A DNA stretch of 64,000 nucleotides from Xestospongia bergquistia (Eukaryota; Porifera; Demospongiae; Haplosclerida; Petrosiidae), in assembly GCA_963965975.1 (NCBI GenBank), contig OZ014411.1, positions 19,682,446 to 19,746,445 of the forward strand. Direction: 5' to 3'. This document shows, piece by piece, positions 1 through 64,000 of this stretch (position 1 is the first letter of the stretch; every line of letters starts with the position of its first letter). The notes beneath the pieces were generated by a model. That model was not told the DNA's origin, searched no databases, and saw only the letters and a list, made by a program, of their open reading frames with translations. Position numbers and translations under genes: made by a program.

Positions 1-450
1 AGAAATGACATATTGCTGTGTATTTTAATATGAATCTGATAGTCATATAGATCAAATTTGTACTGAAATGCTTGAAAGAAAGTCAGAAATTTGAATATTA
101 ATTGGAAACCCAGAAGTTATATTGGACTTACAAGTTACAAACCAATCTTAAGTCAATAAGAGTCTCATATCCTACAACAAAAGCACTTGATGCACAATCA
201 ACAATGGTTTGAGCAGAAGAGTATACTACACTAATATTTGCTATTGCTGCCTAGGCATCAATACAAAAACACTGACCTTCAGAGATCTTTCAGTGCAGTC
301 TCATATCCAAAATAATACAAATTTCCTTGTAGCATTGTCATGTGGTGATGAGACATTAATTAGGCTTCTGCAGCAGCACATTCAAATAAGGAATGCACAT
401 TAACTGCAGCAACACATACCGGGGTTTTAAGAAATGTGCTGCTAACTTGC
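1..450. other. No recognised gene
   Basis: I see no convincing coding exon, RNA gene or mobile element here. A short plus-strand open frame at 209-403 has no recognisable motif and no splice or start context that sets it apart from chance. Confidence 0.5.
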
Positions 451-1779
451 AATCCGAGCAAAGCAAATGGCATGACCAGAACCGGATATGCCTGTATTAT
501 TGATCGCCTCTATTTCAGTAATTATAACCGTTTCATGTTGGAAGTGATGCTGCATCTTTTCTCACTATGAGAAACATTAGATGAATTATAGACTAATGTT
601 ATGAGAAAACAATCTCTGGAGCTCTTTATCTTTTCTTGCTTTCGTGAGCACTGTCTGAAGATCGATGAAAATGTCCGATGTTGCAGGTCTTCTGACGCTT
701 CGTTTGTGAGCTCGTAATATAACTTCGTTTCTAGTTGAACCTGGAATCTGTTTGTTTGTACAATAGTGCATATGTATGTGTTTTACTAGATGATAAAACG
801 TAAAACAAAATAGCAAGTGTAGTTTGGAAGATACAAGCGTCCGAAGATCGATCCCTCACTCTTGGCAAGAAGCTGGTCAATGCAAATTAAAAACCAAACT
901 TCTCAACTTATTTAGAATTTTAGCATGTGATACACTTCTAAAGGCTTTCTATAATTGAGGAAGATAGCACAAACATCAACTCCTACCTTCAGATACTTTA
1001 ATTGTTCATATACAGTAGATATAAAGGCTGTCACTGTAGAGCAAGTGGAATTAATTCCTCATTGACTTGTGCTTCTCATCAGTGTCGATAGCCACTTCAA
1101 TGTTAACAATGAAAATTGAACATTTACCACAAATACACATAGTATCTGTAGTTAGGACTGGTGCTGTTGTTATTCAATAATTTATTCATGAAGATATTGC
1201 CCATGCAAATGAAATGGTTACCAGTATTAATAACAATGCATTAGGTAGACCACAATAATGTATATTAAAAGTGATCAGTCAGTTGGCTAAAGCAAAGATC
1301 ATACTTGCATAAAGAATACACTGATTAAATCCAAGTTCCAGTACTGTAATGGTACTTACTTGTCACAATTATTCCTGTAGTGTCATTTCATAAAGGAATT
1401 TTGTTGCATGCAACAGACATCATCTTGAATAATACTCAATAGAAGAGGTTAGTGGACATTTTGTTGTGTTTGTTAATATATTTTATGATAAGTCTACATA
1501 CACTGGTAATAAAACTTACTGCTACATTTTTCTTCACAGATAGATAATGAGTTAAAATTGTTTTCCAAGGTTTCTTATATGGAGGTAGAGATATGGCTCT
1601 GAAATGAAAACAAATGAATTTTGATTATTAGTAATTATTTTACACATAATAGTGTTAATAATTATCAATTAAATTTGCTTTCTAACCATTTCTCACTTGG
1701 ACAGTCTCCATGGATATACACAATGTCCCTTCTCCTCATCAATAACCTGTCCATAAAGACAATAACAACCAGGAACATT

Positions 1780-1885
1780 GTCAATAGCACAAGGCAAGTC
1801 AAATGTTGTAAATGTACAAGAAATTCTTCTACTTGTTTATAAATCTGGCATTCAATAGAGCAATCTAAAATTTAACAAAACAGCA
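1780..1885 (-). pseudogene. Frameshifted cysteine-rich (TIL/VWF-like) exon relic
   Basis: This is the copy-1 counterpart of the cysteine-rich exon at 60560-60670. A T present in the copy-2 run (tgttttataa) is missing here (tgtttataa), which breaks the cysteine-containing frame just after a CSIE-like start. The neighbouring cysteine-rich exon seen in copy 2 is deleted here. I regard this copy as dead. Confidence 0.4.
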
Positions 1886-1914
1886 GTTAATAGTCTGTAG
1901 TATGTCATTGTGTT

Positions 1915-2300
1915 TACCATTGCACTTCCTTAAAATAAGTTTTGACAGCTTAACATTGACACCATGAGAAGCACTTCTCTCTAAAGATGTTGTAGTGGAT
2001 TCAGATGAATCAGGAGAAGTAAGTCTACACCTAGGAAATCCAACATGAGGTTCTTCTAGAACCCAACCAATATTAAGTATTCAGGTACCTTCATTAGTTA
2101 AGGCCATCACTAAATCAATCATAGTGATTTGTAATTTTACCAACATTCATCTGATAACTCCATCTCTTCAGTAAAGTCATTTACCTCTATCCTTAACTCT
2201 AAAATCTCTTTGTCAAGTTGTTGGAGGACATTTGTCTTCACTTGCAGAATTGTTTTGAGTTGTTGAGGCTTTGAAAGTGAGGCCTCAATGGTGTAATTTT
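1915..2300 (-). pseudogene. BEL/Pao-like gag relic, copy 1
   Basis: On the minus strand a stretch at about 2300-2135 reads as a charged coiled coil (for example LQQLDKEILELRIEV), followed downstream, after stops, by NVKLSKLILRKCNG near 1965-1915. This order, a coiled coil and then a V-K-L-P-K-L-x-L-x-x-F-x-G-like motif, is typical of gag-like N-terminal regions of BEL/Pao-type retroelements. Stops and frame changes separate the pieces, so it is not functional. The family assignment rests on motif resemblance only. Confidence 0.4.
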
Positions 2301-3059
2301 GAGAGCTGATGTGTGAACAGCGTTTGCTTAGTTGAAAATTCTCTCATTAGGTAATCCAATTTGGAGGACTTTTGATCTACTTTCAACAATCAAAGTAGCA
2401 ACAAAAGTGACAATTATATTAATTTAACCAATTTTAAATAGCATAATTATAAGAAACTTCAAAAAACATAAATGTAGCTGCATTTTGTTTCTCTTGCATA
2501 CTCTTAAAATAAAATGGTGTTTTACTGAGAGAGGTAAGTCTTATAAAATTAACTACTTTTATTATTGAGCTACTCTTAAGTTAAACTTTCAAGTTCAGTC
2601 TTTATTATAATCATGACTCTATATTGTAAAAATGATTATGAAAAGCCTTGTAGCACATAAACACATGTGGAAAGTGGTGTTGAATGAAAATACTGAGGCT
2701 CATAATTAAATGTTTGGACTATGCCTCACTGACCATGTTTCAAAAAGAATTAATCAAATACACAAAATAAAAAATAGCTATTTGCTATATTCTGTGAATA
2801 CATGCACATGTTTGCATACATGCACACACACATTATATATTAATAAAATTATATAATAAATACATATTTAGTTTTTGATAATCTTGTGAAGATGCTAAGC
2901 TTGTAGAAATATTTTGAGTTATTTGTATTTACACTATGTATCCAATGAAAGATGTAGTTATACTTTAAGCTATTAATTAACTATTTTTAGTGATTTAAGT
3001 TCTAATAATTGATTAATTCTAATATTTTCAATATTTTTAGATAACACTACCTAAAGTGC

Positions 3060-3930
3060 TATTACTTAGCAGTTTAGGTAGTTTTATGGCATCATTCTAT
3101 TACACATTAGAATCTTCTAACAAGTCTTTTATAAATGACATTAAATTATAGGAATGTAACTACTAACAATAATTCTAAAGTTTAGATATATCCCATTATT
3201 AGTTCTTTGTAGCATATTGTATAATCAAGGTATCACTTAGAATACTTCTACTATTAAAGTAAGACATGATGACCAGTAGTGTCAGGTGTCATTGATAAAT
3301 GTTATCAATCATGTATAAATGTATTGATTATGATTATTTAATAATAATTTAAAAAGTAGGATCAGTTAAACCAGCAGTTATTCCTGTATTATCAGTGTCT
3401 ATTTTATAATATGTAAAACACTCAATAAACTAATTAGTCTAACCTTGGTGTACTATCTCAGGAAGTGGTTTTGAGACTTGTTCTATGTCATTCTCAGTTA
3501 ATGAAGAGGATGCAAGATCCTGTACATGATATAGGTAGAGTAATAAAATAAGTTCAAAATAAAAATAACATGTAATTATTAGATAGACAGGTAAAAAGGA
3601 TACACTACACATTACTTCAATGTGTTGACAATCTTGGATCAAACAGTGTTTTGTCAGTAAAGGAACAATTTGAAAAATGGATCTTTATTTCCAACTATAC
3701 TTGTATATATTTGACATTAACTTGATCATTATTAATTCCTTTAATATCAATTTTAGTAAGAGCACTAATAACAGCATCTACTATGAAATAAAGTGTACTT
3801 GAAATACATCAAAATAATGGATATTTTGATAAGGTTTACACACTATAATGTTGAGAGTATTATTAATGGTCATCTCCTGCTATAGGACTGTAGCCATTAC
3901 TTTGTAATATTAACTTTATTGCTTAGACAA
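3060..3930 (-). pseudogene. Decayed copy of the 3' part of the ankyrin-Roc gene
   Basis: This block aligns with 7040-7930 of the intact gene. It keeps the linker exon DLASSSLTEN.IEQVSKPL (about 3515-3450, minus), the CQHIEVMCSVSFL segment matching QHIEDMCGVSFL of the big exon, and the TPDTAGSS-type linker exon near 3270. The rest of the Roc-COR exon is absent and the remaining frame is riddled with stops. A second, more decayed version lies in the other segmental copy near 62600-62990. It marks a former tandem paralogue of the gene that follows. Confidence 0.75.
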
Positions 3931-5072
3931 GACATATCAATAGTCAGATGAGTACTTTTTGTGATGGAAATAGAAACAATGTTAGTTATGACATTTGAGT
4001 AATAAGATCTATGTTTTTAATGCTAAGTATTCACTTTTCCTGAAAGGTGGTTCTTAATTATTAAAAATGCATTGATTTTTGATTTTTTAAAAATGTAACA
4101 TTTCATAATACAGTGTAGTTTATATATATTGTCATTTATATATTACATTATTCTTATCATTATCCATAGTCATCTTGATCAATTCTATCAATTATGAATA
4201 TGTCTGTCTTACTTATATCATAACAGAATAACTCTGTCACATCACATTGTGTGGTTGTAACACAGACATGGACTGTAAATGAGGATATTACTTATAACCA
4301 CACATTTAGGGTCTTAGTAATAAATTATGTAATCCTAAAACTGAGGCTACATTTAGAAATTACACTGTAGATGGTAATGATATTTATCCTATGAGGCAGC
4401 AAAATAGGTTTGCTCTGCCTCAGAACATAATTTTAATGACTTAAAAGTTATCTTTAATTTAGATGATTTAACTCGATTGTATCTCTCATCATAGTAATGT
4501 ATTTCTATTATATGTGTTTAATGTTTCACTTGATCTTTAAGAATTTACTAAGTTTAAAGTTGAGAGATTGATTTATCATCAAGGAAATTACTTGTTCAAC
4601 AAACAAAGTTGTCTTCACGATCTATTTATCTGTTAAAGAAACCACCAACTCACAGACTAGCCACACACATACTGAGGTGAAATATTTATTTATAACATCA
4701 TATAGAAAATATTCATTCACACTTTGTGAGGTAAGGAACCAAACAAATTATATAAAGGAAAGGTATATTTCTGAGAAGTCATCATGTAATTGAGTTTGTA
4801 TAATACAATTAAAGTGGATGAAGTATGTAGCACACCAGCCAAAACCAACAATTATTAATCTTGTAGTTGTACATCTTCCCTGCTGTAAATGTTCAGTTTT
4901 AAATAACATATTTTATTTAAACAAAGTGGCAAAATTATCAATAAAATTATCTAAAAATTAAGGGGGCAGCAATAATATTCTAAGTTATTATGTGTAAACA
5001 GGTCAAATATTTGGATTTAACAAAGCTAGTTCATTGATTGGAGATTTTCTAACAACTTCAAGTAATAATACT
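3931..5072. other. Non-coding interval downstream of ankyrin-Roc gene
   Basis: AT-rich sequence, the first part belonging to the segmental duplication. No recognisable exon or mobile element is visible. Confidence 0.45.
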
Positions 5073-5092
5073 TTAGTTAGCAGTTGCTCCTT
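5073..5092 (-). CDS. Candidate last exon of ankyrin-Roc gene
   Basis: A short exon after an AG acceptor gives GATAN and a stop, in phase with the preceding exon. It is too short to be certain. If it is not used, translation would simply run from the death-domain exon into the intron and stop at about 5699. Confidence 0.35.
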
Positions 5093-8000
5093 CTTTGTGA
5101 GACACTACAAAATTGTAAAAATAAAAAATTAAATAATAAAAATTCAAAAACTATGAACTAAAAATCTTGGTTATAAGATAACATTTTAGTGATTAAAGAT
5201 ATAGTGTAGTGTTATTAAATTACTTCTAACAATCAATCATTTAAGATTATGGCCAAGAACAAGACTAAGTAAATAATGTCTACATACTTACTATTTGGTT
5301 CTGTTATATGTAAATTAGTTACATCAATTGTAGTCTCTTGAGTGCCTTCATTTTCTGCTTCCTGTACAAAATGATTTACATTCTTAACTACAAATATCAG
5401 TGATATTAGCTATTTGTAGATTTTTACAATAATATTATTAATTCCATAATTCATTAATTATAACAAAAAGAATACTATAATAACTGATAAGTACTAATGT
5501 ACAGAAGGAACCTTTGTTACAGTAGTTACTGAATTACACTAAGTGATTTTATTACCAGGCTACCACTGCATAGAATAAAATAGGCAACAGGATTATCTGA
5601 GTGAAGACAATCCTATATAATAATCACATATTTAATTTGTGCAAATAAAGACATGGTGTTAAAACCACAGGCATGGCAAGGTAAAATTATATTAACTATT
5701 ATAAAAAACTAACCAGAAATCTCTTTAAATAATCTTCGTATTGACATGCCACATTATTCTGTCTTATAGCTCTTAAAGCAATTAACAAATTCCTCCTAGT
5801 TGCATTTTCTGCTTTTTGTTGAATCCATAATCGATACATACGTGCTAGGTCAGTACATCCATCCACATCCACAACATCCAGTCCTAGTTTTACACCCAAA
5901 TGATACCACTCAGCAGTTCGAGCAAACTCAGTTACTTCATTCAAGTCTGGTTGTTGATTTAAAAGTATCTCTAGTGAAGAAGATACATATTTCTCAACGA
6001 TTTTATCTGACATTTTAATATTAGAGTAATAATCTTATAAATATAGACATATATATAATATTCTAAATACCAACATCATAATACAAATTCAATAGGACAC
6101 AAGTACTGTTAATCGTGTTACTAAGCAACTCTTCATTTGACCAATCAAATTGTACTCAATGGCATATTCCATGTATGGCTTCAATATACAAATACTTATA
6201 CCATGGATAGGGAAATGACATCAGTTAACTGTAATGGTGTGCATTTGACAATAATGTTTTGCAAGTGACATTTCTTTAAGGCTACTAAGAATGGATGTTT
6301 AGAGTTTAGGGTTAGAGTTGTCTAGGGTTTAGGGTTTAATACATATCCACTATGTGTAATGCATATGCTCAGTAATAATTTTATTGATAATATTTGTTAA
6401 TGAATAATGATTATAGATAATTTGTACAGATGAACAAACAGTTGATGTTCAAGGTTTGTAAGGAAGAACTATTCTGTAAACTTTGTAGCTCAATACTCTA
6501 CACTCAATACTCAGTAATAGTAAGTAGGTACCTAAATAAGTCTATCAAGTGACTGTAATAGTTATTTGAAAGCAATATAGTAGGAAAGCAATGGACAGTT
6601 TTTCAGACCTGTCCCCATAGCTTAATAATAAGACATTATATTGAAATTAATATTGAATTTCACTACTTAAGTAAGAAATCTCACCCAACTTAGTCTCTTC
6701 TACTGTAGTAGTGTCACTAACAGTTAGTTCTGAATTTTCAGACCCTATGAGATAATGTATAATAAAATAATACAATTTAAGACTAACTTTGGTATGCTTT
6801 GTTAGGGAGTGACTTACTGGCTTGTTCTATGTCACCAAGGATGGGCTGGAGATCAATTTTTCTTGGTTCTTTCCCTGAATAAAGTACATGACATAATTAA
6901 CACGATATCTTAATAACAAATAGGGAAGTGAAAATTATAGTTCTATTTTAAGTATAATGTAAATTAATAGCATATTCATAAAATTAGTCCTAATAATGAT
7001 AATGACGATTGTGGACACAAAAACTCTTGCATATAAAGATATCACTTAGCAGTTTATCATAGAGTTATGACATCATTCCACTACATTAAATAAACCTTCT
7101 ATAAATGAGACAAATATACAAATATATTTCAATGTTTGACAGTTTACCAATAGCTATCTGTTGTTTATAATAAACATGTCAAACATAATTAAGGTCTCAC
7201 CTAATATACCTCCTACTGTTAAAGTAGGACATGATGAACCAGCAGTGTCAGGTGTAATTCCTTTATAAATAAAATATATCAGTAATATTATGTATTAATA
7301 ATGATTATTTTATTACTTAAAGAAACAGGATCAGTTGAGCTAGCAGTTTCTCCTGTGTTATCAGATTCTATTTTAATAATATGTAAAACAATCAATAAAC
7401 AAATTAGACAAACTTTGGTGTACTTTCTGAAGAAGTGGTTTAGAGACTTGTTTTATGACATTCTCAGTTAATGATGAGGAGGCAAGATCCTGTACATGAT
7501 ATAAAAGGAGATTAATATAATATCTTTAAAACTAAATGACTTGTACATTGTTACAGGTACATTAAAAGTAATAATAACTCACTTACCAAAGGATTGCGTC
7601 CAGCAAATATGCTAAACTGACTACAGTGCTCCCTTATAGATGCATAGGTACATTTAACATATGATAAAAAGGATACACCACACATGTCTTCAATGTGTTG
7701 TAGATAATCTTGTTGGACTGGTAACTCAGCATTACTTGGGTCGAATAGCGCTTTAGTCACTAAGGGAGCAATCCGAAAAAATGGATCTTTACTGCCTACT
7801 ATATCTTCAATGTGAACATCGTTAGGTTCTTCAATGTCAACTTTAGTAAGAATACCCACAGCAACATCTTCCATGGAATAAAGTGTGCGTTGACATACAT
7901 CACGAGTATGAGCATTAGCTACTTCATTAGGTGCAATCATGTACTCATCACTTGTACATGAACATAGTTGGTCCTTAAGACTCAGAATGATCTTAATAAC

Positions 8001-11000
8001 TGAATTAAAAACTTTGTGACTTTCAGTCATCTCTTTATTCGAAGCAAGTACTGTAATACATCGATTGTGCTCAGATACTTCAACAAAAAACTTAACTTTA
8101 ACTTTATTCTCCCAATATACACCATTAGTCCATACATTACAATGACGAGCTAATGCTTCAACTATTGGATTAGCTTTGTAAACTTTACCTGGTGTTCTTC
8201 GAGGTGGGAGGGGGAGGCAATAGGTATAGGCAAGGCTAAGAAGAAGCATATGAAGAAATCGAATCGACAGGAACTCATAAGGATCAGGACACCACAGACA
8301 CCATCCCAATCCATTCACTACATTGATATCAGTGGGTCGTTTAGCATTGATGAGTGCAGGAAAAAATAGAAGCCCATCAACTGGCATAGGTATTGATGTT
8401 GATATGTTAGTTTCAAGGCAATCAAGTGCACTTGACTCAATAATGTGACAGAACTGTAGGCTTCTAAGAAATCCTACTAACATATCAATATCATGATGAG
8501 GAAAAACTTCCTTAAGAACTGATAGAGGTACAATGCCAGTATTACTAGCAATATTATGATAAACACGATGGATTGCCGGTGGGGCAAATAGGACACCATT
8601 AACTTCTTTCAGAAGCGCTGTTTTGTCAATTACTACCCAACCTTTATTTTCCTTATTTCTGAGGAACAATATAAGACCCTTGTCACTTAAAGTGGTCAGA
8701 AATTCTAATAACACTGACATTTCTGATGGAAGAGAAGGGTCATTATGCTCTTTCAACAATGCACATAGTTCTTCTAAACTAATAGCCACTTTTTTAAGAA
8801 GCTGTAAAAAGGAGTACTGGACATGGCAATAAAAGCTGATTTTGTTGGATCGATCAAGAACAGCTTTACAGCTCTCAGAAAGCATACAGATAAACTCTTT
8901 TACTCCTTTACCTCCTGGATGATGACATTCCATAGGTAGAAACCCATTGTATTCTTGTGAATGTATAACATTCTTAGCAAATTCATCAACTAATCTATGG
9001 ATTGGGTCAAGACTAGTGGTCAGCTCATCCAGTCGACTACCAACAACGATGATTTGTGATTTCATTGAGCTCTTCATTCCTTTACAAATCTCCTCAATAA
9101 ACTTAAACCAGTAATGAAGATACTTTATCAGAATCTCCTCATTTAAGATCAGCTGGAAAAGAACCAAAAATACAGCAGGAGAGTTCAACATGAGGTTTTC
9201 AAGGACAGCAGCATGACTACTATAGTATTCCTTATGACCAGCGAGATCATATAGGACAACATTTCCTACTTCATGGCTTGTGAAGGTATGTGTATCAATA
9301 CCAGCTGTTAGTGGTTCTACTGTGACACATTCGGATGTATCAAAATTGTGATTGGCTGGTTTGTTAGCTCGTTCCATGATAACTGCAGCAAGAGAACTTT
9401 TTCCAACAGAAGTGTCACCACAGACAACTACCTTGCTGTAGGATTCCACAGGAAAGTCAGCTTGACACTGTTCAAATGGCGCAAACATTTCTAAAATCTC
9501 GAAACGATTGGTATTGCGGCGAGGAACAAGTTCCATTGGTGCTTGTCCATTGTTGTTCTTAGACATTGGATCAACTTTTCCAGAAGATAAGAGAAATTTG
9601 ATGACACCAGTGGAGCCTTCGGAGCAAGCATTGTGAAGTGGTGTATTACCACTCTAAGTAAGATAGAATAGTAATAAAGGTCTACAGTATTTATATTATA
9701 GTATAGTATGTAACTTAATAAACGACTAAGTTTTGTTAAGGAGATAGGAATAAGAGATTTTTGAAAATAATATGCCAGATCACATGTCATCAATTCATCA
9801 TTCTACTTTTAATGCCTCCTATTCAGTTGATAAGTATACATAAAAATATACATTTAAATAGAAGATCATCTACAAATCAATAAACCAGTAAATTCTATTT
9901 GTCTATGCTAAAATTTATTACCTATTAGAAAATGAATATCAATATATATCTCTAAAACCATGTTTACACACATGCAGCATAATTAGTTAATGTCAGTCAT
10001 ATTTTCAAAACAAAAGCAAAAAATTTATACAAAATTAGTCAGCACAGGATAGAAGAGATCCCAGTGTTTCATGTATGAACACATGTATATAGTGAGACAT
10101 AATTTAATACTATAATTATGATCTATTACAGCTCTTTTATTTATAAATATATTTCATAACAAATTTAGAGAAAATCTTAACATTCCAATTCAATTAACAT
10201 AAACCTGAAAAATAAATATTCAAATGTTTAAAACCTTCAGGACACATTAGCTAGATGTATGTTTATAATGGAATAGTCTTTATTAAGTTATATGGAATTG
10301 AGTTGGCCATGTGGGTGCTTTTTAAATATATAGTCTTAAAGAATGTAAAGTATATTTAAAACTTGTGCCATCACTACAGTTACTAATTCAAGCTTCTCCT
10401 TAGCATTTTGAACTGTCGTTTCAAATTTGGAAATTTTTAAACTGGCCATGCTCATTTTAATCCATTATCTTCTAATGAGAAAGACCCAGTAGATAGAACT
10501 CAATCACATATAAATAAATACTTTAATTCAAGAAGAAAACAATCTATTTGCATAATATAACAGACAATAACGTTTAAGAGTTTATAATATAAACCTAATT
10601 TATAACATACTCAATTATGTACAAAGAGCAGTTGTCAATATATAACTTATATTTATACTTACCCTGTTCTTCACATCAATGTGAACAGTACAATTAAAAA
10701 TATCAGCAACAATATCAACATTGTTATGAAGAGCAGCAAAATGCAAAGCTGTGTCATTGTTCTGAGAACACAAAGACAATATGACAAGTAAAATGTGACA
10801 ATTACCTTTAATGTAGTAACAATGTAACTGGATTATTTATTTATATAATGACATTGAATATCAGTATACTTAAATGATGAAGTACATAGTATCTAACTTG
10901 TAATATTTGTAATGTTGAATGTGACAAATGCATATGTATACCAATTTTAGCATTTTTATAAATATTATATCTACACTAAGCCCTATCCTAATGGTTGTTA

Positions 11001-14000
11001 GTAATTCTGATATAGTAATTTGTATATGTAGCATGTAGGTAATCAGTTATTAATTTTAAACATTAACAAAACTTTTACGTTTTATTCCAAAGAGTTGGTG
11101 TACAAATTTTATTACTGTATATACAACACCACACTTACATAACATTTAGTCACACTGAATGCAAGTTTAGAAAACTGTGCAAATGTAAAACATAGCATCA
11201 CTCAATGGCCAGAATTTCCTTAAAATAGAACAACTTATACTTTAATCTCAAATTTCCTGTTGAAGTTGTTCTTTTTATCTCATGTTGACTAATTACTTGT
11301 AATTTACATGTCATCAAGTTGTAGTAAGTGAAGCTCTTTTAACAGTTCATTACAGAAGGTAAAATATCACAAACTACTTTGTGAAGTAGTGCTACAACTT
11401 ACATTATCTACAATGTCAACAAAACAGCCACTCTTAATCAGAAAAAGTGCAATATCTGTATGGTTCTTGCTAACAGCAATCATGAGTGCTGTCTTCCCTT
11501 CCTATAATATAATATGTAATGAAAATAAAAAGATAAATACATAAATGATACTACTTTTTGTAATTTTTTGGTTTTGTTAATTATGAAATAGATCTTAATC
11601 TCAACAAGAATGTTTAGTTTACATACAACATAGATTTAGAATATATTTTATTACAAATGACTTATTATAACCTTAATTAGTAGCTTATAACCTATGGTAT
11701 AAGTAATAAAAACAGTTTGAAAATGGGTGTGGTTGCCAAAAAAGCTACACTGTAATACAATCTACAAGTACAGATAGTCACATTCAATATTGTGGCATAT
11801 TAAAACTCATTACTTACAATGTATGTTAGTAGTCAGAGCATGCAATACAATAAAACAATAAACAATGAAAACAAATTTACTCATACAGAAAACATGTAGT
11901 CCAAAAAATCTTAGTTATCACATGTACCTTGCCAACATTACAAACTCAATATCAAACCAATGCTGATATATATATGAATACTTAGTAAATTTGGTTGTTG
12001 TTAGTTTAGTATGTAAGAATAAATTATAGTTTATTTACTTCAATCACATACTTTGAATTTTACATGATAATATAAATTGGTTAGCACAAATGTCATAACA
12101 TAATAATATGACATGGACTTTGTTTTAATACAGATTTTTTCAATATGAAATTTTTAGCATGGAAATTAAAGATAACTGAACCTTTATTATAATTGTATGA
12201 AGAATAAAACTTATCATTCAAACTTGCAAGGACATGACAAAACAATGAGCCATAAAATCAAACTTAATATTTTGTAAAAAGCATAAACTTTTCACCAAAT
12301 GTTATAGGCTGTGATTTAAAATACAATTTCTGTCAAAGAGCATGCTAGTTTTCACGTTAATATTACCATCAAGTTCATTGGACTACTACCTGATTGAGAA
12401 TGTAGTATAAAAATAATACACACACTTGTTAATGTCAGGTAAAACCGTAAAACATCTTTTATCATTACAATGATAATGCTTATTAAACAGTGATCTCCCA
12501 GTCATAGCTTCCGATTACCAAAAAAACTGATTTTTATTATCATTTAAATTACTTTGGTAGTGACAGTGTTGATATCAACATCATTATCAACTAATGCTTT
12601 AACAATGGCTGTGTGGCAGTACAAATACTGCATTGAACAATGTAAACTGATTTACTTGGTGGCTACTAGGAGGCAGACATAAGTAATCTTTACAAGGACA
12701 TGCTTATTTTCCAGTATTATAATAGAAATACTAAATGAAACATGGCATTATAGAAGTCAAGGCTTACTCCACAATGGTAAGCATTTAGCCTAAAAATATG
12801 TATGTTACTTTCAATACAGCCAGACATTCAGGTGGATATTGGTGGGTTGTCCTGATATTCTTAAACAACAGGTGAACAATGTCATATTCATGTACACATT
12901 ATTTTGCATCTTTTCTTGTCTACTAATCAATCTTATGATCAAACTATTCTTAATTGAGAACTACTTCATAATATTATAATATTAGTTCAGTACATGATGT
13001 AACAAAACCTTATGACACTATGAAATGGACTACATTTAGATTCTGATATACTTAATGTTTTAAAAATTACTTCTGCCTTCAATACTATGTCAAGTAATAT
13101 TGATAACATTTAAGAAATGAGTAGTAATACAATATTTACAGTAACAAACAAATACATACTTACTATGTTAACAAGATTTAGATTGGCTCCTCTCTCTATT
13201 AACATCAAAACAATGTCTTTGTGTCCCCTCATTGTTGCTATCATGAGAGGACTAGATCCTTCCTAAGAATTATAATAATAAACATGATAATATATAACAA
13301 TCAGTATAGATAGGTATCATAACAGTTGTATATTATCTATATTACATACACATACTGCTGTACATGTATTATATTGTAATCATTATATAGCTAAAATAAA
13401 GTAATAACAAAATATGTGTAACTGATGTAAATAAAGTAAAGATACACAATGTTCAAATATAATGTACACAACTAATAACAAGAAGATAATCAACAACTTG
13501 ACTTTAGAGATAAAACATCACAATAGCAATGACTTTGTTATATATTCTCTAATAGTTAACTACCAGTCTTAGATTAAAAATTACACTAAGTTAGATAATG
13601 CTTACCAGCTATTAAGTTATCAAGGTCATGGTAAATAATAATCACAGCATTATAAAATAGAAGGAAAAACAATACAGTAAACAAAGTAATCAAAATAATA
13701 ACAGTTAAACTACATATACATACAAATTATACAACAGTAAACAAAGTAATAACAAGATTATAATTCAATAATCATCCTATAATTTTGTTTAGGAAGATAA
13801 AAACTTTACAGTCAAAAAACTGACTACAAAAATACAGACTTGATAGAGATATGAACAATTAGCATAGCAATGGGTATCAAAGATTATATAAGCAGAGAAG
13901 CAAGGTAGTAACAAACTTCAAACCATTGAAATATCATTAATTGTACACACTATCACTGTTAGTGGTACGTAATTCATTGGTTGCCACATCCCTAATCAAT

Positions 14001-17000
14001 TAAAATATGTAGTTTAATTTATACACAGTTTAAAAAACCACATACAACAACAAAATAAAATGAAACATCAACATATCGATATATATATATATACATTACT
14101 ACATTATATCATACTTACCACCTATTATATTATAAAGGACATATTCAGATAACATACAATCCACACCACAATTAAAAGTATAGACAAAAACAATACAGTA
14201 AACAGAGTAACAAATATTGAATTGCATACAATTACAAGTTGTACTACATTATATCATACTTACTTCCTATTATATTATAAAGGACATATTCAGATAATAT
14301 ACAATCCCACCATCATAAAAGTATAAACAAAAACAATACAGTAAACAAAGTAAATAAATATTGAATTACATACAATTACAAATTGTACTACATTATATCA
14401 TACTTACCCTCTATTATATTACGAAGGACACATTTAGATAACATACAATCCCCACCATCATAAAAGTATAGACAAAAACAATACAGTAAACAGAGTAACA
14501 AATATTGAATTGCATACAATTACAAATTGTACTACATTATATCATACTTAACAAAAAACATATTATTTAAATTACCTTAGTAGTGACAGTGTTGATATCA
14601 GCACCCTTATCAACTAATGCTTCAACAATGGCTGTGTGGCCTTCACTTGATGCAAAATGAAGAGCTGTCCACCCATCCTATTATTATAACAGAAAAAACA
14701 AACAAACAATCTGATCAATGGACATCAATATTGCTATAATTATATGTAGCTTTGAAGTTTAAAGTACAAACACAACATTAAACAATGTAAACTCATTTAG
14801 TTGGTGGCTACTAGGAGGCAGATATAAGCACTCTTTACAAGGATATTGTCCTAAACAGGACTTTCATTGTTCATGATGATATTCTTTGTTTTTGCATACT
14901 CCTATATTTAGACTTAGTCCTACATGGTAGTATTTATGTTGTTAACTGACAACTGCATTATAGAAGCTAAGGATTACTCCACAATGGCAAGCATTTAGCC
15001 TAATAATATATATGTTACTTTCAATACAGCCAGACATTCAGGTGGATATCAATGGGTTGTCCTGATATTCTTAAACAACAGATGAACAAGGTCATATTCA
15101 TGTACACATTATTTTGCATCTTTTCTTGTCTACTAATCAATCTTATGATCAAACTATTCTTAATTGAGAACTACTTCATAATATTATAATATTAGTTCAG
15201 TACATGATGTAACAAAACCTTATGACACTATGAAATGGACTACATTTAGATTCTGACATTCGCTATATTTAATGTTTTAAAAATTACTTCTGCCTTCAAT
15301 ACTACGTCAAGTAATCTTGATAACATTTAAGAAATGAGTAGTAATACAATATTTACAGTAACAAACAGATACTTACATTGTCAATAAGATTTAGATTGGC
15401 TCTTTCCTTTATTAACATCAAAATGATGTCTTTGTGTCCCTTCGTTGCTGCTATCATGAGAGGACTAGATCTTTCCTAAGAATTATCATAATAAACATGA
15501 TAATATATAACAATCAGTATATAGACAGGTATCATAACAGTTGTATATTATCTACATTTACAGTAACAAACAAATACATACTTACTATGTTAACAAGATT
15601 TAGATTGGCTCCTTTCTCTATTACCATCAAAACAATGTCTTTGTGTCCCCTCATTGTTGCTATCATGAGAGGACTAGGTCCTTCCTAAGAATTATAATAA
15701 TAAACATGATAATATATAACAATCAGTATAGATAGGTATCATAACAGTTGTATATTATCTATATTACATACACATACTGCTCTACATGTATTATATTGTA
15801 ATCATCATATAGCTAAAATAAAGTACTAACAAAATATGTGTAACTGATGTAAATAAAGTAAAGATACACAATGTTCAAATATAATGTACACAACTAATAA
15901 CAAGAAGATAATCAACAACTTGACTTTAGAGATAAAACATCACAATAGCAATGACTTTGTTATATATTCTCTAATAGTTAACTACCAGTCTTAGATTAAA
16001 AATTACACTAAGTTAGATAATGCTTACCAGCTATTAAGTTATCAAGGTCATGGTAAATAATAATCACAGCATTATAAAATAGAAGGAAAAACAATACAGT
16101 AAACAAAGTAATCAAAATAATAACAGTTAAACTACATATACATACAAATTATACAACAGTAAACAAAGTAATAACAAGATTATAATTCAATAATCATCCT
16201 ATAATTTTGTTTAGGAAGATAAAAACTTTACAGTCAAAAAACTGACTACAAAAATACAGACTTGATAGAGATATGAACAATTAGCATAGCAATGGATATC
16301 AAAGATTATATAAGCAGAGAAGCAAGGTAGTAACAAACTTCAAACCATTGAAATATCATTAATTGTACACACTATCACTGTTAGTGGTACGTAATTCATT
16401 GGTTGCCACATCCCTAATCAATTAAAATATGTAGTTTAATTTATACACAGTTTAAAAAACCACATACAACAACAAAATAAAATGAAACATCAACATATCG
16501 ATATATATATATATACATTACTACATTATATCATACTTACCACCTATTATATTATAAAGGACATATTCAGATAACATACAATCCACACCACAATTAAAAG
16601 TATAGACAAAAACAATACAGTAAACAGAGTAACAAATATTGAATTGCATACAATTACAAGTTGTACTACATTATATCATACTTACTTCCTATTATATTAT
16701 AAAGGACATATTCAGATAATATACAATCCCACCATCATAAAAGTATAAACAAAAACAATACAGTAAACAAAGTAAATAAATATTGAATTACATACAATTA
16801 CAAATTGTACTACATTATATCATACTTACCCTCTATTATATTACGAAGGACACATTTAGATAACATACAATCCCCACCATCATAAAAGTATAGACAAAAA
16901 CAATACAATAAACAGAGTAACAAATATTGAATTGCATACAATTACAAATTGTACTACATTATATCATACTTAACAAAAAACATATTATTTAAATTACCTT

Positions 17001-20000
17001 AGTAGTGACAGTGTTGATATCAGCACCATTATCAACTAATACTTCAACAATGGCTGTGTGGCCTTCACTTGATGCAAAATGAAGAGCTGTCCACCCATCC
17101 TATTATTATAACAGAAAAAACAAACAAACAATCTGATCAATGGACATCAATATTGCTATAATTATATGTAGCTTTGAAGTTTAAAGTACAAATACAACAT
17201 TAAACAATGTAAACTCATTTAGTTGGTGGCTACTAGGAGGCAGATATAAGCACTCTTTACAAGGATATTGTCCTAAACAGGACTTTCATTGTTCATGATG
17301 ATATTCTTTGTTTTTGCATACTCCTATATTTAGACTTAGTCCTACATGGTAGTATTTATGTTGTTAACTGACAACTGCATTATAGAAGCTAAGGATTACT
17401 CCACAATGGCAAGCATTTAGCCTAATAATATATATGTTACTTTCAATACAGCCAGACATTCAGGTGGATATCAATGGGTTGTCCTGATATTCTTAAACAA
17501 CAGATGAACAAGGTCATATTCATGTACACATTATTTTGCATCTTTTCTTGTCTACTAATCAATCTTATGATCAAACTATTCTTAATTGAGAACTACTTCA
17601 TAATATTATAATATTAGTTCAGTACATGATGTAACAAAACCTTATGACACTATGAAATGGACTACATTTAGATTCTGACATTCGCTATATTTAATGTTTT
17701 AAAAATTACTTCTGCCTTCAATACTACGTCAAGTAATCTTGATAACATTTAAGAAATGAGTAGTAATACAATATTTACAGTAACAAACAGATACTTACTT
17801 TGTCAATAAGATTTAGATTGGCTCCTCCCTTTATTAACATCAAAATGATGTCTTTGTGTCCCTTCGTTGCTGCTATCATGAGAGGACTAGATCTTTCCTA
17901 AGAATTATCATAATAAACATGATAATATATAACAATCAGTATATAGACAGGTATCATAACAGTTGTATATTATCTACATTTACAGTAACAAACAAATACA
18001 TACTTACTATGTTAACAAGATTTAGATTGGCTCCTCTCTCTATTAACATCAAAACAATGTCTTTGTGTCCCCTCATTGTTGCTATCATGAGAGGACTAGA
18101 TCCTTCCTAAGCATTATCATAATAAACATGATAATATATAACAATCAGTATAGATAGGTATCATAACAGTTGTATATTATCTATATTACATACACATACT
18201 GCTCTACATGTATTATATTGGAATCATCATATAGCTAAAATAAAATAACAAAATATGTGTAACTGATGTAAATAAAGTAAAGATACACAATGTTCAAATA
18301 TAATGTACACATCTAATAACAAGAAGATAATTAACAACTTGACTTAGAGATAAAACATCACAATAGCAATGACTTTGTTATATCTTCTCTAATAGTTTCC
18401 TACCAATCTTAGATTAAAAATTACACTAAGTTAGATAATGCTTACCAGCTATTAAGTTATCAAGGTCATGGTAAATAATAATCACAGCATTATAAAATAG
18501 AAGGAAAAACAATACAGTAAACAAAGTAATCAAAATAATAACAGTTAAACTACATATACATACAAATTATACAACAGTAAACAAAGTAATAACAAGATTA
18601 TAATTCAATAATCATCCTATAATTTTGTTTAGGAAGATAAAAACTTTACAGTCAAAAAACTGACTACAAAAATACAGACTTGATAGAGATATGAACAATT
18701 AGCATAGCAATGGGTATCAAAGATTATATAAGCAGAGAAGCAAGGTAGTAACAAACTTCAAACCATTGAAATATCATTAATTGTACACACTATCACTGTT
18801 AGTGGTACGTAATTCATTGGTTGCCACATCCCTAATCAATTAAAATATGTAGTTTAATTTATACACAGTTTAAAAAACCACATACAACAACAAAATAAAA
18901 TGAAACATCAACATATCGATATATATATATACATTACAAATTGTACTACATTATATCATACTTACCACCTATTATATTATAAAGGACATATTCAGATAGC
19001 ATACAATCCACACCACCATAAAATACAGACAAAAACAATGCAGTAAACAAAGTAATAAATATTAAGTTACATACAATTACAAATTGTACTACATTATATC
19101 ATACTTACCCACTATTATATTATAAAGGACATATTCAGATAACATACAATCACACCATCATAAAAGTATAGACAAAGACAATACAGTAAACAGAGTAACA
19201 ATATTGAATTGCATACAGTTACAAATTGTACTACATTATATTATACTTACTTCCTATTATATTATAAAGGACATATTCAGATAACGTACAATCACACCAT
19301 CATAAAAGTATAGACAAAAACAATGCAATACACAAAGTAATAAATATTGAATTACATACAATTACAAGTTGTACTACATTATATAATACTTACGCTCTAT
19401 TATATTATAAAGGACATATTCAGATAACATACAATCCCCACCATCATAAAAGTATAGACAAAAACAATACAGTAAACAGAGTAACAATATTGAATTGCAT
19501 ACAGTTACAAATTGTACTACATTATATCATACTTACCCTCTATTATATTATAAAGGACAAATTCAGATAACATACAATCCCCACCATCATAAAAGTAAAG
19601 ACAAAAACAATGCAATACACAAAGTAATAAATATTGAATTACATACAATTACAAGTTGTACTACATTATATAATACTTACTTCCTATTATATTATAAAGG
19701 ACATATTCAGATAACATACAATCCCCACCATCATAAAAGTATAGACAAAGACAATACAGTAAACAGAGTAGCAATATTGAATTGCATACAGTTACAAATT
19801 GTACTACATCATATCAAACTTACCAGCTATTGTATTATAAAGGACATATTCAGATAACATACAATCACACCATCATAAAAGTATAAACAAAAACAATACA
19901 GTAAACAAAGTAAATATATATTGAATTACATACAATTACAAATTGTACTACATTATATCATACTTACCAGCTATTATATTACGAAGGACACATTCAGATA

Positions 20001-23000
20001 ACATACAATCCCCACCATCATAAAAGTAAAGGCAAAAACAATGCAATACACAAAGTAATAAATATTGAATTACATACAGTTACAAATTGTACTAAATTAT
20101 ATCATACTTACATCCTATCATATTATAAAGTACATATTCAGATAACATACAATCCCCACCATCATAAAAGTATAGACAAAAACAATACAGTAAACAGAGT
20201 AACAATATTGAATTGCATACAGTTACAAGTTGTACTACATTATATCATACTTACCCTCTATTATATTATAAAGGACAAATTCAGATAACATACAATCCCC
20301 ACCATCATAAAAGTAAAGACAAAAACAATGCAATACACAAAGTAATAAATATTGAATTACATACAGTTACAAATTGTACTAAATTATATCATACTTACTT
20401 CCTATTATATTATAAAGTACATATTCAGATAACATACAATCACACCATCATAAAAGTATAGACAAAAACAATACAGTAAACAGAGTAACAATATTGAATT
20501 GCATACAGTTACAAATTGTACTACATTATATCATACTTACCCTCTATTATATTATAAAGGACAAATTCAGATAACATACAATCACACCATCATAAAAGTA
20601 AAGACAAAAACAATGCAATACACAAAGTAATAAATATTGAATTACATACAATTACAAATTGTACTACATTATATCATACTTACCCTCTATTATATTATAA
20701 AGGACATATTCAGATAACATACAATCCCCACCATCATAAAAGTATAGACAAAGACAATACAGTAAACAAAGTACTAAATATTGAATTGCATACAATTACA
20801 AATTGTACTACATTATATCATACTTACTTCCTATTATATTATAAAGGACATATTCAGATAACATACAATCCCCACCATCATAAAAGTATAGACAAAGACA
20901 ATACAGTAAACAGAGTAACAATATTGAATTGCATACAGTTACAAATTGTACTACATCATATCATACTTACCAGCTATTATATTATAAAGGACATATTCAG
21001 ATAACATACAATCACACCATCATAAAAGTACAGACAAAAACAACACAGTAAACAAAGTACTAAATATTGAATTGCATACAATTACAAATTGTACTACATT
21101 ATATCATACTTACTTCCTATTATATTATAAAGGACATATTCAGATATTATACAATCCCCACCATCATAAAAGTATAGACAAAAACAATACAGTAAACAGA
21201 GTAACAATATTGAATTGCATACAGTTACAAGTTGTACTACATTATATCATACTTACCCTCTATTATATTATAAAGGACAAATTCAGATAACATACAATCA
21301 CACCATCATAAAAGTATAGACAAAAATAATACAGTAAACAGAGTAACAATATTGAATTGCATACAGTTACAAATTGTACTACATTATATCATACTTACTT
21401 CCTATTATATTATAAAGGACATATTCAGATAACATACAATCCCCACCATCATAAAAGTATAGACAAAGACAATACAGTAAACAGAGTAACAATATTGAAT
21501 TGCATACAGTTACAAATTGTACTACATTATATCATACTTACTTCCTATTATATTATAAAGGACATATTCAGATAACATACAATCCCCACCATCATAAAAG
21601 TATAGACAAACACAATACAGTAAACAGAGTAACAATATTGAATTGCATACAGTTACAAATTGTACTACATCATATCATTCTTACCAGCTATAATATTATA
21701 AAGGACATATTCAGATAACGTACAATCACACCATCATAAAAGTATAAACAAAAACAATACAGTAAACAATGTAAATATATATTGAATTACATACAATTAC
21801 AAATTGTACTACATTATATTATACTTACCTCCTATTATATTATAAAGGACACATTCAGATAACATACAATCCCCACCATCATAAAAGTAAAGACAAAAAC
21901 AATGCAATACACAAAGTAATAAATATTGAATTACATACAATTACAAATTGTACTACATTATATCACACTTACCCCCTATTATATTATAAAGGACATATTC
22001 AGATAACACACAATCACACCATCATAAAAGTATAGACAAAGACAATACAGTAAACAGAGTAACAATATTGAATTGCATACAGTTACAAATTGTACTACAT
22101 CATATCATACTTACCAGCTATTATATTATAAAGGACATATTCAGATAACATACAATCACACCATCATAAAAGTATAGACAAAAACAATACAGTAAACAAA
22201 GTAAATATATATTGAATTACATACAATTACAAATTGTACTACATTATATCATACTTACCAGCTATTATATTACGAAGGACACATTCAGATAACATACAAT
22301 CCCCACCATCATAAAAGTAAAGACAAAAACAATGCAATACACAAAGTAATAAATATTGAATTACATACAATTACAAATTGTACTACATTATATCAAGCTT
22401 ACCTCCTATTATATTATAAAGGACATATTCAGATAACATACAATCACACCATCATAAAAGTATAGACAAAGACAATACAGTAAACAGAGTAACAATATTG
22501 AATTGCATACAGTTACAAATTGTACTACATCATATCATACTTACCAGCTATTATATTATAAAGGACATATTCAGATAACATACAATCCCCACCATCATAA
22601 AAGTATAGACAAAGACAATACAGTAAACAGAGTAACAATATTGAATTGCATACAGTTACAAATTGTACTACATCATATCATACTTACCAGCTGTTATATT
22701 ATAAAGGACATATTCAGATAACATACAATCACACCATCATAAAAGTACAGACAAAAACAACACAGTAAACGAAGTACTAAATATTGAATTGCATACAATT
22801 ACAAATTGTACTACATTATATCATACTTACTTCCTATTATATTATAAAGGACATATTCAGATATTATACAATCCCCACCATCATAAAAGTATAGACAAAA
22901 ACAATACAGTAAACAGAGTAACAATATTGAATTGCATACAGTTACAAGTTGTACTACATTATATCATACTTACCCTCTATTATATTATAAAGGACAAATT

Positions 23001-26000
23001 CAGATAACATACAATCACACCATCATAAAAGTATAGACAAAAATAATACAGTAAACAGAGTAACAATATTGAATTGCATACAGTTACAAATTGTACTACA
23101 TTATATCATACTTACTTCCTATTATATTATAAAGGACATATTCAGATAACATACAATCCCCACCATCATAAAAGTATAGACAAAGACAATACAGTAAACA
23201 GAGTAACAATATTGAATTGCATACAGTTACAAATTGTACTACATTATATCATACTTACTTCCTATTATATTATAAAGGACATATTCAGATAACATACAAT
23301 CCCCACCATCATAAAAGTATAGACAAACACAATACAGTAAACAGAGTAACAATATTGAATTGCATACAGTTACAAATTGTACTACATCATATCATTCTTA
23401 CCAGCTATAATATTATAAAGGACATATTCAGATAACGTACAATCACACCATCATAAAAGTATAAACAAAAACAATACAGTAAACAATGTAAATATATATT
23501 GAATTACATACAATTACAAATTGTACTACATTATATTATACTTACCTCCTATTATATTATAAAGGACACATTCAGATAACATACAATCCCCACCATCATA
23601 AAAGTAAAGACAAAAACAATGCAATACACAAAGTAATAAATATTGAATTACATACAATTACAAATTGTACTACATTATATCACACTTACCCCCTATTATA
23701 TTATAAAGGACATATTCAGATAACACACAATCACACCATCATAAAAGTATAGACAAAGACAATACAGTAAACAGAGTAACAATATTGAATTGCATACAGT
23801 TACAAATTGTACTACATCATATCATACTTACCAGCTATTATATTATAAAGGACATATTCAGATAACATACAATCACACCATCATAAAAGTATAGACAAAA
23901 ACAATACAGTAAACAAAGTAAATATATATTGAATTACATACAATTACAAATTGTACTACATTATATCATACTTACCAGCTATTATATTACGAAGGACACA
24001 TTCAGATAACATACAATCCCCACCATCATAAAAGTAAAGACAAAAACAATGCAATACACAAAGTAATAAATATTGAATTACATACAATTACAAATTGTAC
24101 TACATTATATCAAGCTTACCTCCTATTATATTATAAAGGACATATTCAGATAACATACAATCACACCATCATAAAAGTATAGACAAAGACAATACAGTAA
24201 ACAGAGTAACAATATTGAATTGCATACAGTTACAAATTGTACTACATCATATCATACTTACCAGCTATTATATTATAAAGGACATATTCAGATAACATAC
24301 AATCACACCATCATAAAAGTATAAACAAAAACAATACAGTAAACAAAGTAAATATATATTGAATTACATACAATTACAAATTGTACTACATTATATCATA
24401 CTAACCAGCTATTATATTACGAAGGACACATTCAGATAACATACAATCCCCACCATCATAAAAGTATAGACAAAAACAATGCAATACACAAAGTAATAAA
24501 TATTGAATTTCATACAATTACAAATTGTACTACATTATATCATACTTACCCCCTATTATATTATAAAGTACATATTCAGATAACATACAATCCCCACCAT
24601 CATAAAAGTACAGACAAAAACAACACAGTAAACAAAGTACTAAATATTGAATTGCATACAATTACAAATTGTACTACATTATATCATACTTACCACCTAT
24701 TATATTATAAAGGACATATTCAGATAACATACAATCCCCACCATCATAAAAGTATAGACAAAGACAATACAGTAAACAGAGTAACAATATTGAATTGCAT
24801 ACAGTTACAAATTGTACTACATTATATCATACTTACCTCCTATTATATTATAAAGGACAAATTCAGATAACATACAATCCCCACCATCATAAAAGTAAAG
24901 ACAAAAACAATGCAATACACAAAGTAATAAATATTGAATTACATACAATTACAAATTGTACTACATTATATTACACTTACCCTCTATTATATTATAAAGG
25001 ACATATTCAGATAACGTACAATCACACCATCATAAAAGTATAGACAAAAACAATACAGTAAACAGAGTAACAATATTGAATTGCATACAGTTACAAATTG
25101 TACTACATTATATCATACTTACCGTCTATTATATTATAAAGGACAAATTCAGATAACATACAATCACACCATCATAAAAGTAAAGACAAAAACAATGCAA
25201 TACACAAAGTAATAAATATTGAATTACATACAATTACAAATTGTACTACATTATATCACACTTACCCCCTATTATATTATAAAGGACATATTCAGATAAC
25301 ATACAATCCCCACCATCATAAAAGTATAGACAAAAACAATGCAATACACAAAGTAATAAATATTGAATTACATACAATTACAAATTGTACTACATTATAT
25401 CACACTTACCCCCTATTATATTATAAAGGACATATTCAGATAACGTACAATCACACCATCATAAAAGTATAGACAAAAACAATACAGTAAACAGAGTAAC
25501 AATATTGAATTGCATACAGTTACAAATTGTACTACATCATATCATACTTACCAGCTATTATATTATAAAGGACATATTCAGATAACGTACAACCACACCA
25601 TCATAAAAGTAAAGACAAAAACAATGCAATACACAAAGTAATAAATATTGAATTACATACAATTACAAATTGTACTACATTATATCATACTTACCCACTA
25701 TTATATTATAAAGGACAAATTCAGATAACATACAGTCACACCATCATAAAAGTATAAACAAAAACAATGCAATACACAAAGTAATAAATATTGAATTACA
25801 TACAGTTACAAATTGTACTAAATTATATCATACTTACCAGCTATTATATTACAAAGGACATATTCAGATAACATACAATCCCCACCATCATAAAAGTATA
25901 GACAAAAACAATGCAATACACAAAGTAATAAATATTGAATTACATACAATTACAAATTGTACTACATTATATCATACTTACCCACTATTATATTATAAAG

Positions 26001-29000
26001 GACATGTTCAGATAACATACAATCCCCACCATCATAAAAGTACAGACAAAAAGAACACAGTAAACAAAGTAAATAAATATTGAATTGTATACAATAACAA
26101 ATTGTACTACATTATATCATACTTACCAGCTATTATATTATAAAGGACATATTCAGATAAAATAAATTCCCACCATCATAAAAGTAGAGACAAAAACAAT
26201 ACAGTAAACAAAGTAAATATATATTGAATTACATACAATTACAAATTGTACTACATTATATCATACTAACCAGCTATTATATTACGAAGGACACATTCAG
26301 ATAACATACAATCACACCATCATAAAAGTATAGACAAAAACAATGCAATACACAAAGTAATAAATATTGAATTACATACAGTTACAAATTGTACTACATT
26401 ATATCTTACTTACCCTCTATTATATTATAAAGGACATATTCAGATAACATACAATCACACCATCATAAAAGTATAAACAAAAACAATACAGTAAACAAGT
26501 AAATATATATTGAATTACATACAATTACAAATTGTACTACATTATATCATACTTACCAGCTATTATATTACAAAGGACACATTCAGATAACACACAATCC
26601 CCACCACCATAAAATACAGACAAAAACAATGCAGTAAACAAAGTAATAAATATTAAGTTACATACAATTACAAATTGTACTACATTATATCATACTTACC
26701 CCCTATTATATTATAAAGGACATATTCAGATAACATACAATCCCCACCATCATAAAGTACAGACAATAACAATACAGTAAACAAAGTAATAAATATTGAA
26801 TTGTATACAATAACAAATTGTACTACATTATATCATACTTACCATCTATTAAATTATAAAGGACATATTCAGATAAAATAAATTCCCACCATCATAAAAG
26901 TAGAGACAATAACAATACAGTAAACAAAGTAATAAATATTGAATTGTATACAATTACAATTTGTACTACATTATATCATACTTACCCACTATTATATTAT
27001 GAAGGTTATATTCAGATAACCACCATCGTAAAAGTACAAACAAAAACAATACAGTAAACAAAGTTATAAAATATTGAATTGCATACAATTACTACATTAT
27101 ATCATACTTACTTTCTATTATATTATAAAGGACATATTCAGATAATATACAAACACACCATCATAAAAGTACAAACAAAAACAATACAGTAAACAAAGTA
27201 ACAATTGTTAAATTGCATTATATTAAGCTACAATTGTAAATTTAACAACTTTTGTTAACATACTATTCAATGAGACAATCATTTAATTTAATATGTACTA
27301 CCTACATTTTGAATTGTTCATCACATGTACATTTTATAAAATTACATACTATCACTATACATTAATGGAGCTATGACATATAACAAAATTATTTTTAAAA
27401 TGATTAAAAAACCTGTAAATTAGTAAATCTTTTCTCAAATATCAATTGACATTTATCTTAAAGATACATTTATATTATTTTTACTATGCTAGTGTACATG
27501 TTAATACTAATATCAACTTTGGACTACTACCTAATTGAGAATTTTGTACAATTATAATACATAAAAAGTTGTTAATGTCAGGTAAAATATCTTTTATCAT
27601 TATAATACTAATGATTATTAAACAATGATCTCCCAGTCATAGCATTCACATTAACAAAAAACATATTATTTAAATTACCTTAGTAGTGACAGTGTTGATA
27701 TCAGCACCATTATCAACTAATGCTTCAACAATGGCTGTGTGGCCTTCATATGATGCAAAATGAAGAGCCGTCCACCCATCCTATTATAACAGAAAAAACA
27801 AACAAACAATCTGATCAATGGACATCAATATTGCTATAATTATATGTAGCTTTGAAGTTTAAAGTACAAATACAACATTAAACAATGTAAACTCATTTAG
27901 TTGGTGGCTACTAGGAGGCAGATATAAGCACTCTTTACAAGGATATTGTCCTAAACAGGACTTTCATTGTTCATGATGATATTCTTTGTTTTTGCATACT
28001 CCTATATTTAGACTTAGTCCTACATGGTAGTATTTATGTTGTTAACTGATAACTGCATTATAGAAGCTAAGGATTACTCCACAATGGCAAGCATTTAGCC
28101 TAATAATATACATGTTACTTTCAATACAGTCAGACATTCAGGTGGATATTGATGGATTGTCCTGATATTCTTAAACAACAGATGAACAAGGTCATATTCA
28201 TGTACACATTATTTTGCATCTTTTTTTGTCTACTAATCAATCTTATGATCAAAGTATTCTTAATTTAGAACTACTTCATAATATTATAATATTAGTTCAG
28301 TACATGATGTAACAAAACCTTATGACACTATGAAATGGACTACATTTAGATTCTGACATTCGCTATATTTAATGTTTTAAAAATTACTTCTGCCTTCAAT
28401 ACTACGTCAAGTAATCTTGATAACATTTAAGAAATGAGTAATAATACAATATTTATAGTAACAAACAGATACTTACTTTGTCAACAAGATTTAGATTGGC
28501 TCCTCCCTTTATTAACATCAAAATGATGTCTTTGTGTTCCTTCGTTGCTGCTATCACGAGAGGACTAGATCTTTCCTAAGAATTATCATAATAAACATGA
28601 TAACATATAACAATCAGTATATAGACAGGTATCATAACAGTTGTATATTATCTACATTTACAGTAACAAACAAATATATACTTACTATGTTAACAAGATT
28701 TAGATTGGCTCCTCTCTCTATTAACATCAAAACAATGTCTTTGTGTCCCCTCATTGTTGCTATCATGAGAGGACTAGATCCTTCCTAAGAATTATCATAA
28801 TAAACATGATAATATATAACAAACAGTATAGATAGATATTATAACAGTTGTATATTATCTATATTACATACACATACTGCTGTACATGTATTATATTGTA
28901 ATCATCATATAGCTAAAATAAAGTACTAACAAAATATGTGTAACTGATGTAAATAAAGTAAAGATACACAATGTTCAAATATAATGTACACAACTAATAA

Positions 29001-32000
29001 CAAGAAGATAATCAACAACTTGACTTTAGAGATAAAACATCACAATAGCAATGACTTTTTTATATATTCTCTAATAGTTAACTACCAGTCTTAGATTAAA
29101 AATTGCACTAAATTAGATAATACTTACCAGCTATTAAGTTATCAAGATCATGGTAAAAATAATCACAGCATTATAAAATAGAAGGAAAAACAATACAGTA
29201 AACAAAGTAATCAAATTAATAACAATTAAACTGCATACACATACAAATTGTACAACAGTAAACAAAGTAATAACAAGATTATAATTCAATAATCATCCTA
29301 TAATTTCATTTTGGAAGATAAAAACTTTACAGTCAAAAATCTGACTACAAAAATACAGACTTGATAGAGATATGAACAATTAGCATAGCAATGGATATCA
29401 AAGATTATATAAGCAGAGAAGCAAGATATTGGTTGCCACATCCCTAATCAATTAATGTATGTAGTTTAATTTATACACAGTTTAAAAAACCACATACAAC
29501 AACAAAATAAAATGAAACATCAACATATCGATATATATATATACATTACAAATTGTACTACATTATATCATACTTACCACCTATTATATTATAAAGGACA
29601 TACTCAGATAACATACAATCCACACCACCATAAAATACAGACAAAAACAATGCAGTAAACAAAGTAATAAATATTAAGTTGCATACAATTACAAATTGTA
29701 CTACATTATATCATACTTACTTCCTATTATATTGTAAAGGACATACTCAGATAACATAAAAGTAGAAACAAAAACAATACAGTAAACAAAGTTATAAATA
29801 TTGAATTACATACAATTACAAATTGTACTACATTATATCGTACTTACCAACTATTATATTATAAAGGACATATTCAGATAACATAAAATAGCACCATCAT
29901 AAAAGTAGAAACAAAAACAATACAGTAAACAAAGAAATGAATATTGAATTGTTTACAATTACAAATTGTACTACATTATATCATACTTACCCACTATTAT
30001 ATTATAAAAGACATATTCAGATAAAATAAATTCCCACCATCATAAAAGTAGAGACAGTAACAATAGAGTAAATAAAATAATAAATATTGAATTGTATACA
30101 ATTACAAATTGTACTACATTATATCATACTTACCACCTATTATATTATAAAGGACAATTTCAGATAAAATAAATTCCCACCATCATAAAAGTAGAGACAA
30201 TAAAAATAGAGTAAAAAAGTAATAAATATTGAATTGTATACAATTAAAAATTGTACTACATTATATCATACTTACCACCTATTATATTATAAAGGACAAT
30301 TTCAGATAAAATAAATTCCCACCATCATAAAAGTAGAGACAATAAAAATAGAGTAAAAAAGTAATAAATATTGAATTGTATACAATTAAAAATTGTACTA
30401 CATTATATCATACTTACTTTCTATTATATTATGAAGGACACATTCAGATAACAAAACAATCCCCACCGTCATAAATGTAGAGACAAATACAACATAGTAG
30501 ACAGTAATAATTATTAAATTCCATTATATCAAGTCTATTGATGAAAGACTTGATTTACATTATTTATTTAACTACTTATTTGTCATCATTGAGTCTTTTC
30601 AAGACTAGTAAGACTTAAAACTTAAGAATGTTTTTGTCAAGTGGGGAACCAGAACTAGTTAAATAGCTATATGCTTCTACTTTTCTTGCTTTCATTCTCT
30701 ACTAGTACAATATTGATTATAATTCCCATAATAGTTATAAAAAGCATTATAAGACTATTTGGGAACAGGTTATACAAATATTCTATAACTTAAAACTTTT
30801 GTAGTAGTTTTTTTAGTAAAGTGAGCTCCGTCAATTGACATTATTCATGATAATTATTATACTCAATATTCTTTAACAACTATTACTACCAATATTATAT
30901 CTTAATATGTATATTACCACATGGTGAATATTAATAGCTATTTAAACACTGTGGGTGTTTGTAGATATTTGTTGTTTAGTACAGCTTCTATTTACTTGTG
31001 GAAAAAGATATAAAAACAATTTAAACAAAGAAAATGGATGTAATGATGACAATGTCACAAAGCACTGAAACAAGGTTGTCATATTACTTTGTATTCACAA
31101 ATCCATACAAAATCCATATATAACTATTGTACCATAAGCTTTATTACTTTACACTAATTTTGTAGTTTTGTTAAAAGACTACAAAGTGAACAACAAAAAT
31201 GTTTTATATTAATTGTTTATTCAAATTACCTTAGTAGTAACAACATTGATATCAGCACCATTATTAATTAATGCTTCAACAATGTTTGTGTGTCCTTCAT
31301 GAGCTGCATGATGAAGAGCCGTCCATCCATCCTATTGTAATAACAACAATAATAAACAAACTATCAACAAGATAATTACATTACTAACAGTCTATACTAA
31401 TTAGATAAATAAATTAAGACACTACAAATGGTTCCAGTGTTATACAAGTACATGTATACTTTGATAATAAAGTACAAGTGAATAAAATACTCTCAAAAAA
31501 TTCATGTAATGTAAAGATAATAGTAAAATATATCTCAAAATGACCAGAGTAAAAATAGAAGTCTCAATATCTTTATTTAATGCACGTAAAATGTCAACTC
31601 AAAATTTATTTCTAAAGGCTGCAAAACATGGTCCTCAACATTGACTGTTTTTAATAGTCAGTGTTGCTCTATCTTTTAATTCAACTGAAATAGCTTCATG
31701 CACACTGCCCATTAGAGAGCATTCTACTTGAGACAAAGGTTATATTTGCTCTATACTATAGTATTATTGCCATAATCCTCATTGATAGATTGTAAACATA
31801 TATCTAAAAACATCCTAACTTTTTATTGAACTCAATACTTTTTTCCAATTATTATGATACAGCCAGACTGTAATACCTCCTATAACTAAAAAAAGCAGTA
31901 TCATCTTCATTTTGTGCCTGCAATATAGCATGTTCAGACTGTCATCCTACTTTATTAAAGATGATTTTGTTCCTATCCTTATATTTTAAGACTTCTTTCT

Positions 32001-32843
32001 GAAATTTAAGTTATTTTTGTTTGTGCTTTTTAAGAAAATTTAAATGAAATGTGTTTATTATTGCACGTGTGTGTTCAATCATCACCCTGTGCTTTTATCT
32101 CAAGGTTCTCCTTACATCAAACAAAATTAACAGTTAACAGAAATGTACTCTAATTGTATTTATATATAATTATCACCAAAATCTGAAGAAGTATTTATAA
32201 ATGTAGGTACTAATACTAATACTAATTAAATGGTCCATCATCAACTGTACATAGCTAGCTAGGTGTGTAACTACTTTCTAAACAAATCTTAGTACACTGT
32301 ATATATACTACTTCAATATAAGCTATGTATGTATATAATGATCAACATAACTGAATACATGTGTATTATAGTGAAGACTATGGTGTGAAGTAAAGTCTAT
32401 AGACAATCAACAGAATATTTTTTTAACAATCATGTGTGCTGTATATATATATTACTGTATAACAATTAATTTTTATTTGTTTAATTTGTGGATGGCTCTA
32501 TACTGCCATATTAACTATGATATTACAGCAATGAATTATTCAATTATAACAATGATAATATATTAATATAAATTCAAATCTACAAACTAATTTAGCAATA
32601 GACCAGTAACTAACTCAGCTTGATTGGTTAGGTTGGAAGAAAACAAAATATGTAAACAAAAATTAACATTTGTTATATTTCAAGAAAATTCATTTAGACT
32701 GACTGTTTTATTTATTAAGTGTAAAATTAAATAATAAAAATAACTTACATCATCTGTAGCATTTACATTTGCACCTTTTGAGATGGCATCAATTACTTTT
32801 GATAAGTTTCCTTCGTTGGCAGAATTAATTAGCTTGCTATTTC
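5073..32843 (-). CDS. Ankyrin repeat - Roc/COR - death domain protein (ROCO-like)
   Basis: A 23-exon minus-strand model of roughly 1380 residues, in which every junction keeps frame. Exons: 32843-32749, 31331-31230, 28784-28686, 28575-28477, 27780-27679, 18106-18008, 17897-17799, 17099-16998, 15684-15586, 15475-15377, 14677-14576, 13262-13164, 11501-11403, 10761-10663, 9653-7587, 7489-7414, 7367-7317, 7260-7201, 6874-6818, 6744-6685, 6006-5714, 5361-5292, 5092-5073. Order of domains: 15 ankyrin repeats (nearly one per exon), Roc GTPase, COR-like region, Ser/Thr-rich linker, death domain. The combination resembles the DAPK1/ROCO class without a kinase or leucine-rich repeats. It is probably a cytosolic signalling scaffold whose GTPase switches death-domain assembly; that role is inferred from the family. 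The true 5' exon is not established. The 9-kb intron between exons 5 and 6 is filled by satellite. Confidence 0.82.
5292..5361 (-). CDS. Acidic linker exon after the death domain
   Basis: A 70-base exon between a CAG acceptor and a GTAAGT donor, reading EAENEGTQETTIDV and onward to ITEPN. It joins the death-domain exon in phase 0. Acidic and polar, probably a disordered tail. Confidence 0.55.
5714..6006 (-). CDS. Death-domain exon of ankyrin-Roc gene
   Basis: The exon encodes 97 residues matching the death-domain pattern: helix 1-2 LNEVTEFARTAEWYHLGVKL, then LGLDVVDVD, a central R.YRLWIQQKAENAT (the conserved W and the AT turn of helix 5), then LLIALRAIRQNNVA and a final YEDYLKRFL. Death domains mediate homotypic assembly in apoptotic and innate-immune signalling. 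The acceptor used is ATGTCAG at 6007-6013; an internal ATG just upstream could also start a free-standing 104-residue death-domain protein, but the phase match to the upstream linker exons favours splicing. The donor is GTTAGT after RFL. Confidence 0.85.
6298..6340. repeat. Interstitial telomere-like repeats
   Basis: Contains several TTTAGGG/TTAGGG-type units (tttagggttagag, ctagggtttagggttt) inside an intron, on the plus strand. It may be a scar of break repair or chance in AT-rich DNA. Confidence 0.5.
6685..7489 (-). CDS. Five Ser/Thr/Glu-rich linker exons between COR region and death domain
   Basis: Exons 7489-7414 (DLASSSLTEN..., QVSKPLLQKVHQ), 7367-7317 (SDNTGETASSTDPVSL), 7260-7201 (ITPDTAGSSCPTLTVGGIL), 6874-6818 (KEPRKIDLQPILGDIEQA) and 6744-6685 (SENSELTVSDTTTVEETKL). 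All have AG acceptors and GT donors; the first starts in phase 0 and every later junction is phase 1, so the middle exons can be skipped without a frameshift. They encode a flexible acidic linker. The first and third are also recognisable in the pseudogene at 3060-3930. Donors are mixed in quality, so exact ends of the first two are less certain. Confidence 0.62.
7587..9653 (-). CDS. Roc GTPase/COR exon with last ankyrin repeat
   Basis: A single 2067-base exon (689 codons, phase 0 at both ends). Codons 1-29 complete an ankyrin repeat (SGNTPLHNACSEGS...). The Roc domain starts near codon 70: P-loop GDTSVGKS at about 79-86, DLAGHKEYY (G3) and VVGSRLDEL (G4-like, lacking the classical NKxD, as is usual in Roc domains). 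A COR-like region follows, with VLLEFLTTLSDKGLILFL and GWVVIDKTALL in the pattern of ROCO/DAPK proteins. The first ATG in the exon (9566) is internal and not the start: the frame is open upstream to a CTTAG acceptor. The donor is GTAAGT after GRNPL. No inactivating mutation is seen. Confidence 0.9.
9654..10662. other. Intron of ankyrin-Roc gene
   Basis: AT-rich intronic sequence between two ankyrin exons. Nothing recognisable. Confidence 0.6.
10663..10761 (-). CDS. Ankyrin repeat exon (NNDTALHFAA type)
   Basis: A 99-base, phase-0 exon with CAG acceptor and GTAAGT donor. It reads NNDTALHFAALHNNVDIV..., a clear ankyrin helix pair, diverged from the cassette repeats upstream. Confidence 0.88.
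11403..11501 (-). CDS. Ankyrin repeat exon (EGKTALMIAVSKNH type)
   Basis: A 99-base, phase-0 exon. EGKTALMIAVSKNHTDIA followed by LFLIKSG fits an ankyrin repeat. The acceptor is TTATAG and the donor GTAAGT. Confidence 0.88.
12553..12618 (-). pseudogene. Truncated ankyrin exon relic (DGWT type)
   Basis: The second half of a DGWT-type ankyrin repeat survives (CHTAIVKALVDND, VDINTVTTK) next to a GTAATT donor, but the first half (DGWTALHFAS) is gone and unrelated sequence replaces it. The D-V in place of the G-A turn also points to relaxed selection. It sits exactly where the cassette order predicts a DGWT exon. Confidence 0.75.
13164..13262 (-). CDS. Ankyrin repeat exon, EGSS type, cassette 1
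   Basis: A 99-base, phase-0 exon reading EGSSPLMIATMRGHKDIV and ending GANLNLVNI, with donor GTAAGTATGTAT. Nearly identical to the exons at 15586, 18008 and 28686. Confidence 0.9.
14090..14560. repeat. 143-bp satellite, three units, cassette 1
   Basis: Three units of the same repeat as the long array at 18.9-27.2 kb, in the intron between the DGWT and EGSS exons. The variable triplets on the plus strand (after cttac) are cac, ttc and cct. Confidence 0.9.
14576..14677 (-). CDS. Ankyrin repeat exon, DGWT type, cassette 1
   Basis: A 102-base, phase-0 exon: DGWTALHFASSEGHTAIV, then LVDKGADINTVTTK. The repeat is 34 residues long. Confidence 0.9.
15377..15475 (-). CDS. Ankyrin repeat exon, ERSS type, cassette 1
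   Basis: A 99-base, phase-0 exon: ERSSPLMIAATKGHKDII, then LIKERANLNLIDN. It lies 110 bases downstream (in the sense direction) of an EGSS exon, so the two may have arisen by an early exon duplication. Confidence 0.88.
15586..15684 (-). CDS. Ankyrin repeat exon, EGPS variant, cassette 2
   Basis: A 99-base, phase-0 exon: EGPSPLMIATMRGHKDIV, then MVIEKGANLNLVNI. Differs from its sisters by a few residues, which suggests that it remains under some constraint. Confidence 0.88.
16510..16975. repeat. 143-bp satellite, three units, cassette 2
   Basis: Copy of the satellite block at 14.1-14.5 kb, with the same triplets cac, ttc, cct in the same order. This fits wholesale duplication of the cassette. 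Confidence 0.9.
16998..17099 (-). CDS. Ankyrin repeat exon, DGWT type, cassette 2
   Basis: A 102-base, phase-0 exon: DGWTALHFASSEGHTAIV, then EVLVDNGADINTVTTK, with good AATAG acceptor and GTAATT donor. Confidence 0.9.
17799..17897 (-). CDS. Ankyrin repeat exon, ERSS type, cassette 2
   Basis: A 99-base, phase-0 exon: ERSSPLMIAATKGHKDII, then LIKGGANLNLIDK. Confidence 0.88.
18008..18106 (-). CDS. Ankyrin repeat exon, EGSS type, cassette 3
   Basis: A 99-base, phase-0 exon identical in protein to the one at 13164. The intron on its upstream (sense) side contains the expanded satellite, making it about 9.6 kb instead of 1.3 kb. Confidence 0.9.
18930..27200. repeat. 143-bp satellite array, about 58 units
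   Basis: Head-to-tail units of about 143 bases within one intron of the ankyrin gene. Each holds (plus strand) catacttac, a variable triplet, ctattatattataaagg, then attcagataac, caccatcat, and a caatac(a/g)-rich tail. On the minus (gene-sense) strand this reads ATAATAG, NNN, GTAAGTATG: a strong donor-like motif preceded three bases earlier by an acceptor-like AG. Triplets counted by eye: cag 18, ttc 10, cct 8, ccc 6, ctc 5, cca 4, cac 2, and gct, atc, cgt, cat, ttt once each. The plus-strand open frames of 72-120 codons are products of the repeat and shift frame each unit. A single-copy ancestor-like block (cttaccagctattaagttatc) lies in each cassette near 13613, 16024, 18445 and 29126. Confidence 0.95.
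20830..24302. repeat. Higher-order duplication of 12 satellite units (1717 bp)
   Basis: Within the array, about 20830-22546 is repeated at 22547-24302 with an offset of 1717 bases (12 units), preserving the order of triplets and of private variants such as agatattatacaatc at 21143 and 22860. This shows recent block-wise growth of the array by unequal exchange or replication slippage. Confidence 0.88.
27679..27780 (-). CDS. Ankyrin repeat exon, DGWT type, cassette 3
   Basis: A 102-base, phase-0 exon: DGWTALHFASYEGHTAIV, then ALVDNGADINTVTTK. The satellite array begins about 480 bases further in the sense direction. Confidence 0.9.
28477..28575 (-). CDS. Ankyrin repeat exon, ERSS type, cassette 3
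   Basis: A 99-base, phase-0 exon: ERSSPLVIAATKEHKDII, then LIKGGANLNLVDK. The change of GH to EH in the conserved turn is unusual for ankyrin repeats. Confidence 0.86.
28686..28784 (-). CDS. Ankyrin repeat exon, EGSS type, cassette 4
   Basis: A 99-base, phase-0 exon with the same protein as at 13164 and 18008. Confidence 0.9.
29545..30480. repeat. 143-bp satellite, about seven diverged units, cassette 4
   Basis: More diverged units, some shortened, in the corresponding intron of the fourth cassette. Triplets in order are cac, ttc, caa, cca, cac, cac and ttt. Two adjacent units near 30110-30400 are almost identical, a recent local duplication. Confidence 0.88.
31230..31331 (-). CDS. Ankyrin repeat exon, DGWT type (first of the series)
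   Basis: A 102-base, phase-0 exon: DGWTALHHAAHEGHTNIV, then LINNGADINVVTTK. More diverged from the cassette copies, so probably the older parent type. Confidence 0.9.
32749..32843 (-). CDS. First ankyrin exon (N-terminal cap repeat)
   Basis: A 95-base exon: NSKLINSANEGNLSKVIDAI, then SKGANVNATDD. LINSANEGNLSKV has the shape of an N-terminal ankyrin cap. It starts with two bases of a split codon, so an upstream exon ending in phase 1 must exist. The only candidate recognised is the acyl-CoA-synthetase-like exon at 41028-41116. Confidence 0.85.
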
Positions 32844-34947
32844 CTAAAGTAAAAACAAAATATTAAATGCATTATATAATGATTCTCCTAAACAAAGACA
32901 ATATAAATAAATATTACATATTGGTCAATTTTTTTTCTGTTTTTCAGCAACAATTATCAATTTGCACTAATAATAAATTTTATTGTGAATAATGTAGCAA
33001 ATGATTAATAAGAAACCTCAAAAGAAGTGTACTTGATTTTTGACTTAGTTAAAGCTTGTTCAAGTATAGTTTGATCCAGATTCAATGATTATATCTCATG
33101 ATAAGAACATACTAACTAATGGTTGGTGCCACTAAATAGCCTTGTAAATTAAAGTGCTTAAAAGAAAAATACCTTAGTAGTAATAATCTACTAGAAAGCT
33201 AACAATATTCTATTGTTGCTTGATGTATTTTATAGTTTGAATATCATTATTATATATACTTTAACAAAATGTGAGATTAATAAAACAGAGAGTCTTATAA
33301 GGAAAAAAAACAATAAGTAAAGCAACAATGACAGAGAATCACAAAAAGCTTTAATAACACTAAAACAATTTATATAATGCTGAATATAAGAGGTACTGAT
33401 ATATTATCATGATAATGTAACTTATTTACCAGTCTATAAACCACCTATCAAACACAGTATAGGATGTAATGACATCAAACCATGTAGTAGTTATAATTAA
33501 TAATATTTATATAGACCATTCTCAGGCTACTCAAACTAGACCTAATAAGGTATTTTTGCAAGTACAGTTGTGTTAAATTGTCATCTATTTCTCAATTATT
33601 TACAAACATCTATATTTTCTACCAGAGTTATACATAACATAGAAATGTAATTATCTTTCTTCAGACAAACAGTTGACATCATTAATCATAGGGTAATACA
33701 ATTCACATAATAGTTGTAACTGATTTATGGCTGTATAAACATATGTTTTGATTAATGGATTACATAGTTCAAATAGCTTAATTAATAAAATGTGACTTCT
33801 AAAAAAGCTTTTTTTATCTCTAGTGTTGTCCTATCATAACTTCTATCATCATAGCCCTAATTCAACAGTTAAGCCTCATAATTTTTTTTGTCTAACTAAT
33901 GAGACAATAAACAGAACCTTCATTGCTATAACAATAAATTCCACAACTGCATATCAATTAGATATAAAACATCTCATCCTGCACTATATGCAAACCAACT
34001 AACCATAGATTGGTTAAATCAATCTATTTTTGCAGTTTAGTTAGTCTTCTAAGAAAATTGTCATGAATTAAATTATTAATTATAAAAATGTTGCATATCA
34101 CAATATTTTAAAAATAAATATCTACCATGATTTAAGAATGACTCCAACCTTGAGAGAAAACACCTTATATACTTGTGCTAATATACACATTGATTACCTA
34201 TAGCAAGTATAACCTGCCAGCATGTTATGGTCCATTACATGATACTTCCTTATTATTTTACTTCATTGTTATTTGACAAAGCTCAAATTTATATAGACTA
34301 TTCTCATACATAGTATCAGCATTTGTTGTATCACAGGATTGTAAAAGTTCAATTCACCTCTGATCTCATTCATTGCTCTACATATACAACAATAATGTAC
34401 AGTAATGTATGGTCTAGATACACTTGGTAGAAAAAATTTAAGTGGAAGACTTAGATAGGTACATAGGAACATTATAGACACTCCCTCTCTGAAGGAAATG
34501 GCTTATTACACTTAAATACTACTCAGTCCTGTCATTTTACTTATAGTAAAATATTATACTCTTACTATTTCCCATGGCAACCACTATTAGCACAAACAGG
34601 ATCCAACAGGAGTTTAGAAAGAAAAGACTAGAGACAGGAACGTTGCAAATTAAATGAATGTTTTAGCTTAATTAATATCCTTTGTCAAAGATTCATTATA
34701 ATTCCAAAGTTATTTTAAAATAGCTCCCTGGATACAGAAATTGTGTTAGAGATTTTTTCCCTTAATGTCACAGGTAGGCTACCTTAGTCATATTAAATAT
34801 GTAGGATGGTCCTACACAGCTTATATGCTCTAATTCATTGTAAAGAAACAGGACTGTATTTTAATCACATGTGACTGTAAATTTTTAATATATTCTGATA
34901 TTATATCCTAGCAATTTGCATTAACTTAAGAAAAATTTAGATACCTG
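32844..34947. other. Intron or upstream region of ankyrin-Roc gene
   Basis: AT-rich sequence without recognisable exon or complete element. An open frame at 34269-34481 (minus) has no supporting motif. Confidence 0.5.
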
Positions 34948-34952
34948 TACAG

Positions 34953-35143
34953 TGTGATAAACTGAAACATAACTTATACTTTGTATTTGTGTGTACTATT
35001 ATCATTTATTATTATTATTATTATTATTAATATTATTACTATTATTATTATTTCTATTTTGGTTAGTTATCTAACTATTGCTTGGTGAATCCATATAAAT
35101 GTGGGTGCAAGGTTGTTTTCGTTCCATTTCCTCAGTCACTACA
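34953..35143 (+). repeat. 5' LTR (internally deleted)
   Basis: Shares its beginning, an (att)n tract, the block gttatctaactattgcttgg and its end with the 3' LTR at 39160, but lacks the interval corresponding to about 39300-39370. Confidence 0.8.
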
Positions 35144-35689
35144 TTGGCTATGAGGTTACATGGATTTGCTGTTCAACATATTAGTACGTGGAAAGATCTC
35201 GAGTTTCAACCTTGGTCATGAATCTTAGAGGTCATGTGCTGAACGAAGCTAAACAGAAAGTTAATAGCACTTACTGTATATGGCCCTTCAACATTTCAGC
35301 TATTTAATAAGAGTTGCTACAAGCAATTAGCTCAGGTGATAAATTGTAATGGATTTTAACCAGTTCCTCAACAGTCATTATAACCTTACACCTTCTCTGA
35401 TTTAAACTCAACATTAGAGCATGTAAAGAAAGCGAATCTGTAGCTACTTATGTAGCAGAATTGAAGAGAGTCAAAAAATATATACTTGGGATTTAGCAAA
35501 CGTTTGTGATTGAAAATTAATGGTTTACGATAGATTAATCTGTGACATCAATGATGTCTACTACAAGAACCACACCTCACATACAAGAAAGCCTTTTAAC
35601 TACCTCAACTTGATCTATGGGGCTTGGTGATCTTCACATCCCAGACCTACTAAAGCAATTACCTTCCTCGTCCACTATGCAGCTTCTAC

Positions 35690-37040
35690 AAGATTGTCGA
35701 CCTATATGTAATCATTGTGGAGGCAACCATGTTTGCCAGCACTTGCAGTTTTCTTAAAAGTGATTACAGAGCATGTGGGAAATCGGACTCATACAAAAGT
35801 GTCATAGTAAACTGATAGCCACAAGTCAGACCCCTCAGCGGACCTCAGATCTCTCTCACCTGTCTAATGGGCCGGATGATGCCTACACCCCAGTTTACCT
35901 TACCTGGGAAAGTCAAACCTATTGTATGACATTCCAAGTAAATGGGTTCCTATAGAACTAGACATAGGGTGTCTTTGTCAATTGTAAGTGAACAAACTTA
36001 TGATTCTATTTCTCATCCCACATCTTAAATGCAACCTATCAATATTGCTCTCAGTACCTATATACTGGAGAAAACCTCATGATCCTTGGCATTTGTGATG
36101 TACATGTAGATTACCAATCACAGTCTCAGATTCTCCCACTTCTAGTCATGCATGGACACAGACTATACAGCTTCTACATGTTATCATTGTTGAGGTAACC
36201 ATGTAATTGCAGTTTTTTTAAAAGTGAATAAAGAGCCTTTGGGAAATCCGACTCATACAAAAGTGTCATAGTAAACTGATAGCCACAAGTCAGACCCCTC
36301 AGCGGACCTCAGATCTCTCTCACCTGTCTGATGGGCCGGATGATGCCTACATCCCAGTTTACCTTGCCTGGGAAAGTCAAACCTATTGTATGACATTCTA
36401 AGTAAATGGGTTCCTATAGAACTAGACATAAGGCATCTTTGTCAATTGTAAGTGAACAAACTTATATTATTTCTCATCCCACATCTCAAATGCAACCTAT
36501 CAATATTGCTCTCAGTACCTATATACTGGAGAAAACCTCATGATCCTTGGCATTTGTGATGTACATGTAGATTACCAATCACAGTCTCAGATTCTCCCAC
36601 TTCTAGTCATGCATGGACACAGACTATACAGCTTCTACATGTTATCATTGTTAAGGCAACCATGTACTTGCAGTTTTCTTAAAGGTGAATACAGAGCCTT
36701 TGGGAAATTGGACTCATACAAAAGTGTCATAGTAAACTGATAGCCACAAGTCAGACCCCTCAGCTGACCTCAGATCTCTCTCACCTGTCTGATGGGTCAG
36801 ATGTTGCCTACCCCTTGCCTGAAACCTATTGTATGACACAGTCTAAGTAAATGGGTGTTAGATCTTCCAATGGAACTAAACATAGGGTGTCTTTATCAAC
36901 ATCGTAATTGCAAGTTACCAATATTACTCTCAGTACCTATACTAGAGAAAACCTCATGATCCTTGGCATTTGTGATATACACGTAGATTACCAATCACAG
37001 TCTCAGATTCTCCCACTCCTAGTTATGCATAGATGCGGAC
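35690..37040 (+). repeat. Triplicated 461-463-bp segment inside the retroelement (zinc knuckle-protease)
   Basis: The block containing gtcatagtaaactgatagcc recurs at 35801, 36264 and 36725. Each unit encodes a decayed CCHC-like knuckle (CNHCGGNHV), a protease-like start (TFQVNG, ELDIG) and LPLLVMHG, the usual protease end. A functional element has one such region, so the tandem copies arose after or during insertion. Confidence 0.85.
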
Positions 37041-37169
37041 CAAGTCTTTTGGTAGAAATTGACTTGAAATAATTAAATTAGACTGGAACAGTATTCATTC
37101 CCTTGACAAACTCTATCACTCTCAACACTTCTTGACAAGTATACTGACCTATTTTGAATAACTATTTGT

Positions 37170-37993
37170 GTATCCTTAGGTTGTCCCAAAATACTTCAAA
37201 GCCAGACCTGTAACATATAGCCTTAAAGAGAAAGTAGAAAAAGAGATCTCTCGACTACAAGAATTGGGTATCATTACCCAATTCATCATGTTGTTTGGGC
37301 CAGCCCCAATTGTTCCTATTGCAAAAAAAGACACCTTTGTAGAAATTACAAACAAAGTTACTGTCAAACAGTTTCTAACTACTGATAGCCATTCATTACT
37401 TTGCTTTGAAAACATTTTTGCAGCATTAAAAGGTGCTTGTTCTTGAAAGTTCATTTGAGCCATGCCAACCAGCAGTACTTTTACGTAAAAACTCTAAGCA
37501 GTATACAACCATTGAAACTCATAAAGGGTTGTTTCCATATCAACGTCTACTGTTTAGCATTTCAACGACTCCAAGTCCTTTTCAACAGGCTATGAAGAAT
37601 GTTTTGTGTGACTTACCTAATGTCTATGTATATATCAATGATATCTTGGTCTCCAGTATCAATGAAGAGGATCACCTACACAACTTCACCTGTGTACTTT
37701 TCAGACTGTCCTCTGCAGGACTTATATTAAAATGTTCTATATGTACCTTTGCTACAACATCAGTTGAGTATTTAGGTTACATTATTGATAACTCAGAACT
37801 CTACCTTTCCCACTCCAATGTTAAAGCTATTCAAGAAGCACCAGCACCTTTGAATGTTACAGAATTAAGATCATTTTTAGGTCTTGTCAACTATTGTTAC
37901 AAGTTATTTACAAAATCTAGCAAGTTTTTGGCAAAGTGGTTTCCAACAGGTCAAAGATATCCTTCAATCGTCATCATTACTTGTACATTTTAA
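37170..37993 (+). pseudogene. Reverse transcriptase fragment of Ty3/gypsy element
   Basis: The region opens with PKYFKARPVTYSLKEKVEKE and APIVPIAKKD, the classical start of the gypsy reverse transcriptase. After frame changes follows a 186-codon open frame with LFPYQRLLFSISTTPSPFQQ, the active-site box VYINDILV (YIND in place of YIDD) and EYLGYII. The loss of one catalytic aspartate shows that it is dead even where the frame is open. Confidence 0.9.
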
Positions 37994-38159
37994 CAGTCAA
38001 AAAATCTCTTATTACTATCATGTGATGCCTCACTGTATGGCATTGGAACTGTTATGGCCCTTCAACTGACACTGAACTTTTACATAACCAACAGCAAACT
38101 TCATTCCATATCACCAGCATCAAATGGAACTCAGTCTTTTAGAGAATTGTTTATTCTGG

Positions 38160-38720
38160 GGTTCTCATGTGAATGTACCTCCCGTTAGACATAATACAGC
38201 TCTCATGAAACATATCCAGGAATGGGAAAAATGAAAACGTTAGCTCGTTTGTATGTATGGTGGTCTGGTATTGATTCTGATATCAAAACAAAAGTGCAAG
38301 CTTGAAATACTTGCACTACTTCCCAGAGCATCCTTACACATTTGGGAATTCCTTGACAACCTTGGACTAGAGTTCATCTCAATCATGCTGGACCGTTTTT
38401 CAGCAAAATTTCTTCCTTTTGATAGACATTCATTCAAAATGGCTCAAAGTTAACATTATAGATTCTACCTCTTTGGAGCTTACCATCAAGAAACTGAAGC
38501 AAATTTTCTTAATGCATGGTTTACCAAAACAACTAGTTTCTGATAACATACTGCCTTTATCAGTGATATCTTTCAATTTTTTATGAAACAACGCAGTATG
38601 AAGCACACTCACACCTCTCCTTAATTGTCGAGGGTCTTCTTAAATTTTTATAACATTATCGTGTTACACCCCAGCAGAACTTCTAACAGGTAGACATTTA
38701 TGAATTCAATTAGATTTTAT
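38160..38720 (+). pseudogene. Integrase fragment of Ty3/gypsy element
   Basis: Broken frames give WWSGIDSDIKTKVQA, TCTTSQS and TRVHLNHAGPF, matching the zinc-binding region and the start of the integrase core in gypsy elements. In-frame stops occur throughout. Confidence 0.75.
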
Positions 38721-39159
38721 CCACCCAGACTTTTCTCACAAGGTATCAAATAAATAGAACCAACTTCTGTCAACAAAAATGTATGTCCCTTCAGTATAGG
38801 AGATCAAGTGTTCACACGTAATTATTATGGACCACCTCAGTGGAAATCATTCAAATTACAGACCCAGTCTCGTATAAGGTTAAAACCATAACTGACATTA
38901 TTTTGTGTTGTCATCTCAACCAATTATAGTATCTTTCCTCTGACAGTAGTACTTGTTTGAAGTTGATGATTTTGATGACTGGCCTGTCCTGAATTCAACA
39001 ACAATCATTTATATCCCTTCCCCTCCTACAATGAATTCTAACTCATCACTTCAACTGTCATCACATGTTCTAGTTCTATCAACTCTCCATCATTCCACTC
39101 ATGTTCGTAAATCAGTTATTTGGTTCAGCCCCTTCACATTCTAGCTAGATGGGGGAGAG

Positions 39160-39204
39160 TGTGATAAATTGAAACACAACTTATACTTTGTATTTTGTGT
39201 AATA

Positions 39205-39246
<42 letters not shown>

Positions 39247-39399
39247 TTTTAATAGTTATCTAACTATTGCTTGGTGAATCCATATAAGTATTGTGTATTT
39301 AACTTGTAAACTGTCAGTTGATAGTGGTCTTATTCTTAAGTTGTTCTGAAAATATAGTTGTTTGTTTGTTGCTTTCATCCTATTTCCTGTGTCATTACA
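39160..39399 (+). repeat. 3' LTR
   Basis: Starts after the polypurine tract and contains an (att)n tract at 39203-39247. It pairs with the 5' LTR at 34953. Confidence 0.82.
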
Positions 39400-39404
39400 T
39401 ACAC

Positions 39405-41027
39405 ACCTTACAATATTTTCTTTAAAACTGCTATGGCAATAACCATTGTTACTTACCAACAAATGTAATGGTGTTCCGATAGACTTTTCCAATTTAACAA
39501 TGATGTATATGTGTTTGCTTTTTATGCTTTTCTATCAAGGATGAAGAAAATGACATGAAAATGACTTCTATAGAAAAAAGTACAGTGATACATTAACATC
39601 TGCTTTAGATAACAGTAAAGCATGAACTTAAAAAGTCCATATTGGGGCCTGATCATGTCAATTTGTCAAGTGCATGAAGCAGCTCCTATCATCATGTAAA
39701 TTGTGGTTCCACCTTAATTAGTCTTTATTGAAGCAGAACTAAAGAGCTACATAACCATTAGGTATAGATCTCAATAATCTTGATAAGTACATTTATATAC
39801 TAAGTTTTTCATCTTTGTAAATAGGATTGTTAAAATTTGAGGTGATACAAAATGTGAACCTGTAGAGATGAGGAAGTAGCAAAAGAGTACACATTGCTAT
39901 ACATGAATTATACTAGAAACATTATATAGCTAAAGAATAAGGACAAACTAAATATATGTCACAGATGTAAAAATACTAAGGATCATATGGTTAAAATATA
40001 CTTGTATATATTGGGACCCAATCTTAGGGATAGTAGCAACCAAAAAACTAGTACTTTTTGCTTTTATGATAGTAATAGCTTGCATCAGGTTACTAGTATA
40101 TTAGTTTATTTTGTAATTCTTTTATTCTGCACAAAATTCTAAATTGAAAGTATGTATTGATGTATCATGTTATTCAGTGTATAGTAAATGGTCTTTTCTA
40201 TTACATAATTTTAACTTTCACTCTTTTTATGACTTTCCAAACATCTTCTACACCATTTACTGGTTCATAAACAGTTAGAAACTAATTAAAAAATTGCAGA
40301 CTGCCTTGTACTTCATGAAAATAATCAGTGATCTTGAAGTATAAAGCACTTCTTAGCTCTAGTTATGTATAATATGTCTATGTATTTATTGTCTTTATTA
40401 TATACTGTATGTATATATGTATGTGTATAGTGTGTGCTGATTGTTGTGGTCGTAACCAGGTCAATAATAAAGGCTAATTTATTATAGCCTCTAATACCTG
40501 CTTGTTGTATAGTGATCATATCATTAATTGGTTTACAATAGTGAATTCTGATTGACATTCTATATAGATAAGACAAGTGATAGAGCAATATCTAACATAT
40601 TGTTAACATGGTTCTGGACTAAGTCTCAAAATAAACTATTACTTAATAATCAACTCTCTATGATGTATTTTCACAAACCTTAGATTGACTTCTATTTAGT
40701 CATCAAGCAGACAAGAAGTCTTTGCATGTCGAAATACCCTTACACATGTTCTGCTAGAGAAAGTGGCAGGATGTAAAAATGTGACTTGTGCCATTTCTCT
40801 GAAATTTAGACATTGTTGTCACCAAGTTAGAACAGTTCAAAGTGCATTGCCAACTAACAGATCTAGACAGACAGAAAGACACACACCCAAATATTTTAAC
40901 CCTCTATGGAGCATTATCCACACAGTATGCAGCAAGGGTTAATGATAAGTTCCCACAAATGACCAGAAATAAAAACAAACCATTAATAATAAATACAAAA
41001 ACTAAGTAGGTAGCATACTCAACTCAC
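39405..41027. other. No recognised gene
   Basis: AT-rich sequence between the retroelement and the acyl-CoA-synthetase-like exon. I searched the minus strand for a continuing AMP-binding exon and saw none. An open frame at 40325-40588 (minus) shows no known motif. Confidence 0.45.
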
Positions 41028-41116
41028 CATCTTCATCAACTTGAGAAATATCTCCTGAGTGTAGCCAGCTTTCATCAATTGTTTCTTTCACTTTCTTATC
41101 ATCATACATAAGTATC
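41028..41116 (-). CDS. Isolated acyl-CoA synthetase (AMP-binding) exon
   Basis: An 89-base exon with TTTATAG acceptor and GTGAGT donor encodes ILMYDDKKVKETIDES followed by WLHSGDISQVDEDG. This matches the motif around the ATP-binding aspartate of long-chain/bubblegum acyl-CoA synthetases (K-T-K-E-x-x-D-x-x-G-W-L-H-[TS]-G-D). One residue of the usual GW pair is replaced (SW). No other exon of such an enzyme is seen on either side, so it is either a relic or a captured exon. It ends in phase 1, compatible with splicing to the ankyrin exon at 32843, which would create a fused N-terminus. Use in a transcript is unproven. Confidence 0.7.
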
Positions 41117-41585
41117 CTATAAAAATATGACCACAACAACATATCTTATGTCACCTTTTTTAATATGAGTAAAAAATTCTATTTTAATTACAGACAGAAT
41201 CAGATCCAGCTTGTAATGACCTAGTAGATAATGTACTGTCAACAAATATGTAGATCAATGACACCAGTAACACAGCTCCAAATACAGTAGTAAACAACAG
41301 TGTACAAAATATGCAAACTTCAAATTTACACTACATTTACATAGATTTAGTTTACCACATACAATACTTGAGGTTTACATTTAATTTATATGAAGTGTAC
41401 TGACACAGCTAGTTTTCATTAGTATACGAAGTGTGTAAACTTCATATGTACAATGCATTTATATGAATTTACAAGACATTCATAGTTTACAAAAGGCATA
41501 CATGAGAGGTTTACAACTTATTTACATTTAATTACTGTACTGAATTAAACTTGTTGTCCCACCTACTTAACTAGCCAAGGAGCAC

Positions 41586-42620
41586 ATGGCTAATGCTCGA
41601 AGTTCGTCTAGATCTCATAGTAGTCCAAGACACTCTTCTTACTATACTGGTCCTGTTTATAGAAATGACAGTATTCAAGAGAAAAGTTCTTCTGTCAAGC
41701 GATCCCGAGTTTGTCAATTGACGTTCAACGGTCCGCCAGCTGGACAAGTAAACAATTATATAGCCCAGGAATGAAACTAGGAGCCATAGCAGAGGATTAT
41801 AGTAGAGAAGAAAGTTCGAGTAATGGAGATTTAAATTGTGATGATGATAGAACAAAGTGTATTTCATCCATAAAAAATTTGAAAATCAATTTAAGGAATC
41901 AGAAGGGTTGGTACTTGAAATAATAATAATTATTGTTATAAGTTGTATTCCTAGAATTTCATCTGATTACACCAAAACTGTTCAAGTCTCTATTACTGAA
42001 CAAATTCAAAGTCAACCGAGCTGCAAGTTTTCATAAAAAGAAATAAAAGTAAGACTGGCTGAAAAAATTATCTGAGCGTTTTCAACATGTTTTTAGTGGC
42101 AGACGTTGTTGTGAAAATCTGCACCATGCTTTCCTTGAGCATTAGTCTGGCAAGAGAGATTTTGTGGAGAATCAATCAAAACAGAGAAAATACAGATCGT
42201 GATATGAATATGTATGTATAGTAATTTTGAATTAACTTTAGAATATTATGCTAAAAGCTGAGACTGTGTGTTACAGTATAATTAATTTTTTTACAGAGAT
42301 TCCAGAGACAAGAGTCAGTGACAACTGAAATGGAACTTGTTATACTTAACTGAAGAATTAGATAATCCTGAAACCTTAATGGAATAACTGAACACAAATT
42401 ATTGTTGTGTTCTGATAGTAAGCATTAAGAATCAATTTGTCCACTGTTATCATGTTGTTGTAGGACTTAATGAGTTTATGAAAATTCTAGATGATCGATT
42501 CAGTAACAAGCAAGCTAAGTCTCCCGCTAGTGAATTGGTTGCAAAGAAGATCATAAAGGAATGATTACCTTCTGCTATTGTTCCACCTAATGATGCACCA
42601 AAATGGATGCAATAAAAACT
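41586..42620 (+). pseudogene. Unidentified decayed coding region
   Basis: Several short plus-strand stretches look protein-like but in changing frames: MANARSSSRSHSSPRHSS at 41586, MKLGAIAEDYSREESSS near 41771, LSERFQHVFSGRRCCENL near 42067 and LNEFMKILDDRFSNKQAK near 42463, followed by a stop inside a continuing frame. I do not recognise the family. It may be a degraded gene or transposon. Some fragments could be exons of a living gene, since splice signals in this genome are short. Confidence 0.3.
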
Positions 42621-43329
42621 TATACTGGTGAACATAGTAATTATTATATAATCATCACTTTGTACTTTTATGTTGCTAGAAGTGTAACTCCCACTCATTA
42701 AGGTACATGTAATTTATATTTATGGTAATCTTTACATCTTACTGTATCTGTTTGTGTGAACTACATATATCTCTTAAATGAATTAAGGTATATTACTTGA
42801 TTCATACTTTTTGATAACTTTTATAGGTTGTTGTACAAATGTAATCTCTTATGTGATCATTTATGAAAATTACAATATATATCATCTATTGGCAATCATT
42901 ATTTACATGTATATATATATCATGTATCACTCCATAGTACGAGGCAAATGTCATGAACTTCTATACTTACTAAAAATTTTTTTTCCTTTGTAGCTACACA
43001 ATCATAGTTATGATACACTTGACAACACCAATGTAGGTTATTTTATGTATCATAGCTGTTAATTATCATCTCTTATATAGTTGTGCTTGAGGCTCACATT
43101 TGCTGTTGAACTGAATAGAACTCAACATTGCCTCTTAATTGATTATTGACTGTATACATAAACTCAAATTCTTTTCAATAAAACATTGTTGCAGTATAAT
43201 TTATGATGACCTTTGTCTAATGTACATAAAGTTTACAAAGAAGTTAATGTCAAGTGTATATTGCTTTGTACATGCTTTGACCAAATCATTTCATTTACTG
43301 TAGTCTAGAAATGCCAAGTGTCAACCATT

Positions 43330-43369
43330 GTAAACTATGATGTAAATTAGAGTTTACATTATAGTTTAC
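43330..43369. repeat. 17-bp inverted repeat (foldback)
   Basis: gtaaactatgatgtaaa and tttacattatagtttac are reverse complements with one mismatch, separated by six bases. Possibly the remnant of a small foldback transposon. Confidence 0.6.
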
Positions 43370-43520
43370 AGTGTTGTTCACAAAGTACTTTGGCCCTGTG
43401 TAATTATGAGAAATACCAAGTAATTGTTCTTACTTCAAAATAATAAATTAATTAATAATATATCCATGTAGACTATCCAATTAAAATGTGTTAATAATTA
43501 TCATTTATGATCAAATACAA

Positions 43521-43521
43521 G

Positions 43522-43553
<32 letters not shown>
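43521..43553. repeat. (GA)n microsatellite
   Basis: An almost pure run of ga dinucleotides with one aa interruption. Confidence 0.9.
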
Positions 43554-44398
43554 TAGAATATTAAACAAATTCAAAAGCTTGAATTACTAACTACTGAATG
43601 TCAAACACTATACAGACTGCTGCCAATTCCAAACACACTCACATTCCTACATGTGTCTCAATAATAACTGCTATTGAACAACAAAGTTTGGAGAAAATAC
43701 TCCATAATATACATACTATAATTAATGAAAGATCAATGTACAATTGTGTAACTACTCATATTCATCATAAAATACTTTTTGACATGTCATCATAAGTAGG
43801 TACAGTACTAATGTGTAAACATCAGTACATACATTAAAACAAATTATTATTATTAAGGAAAGTTCAACAATACATCTCCAAGCATTTAGCTTGATGATTT
43901 ATTAACACAGTACAGACTGAACAGTTTCCTTTAAAAGTTATGTGATATACTTACACATGCCGGTAATGGTCTTGATGGTTTATACAAAAGATCCCAAGAA
44001 TGGAACATGTGTGGAAAACGTTCAAAACCAACAATAGAATGAACGCTTGCCAATGAGAAACCCAGTCATAGAACAGTGAAACCATTGGAGCTGGAGCTTA
44101 ATCATGAGAATCATGAAAACTGAAACCAATAGAACTTAATAGAACACAAGGAACTGTTACAATACAATTATAGAACCCAACAAACATTATCTCTAACATG
44201 GAACCCAGAGAACAAAATGTTGGAACCAATACACACAACATGACTCGTACGTGTATAACTCCTAGTTTTTTGTGGCACAAACTTTTTTCTCTCAGCAAGA
44301 AATTATGAAAGAAGTCGTATAATATCATCTCTTTTGTTCTGTTTCTAATAATAAAAATTAATAGCTAATAGTATAGTAGGAGGTGCTTCGTGCTGAAG

Positions 44399-47242
44399 AT
44401 GTCTCTGGAGTCTATTCGTTTTGATAAAGTACAAGGTAGTCTTCAAATTCTTAATCAGCTTCTATTACCTGAACATACTGTCTATGAACAAGTCAATGGT
44501 GTAGAAGATGCTTGGAAAGTCATAAGGGAAATGAAGGTAAGAATCATTTAGTATAATAATATATTATATTGTATGTACAATCATTTACTGGTTGTTGTTA
44601 GTTGTTGTTATTGTTGTTGTAAACTGGTATGGTAGCTTGTAAGTATTTTATTAGGAGCTACATAGTTATAGTTCTTTATTAATAGAATTAATTGGTTAAT
44701 ATAGTCGATACTCCTTGAGATTCCATAGACAAGACAAATGTTAGTAAATAGAAGTAGTCTCACAAGCTAGACACTGTCCTATGACTGAAATATTACTAGG
44801 GATGGGTCTAGAAAACTAATACAGCAACTTGTTCTTCCTACATGAAATATTGCTGGCCTCATAAATATGAAACATTACCAAATAGTTTTCTGTCTCTCTG
44901 CAAATGTCATGTAAATTGTCATAATGACTATTTAAATAATAGCCTAGCATAATGACCATTAGACTTCATCTATGTATTAATAACAATACCTTGTTATTCT
45001 TTTAATAGATAGTACCCAATACTTGTAGCTATTTTCTTTAATTACTTTATCTAGTTCCATGTTGTTGCTTCATACATCACATGAGGTCACCTAATTTTCA
45101 GTCACATCCATTATTATATATTACAGAACAAGGTGTCATGTTAAAGTTTTACACAATCTTTCCCATCAATTGTTTGGTCATGGGGGCAAGTTTGGAAGGA
45201 GGAGAAGGGGAGGAGACATAATTTGTATAAGCAATGAAAGTGCACAGTTTACAACATATAATTATAATATATGTGTGATAAATCCATGTCTTTTTATCTA
45301 TAATGTAGTTCATTGCCACCATTAAACACATTGGTATGTCATTCTTTAACTTAGTCAGCTGCCTTTTAATAGCCACATGTGATAGCATGATGTATAGTGT
45401 AAATGGTTCATCCCATGAGAGCACTTTGACCAATTATTAAATAATGTCATACTCTCTTAACATTTGTCACACTTTGCTTCTTTGAGCAATTAACTTTAGC
45501 ATACCAAATTGTGAATGTTATTGATTCATATACAGCTATAATGTATAGTGTAAATGGTTCATCCCATGAGATCACTTTGACCAATTATTAAATAATGTCA
45601 TACCCTCTTAACAATTGTCACACTTTGCTTCTTTGAGCAATTAACTTTAGCATACCAAATCGTGAATGTCATTGATTCTTATACAGCTGGTTGATTGTTT
45701 GATTAATCAAATTATTTTTCACCCAGTTTGTTAGTGAGGAGTGGAATTCATCATGCATACTTCTATATCACACAGTCAAAAATCAAACAGTAAGGGGGCA
45801 GAGCCCCCCCACTTTCAAAAGTGGGGGGCTCCAGCCCCCCTGCCCCCCCCCTAGTTCTCCACCACTGATATTATAATATATGTGTAATAAATCCATGTCT
45901 TTTTATCTATAATGAAGTTCATTGCCACCATTAAACACATTGGTATGTGTCCTAGACTTATTAAAATAATTCAGCAACTAACTTTATTGTTTAAATAATG
46001 CTTTTATAAATTTAGCTGAATCTTTGCCTTTATATATTAGGAAGATTAATATACATTGTAAACTATGTAGCATTGTTTTACACATTAAGTATGTCCCTTC
46101 CCTTCTCATCCTCTCAACTTACAATATACTATTATTTATGACATCAGATAATCATCACATTTGTCCATTTTCCATCCACATGTCAGATCTAGTGTTTGTC
46201 AACATGTCTAATGTCTCCATGTAATCAGACATGTATTCATTTATTTCTGATTCTCGTATAATAAATTAGGACATAATTTCACTAATTGCTTTAATATTTT
46301 AATATCATTATCTAGACACGAGGAGCTCCAGCAATTGCAATAGTTGGTGCTTTAAGTATAGCAGTTGAACTCAGACACAAAGCAAATACTGGTGAATTTA
46401 AATCAACACAAGATGTGGCCACATTTGTTAATGATTCTTTCTCTTATTTAAAGACTGCTCGACCAACTGCTGTCAATATATCTGAAGCTGCTACTCGATT
46501 TATGAAATACATTGCTGAACTTTCTAAAAATGAATTAGACACTAAGAAGTTTACAGATATTCTATACAATCAATTGTCACAGATGCTTAAAGATGATGTC
46601 ACAACCAATCGAAAAATTGGGTTTCATGGAGCTGAATATATTCTTGCAAATTCTACTGGAGATCAAGTCACCATATTAACCCATTGTAATACTGGATCTT
46701 TAGCAACTGGAGGTTATGGTACAGCATTAGGTGTTATAAGAGCACTATCAGAGAATGGTAAACTGTCCCATGCTTACTGTACTGAAACACGTCCCTATAA
46801 TCAAGGCTCTAGATTAACAGCATATGAGCTGGTTCATGAGAAAATACCTGCCACTTTAATTTGTGACTCAATGTGTGGATGTCTTATGAAAGAGAAAGGT
46901 ATCTCTGCAGTTGTTGTTGGTGCTGATCGAGTTGTAGCTAATGGAGATACAGCAAATAAAATTGGTACTTATCAACTAGCTGTTCTTGCACAATACCACA
47001 ACATACCCTTCTATGTTGCTGCACCATTTACTACTATAGATTTTGGATTGTCATCTGGTTCACAGATTGTTATAGAGGAACGTAAAAAGCAAGAAATGAT
47101 TTATTTTGGCAATAAAATGATAGCACCTGACAGTATTGATTGTTGGAATCCTTCATTTGATGTTACTCCTGCTGATCTTATCACTGGTATCATAACAGAG
47201 AATGGTGTATATAAACCTGATGAATTAAAGAAAGTTACTTGA
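44399..47242 (+). CDS. MRI1: Methylthioribose-1-phosphate isomerase
   Basis: Two exons, 44399-44536 and 46316-47242, joined in phase 0 give 354 residues, close to the usual length (about 350-370). The enzyme converts 5-methylthioribose-1-phosphate to methylthioribulose-1-phosphate in the methionine salvage pathway and belongs to the eIF2B alpha/beta/delta-like family. Exon 1 starts [20 protein letters not shown] and exon 2 opens with [35 protein letters not shown] contains the catalytic cysteine, and [20 protein letters not shown] the catalytic aspartate. The start ATG lies at the beginning of a clean open exon that aligns with the family N-terminus. The 1779-base intron contains local duplications and a GC-rich hairpin. 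The gene converges with hexose-6-phosphate dehydrogenase, whose end is about 60 bases away. Confidence 0.95.
45263..45949. repeat. Nested local duplications in MRI1 intron
   Basis: Two kinds of duplicates are present: a 151-base tandem pair (45390-45540 and 45541-45691), and a 78-base segment at 45263-45340 repeated at 45871-45949 (tttttatctataatg...cattgccaccattaaac). The outer pair brackets the tandem pair and a GC-rich hairpin, which suggests insertion followed by local duplication. Confidence 0.8.
45794..45850. repeat. GC-rich multi-stem hairpin
   Basis: In otherwise AT-rich DNA, gggggcag (45794) pairs with ctgccccc (45840), and inside it agccccccc-actttt pairs with aaagtggggggct (45818-45830). 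A compact nested foldback of about 57 bases, perhaps a small transposon end. Confidence 0.7.
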
Positions 47243-47304
47243 TTACATAACTAATAATTATTATTGAATGTAATATTTTACAATGGGAAAACATGTTATT
47301 ATAA

Positions 47305-49700
47305 TCAATTACACAAATCTCTGTCTATCCAAACTTTCACTGTTCCAGGAAGTGCCATATGAAGTAATTGTACTATAGGTAAAGTAATGTTGCTAGTGTC
47401 TAGACATTGTCTTTTGATTTTCATAAGTAGGTCACACTTTCCATCACCAATGATCAGTACACTAATGATTCTTGCTTTAATAAGCTGTTTTATAGTTAAG
47501 GACACACGCTTTTGATGGCAATAGGATATGTAGACAATAAGTTAATGAGATGGATTGAGTCAGATATTGCTATTTCCTGTTCAATCATATTTGATGTAAA
47601 AATAGATGCTATATGACCATCTCCACCCACACCTAACATTACATAATCAAACAATCCATCCACTTCTTGTGAAATGTTAACCTGTGACTGTGTTTTTTCA
47701 GTCATACAGTTTTTGTACAATGGATGGATGTTCATATATGGTATAGGTACAAGATTAAGGAGATGATTCATGAGATTATTAAAATTGCTTTCAACTGAAG
47801 TGGGTGTTACACATCTTTCATCTGTCTGCCATACATGAGTTTTAGTCCAAGGGAAAGAATCTTTGTAGTTCAGAACTAATGCTTGATAAATACTCAATGG
47901 TGACATGCCTCCAGGAAAAGCTACATGATACACACCCCTCTCTTTAATAGATTTTAGAGCAGCATGGTATATGTCATGTGACATATTTTGAGCCAATTCT
48001 GATCGTGATAAAGTGTATATTTGATGTCCAAATAAGTCTTCACTGGTAAAAGATGTTATGTCAGTAGTAGAAATGTAGTGTACAAAATTATTGTCATTAT
48101 CAAAGACTATTTCTTCATTTCTCCTTTGTCTATATTGTGTGTCCATGTGTTTGAAGGACAAGATCAAATCACTACCATTAACTGATAACTTCATGTTGTT
48201 CCACAAATCATTTGAATAAATTAATAGATTGCTATGTTTTCCATCTAGTTCATGTAACAGAGGTGACCACACATGCCATGACTGAAGTGCATTTTTCAAA
48301 GGAATAAAATAACTTTCTTTTCCTTCAATCAAGTTCTTTATTATTGACGTGTATGCTTGTAATGGTTGTTGCTTATCAGGAATGAAAGCAGTCATTTTGC
48401 AAGTACTGTCAAGTTGATGACTGAGAAAGTTGGACATATTGTAACCTTTTCCAAATGGTACCTCAATGGAATAATTTCTGTAATTACCTGTTTCTATATT
48501 AAAGACAATTGTATCTGTACATTGTCTTGTTTCATAAGGAAACCAAGACAACAAGGACTGCTTAAAAACAACACGAGCATATGTTTCCTTTTTCCCAAGT
48601 GATTTGCCTGATATTAAAAAGATAGGTATCCCAAACCATTGAGGAGATTGTACATTCATAAGTACAACAGCAAAAGTGGGTGTACAAGATCTTGTTTTTG
48701 TCTTATCCAAATCTTGAAACAAGTGTGTTTGATAATCAGAGTATTGTCCTAATACAACATTGTTAACAAATGGAGGATACATTGTCTTCAAAGCTTCTAA
48801 CTTTGCTTTGTTTAAATCAAAATTAGTTCCTGACTTTACAGAAGTGAAATTTGTTAGATCTGCTATCAGTAGAGCCACTATTTCAGTTAGATGGTTCTGT
48901 AACATATCACGAACAACACCATACTGATCATAGTATGTTCTACCTTCCACACTTAACATTTCACGAGCAACAACTTCAATGTGACTAATATACTTAGCAT
49001 TCCATATTGGATTAAGTTTATTCAAATTATTCAAACGGAAATCTAAAATCTGACTTACACCTGGTTTGTGAAGATAATGATCTATGATAAAAAGTTCATT
49101 GCTATTTAAATATTTCTGTAGATGACCTGCTAACGTTTGTGCCGATTGAAGATCTTTGCCAAATGGTTTTTCAACTGCAACTCTCAATATGGTATTATTA
49201 GATGATGGTCTAGCATAATGGTCAATGTTTTGAGCAATTGCTGTATAAGCAAAAGGTGGAACAGACAAATAAAATATGCGCACTGCTTCATACAAACTTT
49301 CTTCAATCAGTCGAGAATTAATGAAGTGATGTAATTCCTCATAATCTTGTTCAACTTTTAGACTACATGGTGTCACAATTGAAGCTATTTTACGATTGAG
49401 TTCAGTACAGTTTTCATTAAAGTCCTTTATTGTCTCACAAGAAAGATGCTTAAAGTAATGCTTTAAATTGTCTACAGTTGTTTGTGTTGGTTCACGACTA
49501 GCAGCATATATGTGAAGTAGAGACGTGTCAACTAAGTTCCTGAAGATCAATTCTTGTACTGAAGGCCATATCTTTCTCTTTGCTAAGTCACCATTAGCTC
49601 CCATAATAATTAGAGTAGTAGCTCCTTTGTTGGATGACCTATCATTTGCATTTTCAACAAGTTGAAAACATGATATTATAATAAATAAGATTGATTTCAT
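47305..49700 (-). CDS. H6PD: Hexose-6-phosphate dehydrogenase/6-phosphogluconolactonase, frameshifted near 3' end
   Basis: A bifunctional ER-lumenal enzyme that oxidises glucose-6-phosphate with NADP and hydrolyses the lactone, supplying NADPH in the ER. The 734-codon frame begins with a hydrophobic signal peptide (MKSILFIIISCFQLVENA). The NADP motif GANGDLA is at residues 34-40, EKPFG at 177-181 and the active-site IDHYL at 206-210. The lactonase half starts near 545, with YHVAFPGGMSPLSIYQ and GVGGDGHIASIF. In the substrate box, HYLGK is changed to HYLHK. The frame ends early with AIKSVCP, but the expected continuation RVSLTIKQLIKARIISVLII resumes in another frame at 47505-47305, so one base is missing or two are extra near 47503-47514. 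Without the shift the protein would be about 800 residues, normal for the family. It may be a sequencing error or a real mutation. Confidence 0.93.
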
Positions 49701-49761
49701 TTTCGTAGCAGCACCGTTTATTTCCGCATACTATTCAGCCACACCCCTTGTTTGCAACGAA
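49701..49761. promoter_or_regulatory. Short divergent promoter region
   Basis: The start codons of the minus-strand dehydrogenase (49700) and the plus-strand membrane protein (49762) are separated by only 61 bases, so both must share promoter or 5' UTR sequence. No clear TATA box in canonical position was found. Confidence 0.6.
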
Positions 49762-49923
49762 ATGGATGCTGTTTTTCTTCCTTCACCAAACGAACTTGTA
49801 TTAGATGGCATCAGGACAACTAATCTAATAGTTTTTATTGTTATTATTGTTATAGCTTGTTTATCAGTTGCTGTCGTTTGTATTACTCTTGGATACGCCT
49901 TCTTTTTGACAAGAACCAACAGG

Positions 49924-49975
<52 letters not shown>

Positions 49976-50593
49976 TTAATCTGTCCAGAGTGAATGAGTG
50001 GTCTAGAGTGGCAATATTTTCTCGAAAATCAAATAGAATAGAGAGTATTAAAACATTTTGTCCAACTATGTGTGATTGGATTTACTAATTTTTACATACT
50101 TTTAGCCTCACCTTGTCCAAGCAGAAAAAAACTATGAAATATTCTGTTTCATCTAATAACAACAGAGACTCAACAGCTATAACTAAAAGTCAAGTGACAT
50201 TACGATATATAGCCAGCCACAAAAATATTAGAGATAAGTCCTTAAAATTGGGAGCACAGTTATCAACAGAGACAACATATGAAGATAATAACTATGATGA
50301 TGAAACTAATCTAGTTTGGAAAGATGATGAAATTGATACATCAAACATAGATCATACCAATGACAGCAGGTGAGTCAAAGATACTTTGTTACTATCAATC
50401 AATAATATTACACCTAAAAAGCTTTTAAAATAAACATAATATTCATCAACTATATGTACTGATAAATTATGTTGTTAAATCATTATTTTATTTCAAATGT
50501 AGCACTAATAACAATAATGAATCATTACCACCAACTTACATTTATCCGCAATATCTGTTTGATGATCATATTACAGCAATTGTGAAGGAATAG
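49762..50593 (+). CDS. Small single-pass membrane protein, unknown family
   Basis: Three exons (49762-49922, 50106-50369, 50503-50593) splice in consistent phase (both split codons become AGC) to 171 residues and a TAG stop. The N-terminus MDAVFLPSPNELVLDGIR is followed by one hydrophobic segment of about 28 residues (LIVFIVIIVIACLSVAVVCI, then TLGYAFFL), then a basic stop-transfer RTNR and an Asn/Asp/Ser-rich tail ending DDHITAIVKE. With no signal peptide and a short polar N-terminus, a type I or III orientation with cytosolic tail is likely. I do not recognise the family. The polar tail with TTYED and YIYPQYLFDD could carry tyrosine-based sorting or signalling sites. Intron 1 starts with a long (ta)n tract. 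Confidence 0.78.
49925..49971. repeat. (TA)n microsatellite
   Basis: About 23 ta dinucleotides immediately after a splice donor. Likely polymorphic. Confidence 0.95.
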
Positions 50594-50732
50594 TCTATGT
50601 ATTTTCATATTACTAATATTTCTGGTTTATTTTTTCTTTATAACTTGATTATTTTCAACTTTTGTTAATTTATAAACTTTTGGTTAAGATTTTTTATAAT
50701 AGACATAAATAACAATAAGTTGACATTGATTA

Positions 50733-50933
50733 TTAATTGTAAAAAATATAAAAAACAAAGAAAATACATAATAAAATTATTGGTACATTAAGAAGTGTAA
50801 AGACAATAACAGATTGTCCACTCATCTTTTCACAATACCTACATAATGTAGAAAGAACAAGACATACATTAATGTACAAATTAAATGAACACCAGTTACA
50901 ATTAGTCAATTCATTAACAGATAATTCAATCAT
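50733..50933 (-). CDS. Hydrophobic-tailed open frame, possible exon
   Basis: A 66-codon frame ends with a strongly hydrophobic tail (VIVFTLLNVPIILLCIFFVF). A TATGTAG acceptor-like site precedes YCEKMSGQS. A second hydrophobic stretch on the same strand near 51060-50980 reads DDTIPAITLVAMMFLLAGFL before a stop. Either could be a terminal membrane-anchor exon of the TRIM-like gene upstream, but I could not find a splice path with consistent phase, so neither is certain. Confidence 0.25.
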   Translation of the reverse strand: MIELSVNELTNCNWCSFNLYINVCLVLSTLCRYCEKMSGQSVIVFTLLNVPIILLCIFFVFYIFYN

Positions 50934-51172
50934 TATTTCACTAGTTACTTTAAAAACAAAGACAAATCTACATACAGAGGAAGCCAGCTAAAAGAAACAT
51001 CATAGCAACCAAGGTAATAGCAGGGATAGTGTCATCATAATAGAGAGATGACACCAGATACATATACTAATATTGACTAGATATAGGAAAATGCATATCC
51101 CACTGTGGACTATGGATTATAATACTCTTAACACATAAATGTATAGTTCTATGAATATAATATCTAACTCAC

Positions 51173-52387
51173 TAGGAATGATAGAACATTTGTGTGTGTC
51201 ACTCCGTGGTCCTTCACCAACAGCATTACGACATTGTACACGAAAGTAATATGTTGCACCAGTAACAATACCAGAATATGAAAACTGACTATCTTGGACA
51301 CAGTAGATTTCTTCAAATGCATATCCTTTACAAAACCTTCCAATATTGATAGCATGATTATTGGATGTCTCTGTAGGCTCATCAGACAGTGTTGAATTAC
51401 TACTACTTGCATCTGTGGTTTGAGAACTCATTTGTGTATGAAGCTGTGGTGGTGGTGGTGGTTGAGAAACCTGTTGTTGTCCGTTTGGTCTGGGTGTGTC
51501 TTCATTGTCACTTAACATGCCACTTAAATTAGAACCAGACATAGGATCGTGCTCTGAATCACTTGGACTCTGAATATCTCTTGTATTAACTTTACTAGCT
51601 CCATCTTTTGTTAAAAGAGGAGGTAAACTCAAAAGTGCACCAGATGCTCTAGCAGCTGGAGTAGTTTGAGCTAACCTCACTGACTGTGGCAATACTGGTG
51701 TTTTCTGTAGTACCTGCCCTTGAGGAGTATTTGAGTTGAAGGTTTTCAGTTTTTCTTTATGGTCTTCCAGCTTACCATTGGAATCTTTCATATCAGGTGT
51801 TTGCATTGTAATTAAGGAGACATTGTGACTACTGCTGGTACGTAATGAGGCAGGTATTGATGGAAGATTACAACTTTTAATGTCACTAGATTGTGAGGTA
51901 CAGTCACTACTCCCATCTTGATGGTAACCACTGTCTTGAGAGAGGCCAGGAGAATTGGCACCAATATTCAAAAACTGTTTCTTAAAATTAACGAGCTTAT
52001 CCTTTTTGAATTTGAATGGTACATCAGCATAGCATTGAAGAGAGAATATAAGTGTTCCATCAGCTGTTACTTCTGCATTTTGGTCAGGTAACTCCCACCG
52101 TAAAACAATTAATGTAGAATGAACTGAGATGTTAGAGATGACAACTTTTCCTGGTAGCTGTAACACTGCTCCATGTTGATTTAATACTTGCTGTAATTTT
52201 GATGTCAATTCACTTTTTGGACGAAGGCCAACAGGTAAAAGTTGCATGTTGCTTTTTTGAGTATTATCTTCATTGTGAGGAGATGGTGTAAATGAAGCTG
52301 TTTGTTTCAATACATTATCTAAGACACTATCCATGTGTTTACGAGTGAGAAGAGCAGATATAGGATTGATCTCCAAGAGTCTCGTAA
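51173..52387 (-). CDS. FN3-containing exon of the TRIM-like gene
   Basis: An exon of 1215 bases with CACAG acceptor and GTGAGT donor. After a helical stretch (LLEINPISALLTRKH..) an FN3 first half is seen (PGKVVISNISVHST, RWELPDQ), then about 200 residues rich in Ser, Pro, Gln and Thr (with PPPPPQLH), then the FN3 second half: YSGIVTGATYYFRVQCRNAV and GEGPRSD. The FN3 fold therefore seems to be split by a long disordered insert. Confidence 0.78.
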
Positions 52388-55300
52388 CTGTGATGAAAGA
52401 AATCATGATTTTAATGATACACTTAATCTATTTTGTATAGTGACATGTGATGTTATTACCAATAAACACAAATAGTTTAACAATAGTCTTTGATGTGGTA
52501 TTGTTCAGTTATATATAAAATAGAGATAATTTACCTTCTTCTTTAGCAGCAATAGTCCTTGAGAGAGCAGCAGCTACTTCCATTCTTTGTTCTTGTAGTA
52601 TTTGCTCTCTTAGTTCCACTTGTTTATCTAAGAGACATAACAGTACAGCTTCTCGATGCTCCAATGCAGCTATTAGCTCATTACGTGTGTCTATGAAACA
52701 AAAGTATGATTGTAATAACTAGTTAGTAATAGAGTGGTTAAGCAATTGCTTCTAATTTTACATAGTGGTAGGAAGGGGGCTGAGGAGGATGAAGCCCCTA
52801 ATGTTTTTATACAGGAGCAGAGCCACCATCACTTGTACATATGTTTAATTGTATAAGCTAACACACATCAACCATTTCCTTTTGATCACTTCCTATCATG
52901 TAGTTAGCCCCCTTTGCTCCTTTCTCAATATTTATGGATCACCTATGTTCTATATGTACATGTAAATTTCAGAGTTAATGTTTATTTGATCACTTCCTAT
53001 CATGTAGTTAGCCCCCTTCCCTCCTTTCTCAATATTTATGGGTCACCTGTGTTCTATATGTACATGTAAATTTCAGAGTTAATGTTTATTTGTATGTTGT
53101 ATTACTAATTGTAAAACTACCATATGTCTACAGAATTGATAAAGGACAATTGTATGTGATGAACAACACAAAAAGGCCGACATAGAATAATCCTTACCCA
53201 TGAAATGTTTCTCTAATTTATCTTGTGACTCCATTGCTTTATTACGAATCTCCTGTTTCATTTTCGATTGAGATTGAGCTAGTTCATATAAAGATCCCTC
53301 TAGTTTTTTCATGTCATCCAGTTTTGTAGAGAGAGAATTACGATATGCTGTAGCAGAATTGTTCAATAGCTGATAGTTATGAAATTTATGTTGTCCATAA
53401 AATTTACATAAAACACACATGGGAAGACGCTCTGTTTCACAATAAAGCAAACAGCTCTGACCTGGATGTTTCTTACAAGTTGGTTGTGGTCGGGGCTTAA
53501 GCGTTATGGATACTGGTTTGTGTTTAGAACGAACTTTAGAACCAGTATGTTGTTGAAGGTTACATGATTCACAATACGATGCTGAGCATTCACTACAGTA
53601 CATTACAGCAGAGTTCTTTTCACACTCTGTACATCGATCTAGCTTGGAATTACTGATAACTGATGCAAAATCTTCACTTCCAATGAGATCTAAGATGGCT
53701 TCATTTTTAACAAAATCTTCTGGTCTACTTTGAGGCTCAATAGGAGTACATATACCACAGACACCGCATTTTAAAGATGGTGGATCATTCCATAATGCAC
53801 ATTCAAGACAGTTACTACAGAAGGAGTGCCCACAAAGCAATAGAAATGGCAAATGAACAAAATTGCTAAATTGAGAGTTACATGATGGACAGAGAGTAGC
53901 CATTAGCTTATCTCCCTGATAACCTTGTACTTTCAATAAATATGACATGCCTTCATCTAAGCTGTCTGTCTCACATGGATTAGGTTCAGTAATTGAGTTT
54001 TGGTGTTGACTCATGTGACGCTGAAAAGAGTTGGACGGATCTGAACTAATACGACTCGTTTGGGAAATAGTTTTTAACCCATCTCCTTTACCATAAGAGG
54101 TAGTTAACCTGAATGAGCTACGTGAGCCAGGACGAGAGAAATGTATAGCTCGAGGATGTGCACCTATTATAAAAAGACAATTATATAACACTCACTAAAT
54201 GCACAAAGAATTAACATATTAATTTCTTTTAATAGTTCAGCCAGATAAAACTATGTCAATAAATGAAAACTACAATGTATTCTCTTGATAATAAAATCCA
54301 TTAATTCTTATACCACAGAGTCATAAATATAAGGCTCTTTTTTACTTTTTAAATGAACATTGTGAATCCACACTATATAACATAGATATTACACTGAAGT
54401 AAATATCTAATTCTAATAATCTTTATAATTATAATCTCATGCACCTTGGATAAATCCAGCCTTCCCTCTATATCTTGATAGTGGTCTCTTTGATCTTTGG
54501 CTTGCGAGACGTGAGTGACCTTTAGGAGAGGTACTGCTGCCACTAGATCGTCGACCATATGTAGAATTTAAGATTTGACTGTTTTCTAAGGAGTCCATAG
54601 GCCCAGAAACTGGAGCTACTTCAATTGCTATAAAGAAATGGACAAAAGATCAATTTTGTTTCTAGAAAGCAAGGAGTTATACTAGCCTCGTACCCAGGCT
54701 TTCGTGATAGAAAAGAAAGCCTGGGTACGAGGCTAGGAGTTATACCTAACATTTCAAGTAAAGATATAGATATTATATTTTAAAATGATTTACTGCATTA
54801 CCAGTCTTCTTCTTCTTGGGTCTTCCTCTAGCAGGAGGAATAGTTATTACTGGTTCTAGTGCAGTGATTCAGCTACTAAGCAAAAAGGTATAATAGTTAT
54901 ACATTAAAGTACTTACCAGTCTTCTTGGGTCTTCCTCTAGTAAGAGGAATAGTTATTACTGGTTCTAGTGCAGTGGCTCAGCTACTAAGCAATAGAGTAT
55001 AATAGTTATACATTAAAGTACTTACCAGTCTTCTTCTTGGGTCTTCCTCTAGCAGGAGGAACAGTCAGTACTGGTTCTATGTCACTTAACTCCAGTGACT
55101 CAGCTACTAAGCTATAGAGTATAATAGTTATACATTAAAATACTTACCAGTCTTCTTGGATCTTCCTCTAGTGGAAGGAACAGTTATTACTGGTTCTAGT
55201 CCAGTGGTTCAGATACTAAGTATAATAGTTATACATTAAAGTACTTACCATTCTTCTTCTTGGGTCTTCCTCTAGTAGGAGGAACAGTTATTACTGGTTC

Positions 55301-57801
55301 TATGTCACTTAATTCCAGTGGCTCAACTACTAAGCTATAGAGTATAATAGTTATACATTAAAACACTTACCAGTCTTCTTGGGTCTTCCTCTAGTAGGAG
55401 GAATAGTTATTACTGGTTCTAGTGCAGTGGCTCAGCTACTAAGCAATAGAGTATAATAGTTATACATTGAAGTACTTACCAGTCTTCTTCTTGGGTCTTC
55501 CTCTAGCAGGAGGAACAGTCAGTACTGGTTCTATGTCACTTAACTCCAGTGACTCAGCTACTAAGCTATAGAGTATAATAGTTATACATTAAAATACTTA
55601 CCAGTCTTCTTGGATCTTCCTCTAGTGGAAGGAACAGTTATTACTGGTTCTAGTCCAGTGGTTCAGATACTAAGTATAATAGTTATACATTAAAGTACTT
55701 ACCATTCTTCTTCTTGGGTCTTCCTCTAGTAGGAGGAACAGTTATTACTGGTTCTATGTCACTTAATTCCAGTGGCTCAACTACTAAGCTATAGAGTATA
55801 ATAGTTATACATTAAAACACTTACCAGTCTTCTTCTTGGGTCTTCATTTAGCAGGAGGAACAGTTGTTACTGGTTCTATGTCCAGTGGCTCAGCTACTAA
55901 CCAATAGAGTATAATAGTTATACATTAAAGTACTTACCAGTCTTCTTCTTCTTGGGTCTTCCTCTAGTAAGAGGAACAGTTAGTACTTGTTCTATGTCAC
56001 TTAACTCCAGTGGCTCAGCTACTAAGCAATAGAGTATAATAGTTATACATTAATGTACTTACCAGTCTTCTTCTTGGGTCTTCCTCTAGTAGGAGGAACA
56101 GTCAGTACTGGTTCTATGTCACTTAACTCCAGTGACTCAGCTACTAAGCTATAGAGTATAATAGTTATACATTAAAATACTTACCAGTCTTCTTGGATCT
56201 TCCTCTAGTGGAAGGAACAGTTATTACTGGTTCTAGTCCAGTGGTTCAGATACTAAGTATAATAGTTATACATTAAAGTATTTACCATTCTTCTTCTTGG
56301 GTCTTCCTCTAGTAGGAGGAACAGTTATTACTGGTTCTATGTCACTTAATTCCAGTGGCTCAGCTACTAAGCAATAGAGTATAATAGTTATACATTAAAG
56401 TACTTACCAGTCTTCTTCTTGGGTCTTACTCTATCTAGTAGGAGGAACAGTCAGTACTAGTTCTATGTCACAGTGGCTCAGCTACTAAGGAATAGAGTAT
56501 AATAGTTATACATTAAAGTACTTACCATTCTTCTTGGGTCTTCCTCTAGTAGGAGGAGCAGTTACTACTGGTTCTAGTCCAGTGGCTCAGCTACTAAGCA
56601 ATAGAGTATAATAGTTATATATTAAAGTACTTACCATTCTTCTTCTTGGATCTTCCTCTAGCAGGAGGAACAGTTAGTACTGGTTCTATGTCACTTAACC
56701 ATTCTTACTTCTAGTACATACCATTCTTCTTCTTGGGTCTTCCTCTAACAGTTAGTACTGGTTCTTCTAACCAATAGAGTATAATAGTTATACATTAAAG
56801 AACTTACCAGTCTTCTTCTTCTTGGGTCTTCCTCTAGTAAGAGGAACAGTTAGTACTTGTTCTATGTCACTTAACTCCAGTGGCTCAGCTACTAAGCAAT
56901 AGAGTATAATAGTTATACATTAAAGTACTTACCAGTCTTCTTCTTGGGTCTTACTCTAGTAGGAGGAACAGTCAGTACTAGTTCTATGTCACAGTGGCTC
57001 AGCTACTAAGGAATAGAGAATAATAGTTATGTATTAAAGTATTTACCAGTCTTCTTCTTGGGTCTTCGTCTAACAGGAGGAACAGTTATTACTGGCTCAG
57101 CTACTAAGCAATAGAGTAAATAGTTATACATTAAAGTACTTACCAGTCTTCTTCTTAAATCTTTCTCTAGTAGGAGGACCAGTTAGTACTGGTTCAATGT
57201 CACTTAACTCCAGTGGCTCAGCTACTAAGCAATAGAGTAAAATAGTTAGATATTAAAGTACTTACCAGTCTTCTTCTTGGGTCTTCCTCTAGTAAGAGGA
57301 ACAGTTAGTACTTGTTCTATGTCACTTAACTCCAGTGGCTCAGCTACTAAGCAATAGAGTATAATAGTTATACATTAAAGTACTTACCAGTCTTCTTCTT
57401 GGGTCTTACTCTAGTAGGAGGAACAGTCAGTACTAGTTCTATGTCACAGTGGCTCAGCTACTAAGGAATAGAGAATAATAGTTATGTATTAAAGTATTTA
57501 CCAGTCTTCTTCTTGGGTCTTCGTCTAACAGGAGGAACAGTTATTACTGGCTCAGCTACTAAGCAATAGAGTAAATAGTTATACATTAAAGTACTTACCA
57601 GTCTTCTTCTTAAATCTTTCTCTAGTAGGAGGACCAGTTAGTACTGGTTCAATGTCACTTAACTCCAGTGGCTCAGCTACTAAGCAATAGAGTAAAATAG
57701 TTAGATATTAAAGTACTTACCAGTCTTCTTCTTGGGTCTTCCTCTAGTAAGAGGAACAGTTAGTACTGGTTCTACGTCCCTTATCTCCAGTGGCTCATCT
57801 A
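51173..57801 (-). CDS. AT-hook array - TRIM-like (RING/B-box/coiled-coil/FN3) protein
   Basis: The recognised exons share symmetric phase 1 junctions: the AT-hook micro-exons (57801-54802), then 54627-54445, 54163-53198, 52690-52535 and 52387-51173. They give, in order, repeated AT-hooks (TRGRPKKKT), a basic Ser/Arg-rich linker, a C3HC4 RING, two B-boxes, a coiled coil and an FN3 domain. The RING-B1-B2-coiled-coil-FN3 order is that of class I TRIM ubiquitin ligases (MID/TRIM9-like). No SPRY domain was found after the FN3. AT-hooks bind the minor groove of AT-rich DNA, so a chromatin-bound ubiquitin ligase is the inference. The 5' exon is missing, because the array is cut off by a transposase relic at 57813. 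The 3' end beyond 51173 is unresolved. Confidence 0.75.
52535..52690 (-). CDS. Coiled-coil exon of the TRIM-like gene
   Basis: A 156-base exon: TRNELIAALEHREAVLLCLL, then DKQVELREQILQEQRMEV, ending RTIAAKEE. Heptad-like leucine spacing continues the coiled coil started in the previous exon. Confidence 0.82.
52881..53090. repeat. Tandem pair of 104-bp intronic repeats
   Basis: The block from tttgatcacttcctatcatg to gttaatgtttatttg occurs twice in a row with few differences. Confidence 0.9.
53198..54163 (-). CDS. RING and B-box exon of the TRIM-like gene
   Basis: A 966-base exon. The RING reads LCPSCNSQF, then CGHSFCSNCLECAL and LKCGVCG (C3HC4 spacing). B-box 1: CTECEKNSAVMYCSECSASY, CESCNLQQH. 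B-box 2: CKKHPGQSCLLYCETERLPM, CVLCKFYGQHKFHNYQLL. The start of the coiled coil follows (KLDDMKKLEGSLYELAQSQS). The RING is the E3 ligase module and the B-boxes assist oligomerisation. All zinc ligands visible to me are intact. The upstream Arg/Ser-rich part (HFSRPGSRSSFRLTTSYGKG) is disordered. Confidence 0.9.
54445..54627 (-). CDS. Basic linker exon of the TRIM-like gene
   Basis: A 183-base exon: IEVAPVSGPMDSLENSQILN, then a basic stretch YGRRSSGSSTSPKGHSRL and RSKRPLSRYRGK. It joins the AT-hook exons (phase 1) to the RING exon (the split codon gives Gly). It may serve as a nuclear localisation signal. Confidence 0.72.
54683..54735. mobile_element. 53-bp perfect foldback with 10-bp flanking repeat
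   Basis: Arms of at least 21 bases (tagcctcgtacccaggcttt and its reverse complement) flank an 11-base loop. On both sides lies ggagttatac (54673-54682 and 54736-54745), which looks like a target-site duplication. It lies in the intron just after the last AT-hook exon. Confidence 0.8.
54802..57801 (-). repeat. Tandem array of about 27 AT-hook micro-exons
   Basis: Units of about 95-125 bases, each with an acceptor, a 50-85-base exon and a GTAAGT donor. The consensus exon reads (V)AEPLELSDIEPVLTVPPT followed by RGRPKKKT. By eye 15 units keep the RGRP core; others read RGRS, RVRP, RRRP or RERF, and two (near 55840 and 56425) have in-frame stops. Shorter units have a stop if entered at the upstream TTAG but stay open from a second acceptor, (A/C)TAG|AACC. 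All exons begin with two bases and end with one base of a split codon, so any number can be skipped or added without a frameshift. Blocks of three to four units repeat about every 454-459 bases. Confidence 0.88.
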
Positions 57802-57812
57802 CTAAGCAATAG

Positions 57813-58680
57813 AAAAAAGCTGGGAAAATTCATACTTAGATACACATCTTACTGGATTATTAACAGTAAAATTGTAACACACCTCTCTCCAAGCTAACTT
57901 AAGTGGTGAAAAGGCTCCCTTATCAAGCAGTTGAGTAAGGTGAGTAGTGTTAGGAGGTAATGCAAATATAATAATCTGATGTTGCTTGAATAATGTATGG
58001 CAGTAATGACTGGAGTGGCCATCTAAAATAAGTAATAACGGACGTGACAATGGACCATAAACCAAAAAATGGTTGAAGAACCAATCTGAAAACAGACCTC
58101 TGACAATCCTCCTGTTTGCTGACAAACCATACAATGTGCTTAGCACTTCAACAACAGTCAATTGAGGATTCAGTGTCTTTCTATCGAAAATAACAAAAGC
58201 CTGAGGCACTAGTGCAAACAAGCACGGTAATCTGGGATTTGGTGTCACTTGTCAAATGAGAAACAGCTTTTGTTCATGCAGTGCAAACAACTTTAGGAGC
58301 AATAGCAAAGCCAATCTTGTCACAGTTGAAGATGATGCTAGCCTTATCAAAGATGTTATTAGCTTCAAGTGTCTCTTCAAGCTTATCAAAGTAGCACTCT
58401 ATCGTATCTGCATCAGTGACAATGGCTCTTGCTACTGATAATGGTACAGCTGTTCTCAATGTCAGTGAAGGGTGTTGTCTAAGAAAGGCTACACATTGGA
58501 AACTTGGGTCTTGATACCCTTTGAATCAACAACTTGAACAGTACTCAGCACATGCTTTCGAGTATATGGGTAACCTATTCTACAATGAACCTTGTTCAAC
58601 AGCAGCAATAGCCCTCTCTGGCCCAACTTTGTCATAGCTTTGGTAAGTTCCTCTACCAATCACTGCTGAATACGTAGGTG
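57813..58680 (-). pseudogene. pogo/Tigger-like DDE transposase relic
   Basis: Broken frames contain a psq-like N-terminus (YQSYDKVGPERAIAAVEQGS) and FLRQHPSLTLRTAVPLSVAR, then IFNCDKIGF (D kept, E of CDETGF lost), LILDGHSSHY (second D) and LPPNTTHLTQLLDKGAFSPL (third D). These are the hallmarks of pogo/Tigger/jerky-type DDE transposases. Stops and frameshifts separate the parts. The 3' end (EFSQLFSIA) runs directly into the AT-hook array at 57812, leaving no terminal inverted repeat there, so a rearrangement truncated it. Confidence 0.88.
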
Positions 58681-58699
58681 TTGGTGTAGGTGATTGACT

Positions 58700-59300
58700 T
58701 GAGTTGCCACAAATTATATACTGATGGAAGCAAGGATATTGTAACATGAAGATATAATATAAAGTACAAAGATATGTAATTTAGTGTAGACAACCATACA
58801 TAAAATGACAGTTATGTGCACTATATAGCCTTGTGCTTGTAAACTAGCTACAATGACTGACAATAGTGAGGGCATACCTCTTCTAATGCCTGAAAAGGAG
58901 GAGACATCTCTTAGTCCATTCTCTGTCTTTGTTGGTAGCTGTGCACCCAAAACCACTCAATTAACAACTTTGCAAAAGGGTACATGAATGTTCACCGTAG
59001 TCGGACACTATAGAGGCCACGTGACCCTTCAATTAAAACGATATGAAATCACTGGTTACTAAAGTTAGAAGCGGCTAGCTTTGCCTTACTGAAACTTTAA
59101 ACAAAAAATATAAGGCTTTATGGTCTACGTATGATCTATGATAAGGCTAAAGTAGTAGGCAGAGCCTGCACATAGTGATTGATGTAGGAGAGATCTGAGT
59201 GAGAAGTACAAGAGAAAGTGATAATGACCTAAAATGAACATTATCGTAAGAAACATGACAATTTCTATACCTGACAAAGACAGACAAGCAGAGACAGAGC
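58700..59300. other. No recognised gene
   Basis: Short interval between the transposase relic and the second segmental copy. A minus-strand stretch with MSPPFQALEE before a GTATGC donor near 58907-58878 could be a first exon of a gene on that strand, but its phase does not match the AT-hook exons. Confidence 0.4.
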
Positions 59301-60459
59301 AATCCGAACAAGGCACATGGCATGACCAGAAACCGGATATGATCGGTTCTACTTCAGTAATTATAACTGTTTCATGTTGGAAGTGATGCTGCGGCTTGTC
59401 TCACTATGAGAAACGTTAGCTGAATGATAGACAAATGTTATGAGAAAACAATCTCTGGAGCTCTTTATATTTTCTTGATTTCGTGAGCACTGTCCGAAGA
59501 TCGATGAAAATGTTCGATGTTACAGGTCTTCTGACGCTTCGTTTGTGAGCTTGTAACTTTGTTTCTAGTTGAACCTGGAATCTGTTTGTTTGTACAATAG
59601 TGCATATGTATGTGTTTTACTTGGTGATAAAACATGAAACAAATAGCAAATGTAGTTTGGAAGATACAAGCGTCCGAAGATTGATCCGTCACTCTTGGTA
59701 AGAAGCTGGACAAATTAAAAGCCAAACTTCTCAGCTTATTTAGAAGTTTAGCATGTGATACACTTTCAGAGGCTTTCTATAATTGAGGAAGATAGCACAA
59801 ACATCAACTACCTTCAAAATACTTTAATTGTTCATATACAGTAGATATAAAGGCTATCACTGTAGAGCAAGGGGACTTGTGCTTGTCATCAGCATCATAG
59901 CCACTTCAATGTTAACAATGAAAATTGGAATGTACATTTTCCACAAATACACATAGTATCTGTAGTTAGGACTGGTCCTGCTGTTAGTCAATAATTTATT
60001 CAGGAAGATATTGCCCATGCAAATGAAATGGTTAATAACAATGCATGAGGTAGACCACTATAATGTATATTAAAAGTGATTAGTCAGTTGACTAAAGCAA
60101 AGATCATAAACAATACACTGATTAAATCCAAGTTCCAGTACTGTAATGGTATTTACTTGTCACAATTATTCCTGTAGTGTCATTTCATAAAGGAATTTTG
60201 TTGCATGCAACAGACATCATCTTGAATAATACTCAATAGAAGAGGTTGGTGGATATTTTGTTGTTTTTGTTAATATATTTTATGATAAGTCTACATACAC
60301 TGGTAATAAAACTTACTGCTACATTTTTCTTCATGGACAGATAGTGAGTTAAAATTGTTTTCCAAGGTTTCTTATATGGAGGTAGATTACAGAGATATGG
60401 GTCTGAATGAAAACAAATGAATTTTTATTATTAGTAATTATTTTACACATAATAGTGTT

Positions 60460-60860
60460 AATAATTATCAATTAAATTTGCTTATTTCTCACTTGAACAG
60501 TCTCCATGAATATACACAATGTCCCTTCTCCTCATCAATAACCTGTCCATAAAGACAATAACAACCAGGAACGTTGTCAATAGTACAATGAAAGTGAAAT
60601 GTTGTACATGTACAAGAAATTCTTCTACTTGTTTTATAAATCTGGCCTTCAATAGAGCATTCTAAAATTTAACAAAACAGCAATTAATAGTCTGTAGTAT
60701 GTCAGTGATAATACTTGCACATATAGGATGACTACATTAGTCATTAGAAGATTTAATAATGTTAGAACAGTTCTGAGATATAGGTTCACAAGGAAGACAT
60801 GGACACTCATTAGAATAGACACACCTATTAGAAGTCCCATCTAGTACCTGTAGTAATATA
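60460..60860 (-). CDS. Cysteine-rich TIL/VWF-like exons, partial gene
   Basis: On the minus strand an acceptor (TATTACTACAG) precedes a stretch with NRCVYSNECPCLPCEPISQN, a pattern close to the end of a TIL domain. After a second acceptor (TTAAATTTTAG) follows CSIEGQIYKTSRRISCTCTT, then GCYCLYGQVIDEEKGHCVYS and a stop. The C-x-I-x-G-x-x-Y...C-x-C arrangement resembles the TIL-associated segments of von Willebrand-factor-like secreted proteins. The first stretch runs into a stop (after SSND) before a clear donor, so the gene may be partial or dead. Confidence 0.4.
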
Positions 60861-61089
60861 CAACAATCACTGATATACAACTATATATATAGAGAGAGTT
60901 AAATCATCAATATTTACAAAAATCATTAATATAATATTATAAAACTGATGGTACAATATAAGAAGCAGTGATCAATGGATCCACTATGTTAAATGTATTG
61001 CTACTGTCAACAAATTAAATGATTCAGCTAAGATTTTATGTTATATGCTTGATAGATAGAAAGACTCAAAGGCATATAAAAAGGTGGTC

Positions 61090-61500
61090 AGTGTTCACCA
61101 TTGCACTTCCTTAAAATAAGTTTTGACAGCTTATCATTGACAGCACGAGAAGCACTTCTCTCTAAAGATGTTGTAGTAGATTAAGATGAATTAGGAGAAG
61201 TCATTCTACACCCAATCTGAGGTTCTTCTAGAACCCCACCATTAAGTATTCAGGCACCTTCATTAGTTAAGGCCATCACTAAATCAATCATAGTGATTTG
61301 TAAATTTACCAACATTGATCTGATAACTCCATCTCTTCAGTGAAGTCATTTTTTTACCTCTATCCTTAACTCTAAAATCGCTTTGTCAAGTTGTTGGAGG
61401 ATATTTGTCTTCACTTGTAGAACTGTTTTGATTTATTGAGGCTTTGAAAATGAGGCCTCAATGGTGTAATGGTGTTGAGAACTGAAGATGTGTGAACAGC
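61090..61500 (-). pseudogene. BEL/Pao-like gag relic, copy 2
   Basis: Counterpart of 1915-2300. The coiled-coil part and KLSKLILRKCNG are both recognisable but interrupted. Confidence 0.4.
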
Positions 61501-62599
61501 TTTAATTGTTTGCTTAGTTGAAAATTCTCCCATTAGGTAATTTAACTTGGAGGACCTTTGATCTACTTTCAACAATCAAAGTAGCAACAAAAGTGACAAT
61601 TATATTAATTTAATCAATTTTAAATAGCATAATTATAAGAAACTTCAAAAAACATAAATGTAGCTGCATTTTGTTTCTCTTGCATACTCTTAAAATAAAA
61701 TGGTGTTTTACTGAGATAGGTAAGTTTTATAAAATTTACTACTTTTATTATTGAGCTACTCTTTAAGTTAAACTTTGAAGTTCAGTCTTTATTATAATCA
61801 TGACTCTTTATCGTAAAAATGATTATGAAAAGCCTTGTAGTACATAGACACATGTGGAATGTGGTGTTGAATGAAAATACTGAGGATCATAACTAAATAT
61901 TTGGACTATGCCTTACTGGCCATGTTTCAAAAGAATTAATTAAATACACAAAATAAAAAATAGCTATTTGCTATAGTCTGTGAATACATGCACATGTTTG
62001 CATACATGCACACACATTATATATTAATTAAATTATATATCAATACATAATTAATTTTTGATGATCTTGTGAAGATGCTAAGCTTGTAGAAATATTTTGA
62101 GTTATTTGTATTTACACTATGTATCCAATGAAAGATGTAGTTATACTTTAAACTATTAATTAACTATTTTTAGTGATTTAAGTGCTAATAATTGATTAAT
62201 TCTAATATTTTCAATTATTTTAGATTGTGGGCCAGAAAACTATCAAAGCTATTACTTAGCACTTTAGGTAGTGTTATGACATCATTCTATTACACATTAA
62301 AATCTTCTAACAAGCCTTTTATAAATGACAATAATTCTAAAGTTTATATATATCTCATTATTAGTTCTTTGTAGCATATTGTATAATCAAGGTATCACTT
62401 AGAATACTTCTACTATTAAAGTAAGACATGATGACCAGTAGTGTCAGGTGTCATTGATAGAAGTTATCATATCCTGTATAAACGTATTGATTATGATTAT
62501 TTAATAATAATTTAAAAAGTGGGACCAGTTAAACCAGCAGTTATTCCTGTATTATCAGTGTCTATTTTATAATATGTAAAACAGTCAATAAACAAATTA

Positions 62600-63010
62600 G
62601 TCTAACCTTGGTCTACTATCTCAGGAAGTGGTTTTAAGACTTGTTCTATGTCATTCTACTTTAATTAAGGAGATGCAAGATCCTGTACATGATATAGTAG
62701 AGTAATAAAATAAGTTCAAAATTAAAATAACATGTAATTATTAGATAGACAGGTAAAAAGGATACACTACACATTACTTCAATGTGTTGACAATCTTGGA
62801 TCAAACAGTGTTTTGTCAGTAAAGGAACAATTTGAAAAACGAATCTTTACTTCCAACTATACTTGTATATATTTGACATTAATTTGATCATTATTAATTC
62901 CTTTAATATCAATTTTAGTAAGAGCACTAATAACAACATCTACTATGAAATAAAGTGTACTTGAAATACATCAAAATAATGGGTATTTTCATAAGGTTTA
63001 TACACTATAA
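62600..63010 (-). pseudogene. Decayed ankyrin-Roc 3' fragment, copy 2
   Basis: Colinear with 3440-3850 and with the gene exon near 7424-7860, but more mutated than copy 1 (the DLASSSLTEN linker is destroyed). Confidence 0.65.
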
Positions 63011-64000
63011 TGTTGAGAGCATTATTAAAGGTCATCTCCTACTATAGGACTGTAGCCATTACTTTGTAATATTAACTTTTATTGCTTAGACAGACATATC
63101 AATAGTCAGATGAGTACATTTGTGATGGAAATAGAAACAATGTTAGTTATGACATTTGAGTAATGAGATCTATGTTTTTGATGCTAAGTATGCACTTTTC
63201 CTGAAAGGTTCTTAACTATTAAAAATGCATTGACTTTTTGATTTTATAAAAAATGTAACATTTCATAATACAGTGTAGTTTATATATATTGTCATTTATA
63301 TATTACATTATTCTTATCATTATCCATAGTCATCTTGATCAATTCTATCAATTATGAATACATCTGTCTTACTTATATCACAACAGAATAACTCTGTCAC
63401 ATCACATTGTGTGGTTGTAACACAGACATGGACTGTAAATGAGGATATTACTTATAACCACACATTTAGGGTCTTAGTAATAAATTATGTAATCCTAAAA
63501 CTGCAGCTACATTCAGAAATTACACTGTAGATGGTAATGATATTTATCCTATGAGGCAGCAAAATAGGTTTGCTTTGCCCCAGAGCATAATTTTAATAAT
63601 TTATAAGTTATTTTTAGATGTCAATTGTATCTCTCATCAAATAGTAATGTATTATATTATATGTGTTCAATACTTCACTTGATCTTTAAAAATTTACTAA
63701 GTTTAAAGTTGAGAGATTGATTTATTATCAAGGAAATTACTTGTTCTTCAGAATCAGTTGTCTAACTCTAAAACATATAAAGCTCTTTGATTTGTCTTCA
63801 TGATCTATTTATTTCCTAAAGAAACCATCAACTCACAGACTAGCCACAAACATACTGAGAAGGTGAAATATTTATTTATAACATCATATACAAAATATTC
63901 ATTCATACTTTGTGAGGTAAGGAACCAAACAAATTATATAAAGGAAAGGTATATTTCTGAGAAGTCATCATGTAATTGAGTTTGTATAATACAATTAAAG

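What the first reader, a model, noticed from the sequence alone, without database searches (positions are those of the whole stretch)
18930..27200. Candidate array of one-codon micro-exons: AG|NNN|GTAAGTATG in every satellite unit
Read in the sense direction of the ankyrin gene, each 143-bp unit has ATAATAG, then a triplet, then GTAAGTATG. The ATAATAG resembles the real acceptors of this gene (TATAATAG before DGWT exons), and GTAAGTATG equals the real donor of the EGSS exons (GTAAGTATGTAT). The spacer is always three bases, and the flanking ankyrin exons are phase 0 at both ends, so inclusion of any number of triplets would keep frame and add one residue each between two ankyrin repeats. Across about 58 units I read 12 different triplets, coding in sense for Leu, Glu, Arg, Gly, Trp, Val, Ser, Asp, Thr, Met and Lys, and no stop (not significant by itself). 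If used, this would be a combinatorial one-amino-acid splicing cassette. If not, it is a dense field of decoy or recursive splice sites.
Basis: partly seen in the sequence, partly recalled or inferred. Interest (0 to 1): 0.88.

Follow-up and report, generated by a model that had tools for sequence, protein, structure and literature searches.

The report
Hypervariable one-codon exon arrays
In an unnamed, probably animal genome, introns between two kinds of ankyrin repeat hold tandem arrays of splice-flanked single codons that vary wildly and almost never spell a stop, which suggests that proteins are diversified one amino acid at a time by splicing.

Summary
All 58 units at 18929-27218 read AG|NNN|GT(A/T)AG in the sense of the ankyrin gene. 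The design recurs genome-wide: ATAG-NNN-GTAAGT has 4284 matches, its reversed control 608. Spacing is three bases in 498 of 534 sites. In 640 units of 15 loci, anchored on another motif, departure from consensus per site is 0-1.6% in AG and GT, 9.8% in the body, and 55, 54 and 27% in the triplet. Stops are at about background genome-wide and 0 of 727 array sites where shuffles give 62; one isolated TGA site lies behind a decayed exon. Sites lie in 21 of 23 introns from A to B ankyrin exons and 0 of 32 others, in frame. Best reading: translated one-codon exons under diversifying selection, joined stepwise in variable subsets. No RNA was available, so splicing, number of codons used and function are inferred. 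Ten paper searches with capped listings showed nothing like it.

The parts
18929..27218 (-). main array: 58 units of about 143 bp, each an intron-like body GTAAGT...ATAATAG with a 3-base candidate exon between units (first triplet 27112-27114 AAA, last 18966-18968 GTG)
29560..30520 (-). array of 7 units in the paralogous A>B intron upstream in the gene (AAA GTG GTG TGG TTG GAA GTG)
   Evidence: lower limit by eye
16519..16972 (-). array of 3 units (AGG GAA GTG)
14097..14550 (-). array of 3 units (AGG GAA GTG)
27679..27780 (-). A-type ankyrin exon DGWTALHFASYEGHTAIVEALVDNGADINTVTTK, 34 codons, donor GTAATT
18008..18106 (-). B-type ankyrin exon EGSSPLMIATMRGHKDIVLMLIERGANLNLVNI, 33 codons, donor GTAAGT
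17799..17897 (-). second B-type exon ERSS..., after a 110-nt intron (introns shorter than one satellite unit occur in this gene)
31230..31331 (-). A-type ankyrin exon DGWTALHHAAHEGH..., precedes the 7-unit array
28686..28784 (-). B-type exon after the 7-unit array
28477..28575 (-). second B-type exon ERSS... of that segment
16998..17099 (-). A-type exon of the third segment
15586..15684 (-). B-type exon of the third segment
14576..14677 (-). A-type exon of the fourth segment
13164..13262 (-). B-type exon of the fourth segment
18446..18448 (-). solitary diverged unit, candidate one-codon exon CTG; same in the paralogous introns at 29128-29130, 16028-16030 and 13606-13608
7554..9653 (-). 700-codon open frame with a last ankyrin repeat and a Roc GTPase domain: taken as the 3' part of the same gene
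32749..32843 (-). N-terminal ankyrin-like exon GNSKLINSANEGNLSKVIDAISKGANVNATDD
   Evidence: boundaries read by eye

Best explanation
The arrays are tandem series of real one-codon exons. Each satellite unit is an intron of about 140 nt that ends in AG, and the three bases before the next GTAAGT are a translated codon. In the transcript, the A-type ankyrin exon has a weak, conserved donor (GTAATT) and is joined to the acceptor of some unit; that unit's own strong donor (GTAAGT) then acts in the next round, until the acceptor of the B-type exon is used. Such stepwise, intron-defined splicing avoids the problem that a 3-nt exon is too small to be bound on both sides at once. Any subset of units keeps frame, so a variable run of residues is put between an A and a B ankyrin repeat (the tip of the ankyrin finger loop, recalled from the known fold). 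Unequal exchange multiplies the units; selection keeps the splice sites, removes stop codons and favours different codons. SHOWN: architecture, frame, position between A and B exons, conserved splice sites, hypervariable triplet, missing stops. INFERRED: that splicing happens, stepwise order, that subsets are used, and a binding or recognition role.
For: Spacing 3 in 498 of 534 TAG-N(0-12)-GTAAGT sites; from a strict acceptor motif, 300 of 308 have a donor within 14 nt and all 300 are at spacing 3. Departure from consensus in 640 units: AG 0.3 and 0.5%, GT 1.6 and 0%, body mean 9.8% (65 sites), triplet 55/54/27%. Triplet positions 1 and 2 are reached by at most 1 of 133-141 body columns in each of 8 regions. 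Site pairs with 3 or fewer differences elsewhere in the compared stretch (65 nt each side) differ at the triplet in 63% of 960; the median 3-base window differs in 4.8%, the most variable window not overlapping the triplet in 37%. Stops: 0 of 727 sites, shuffle mean 62.3 sd 5.2; 133 distinct triplets over 11 locus groups, shuffle mean 7.5, P(0)=0.0002. Genome-wide TAR 54 (control 120) and TGA 18 (control 15), against VAR 846 (control 64). GAG, CAG, AAG, GAA, TGG and TTG occur, so only stops are missing. Context: sites in 21 of 23 A>B introns, 0 of 26 B>A, 0 of 6 B>B. Donors looked for in all frames are phase 0 in 30 of 31 A exons (the other is a cut-off hit) and 36 of 36 B exons; the nearest AG is phase 0 in 28 of 31 and 33 of 36. 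A donor GTAATT in 30 of 31. Internal control: with identical 32-letter flanks and donor GTAAGT, 17 triplets in the first 100 listed of 940; with donor GTAATTTTG (0-3 mismatches), GTT in 84 of the first 100 listed of 128 and in 25 of 25 exact ones. At C1:9.605 Mb the coding exons are nearly constant (6 of 99 and 2 of 96 bases vary) while codons alternate GAA/TTT/CGA.
Against: No RNA data of any kind. One isolated TGA site lies in an A>B intron (C1:9612272); it is outside the 727 because my filter required a neighbour site within 300 nt. The A exon before it has no AG in the 15 bases checked upstream, so that segment looks decayed. 13 of the 640 units have lost AG or GT. Codons spelled in order give odd peptides (most frequent residues E, R, L, W), which makes inclusion of all units at once doubtful. 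Arrays copied by segmental duplication keep their triplets (14.1 and 16.5 kb), so change is not extremely fast. 2 of 23 A>B introns have no site. In 6 of 16 array loci the fetched stretch holds no ankyrin exon by profile, so the context rests on the others. Copies within an array are related, so site counts overstate independence; the group-level test is the conservative one. The first 100 places listed are all on C1.
Confidence: 0.8

Rival explanations
1. Ordinary intronic satellite with decoy splice sites that are never joined; the triplet is a free spacer between two motifs kept for another reason (for example splicing repression).
For: Tandem 143-bp satellite with higher-order 430-bp period; no RNA evidence of use. 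Rfam and ARAGORN find no other RNA role in 12000-32000, which neither helps nor hurts.
Against: A free spacer would contain stops and changes of length; stops are missing and spacing is fixed. Homogenised neutral DNA should not be more than five times as variable at two adjacent bases as in its body.
Confidence: 0.08
2. Recursive-splicing ratchet points that help to remove long introns; triplets are joined briefly and then removed again.
For: Sites divide an 8-kb intron into 140-nt steps, like the many recursive sites of fly long introns (PMC6110457, search listing and abstract start only).
Against: A known ratchet point has zero bases between AG and GT (recalled); spacing 0 is 4 of 534 sites, spacing 3 is 498. 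Three random bases do not rebuild a donor at the joint, and transient bases need not avoid stops. Arrays of 4-5 units also sit in A>B introns of only about 1.7 kb.
Confidence: 0.05
3. The codons are translated, but their variety comes from a local mutation process (hot spot or targeted change) rather than from selection for diversity.
For: 13 of 116 site pairs with no difference in 65+65 nt of flank have different triplets, 10 of them by 2-3 bases (several pairs share a site, so they are not independent).
Against: Copies in similar flanks with a changed donor are nearly constant; segmentally duplicated arrays keep their triplets; stops would be made too and must be purged.
Confidence: 0.12
4. 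All units of an array are always included, so that each array encodes one fixed peptide of 2 to 84 residues per genome; variety is between genes and individuals, not between transcripts. (A version of the best explanation, not a denial of it.)
For: Strong donors and short introns would favour use of every unit; in the window order the 58 residues read by eye as an E/L/R-rich, helix-like run.
Against: Other arrays spell very unlike peptides (nearly only F/R/E, or mostly R/W/P/G/E); loss of AG or GT in 13 of 640 units is tolerated.
Confidence: 0.25

Closest known systems
Schistosome micro-exon genes (MEGs)
   Same: Many very small symmetrical exons whose alternative use makes sets of similar proteins that differ by a few residues (PMC4350168, passages seen).
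   Different: MEG exons make up most of the coding region; here the candidate exons are one codon each, in satellite arrays in one kind of intron of ankyrin genes, and hypervariable.
Arthropod Dscam exon arrays
   Same: Tandem arrays of variable exons at fixed places in a recognition-type protein (PMC1397879, PMC8042237: search listing and abstract starts only).
   Different: Dscam exons encode parts of Ig domains and one per cluster is chosen; here an exon is one codon. No conserved RNA structure was found in 9 consensus units.
Single 3-nt and 1-nt exons (mouse Ncam, Drosophila TnT, Arabidopsis APC11)
   Same: Show that exons of 3 nt, and even 1 nt, are spliced in nature; for APC11 the authors propose intron definition with one intron removed after the other (PMC4674806 and PMC8042270, passages seen).
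   Different: Those are single exons; here they are thousands, in arrays, with variable codons.
Recursive splice sites (ratchet points)
   Same: Acceptor and donor side by side; possible stepwise removal of long introns.
   Different: Three fixed bases lie between, they behave like codons, and stops are avoided.
Intron gain by tandem duplication
   Same: Tandem duplication of a segment with AG and GT can make new introns (PMC4974935, listing and abstract start; the AGGT model is recalled).
   Different: Here dozens of rounds per intron, with a codon between AG and GT.

Membership tests
Schistosome-type micro-exon gene | very small symmetrical exons | tested here: met
   3-nt triplets between exons with phase-0 boundaries; splicing itself not shown
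Schistosome-type micro-exon gene | most of the coding region is in micro-exons | tested here: not met
   ankyrin exons of 96-102 nt and a 700-codon open frame with the Roc domain carry the coding region
Dscam-type exon cluster | alternative exons that encode equivalent parts of a domain | tested here: not met
   each candidate exon is one codon
Dscam-type exon cluster | exactly one exon of a cluster used per transcript | not testable with these tools
   no RNA data
Recursive ratchet point | AG directly followed by GT, zero-length exon | tested here: not met
   spacing 0 in 4 and spacing 3 in 498 of 534 sites
Tandem satellite DNA | head-to-tail copies with higher-order periods | tested here: met
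   period 143, 58 copies, higher-order 430
Protein-coding one-codon exon | in frame with flanking exons and free of stops | tested here: met
   phase-0 donors in 66 of 67 exons, looked for in all frames; 0 stops in 727 array sites; one isolated TGA site
Protein-coding one-codon exon | present in mature mRNA | not testable with these tools
   no transcript collection on hand

The most novel reading that the evidence does not exclude
A splicing-made recognition repertoire at one-residue resolution: intracellular ankyrin proteins (the window's with a Roc GTPase) whose finger tips between A and B repeats receive random or regulated strings of single residues from arrays of up to 84 one-codon exons, so that one cell type or individual makes an enormous number of receptor forms without DNA rearrangement.
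Probability: 0.35. Interest if true: 0.97.

Novelty: categorically new. Interest (0 to 1): 0.92.

Why it matters
If the codons are used, this is the finest-grained exon system I know of: some 3700 one-codon exons by excess over control (4284 minus 608), arranged in satellites, under selection as codons. It would be a new way to diversify proteins, a test case for how exons too small for exon definition are spliced, a case of satellite DNA with a coding role, and possibly an unknown recognition system. It is directly testable with long-read cDNA. Gene-annotation programs would very likely miss such exons.

Tried and rejected
Non-coding RNA reading: Rfam found 0 matches in 12000-32000, ARAGORN 0 tRNAs there, three single-unit folds are no better than shuffles (z 0.18, 0.75, -0.05), and 9 of the 16 consensus units gave no consensus structure (-0.09 kcal/mol). 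Rejected.

Ordinary recombination near the triplet as cause of the variety: rejected because one search used flanks on both sides (with one side only, was the weaker first form).

Circularity: one search chose sites by AG and GT, so its zero variation there is not evidence. One search repeats the profile from another anchor (GATATAATGTA, up to 2 mismatches); of 830 anchored places 640 passed a 70% identity filter that masks the AG, triplet and GT; C15, which lacks the anchor, is left out; donor +9 to +19 are the anchor itself and are not counted. One search looked for exon ends only in frame, so its phase-0 result was partly built in; one search repeats it in all frames.

Intronless copies that would show inserted residues: the protein search (150 of 3885 candidates scored) listed long uninterrupted ankyrin frames at 35-49% identity on several contigs; none of the listed looks like a retrocopy of these genes. 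Led nowhere.

Literature: ten searches. The listings were capped (15 of 21, 25 of 42, 12 of 34, 12 of 81 and 8 of 44); no listed paper describes arrays of one-codon exons; only the held open library was searched. 'Tandem micro-exons' in PMC7714060 are pairs of plant exons (passage seen).

Rows dropped: the neighbour filter leaves out isolated sites, among them the TGA site; locus C9:2170000 (a TAG and a TCT triplet, other flanks, not an array) is left out of the 727; C1:20860000, C5:3704000 and C8:3822000 have no pair of sites within 300 nt and so add none to the 727.
Full report
WHAT WAS CHECKED. The finding concerns 18930-27200 of the window, read on the minus strand. Tandem Repeats Finder gives 58 copies of 143 bp at 18929-27218, with a higher-order period of 430. 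All 58 units hold AG-NNN-GT(A/T)AG on the minus strand; the patterns tried have no match in the array on the plus strand. The same unit forms arrays of 7, 3 and 3 in paralogous introns of the same gene, and a diverged single copy with CTG lies in each of the four introns.

GENOME-WIDE. The window lies in contig C1 of an unnamed 146-Mb assembly of 21 contigs. ATAATAG-NNN-GTAAGTATG has 440 exact matches (reversed control 0). AATAG-NNN-GTAAGTATGATATAATG has 4065 matches with up to 3 mismatches (control 14). ATAG-NNN-GTAAGT has 4284 (control 608). I fetched 265 kb by place. In 7 regions plus the window, TAG-N(k)-GTAAGT for k = 0 to 12 gave 4, 0, 4, 498, 1, 3, 8, 3, 3, 4, 2, 4, 0. Unit families differ in length (about 130 to 147 bp) and in body sequence; the C15 unit is, by eye, hardly alike outside the splice sites, yet it keeps AG|3|GT. 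At C8 the intact site recurs about every 644 bp.

THE TRIPLET IS HYPERVARIABLE. Columns 1 and 2 of the triplet are reached by at most 1 of 133-141 body columns in each of 8 regions. Because those sites had been chosen by AG and GT, I repeated the profile with units anchored on GATATAATGTA: 640 units in 15 loci (of 830 anchored places; the rest failed a 70% identity filter). Departure from locus consensus is 0.3 and 0.5% (AG), 55, 54 and 27% (triplet), 1.6 and 0% (GT), about 2% at donor +3 to +6, and 9.8% on average over 65 body sites. Pairs of sites with 3 or fewer differences elsewhere in the compared stretch (65 nt each side) differ at the triplet in 63% of 960 pairs; the median 3-base window differs in 4.8% and the highest window not overlapping the triplet in 37%. 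With identical flanks 13 of 116 pairs differ, 10 of them by two or three bases; several of these pairs share a site.

NO STOPS. In 727 array sites of 16 loci there are 43 kinds of triplet and no stop; shuffling bases within loci gives 62.3 (sd 5.2). Taking only distinct triplets in 11 locus groups (133), shuffles give 7.5, and none in a fraction 0.0002 of 5000 trials. Genome-wide, TAA/TAG triplets in ATAG-NNN-GTAAGT number 54 (control 120) and TGA 18 (control 15), while VAA/VAG has 846 (control 64). One isolated TGA site in an A>B intron (C1:9612272) is the exception in the fetched loci; the A exon before it has no AG in the 15 bases checked upstream, so that segment may be decayed. CAG, AAG, GAG, TGG, TTG and TAT occur, so neither a first T nor a final AG is barred; only stops are missing.

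GENE CONTEXT. A profile made from ankyrin exons of these loci finds exons on the array strand and none on the other strand. In 6 of 16 array loci no such exon lies in the fetched stretch; five of these are stretches of 4-5.5 kb, and the sixth (C2:1180000, 20 kb) has one N-terminal-like ankyrin exon by eye. A exons ([N/D]GW...) have the donor GTAATT in 30 of 31 (the other is a cut-off hit); 36 B exons use GTAAG(T/A/C) or, twice, GTTAGT. With ends looked for in all frames, donors are phase 0 in 30 of 31 and 36 of 36; the nearest AG is phase 0 in 28 of 31 and 33 of 36, and in the five cases with a nearer AG an in-frame AG lies two bases further. Sites lie in 21 of 23 A>B introns, 0 of 26 B>A and 0 of 6 B>B. 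At C1:9.605 Mb eight A exons vary at 6 of 99 bases and seven B exons at 2 of 96, while the 89 triplets are GAA, TTT, CGA and twice GAT. In the window gene a B-to-B intron is 110 nt, so a 140-nt unit is a possible intron length here. The gene's last long frame holds a Roc domain.

INTERNAL CONTROL. Of copies with identical 32-letter flanks and the donor GTAAGT, the first 100 listed of 940 (all on C1) carry 17 triplets. Copies of the same satellite with the donor GTAATTTTG (first 100 listed of 128, 0-3 mismatches) carry GTT in 84, and in all 25 exact ones. Since A exons also use GTAATT, the second kind may not be dead; it shows that variety goes with the strong donor.

MECHANISM. Most likely the triplets are exons. 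The authors of the 1-nt exon paper propose intron definition with one intron removed after the other (PMC4674806, passages seen). The weak A donor, the strong unit donors and the intron-like length of units fit such stepwise joining. Any subset keeps frame. Whether subsets are random, regulated, complete or single cannot be told without RNA. The insertion point is the boundary of the Pfam ankyrin repeat, by recalled knowledge the finger-loop tip of the fold. A recognition role is a guess from the diversity, the ankyrin-Roc make-up and the most frequent residues (E, R, L, W, enrichment not tested).

NOVELTY. Schistosome micro-exon genes and Dscam arrays are the nearest kinds; each fails a defining feature here. 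Ten searches of the held library, with capped listings, showed no description of arrays of one-codon exons.

Noticed in passing
window 54807-57813, minus strand: A second tandem exon-like array: 22 donor sites GTAAGT(A/G/T)... listed after short stretches such as ...TRGRPKKKT, an AT-hook-like motif (recalled); the sequence upstream reads like the end of a DDE transposase (recalled, not searched).
   Followed up: partly
L034 (C8:3822000-3826999), minus strand: Unit of about 644 bp that holds one intact site with a variable codon and one copy with donor GTAATTTTG and nearly constant GTT.
   Followed up: yes
L035 (C15:1071000-1075999): Array of 130-bp units with the same AG|NNN|GTAAGT design but a nearly unrelated body; codons mainly CCG, TCG, CGG, AAG.
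   Followed up: partly
L011-L014 (C1:9605000-9644999): 89 sites use almost only three codons that differ strongly: GAA, TTT, CGA (Glu, Phe, Arg), plus GAT twice. The first A exon of this locus has no AG acceptor in the 15 bases checked, and the intron after it holds the only stop triplet seen in the fetched array loci (TGA).
   Followed up: partly
ankyrin exons of the fetched loci: The donor of A-type ankyrin exons is GTAATT in 30 of 31, while B exons have GTAAG or GTTAG. In 9 family consensus units the first 25 nt after the unit donor are conserved, more than a normal splice site would need.
   Followed up: partly
L044 (C13:3493000-3496999): A different repeat with AGTATAG|TAA|GTAAGTTTGTATTAA at 0.7-1.4 kb intervals; not of this family.
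   Followed up: no
window 35741-36811: 461-bp tandem repeat, 2.3 copies, 95% matches.
   Followed up: no
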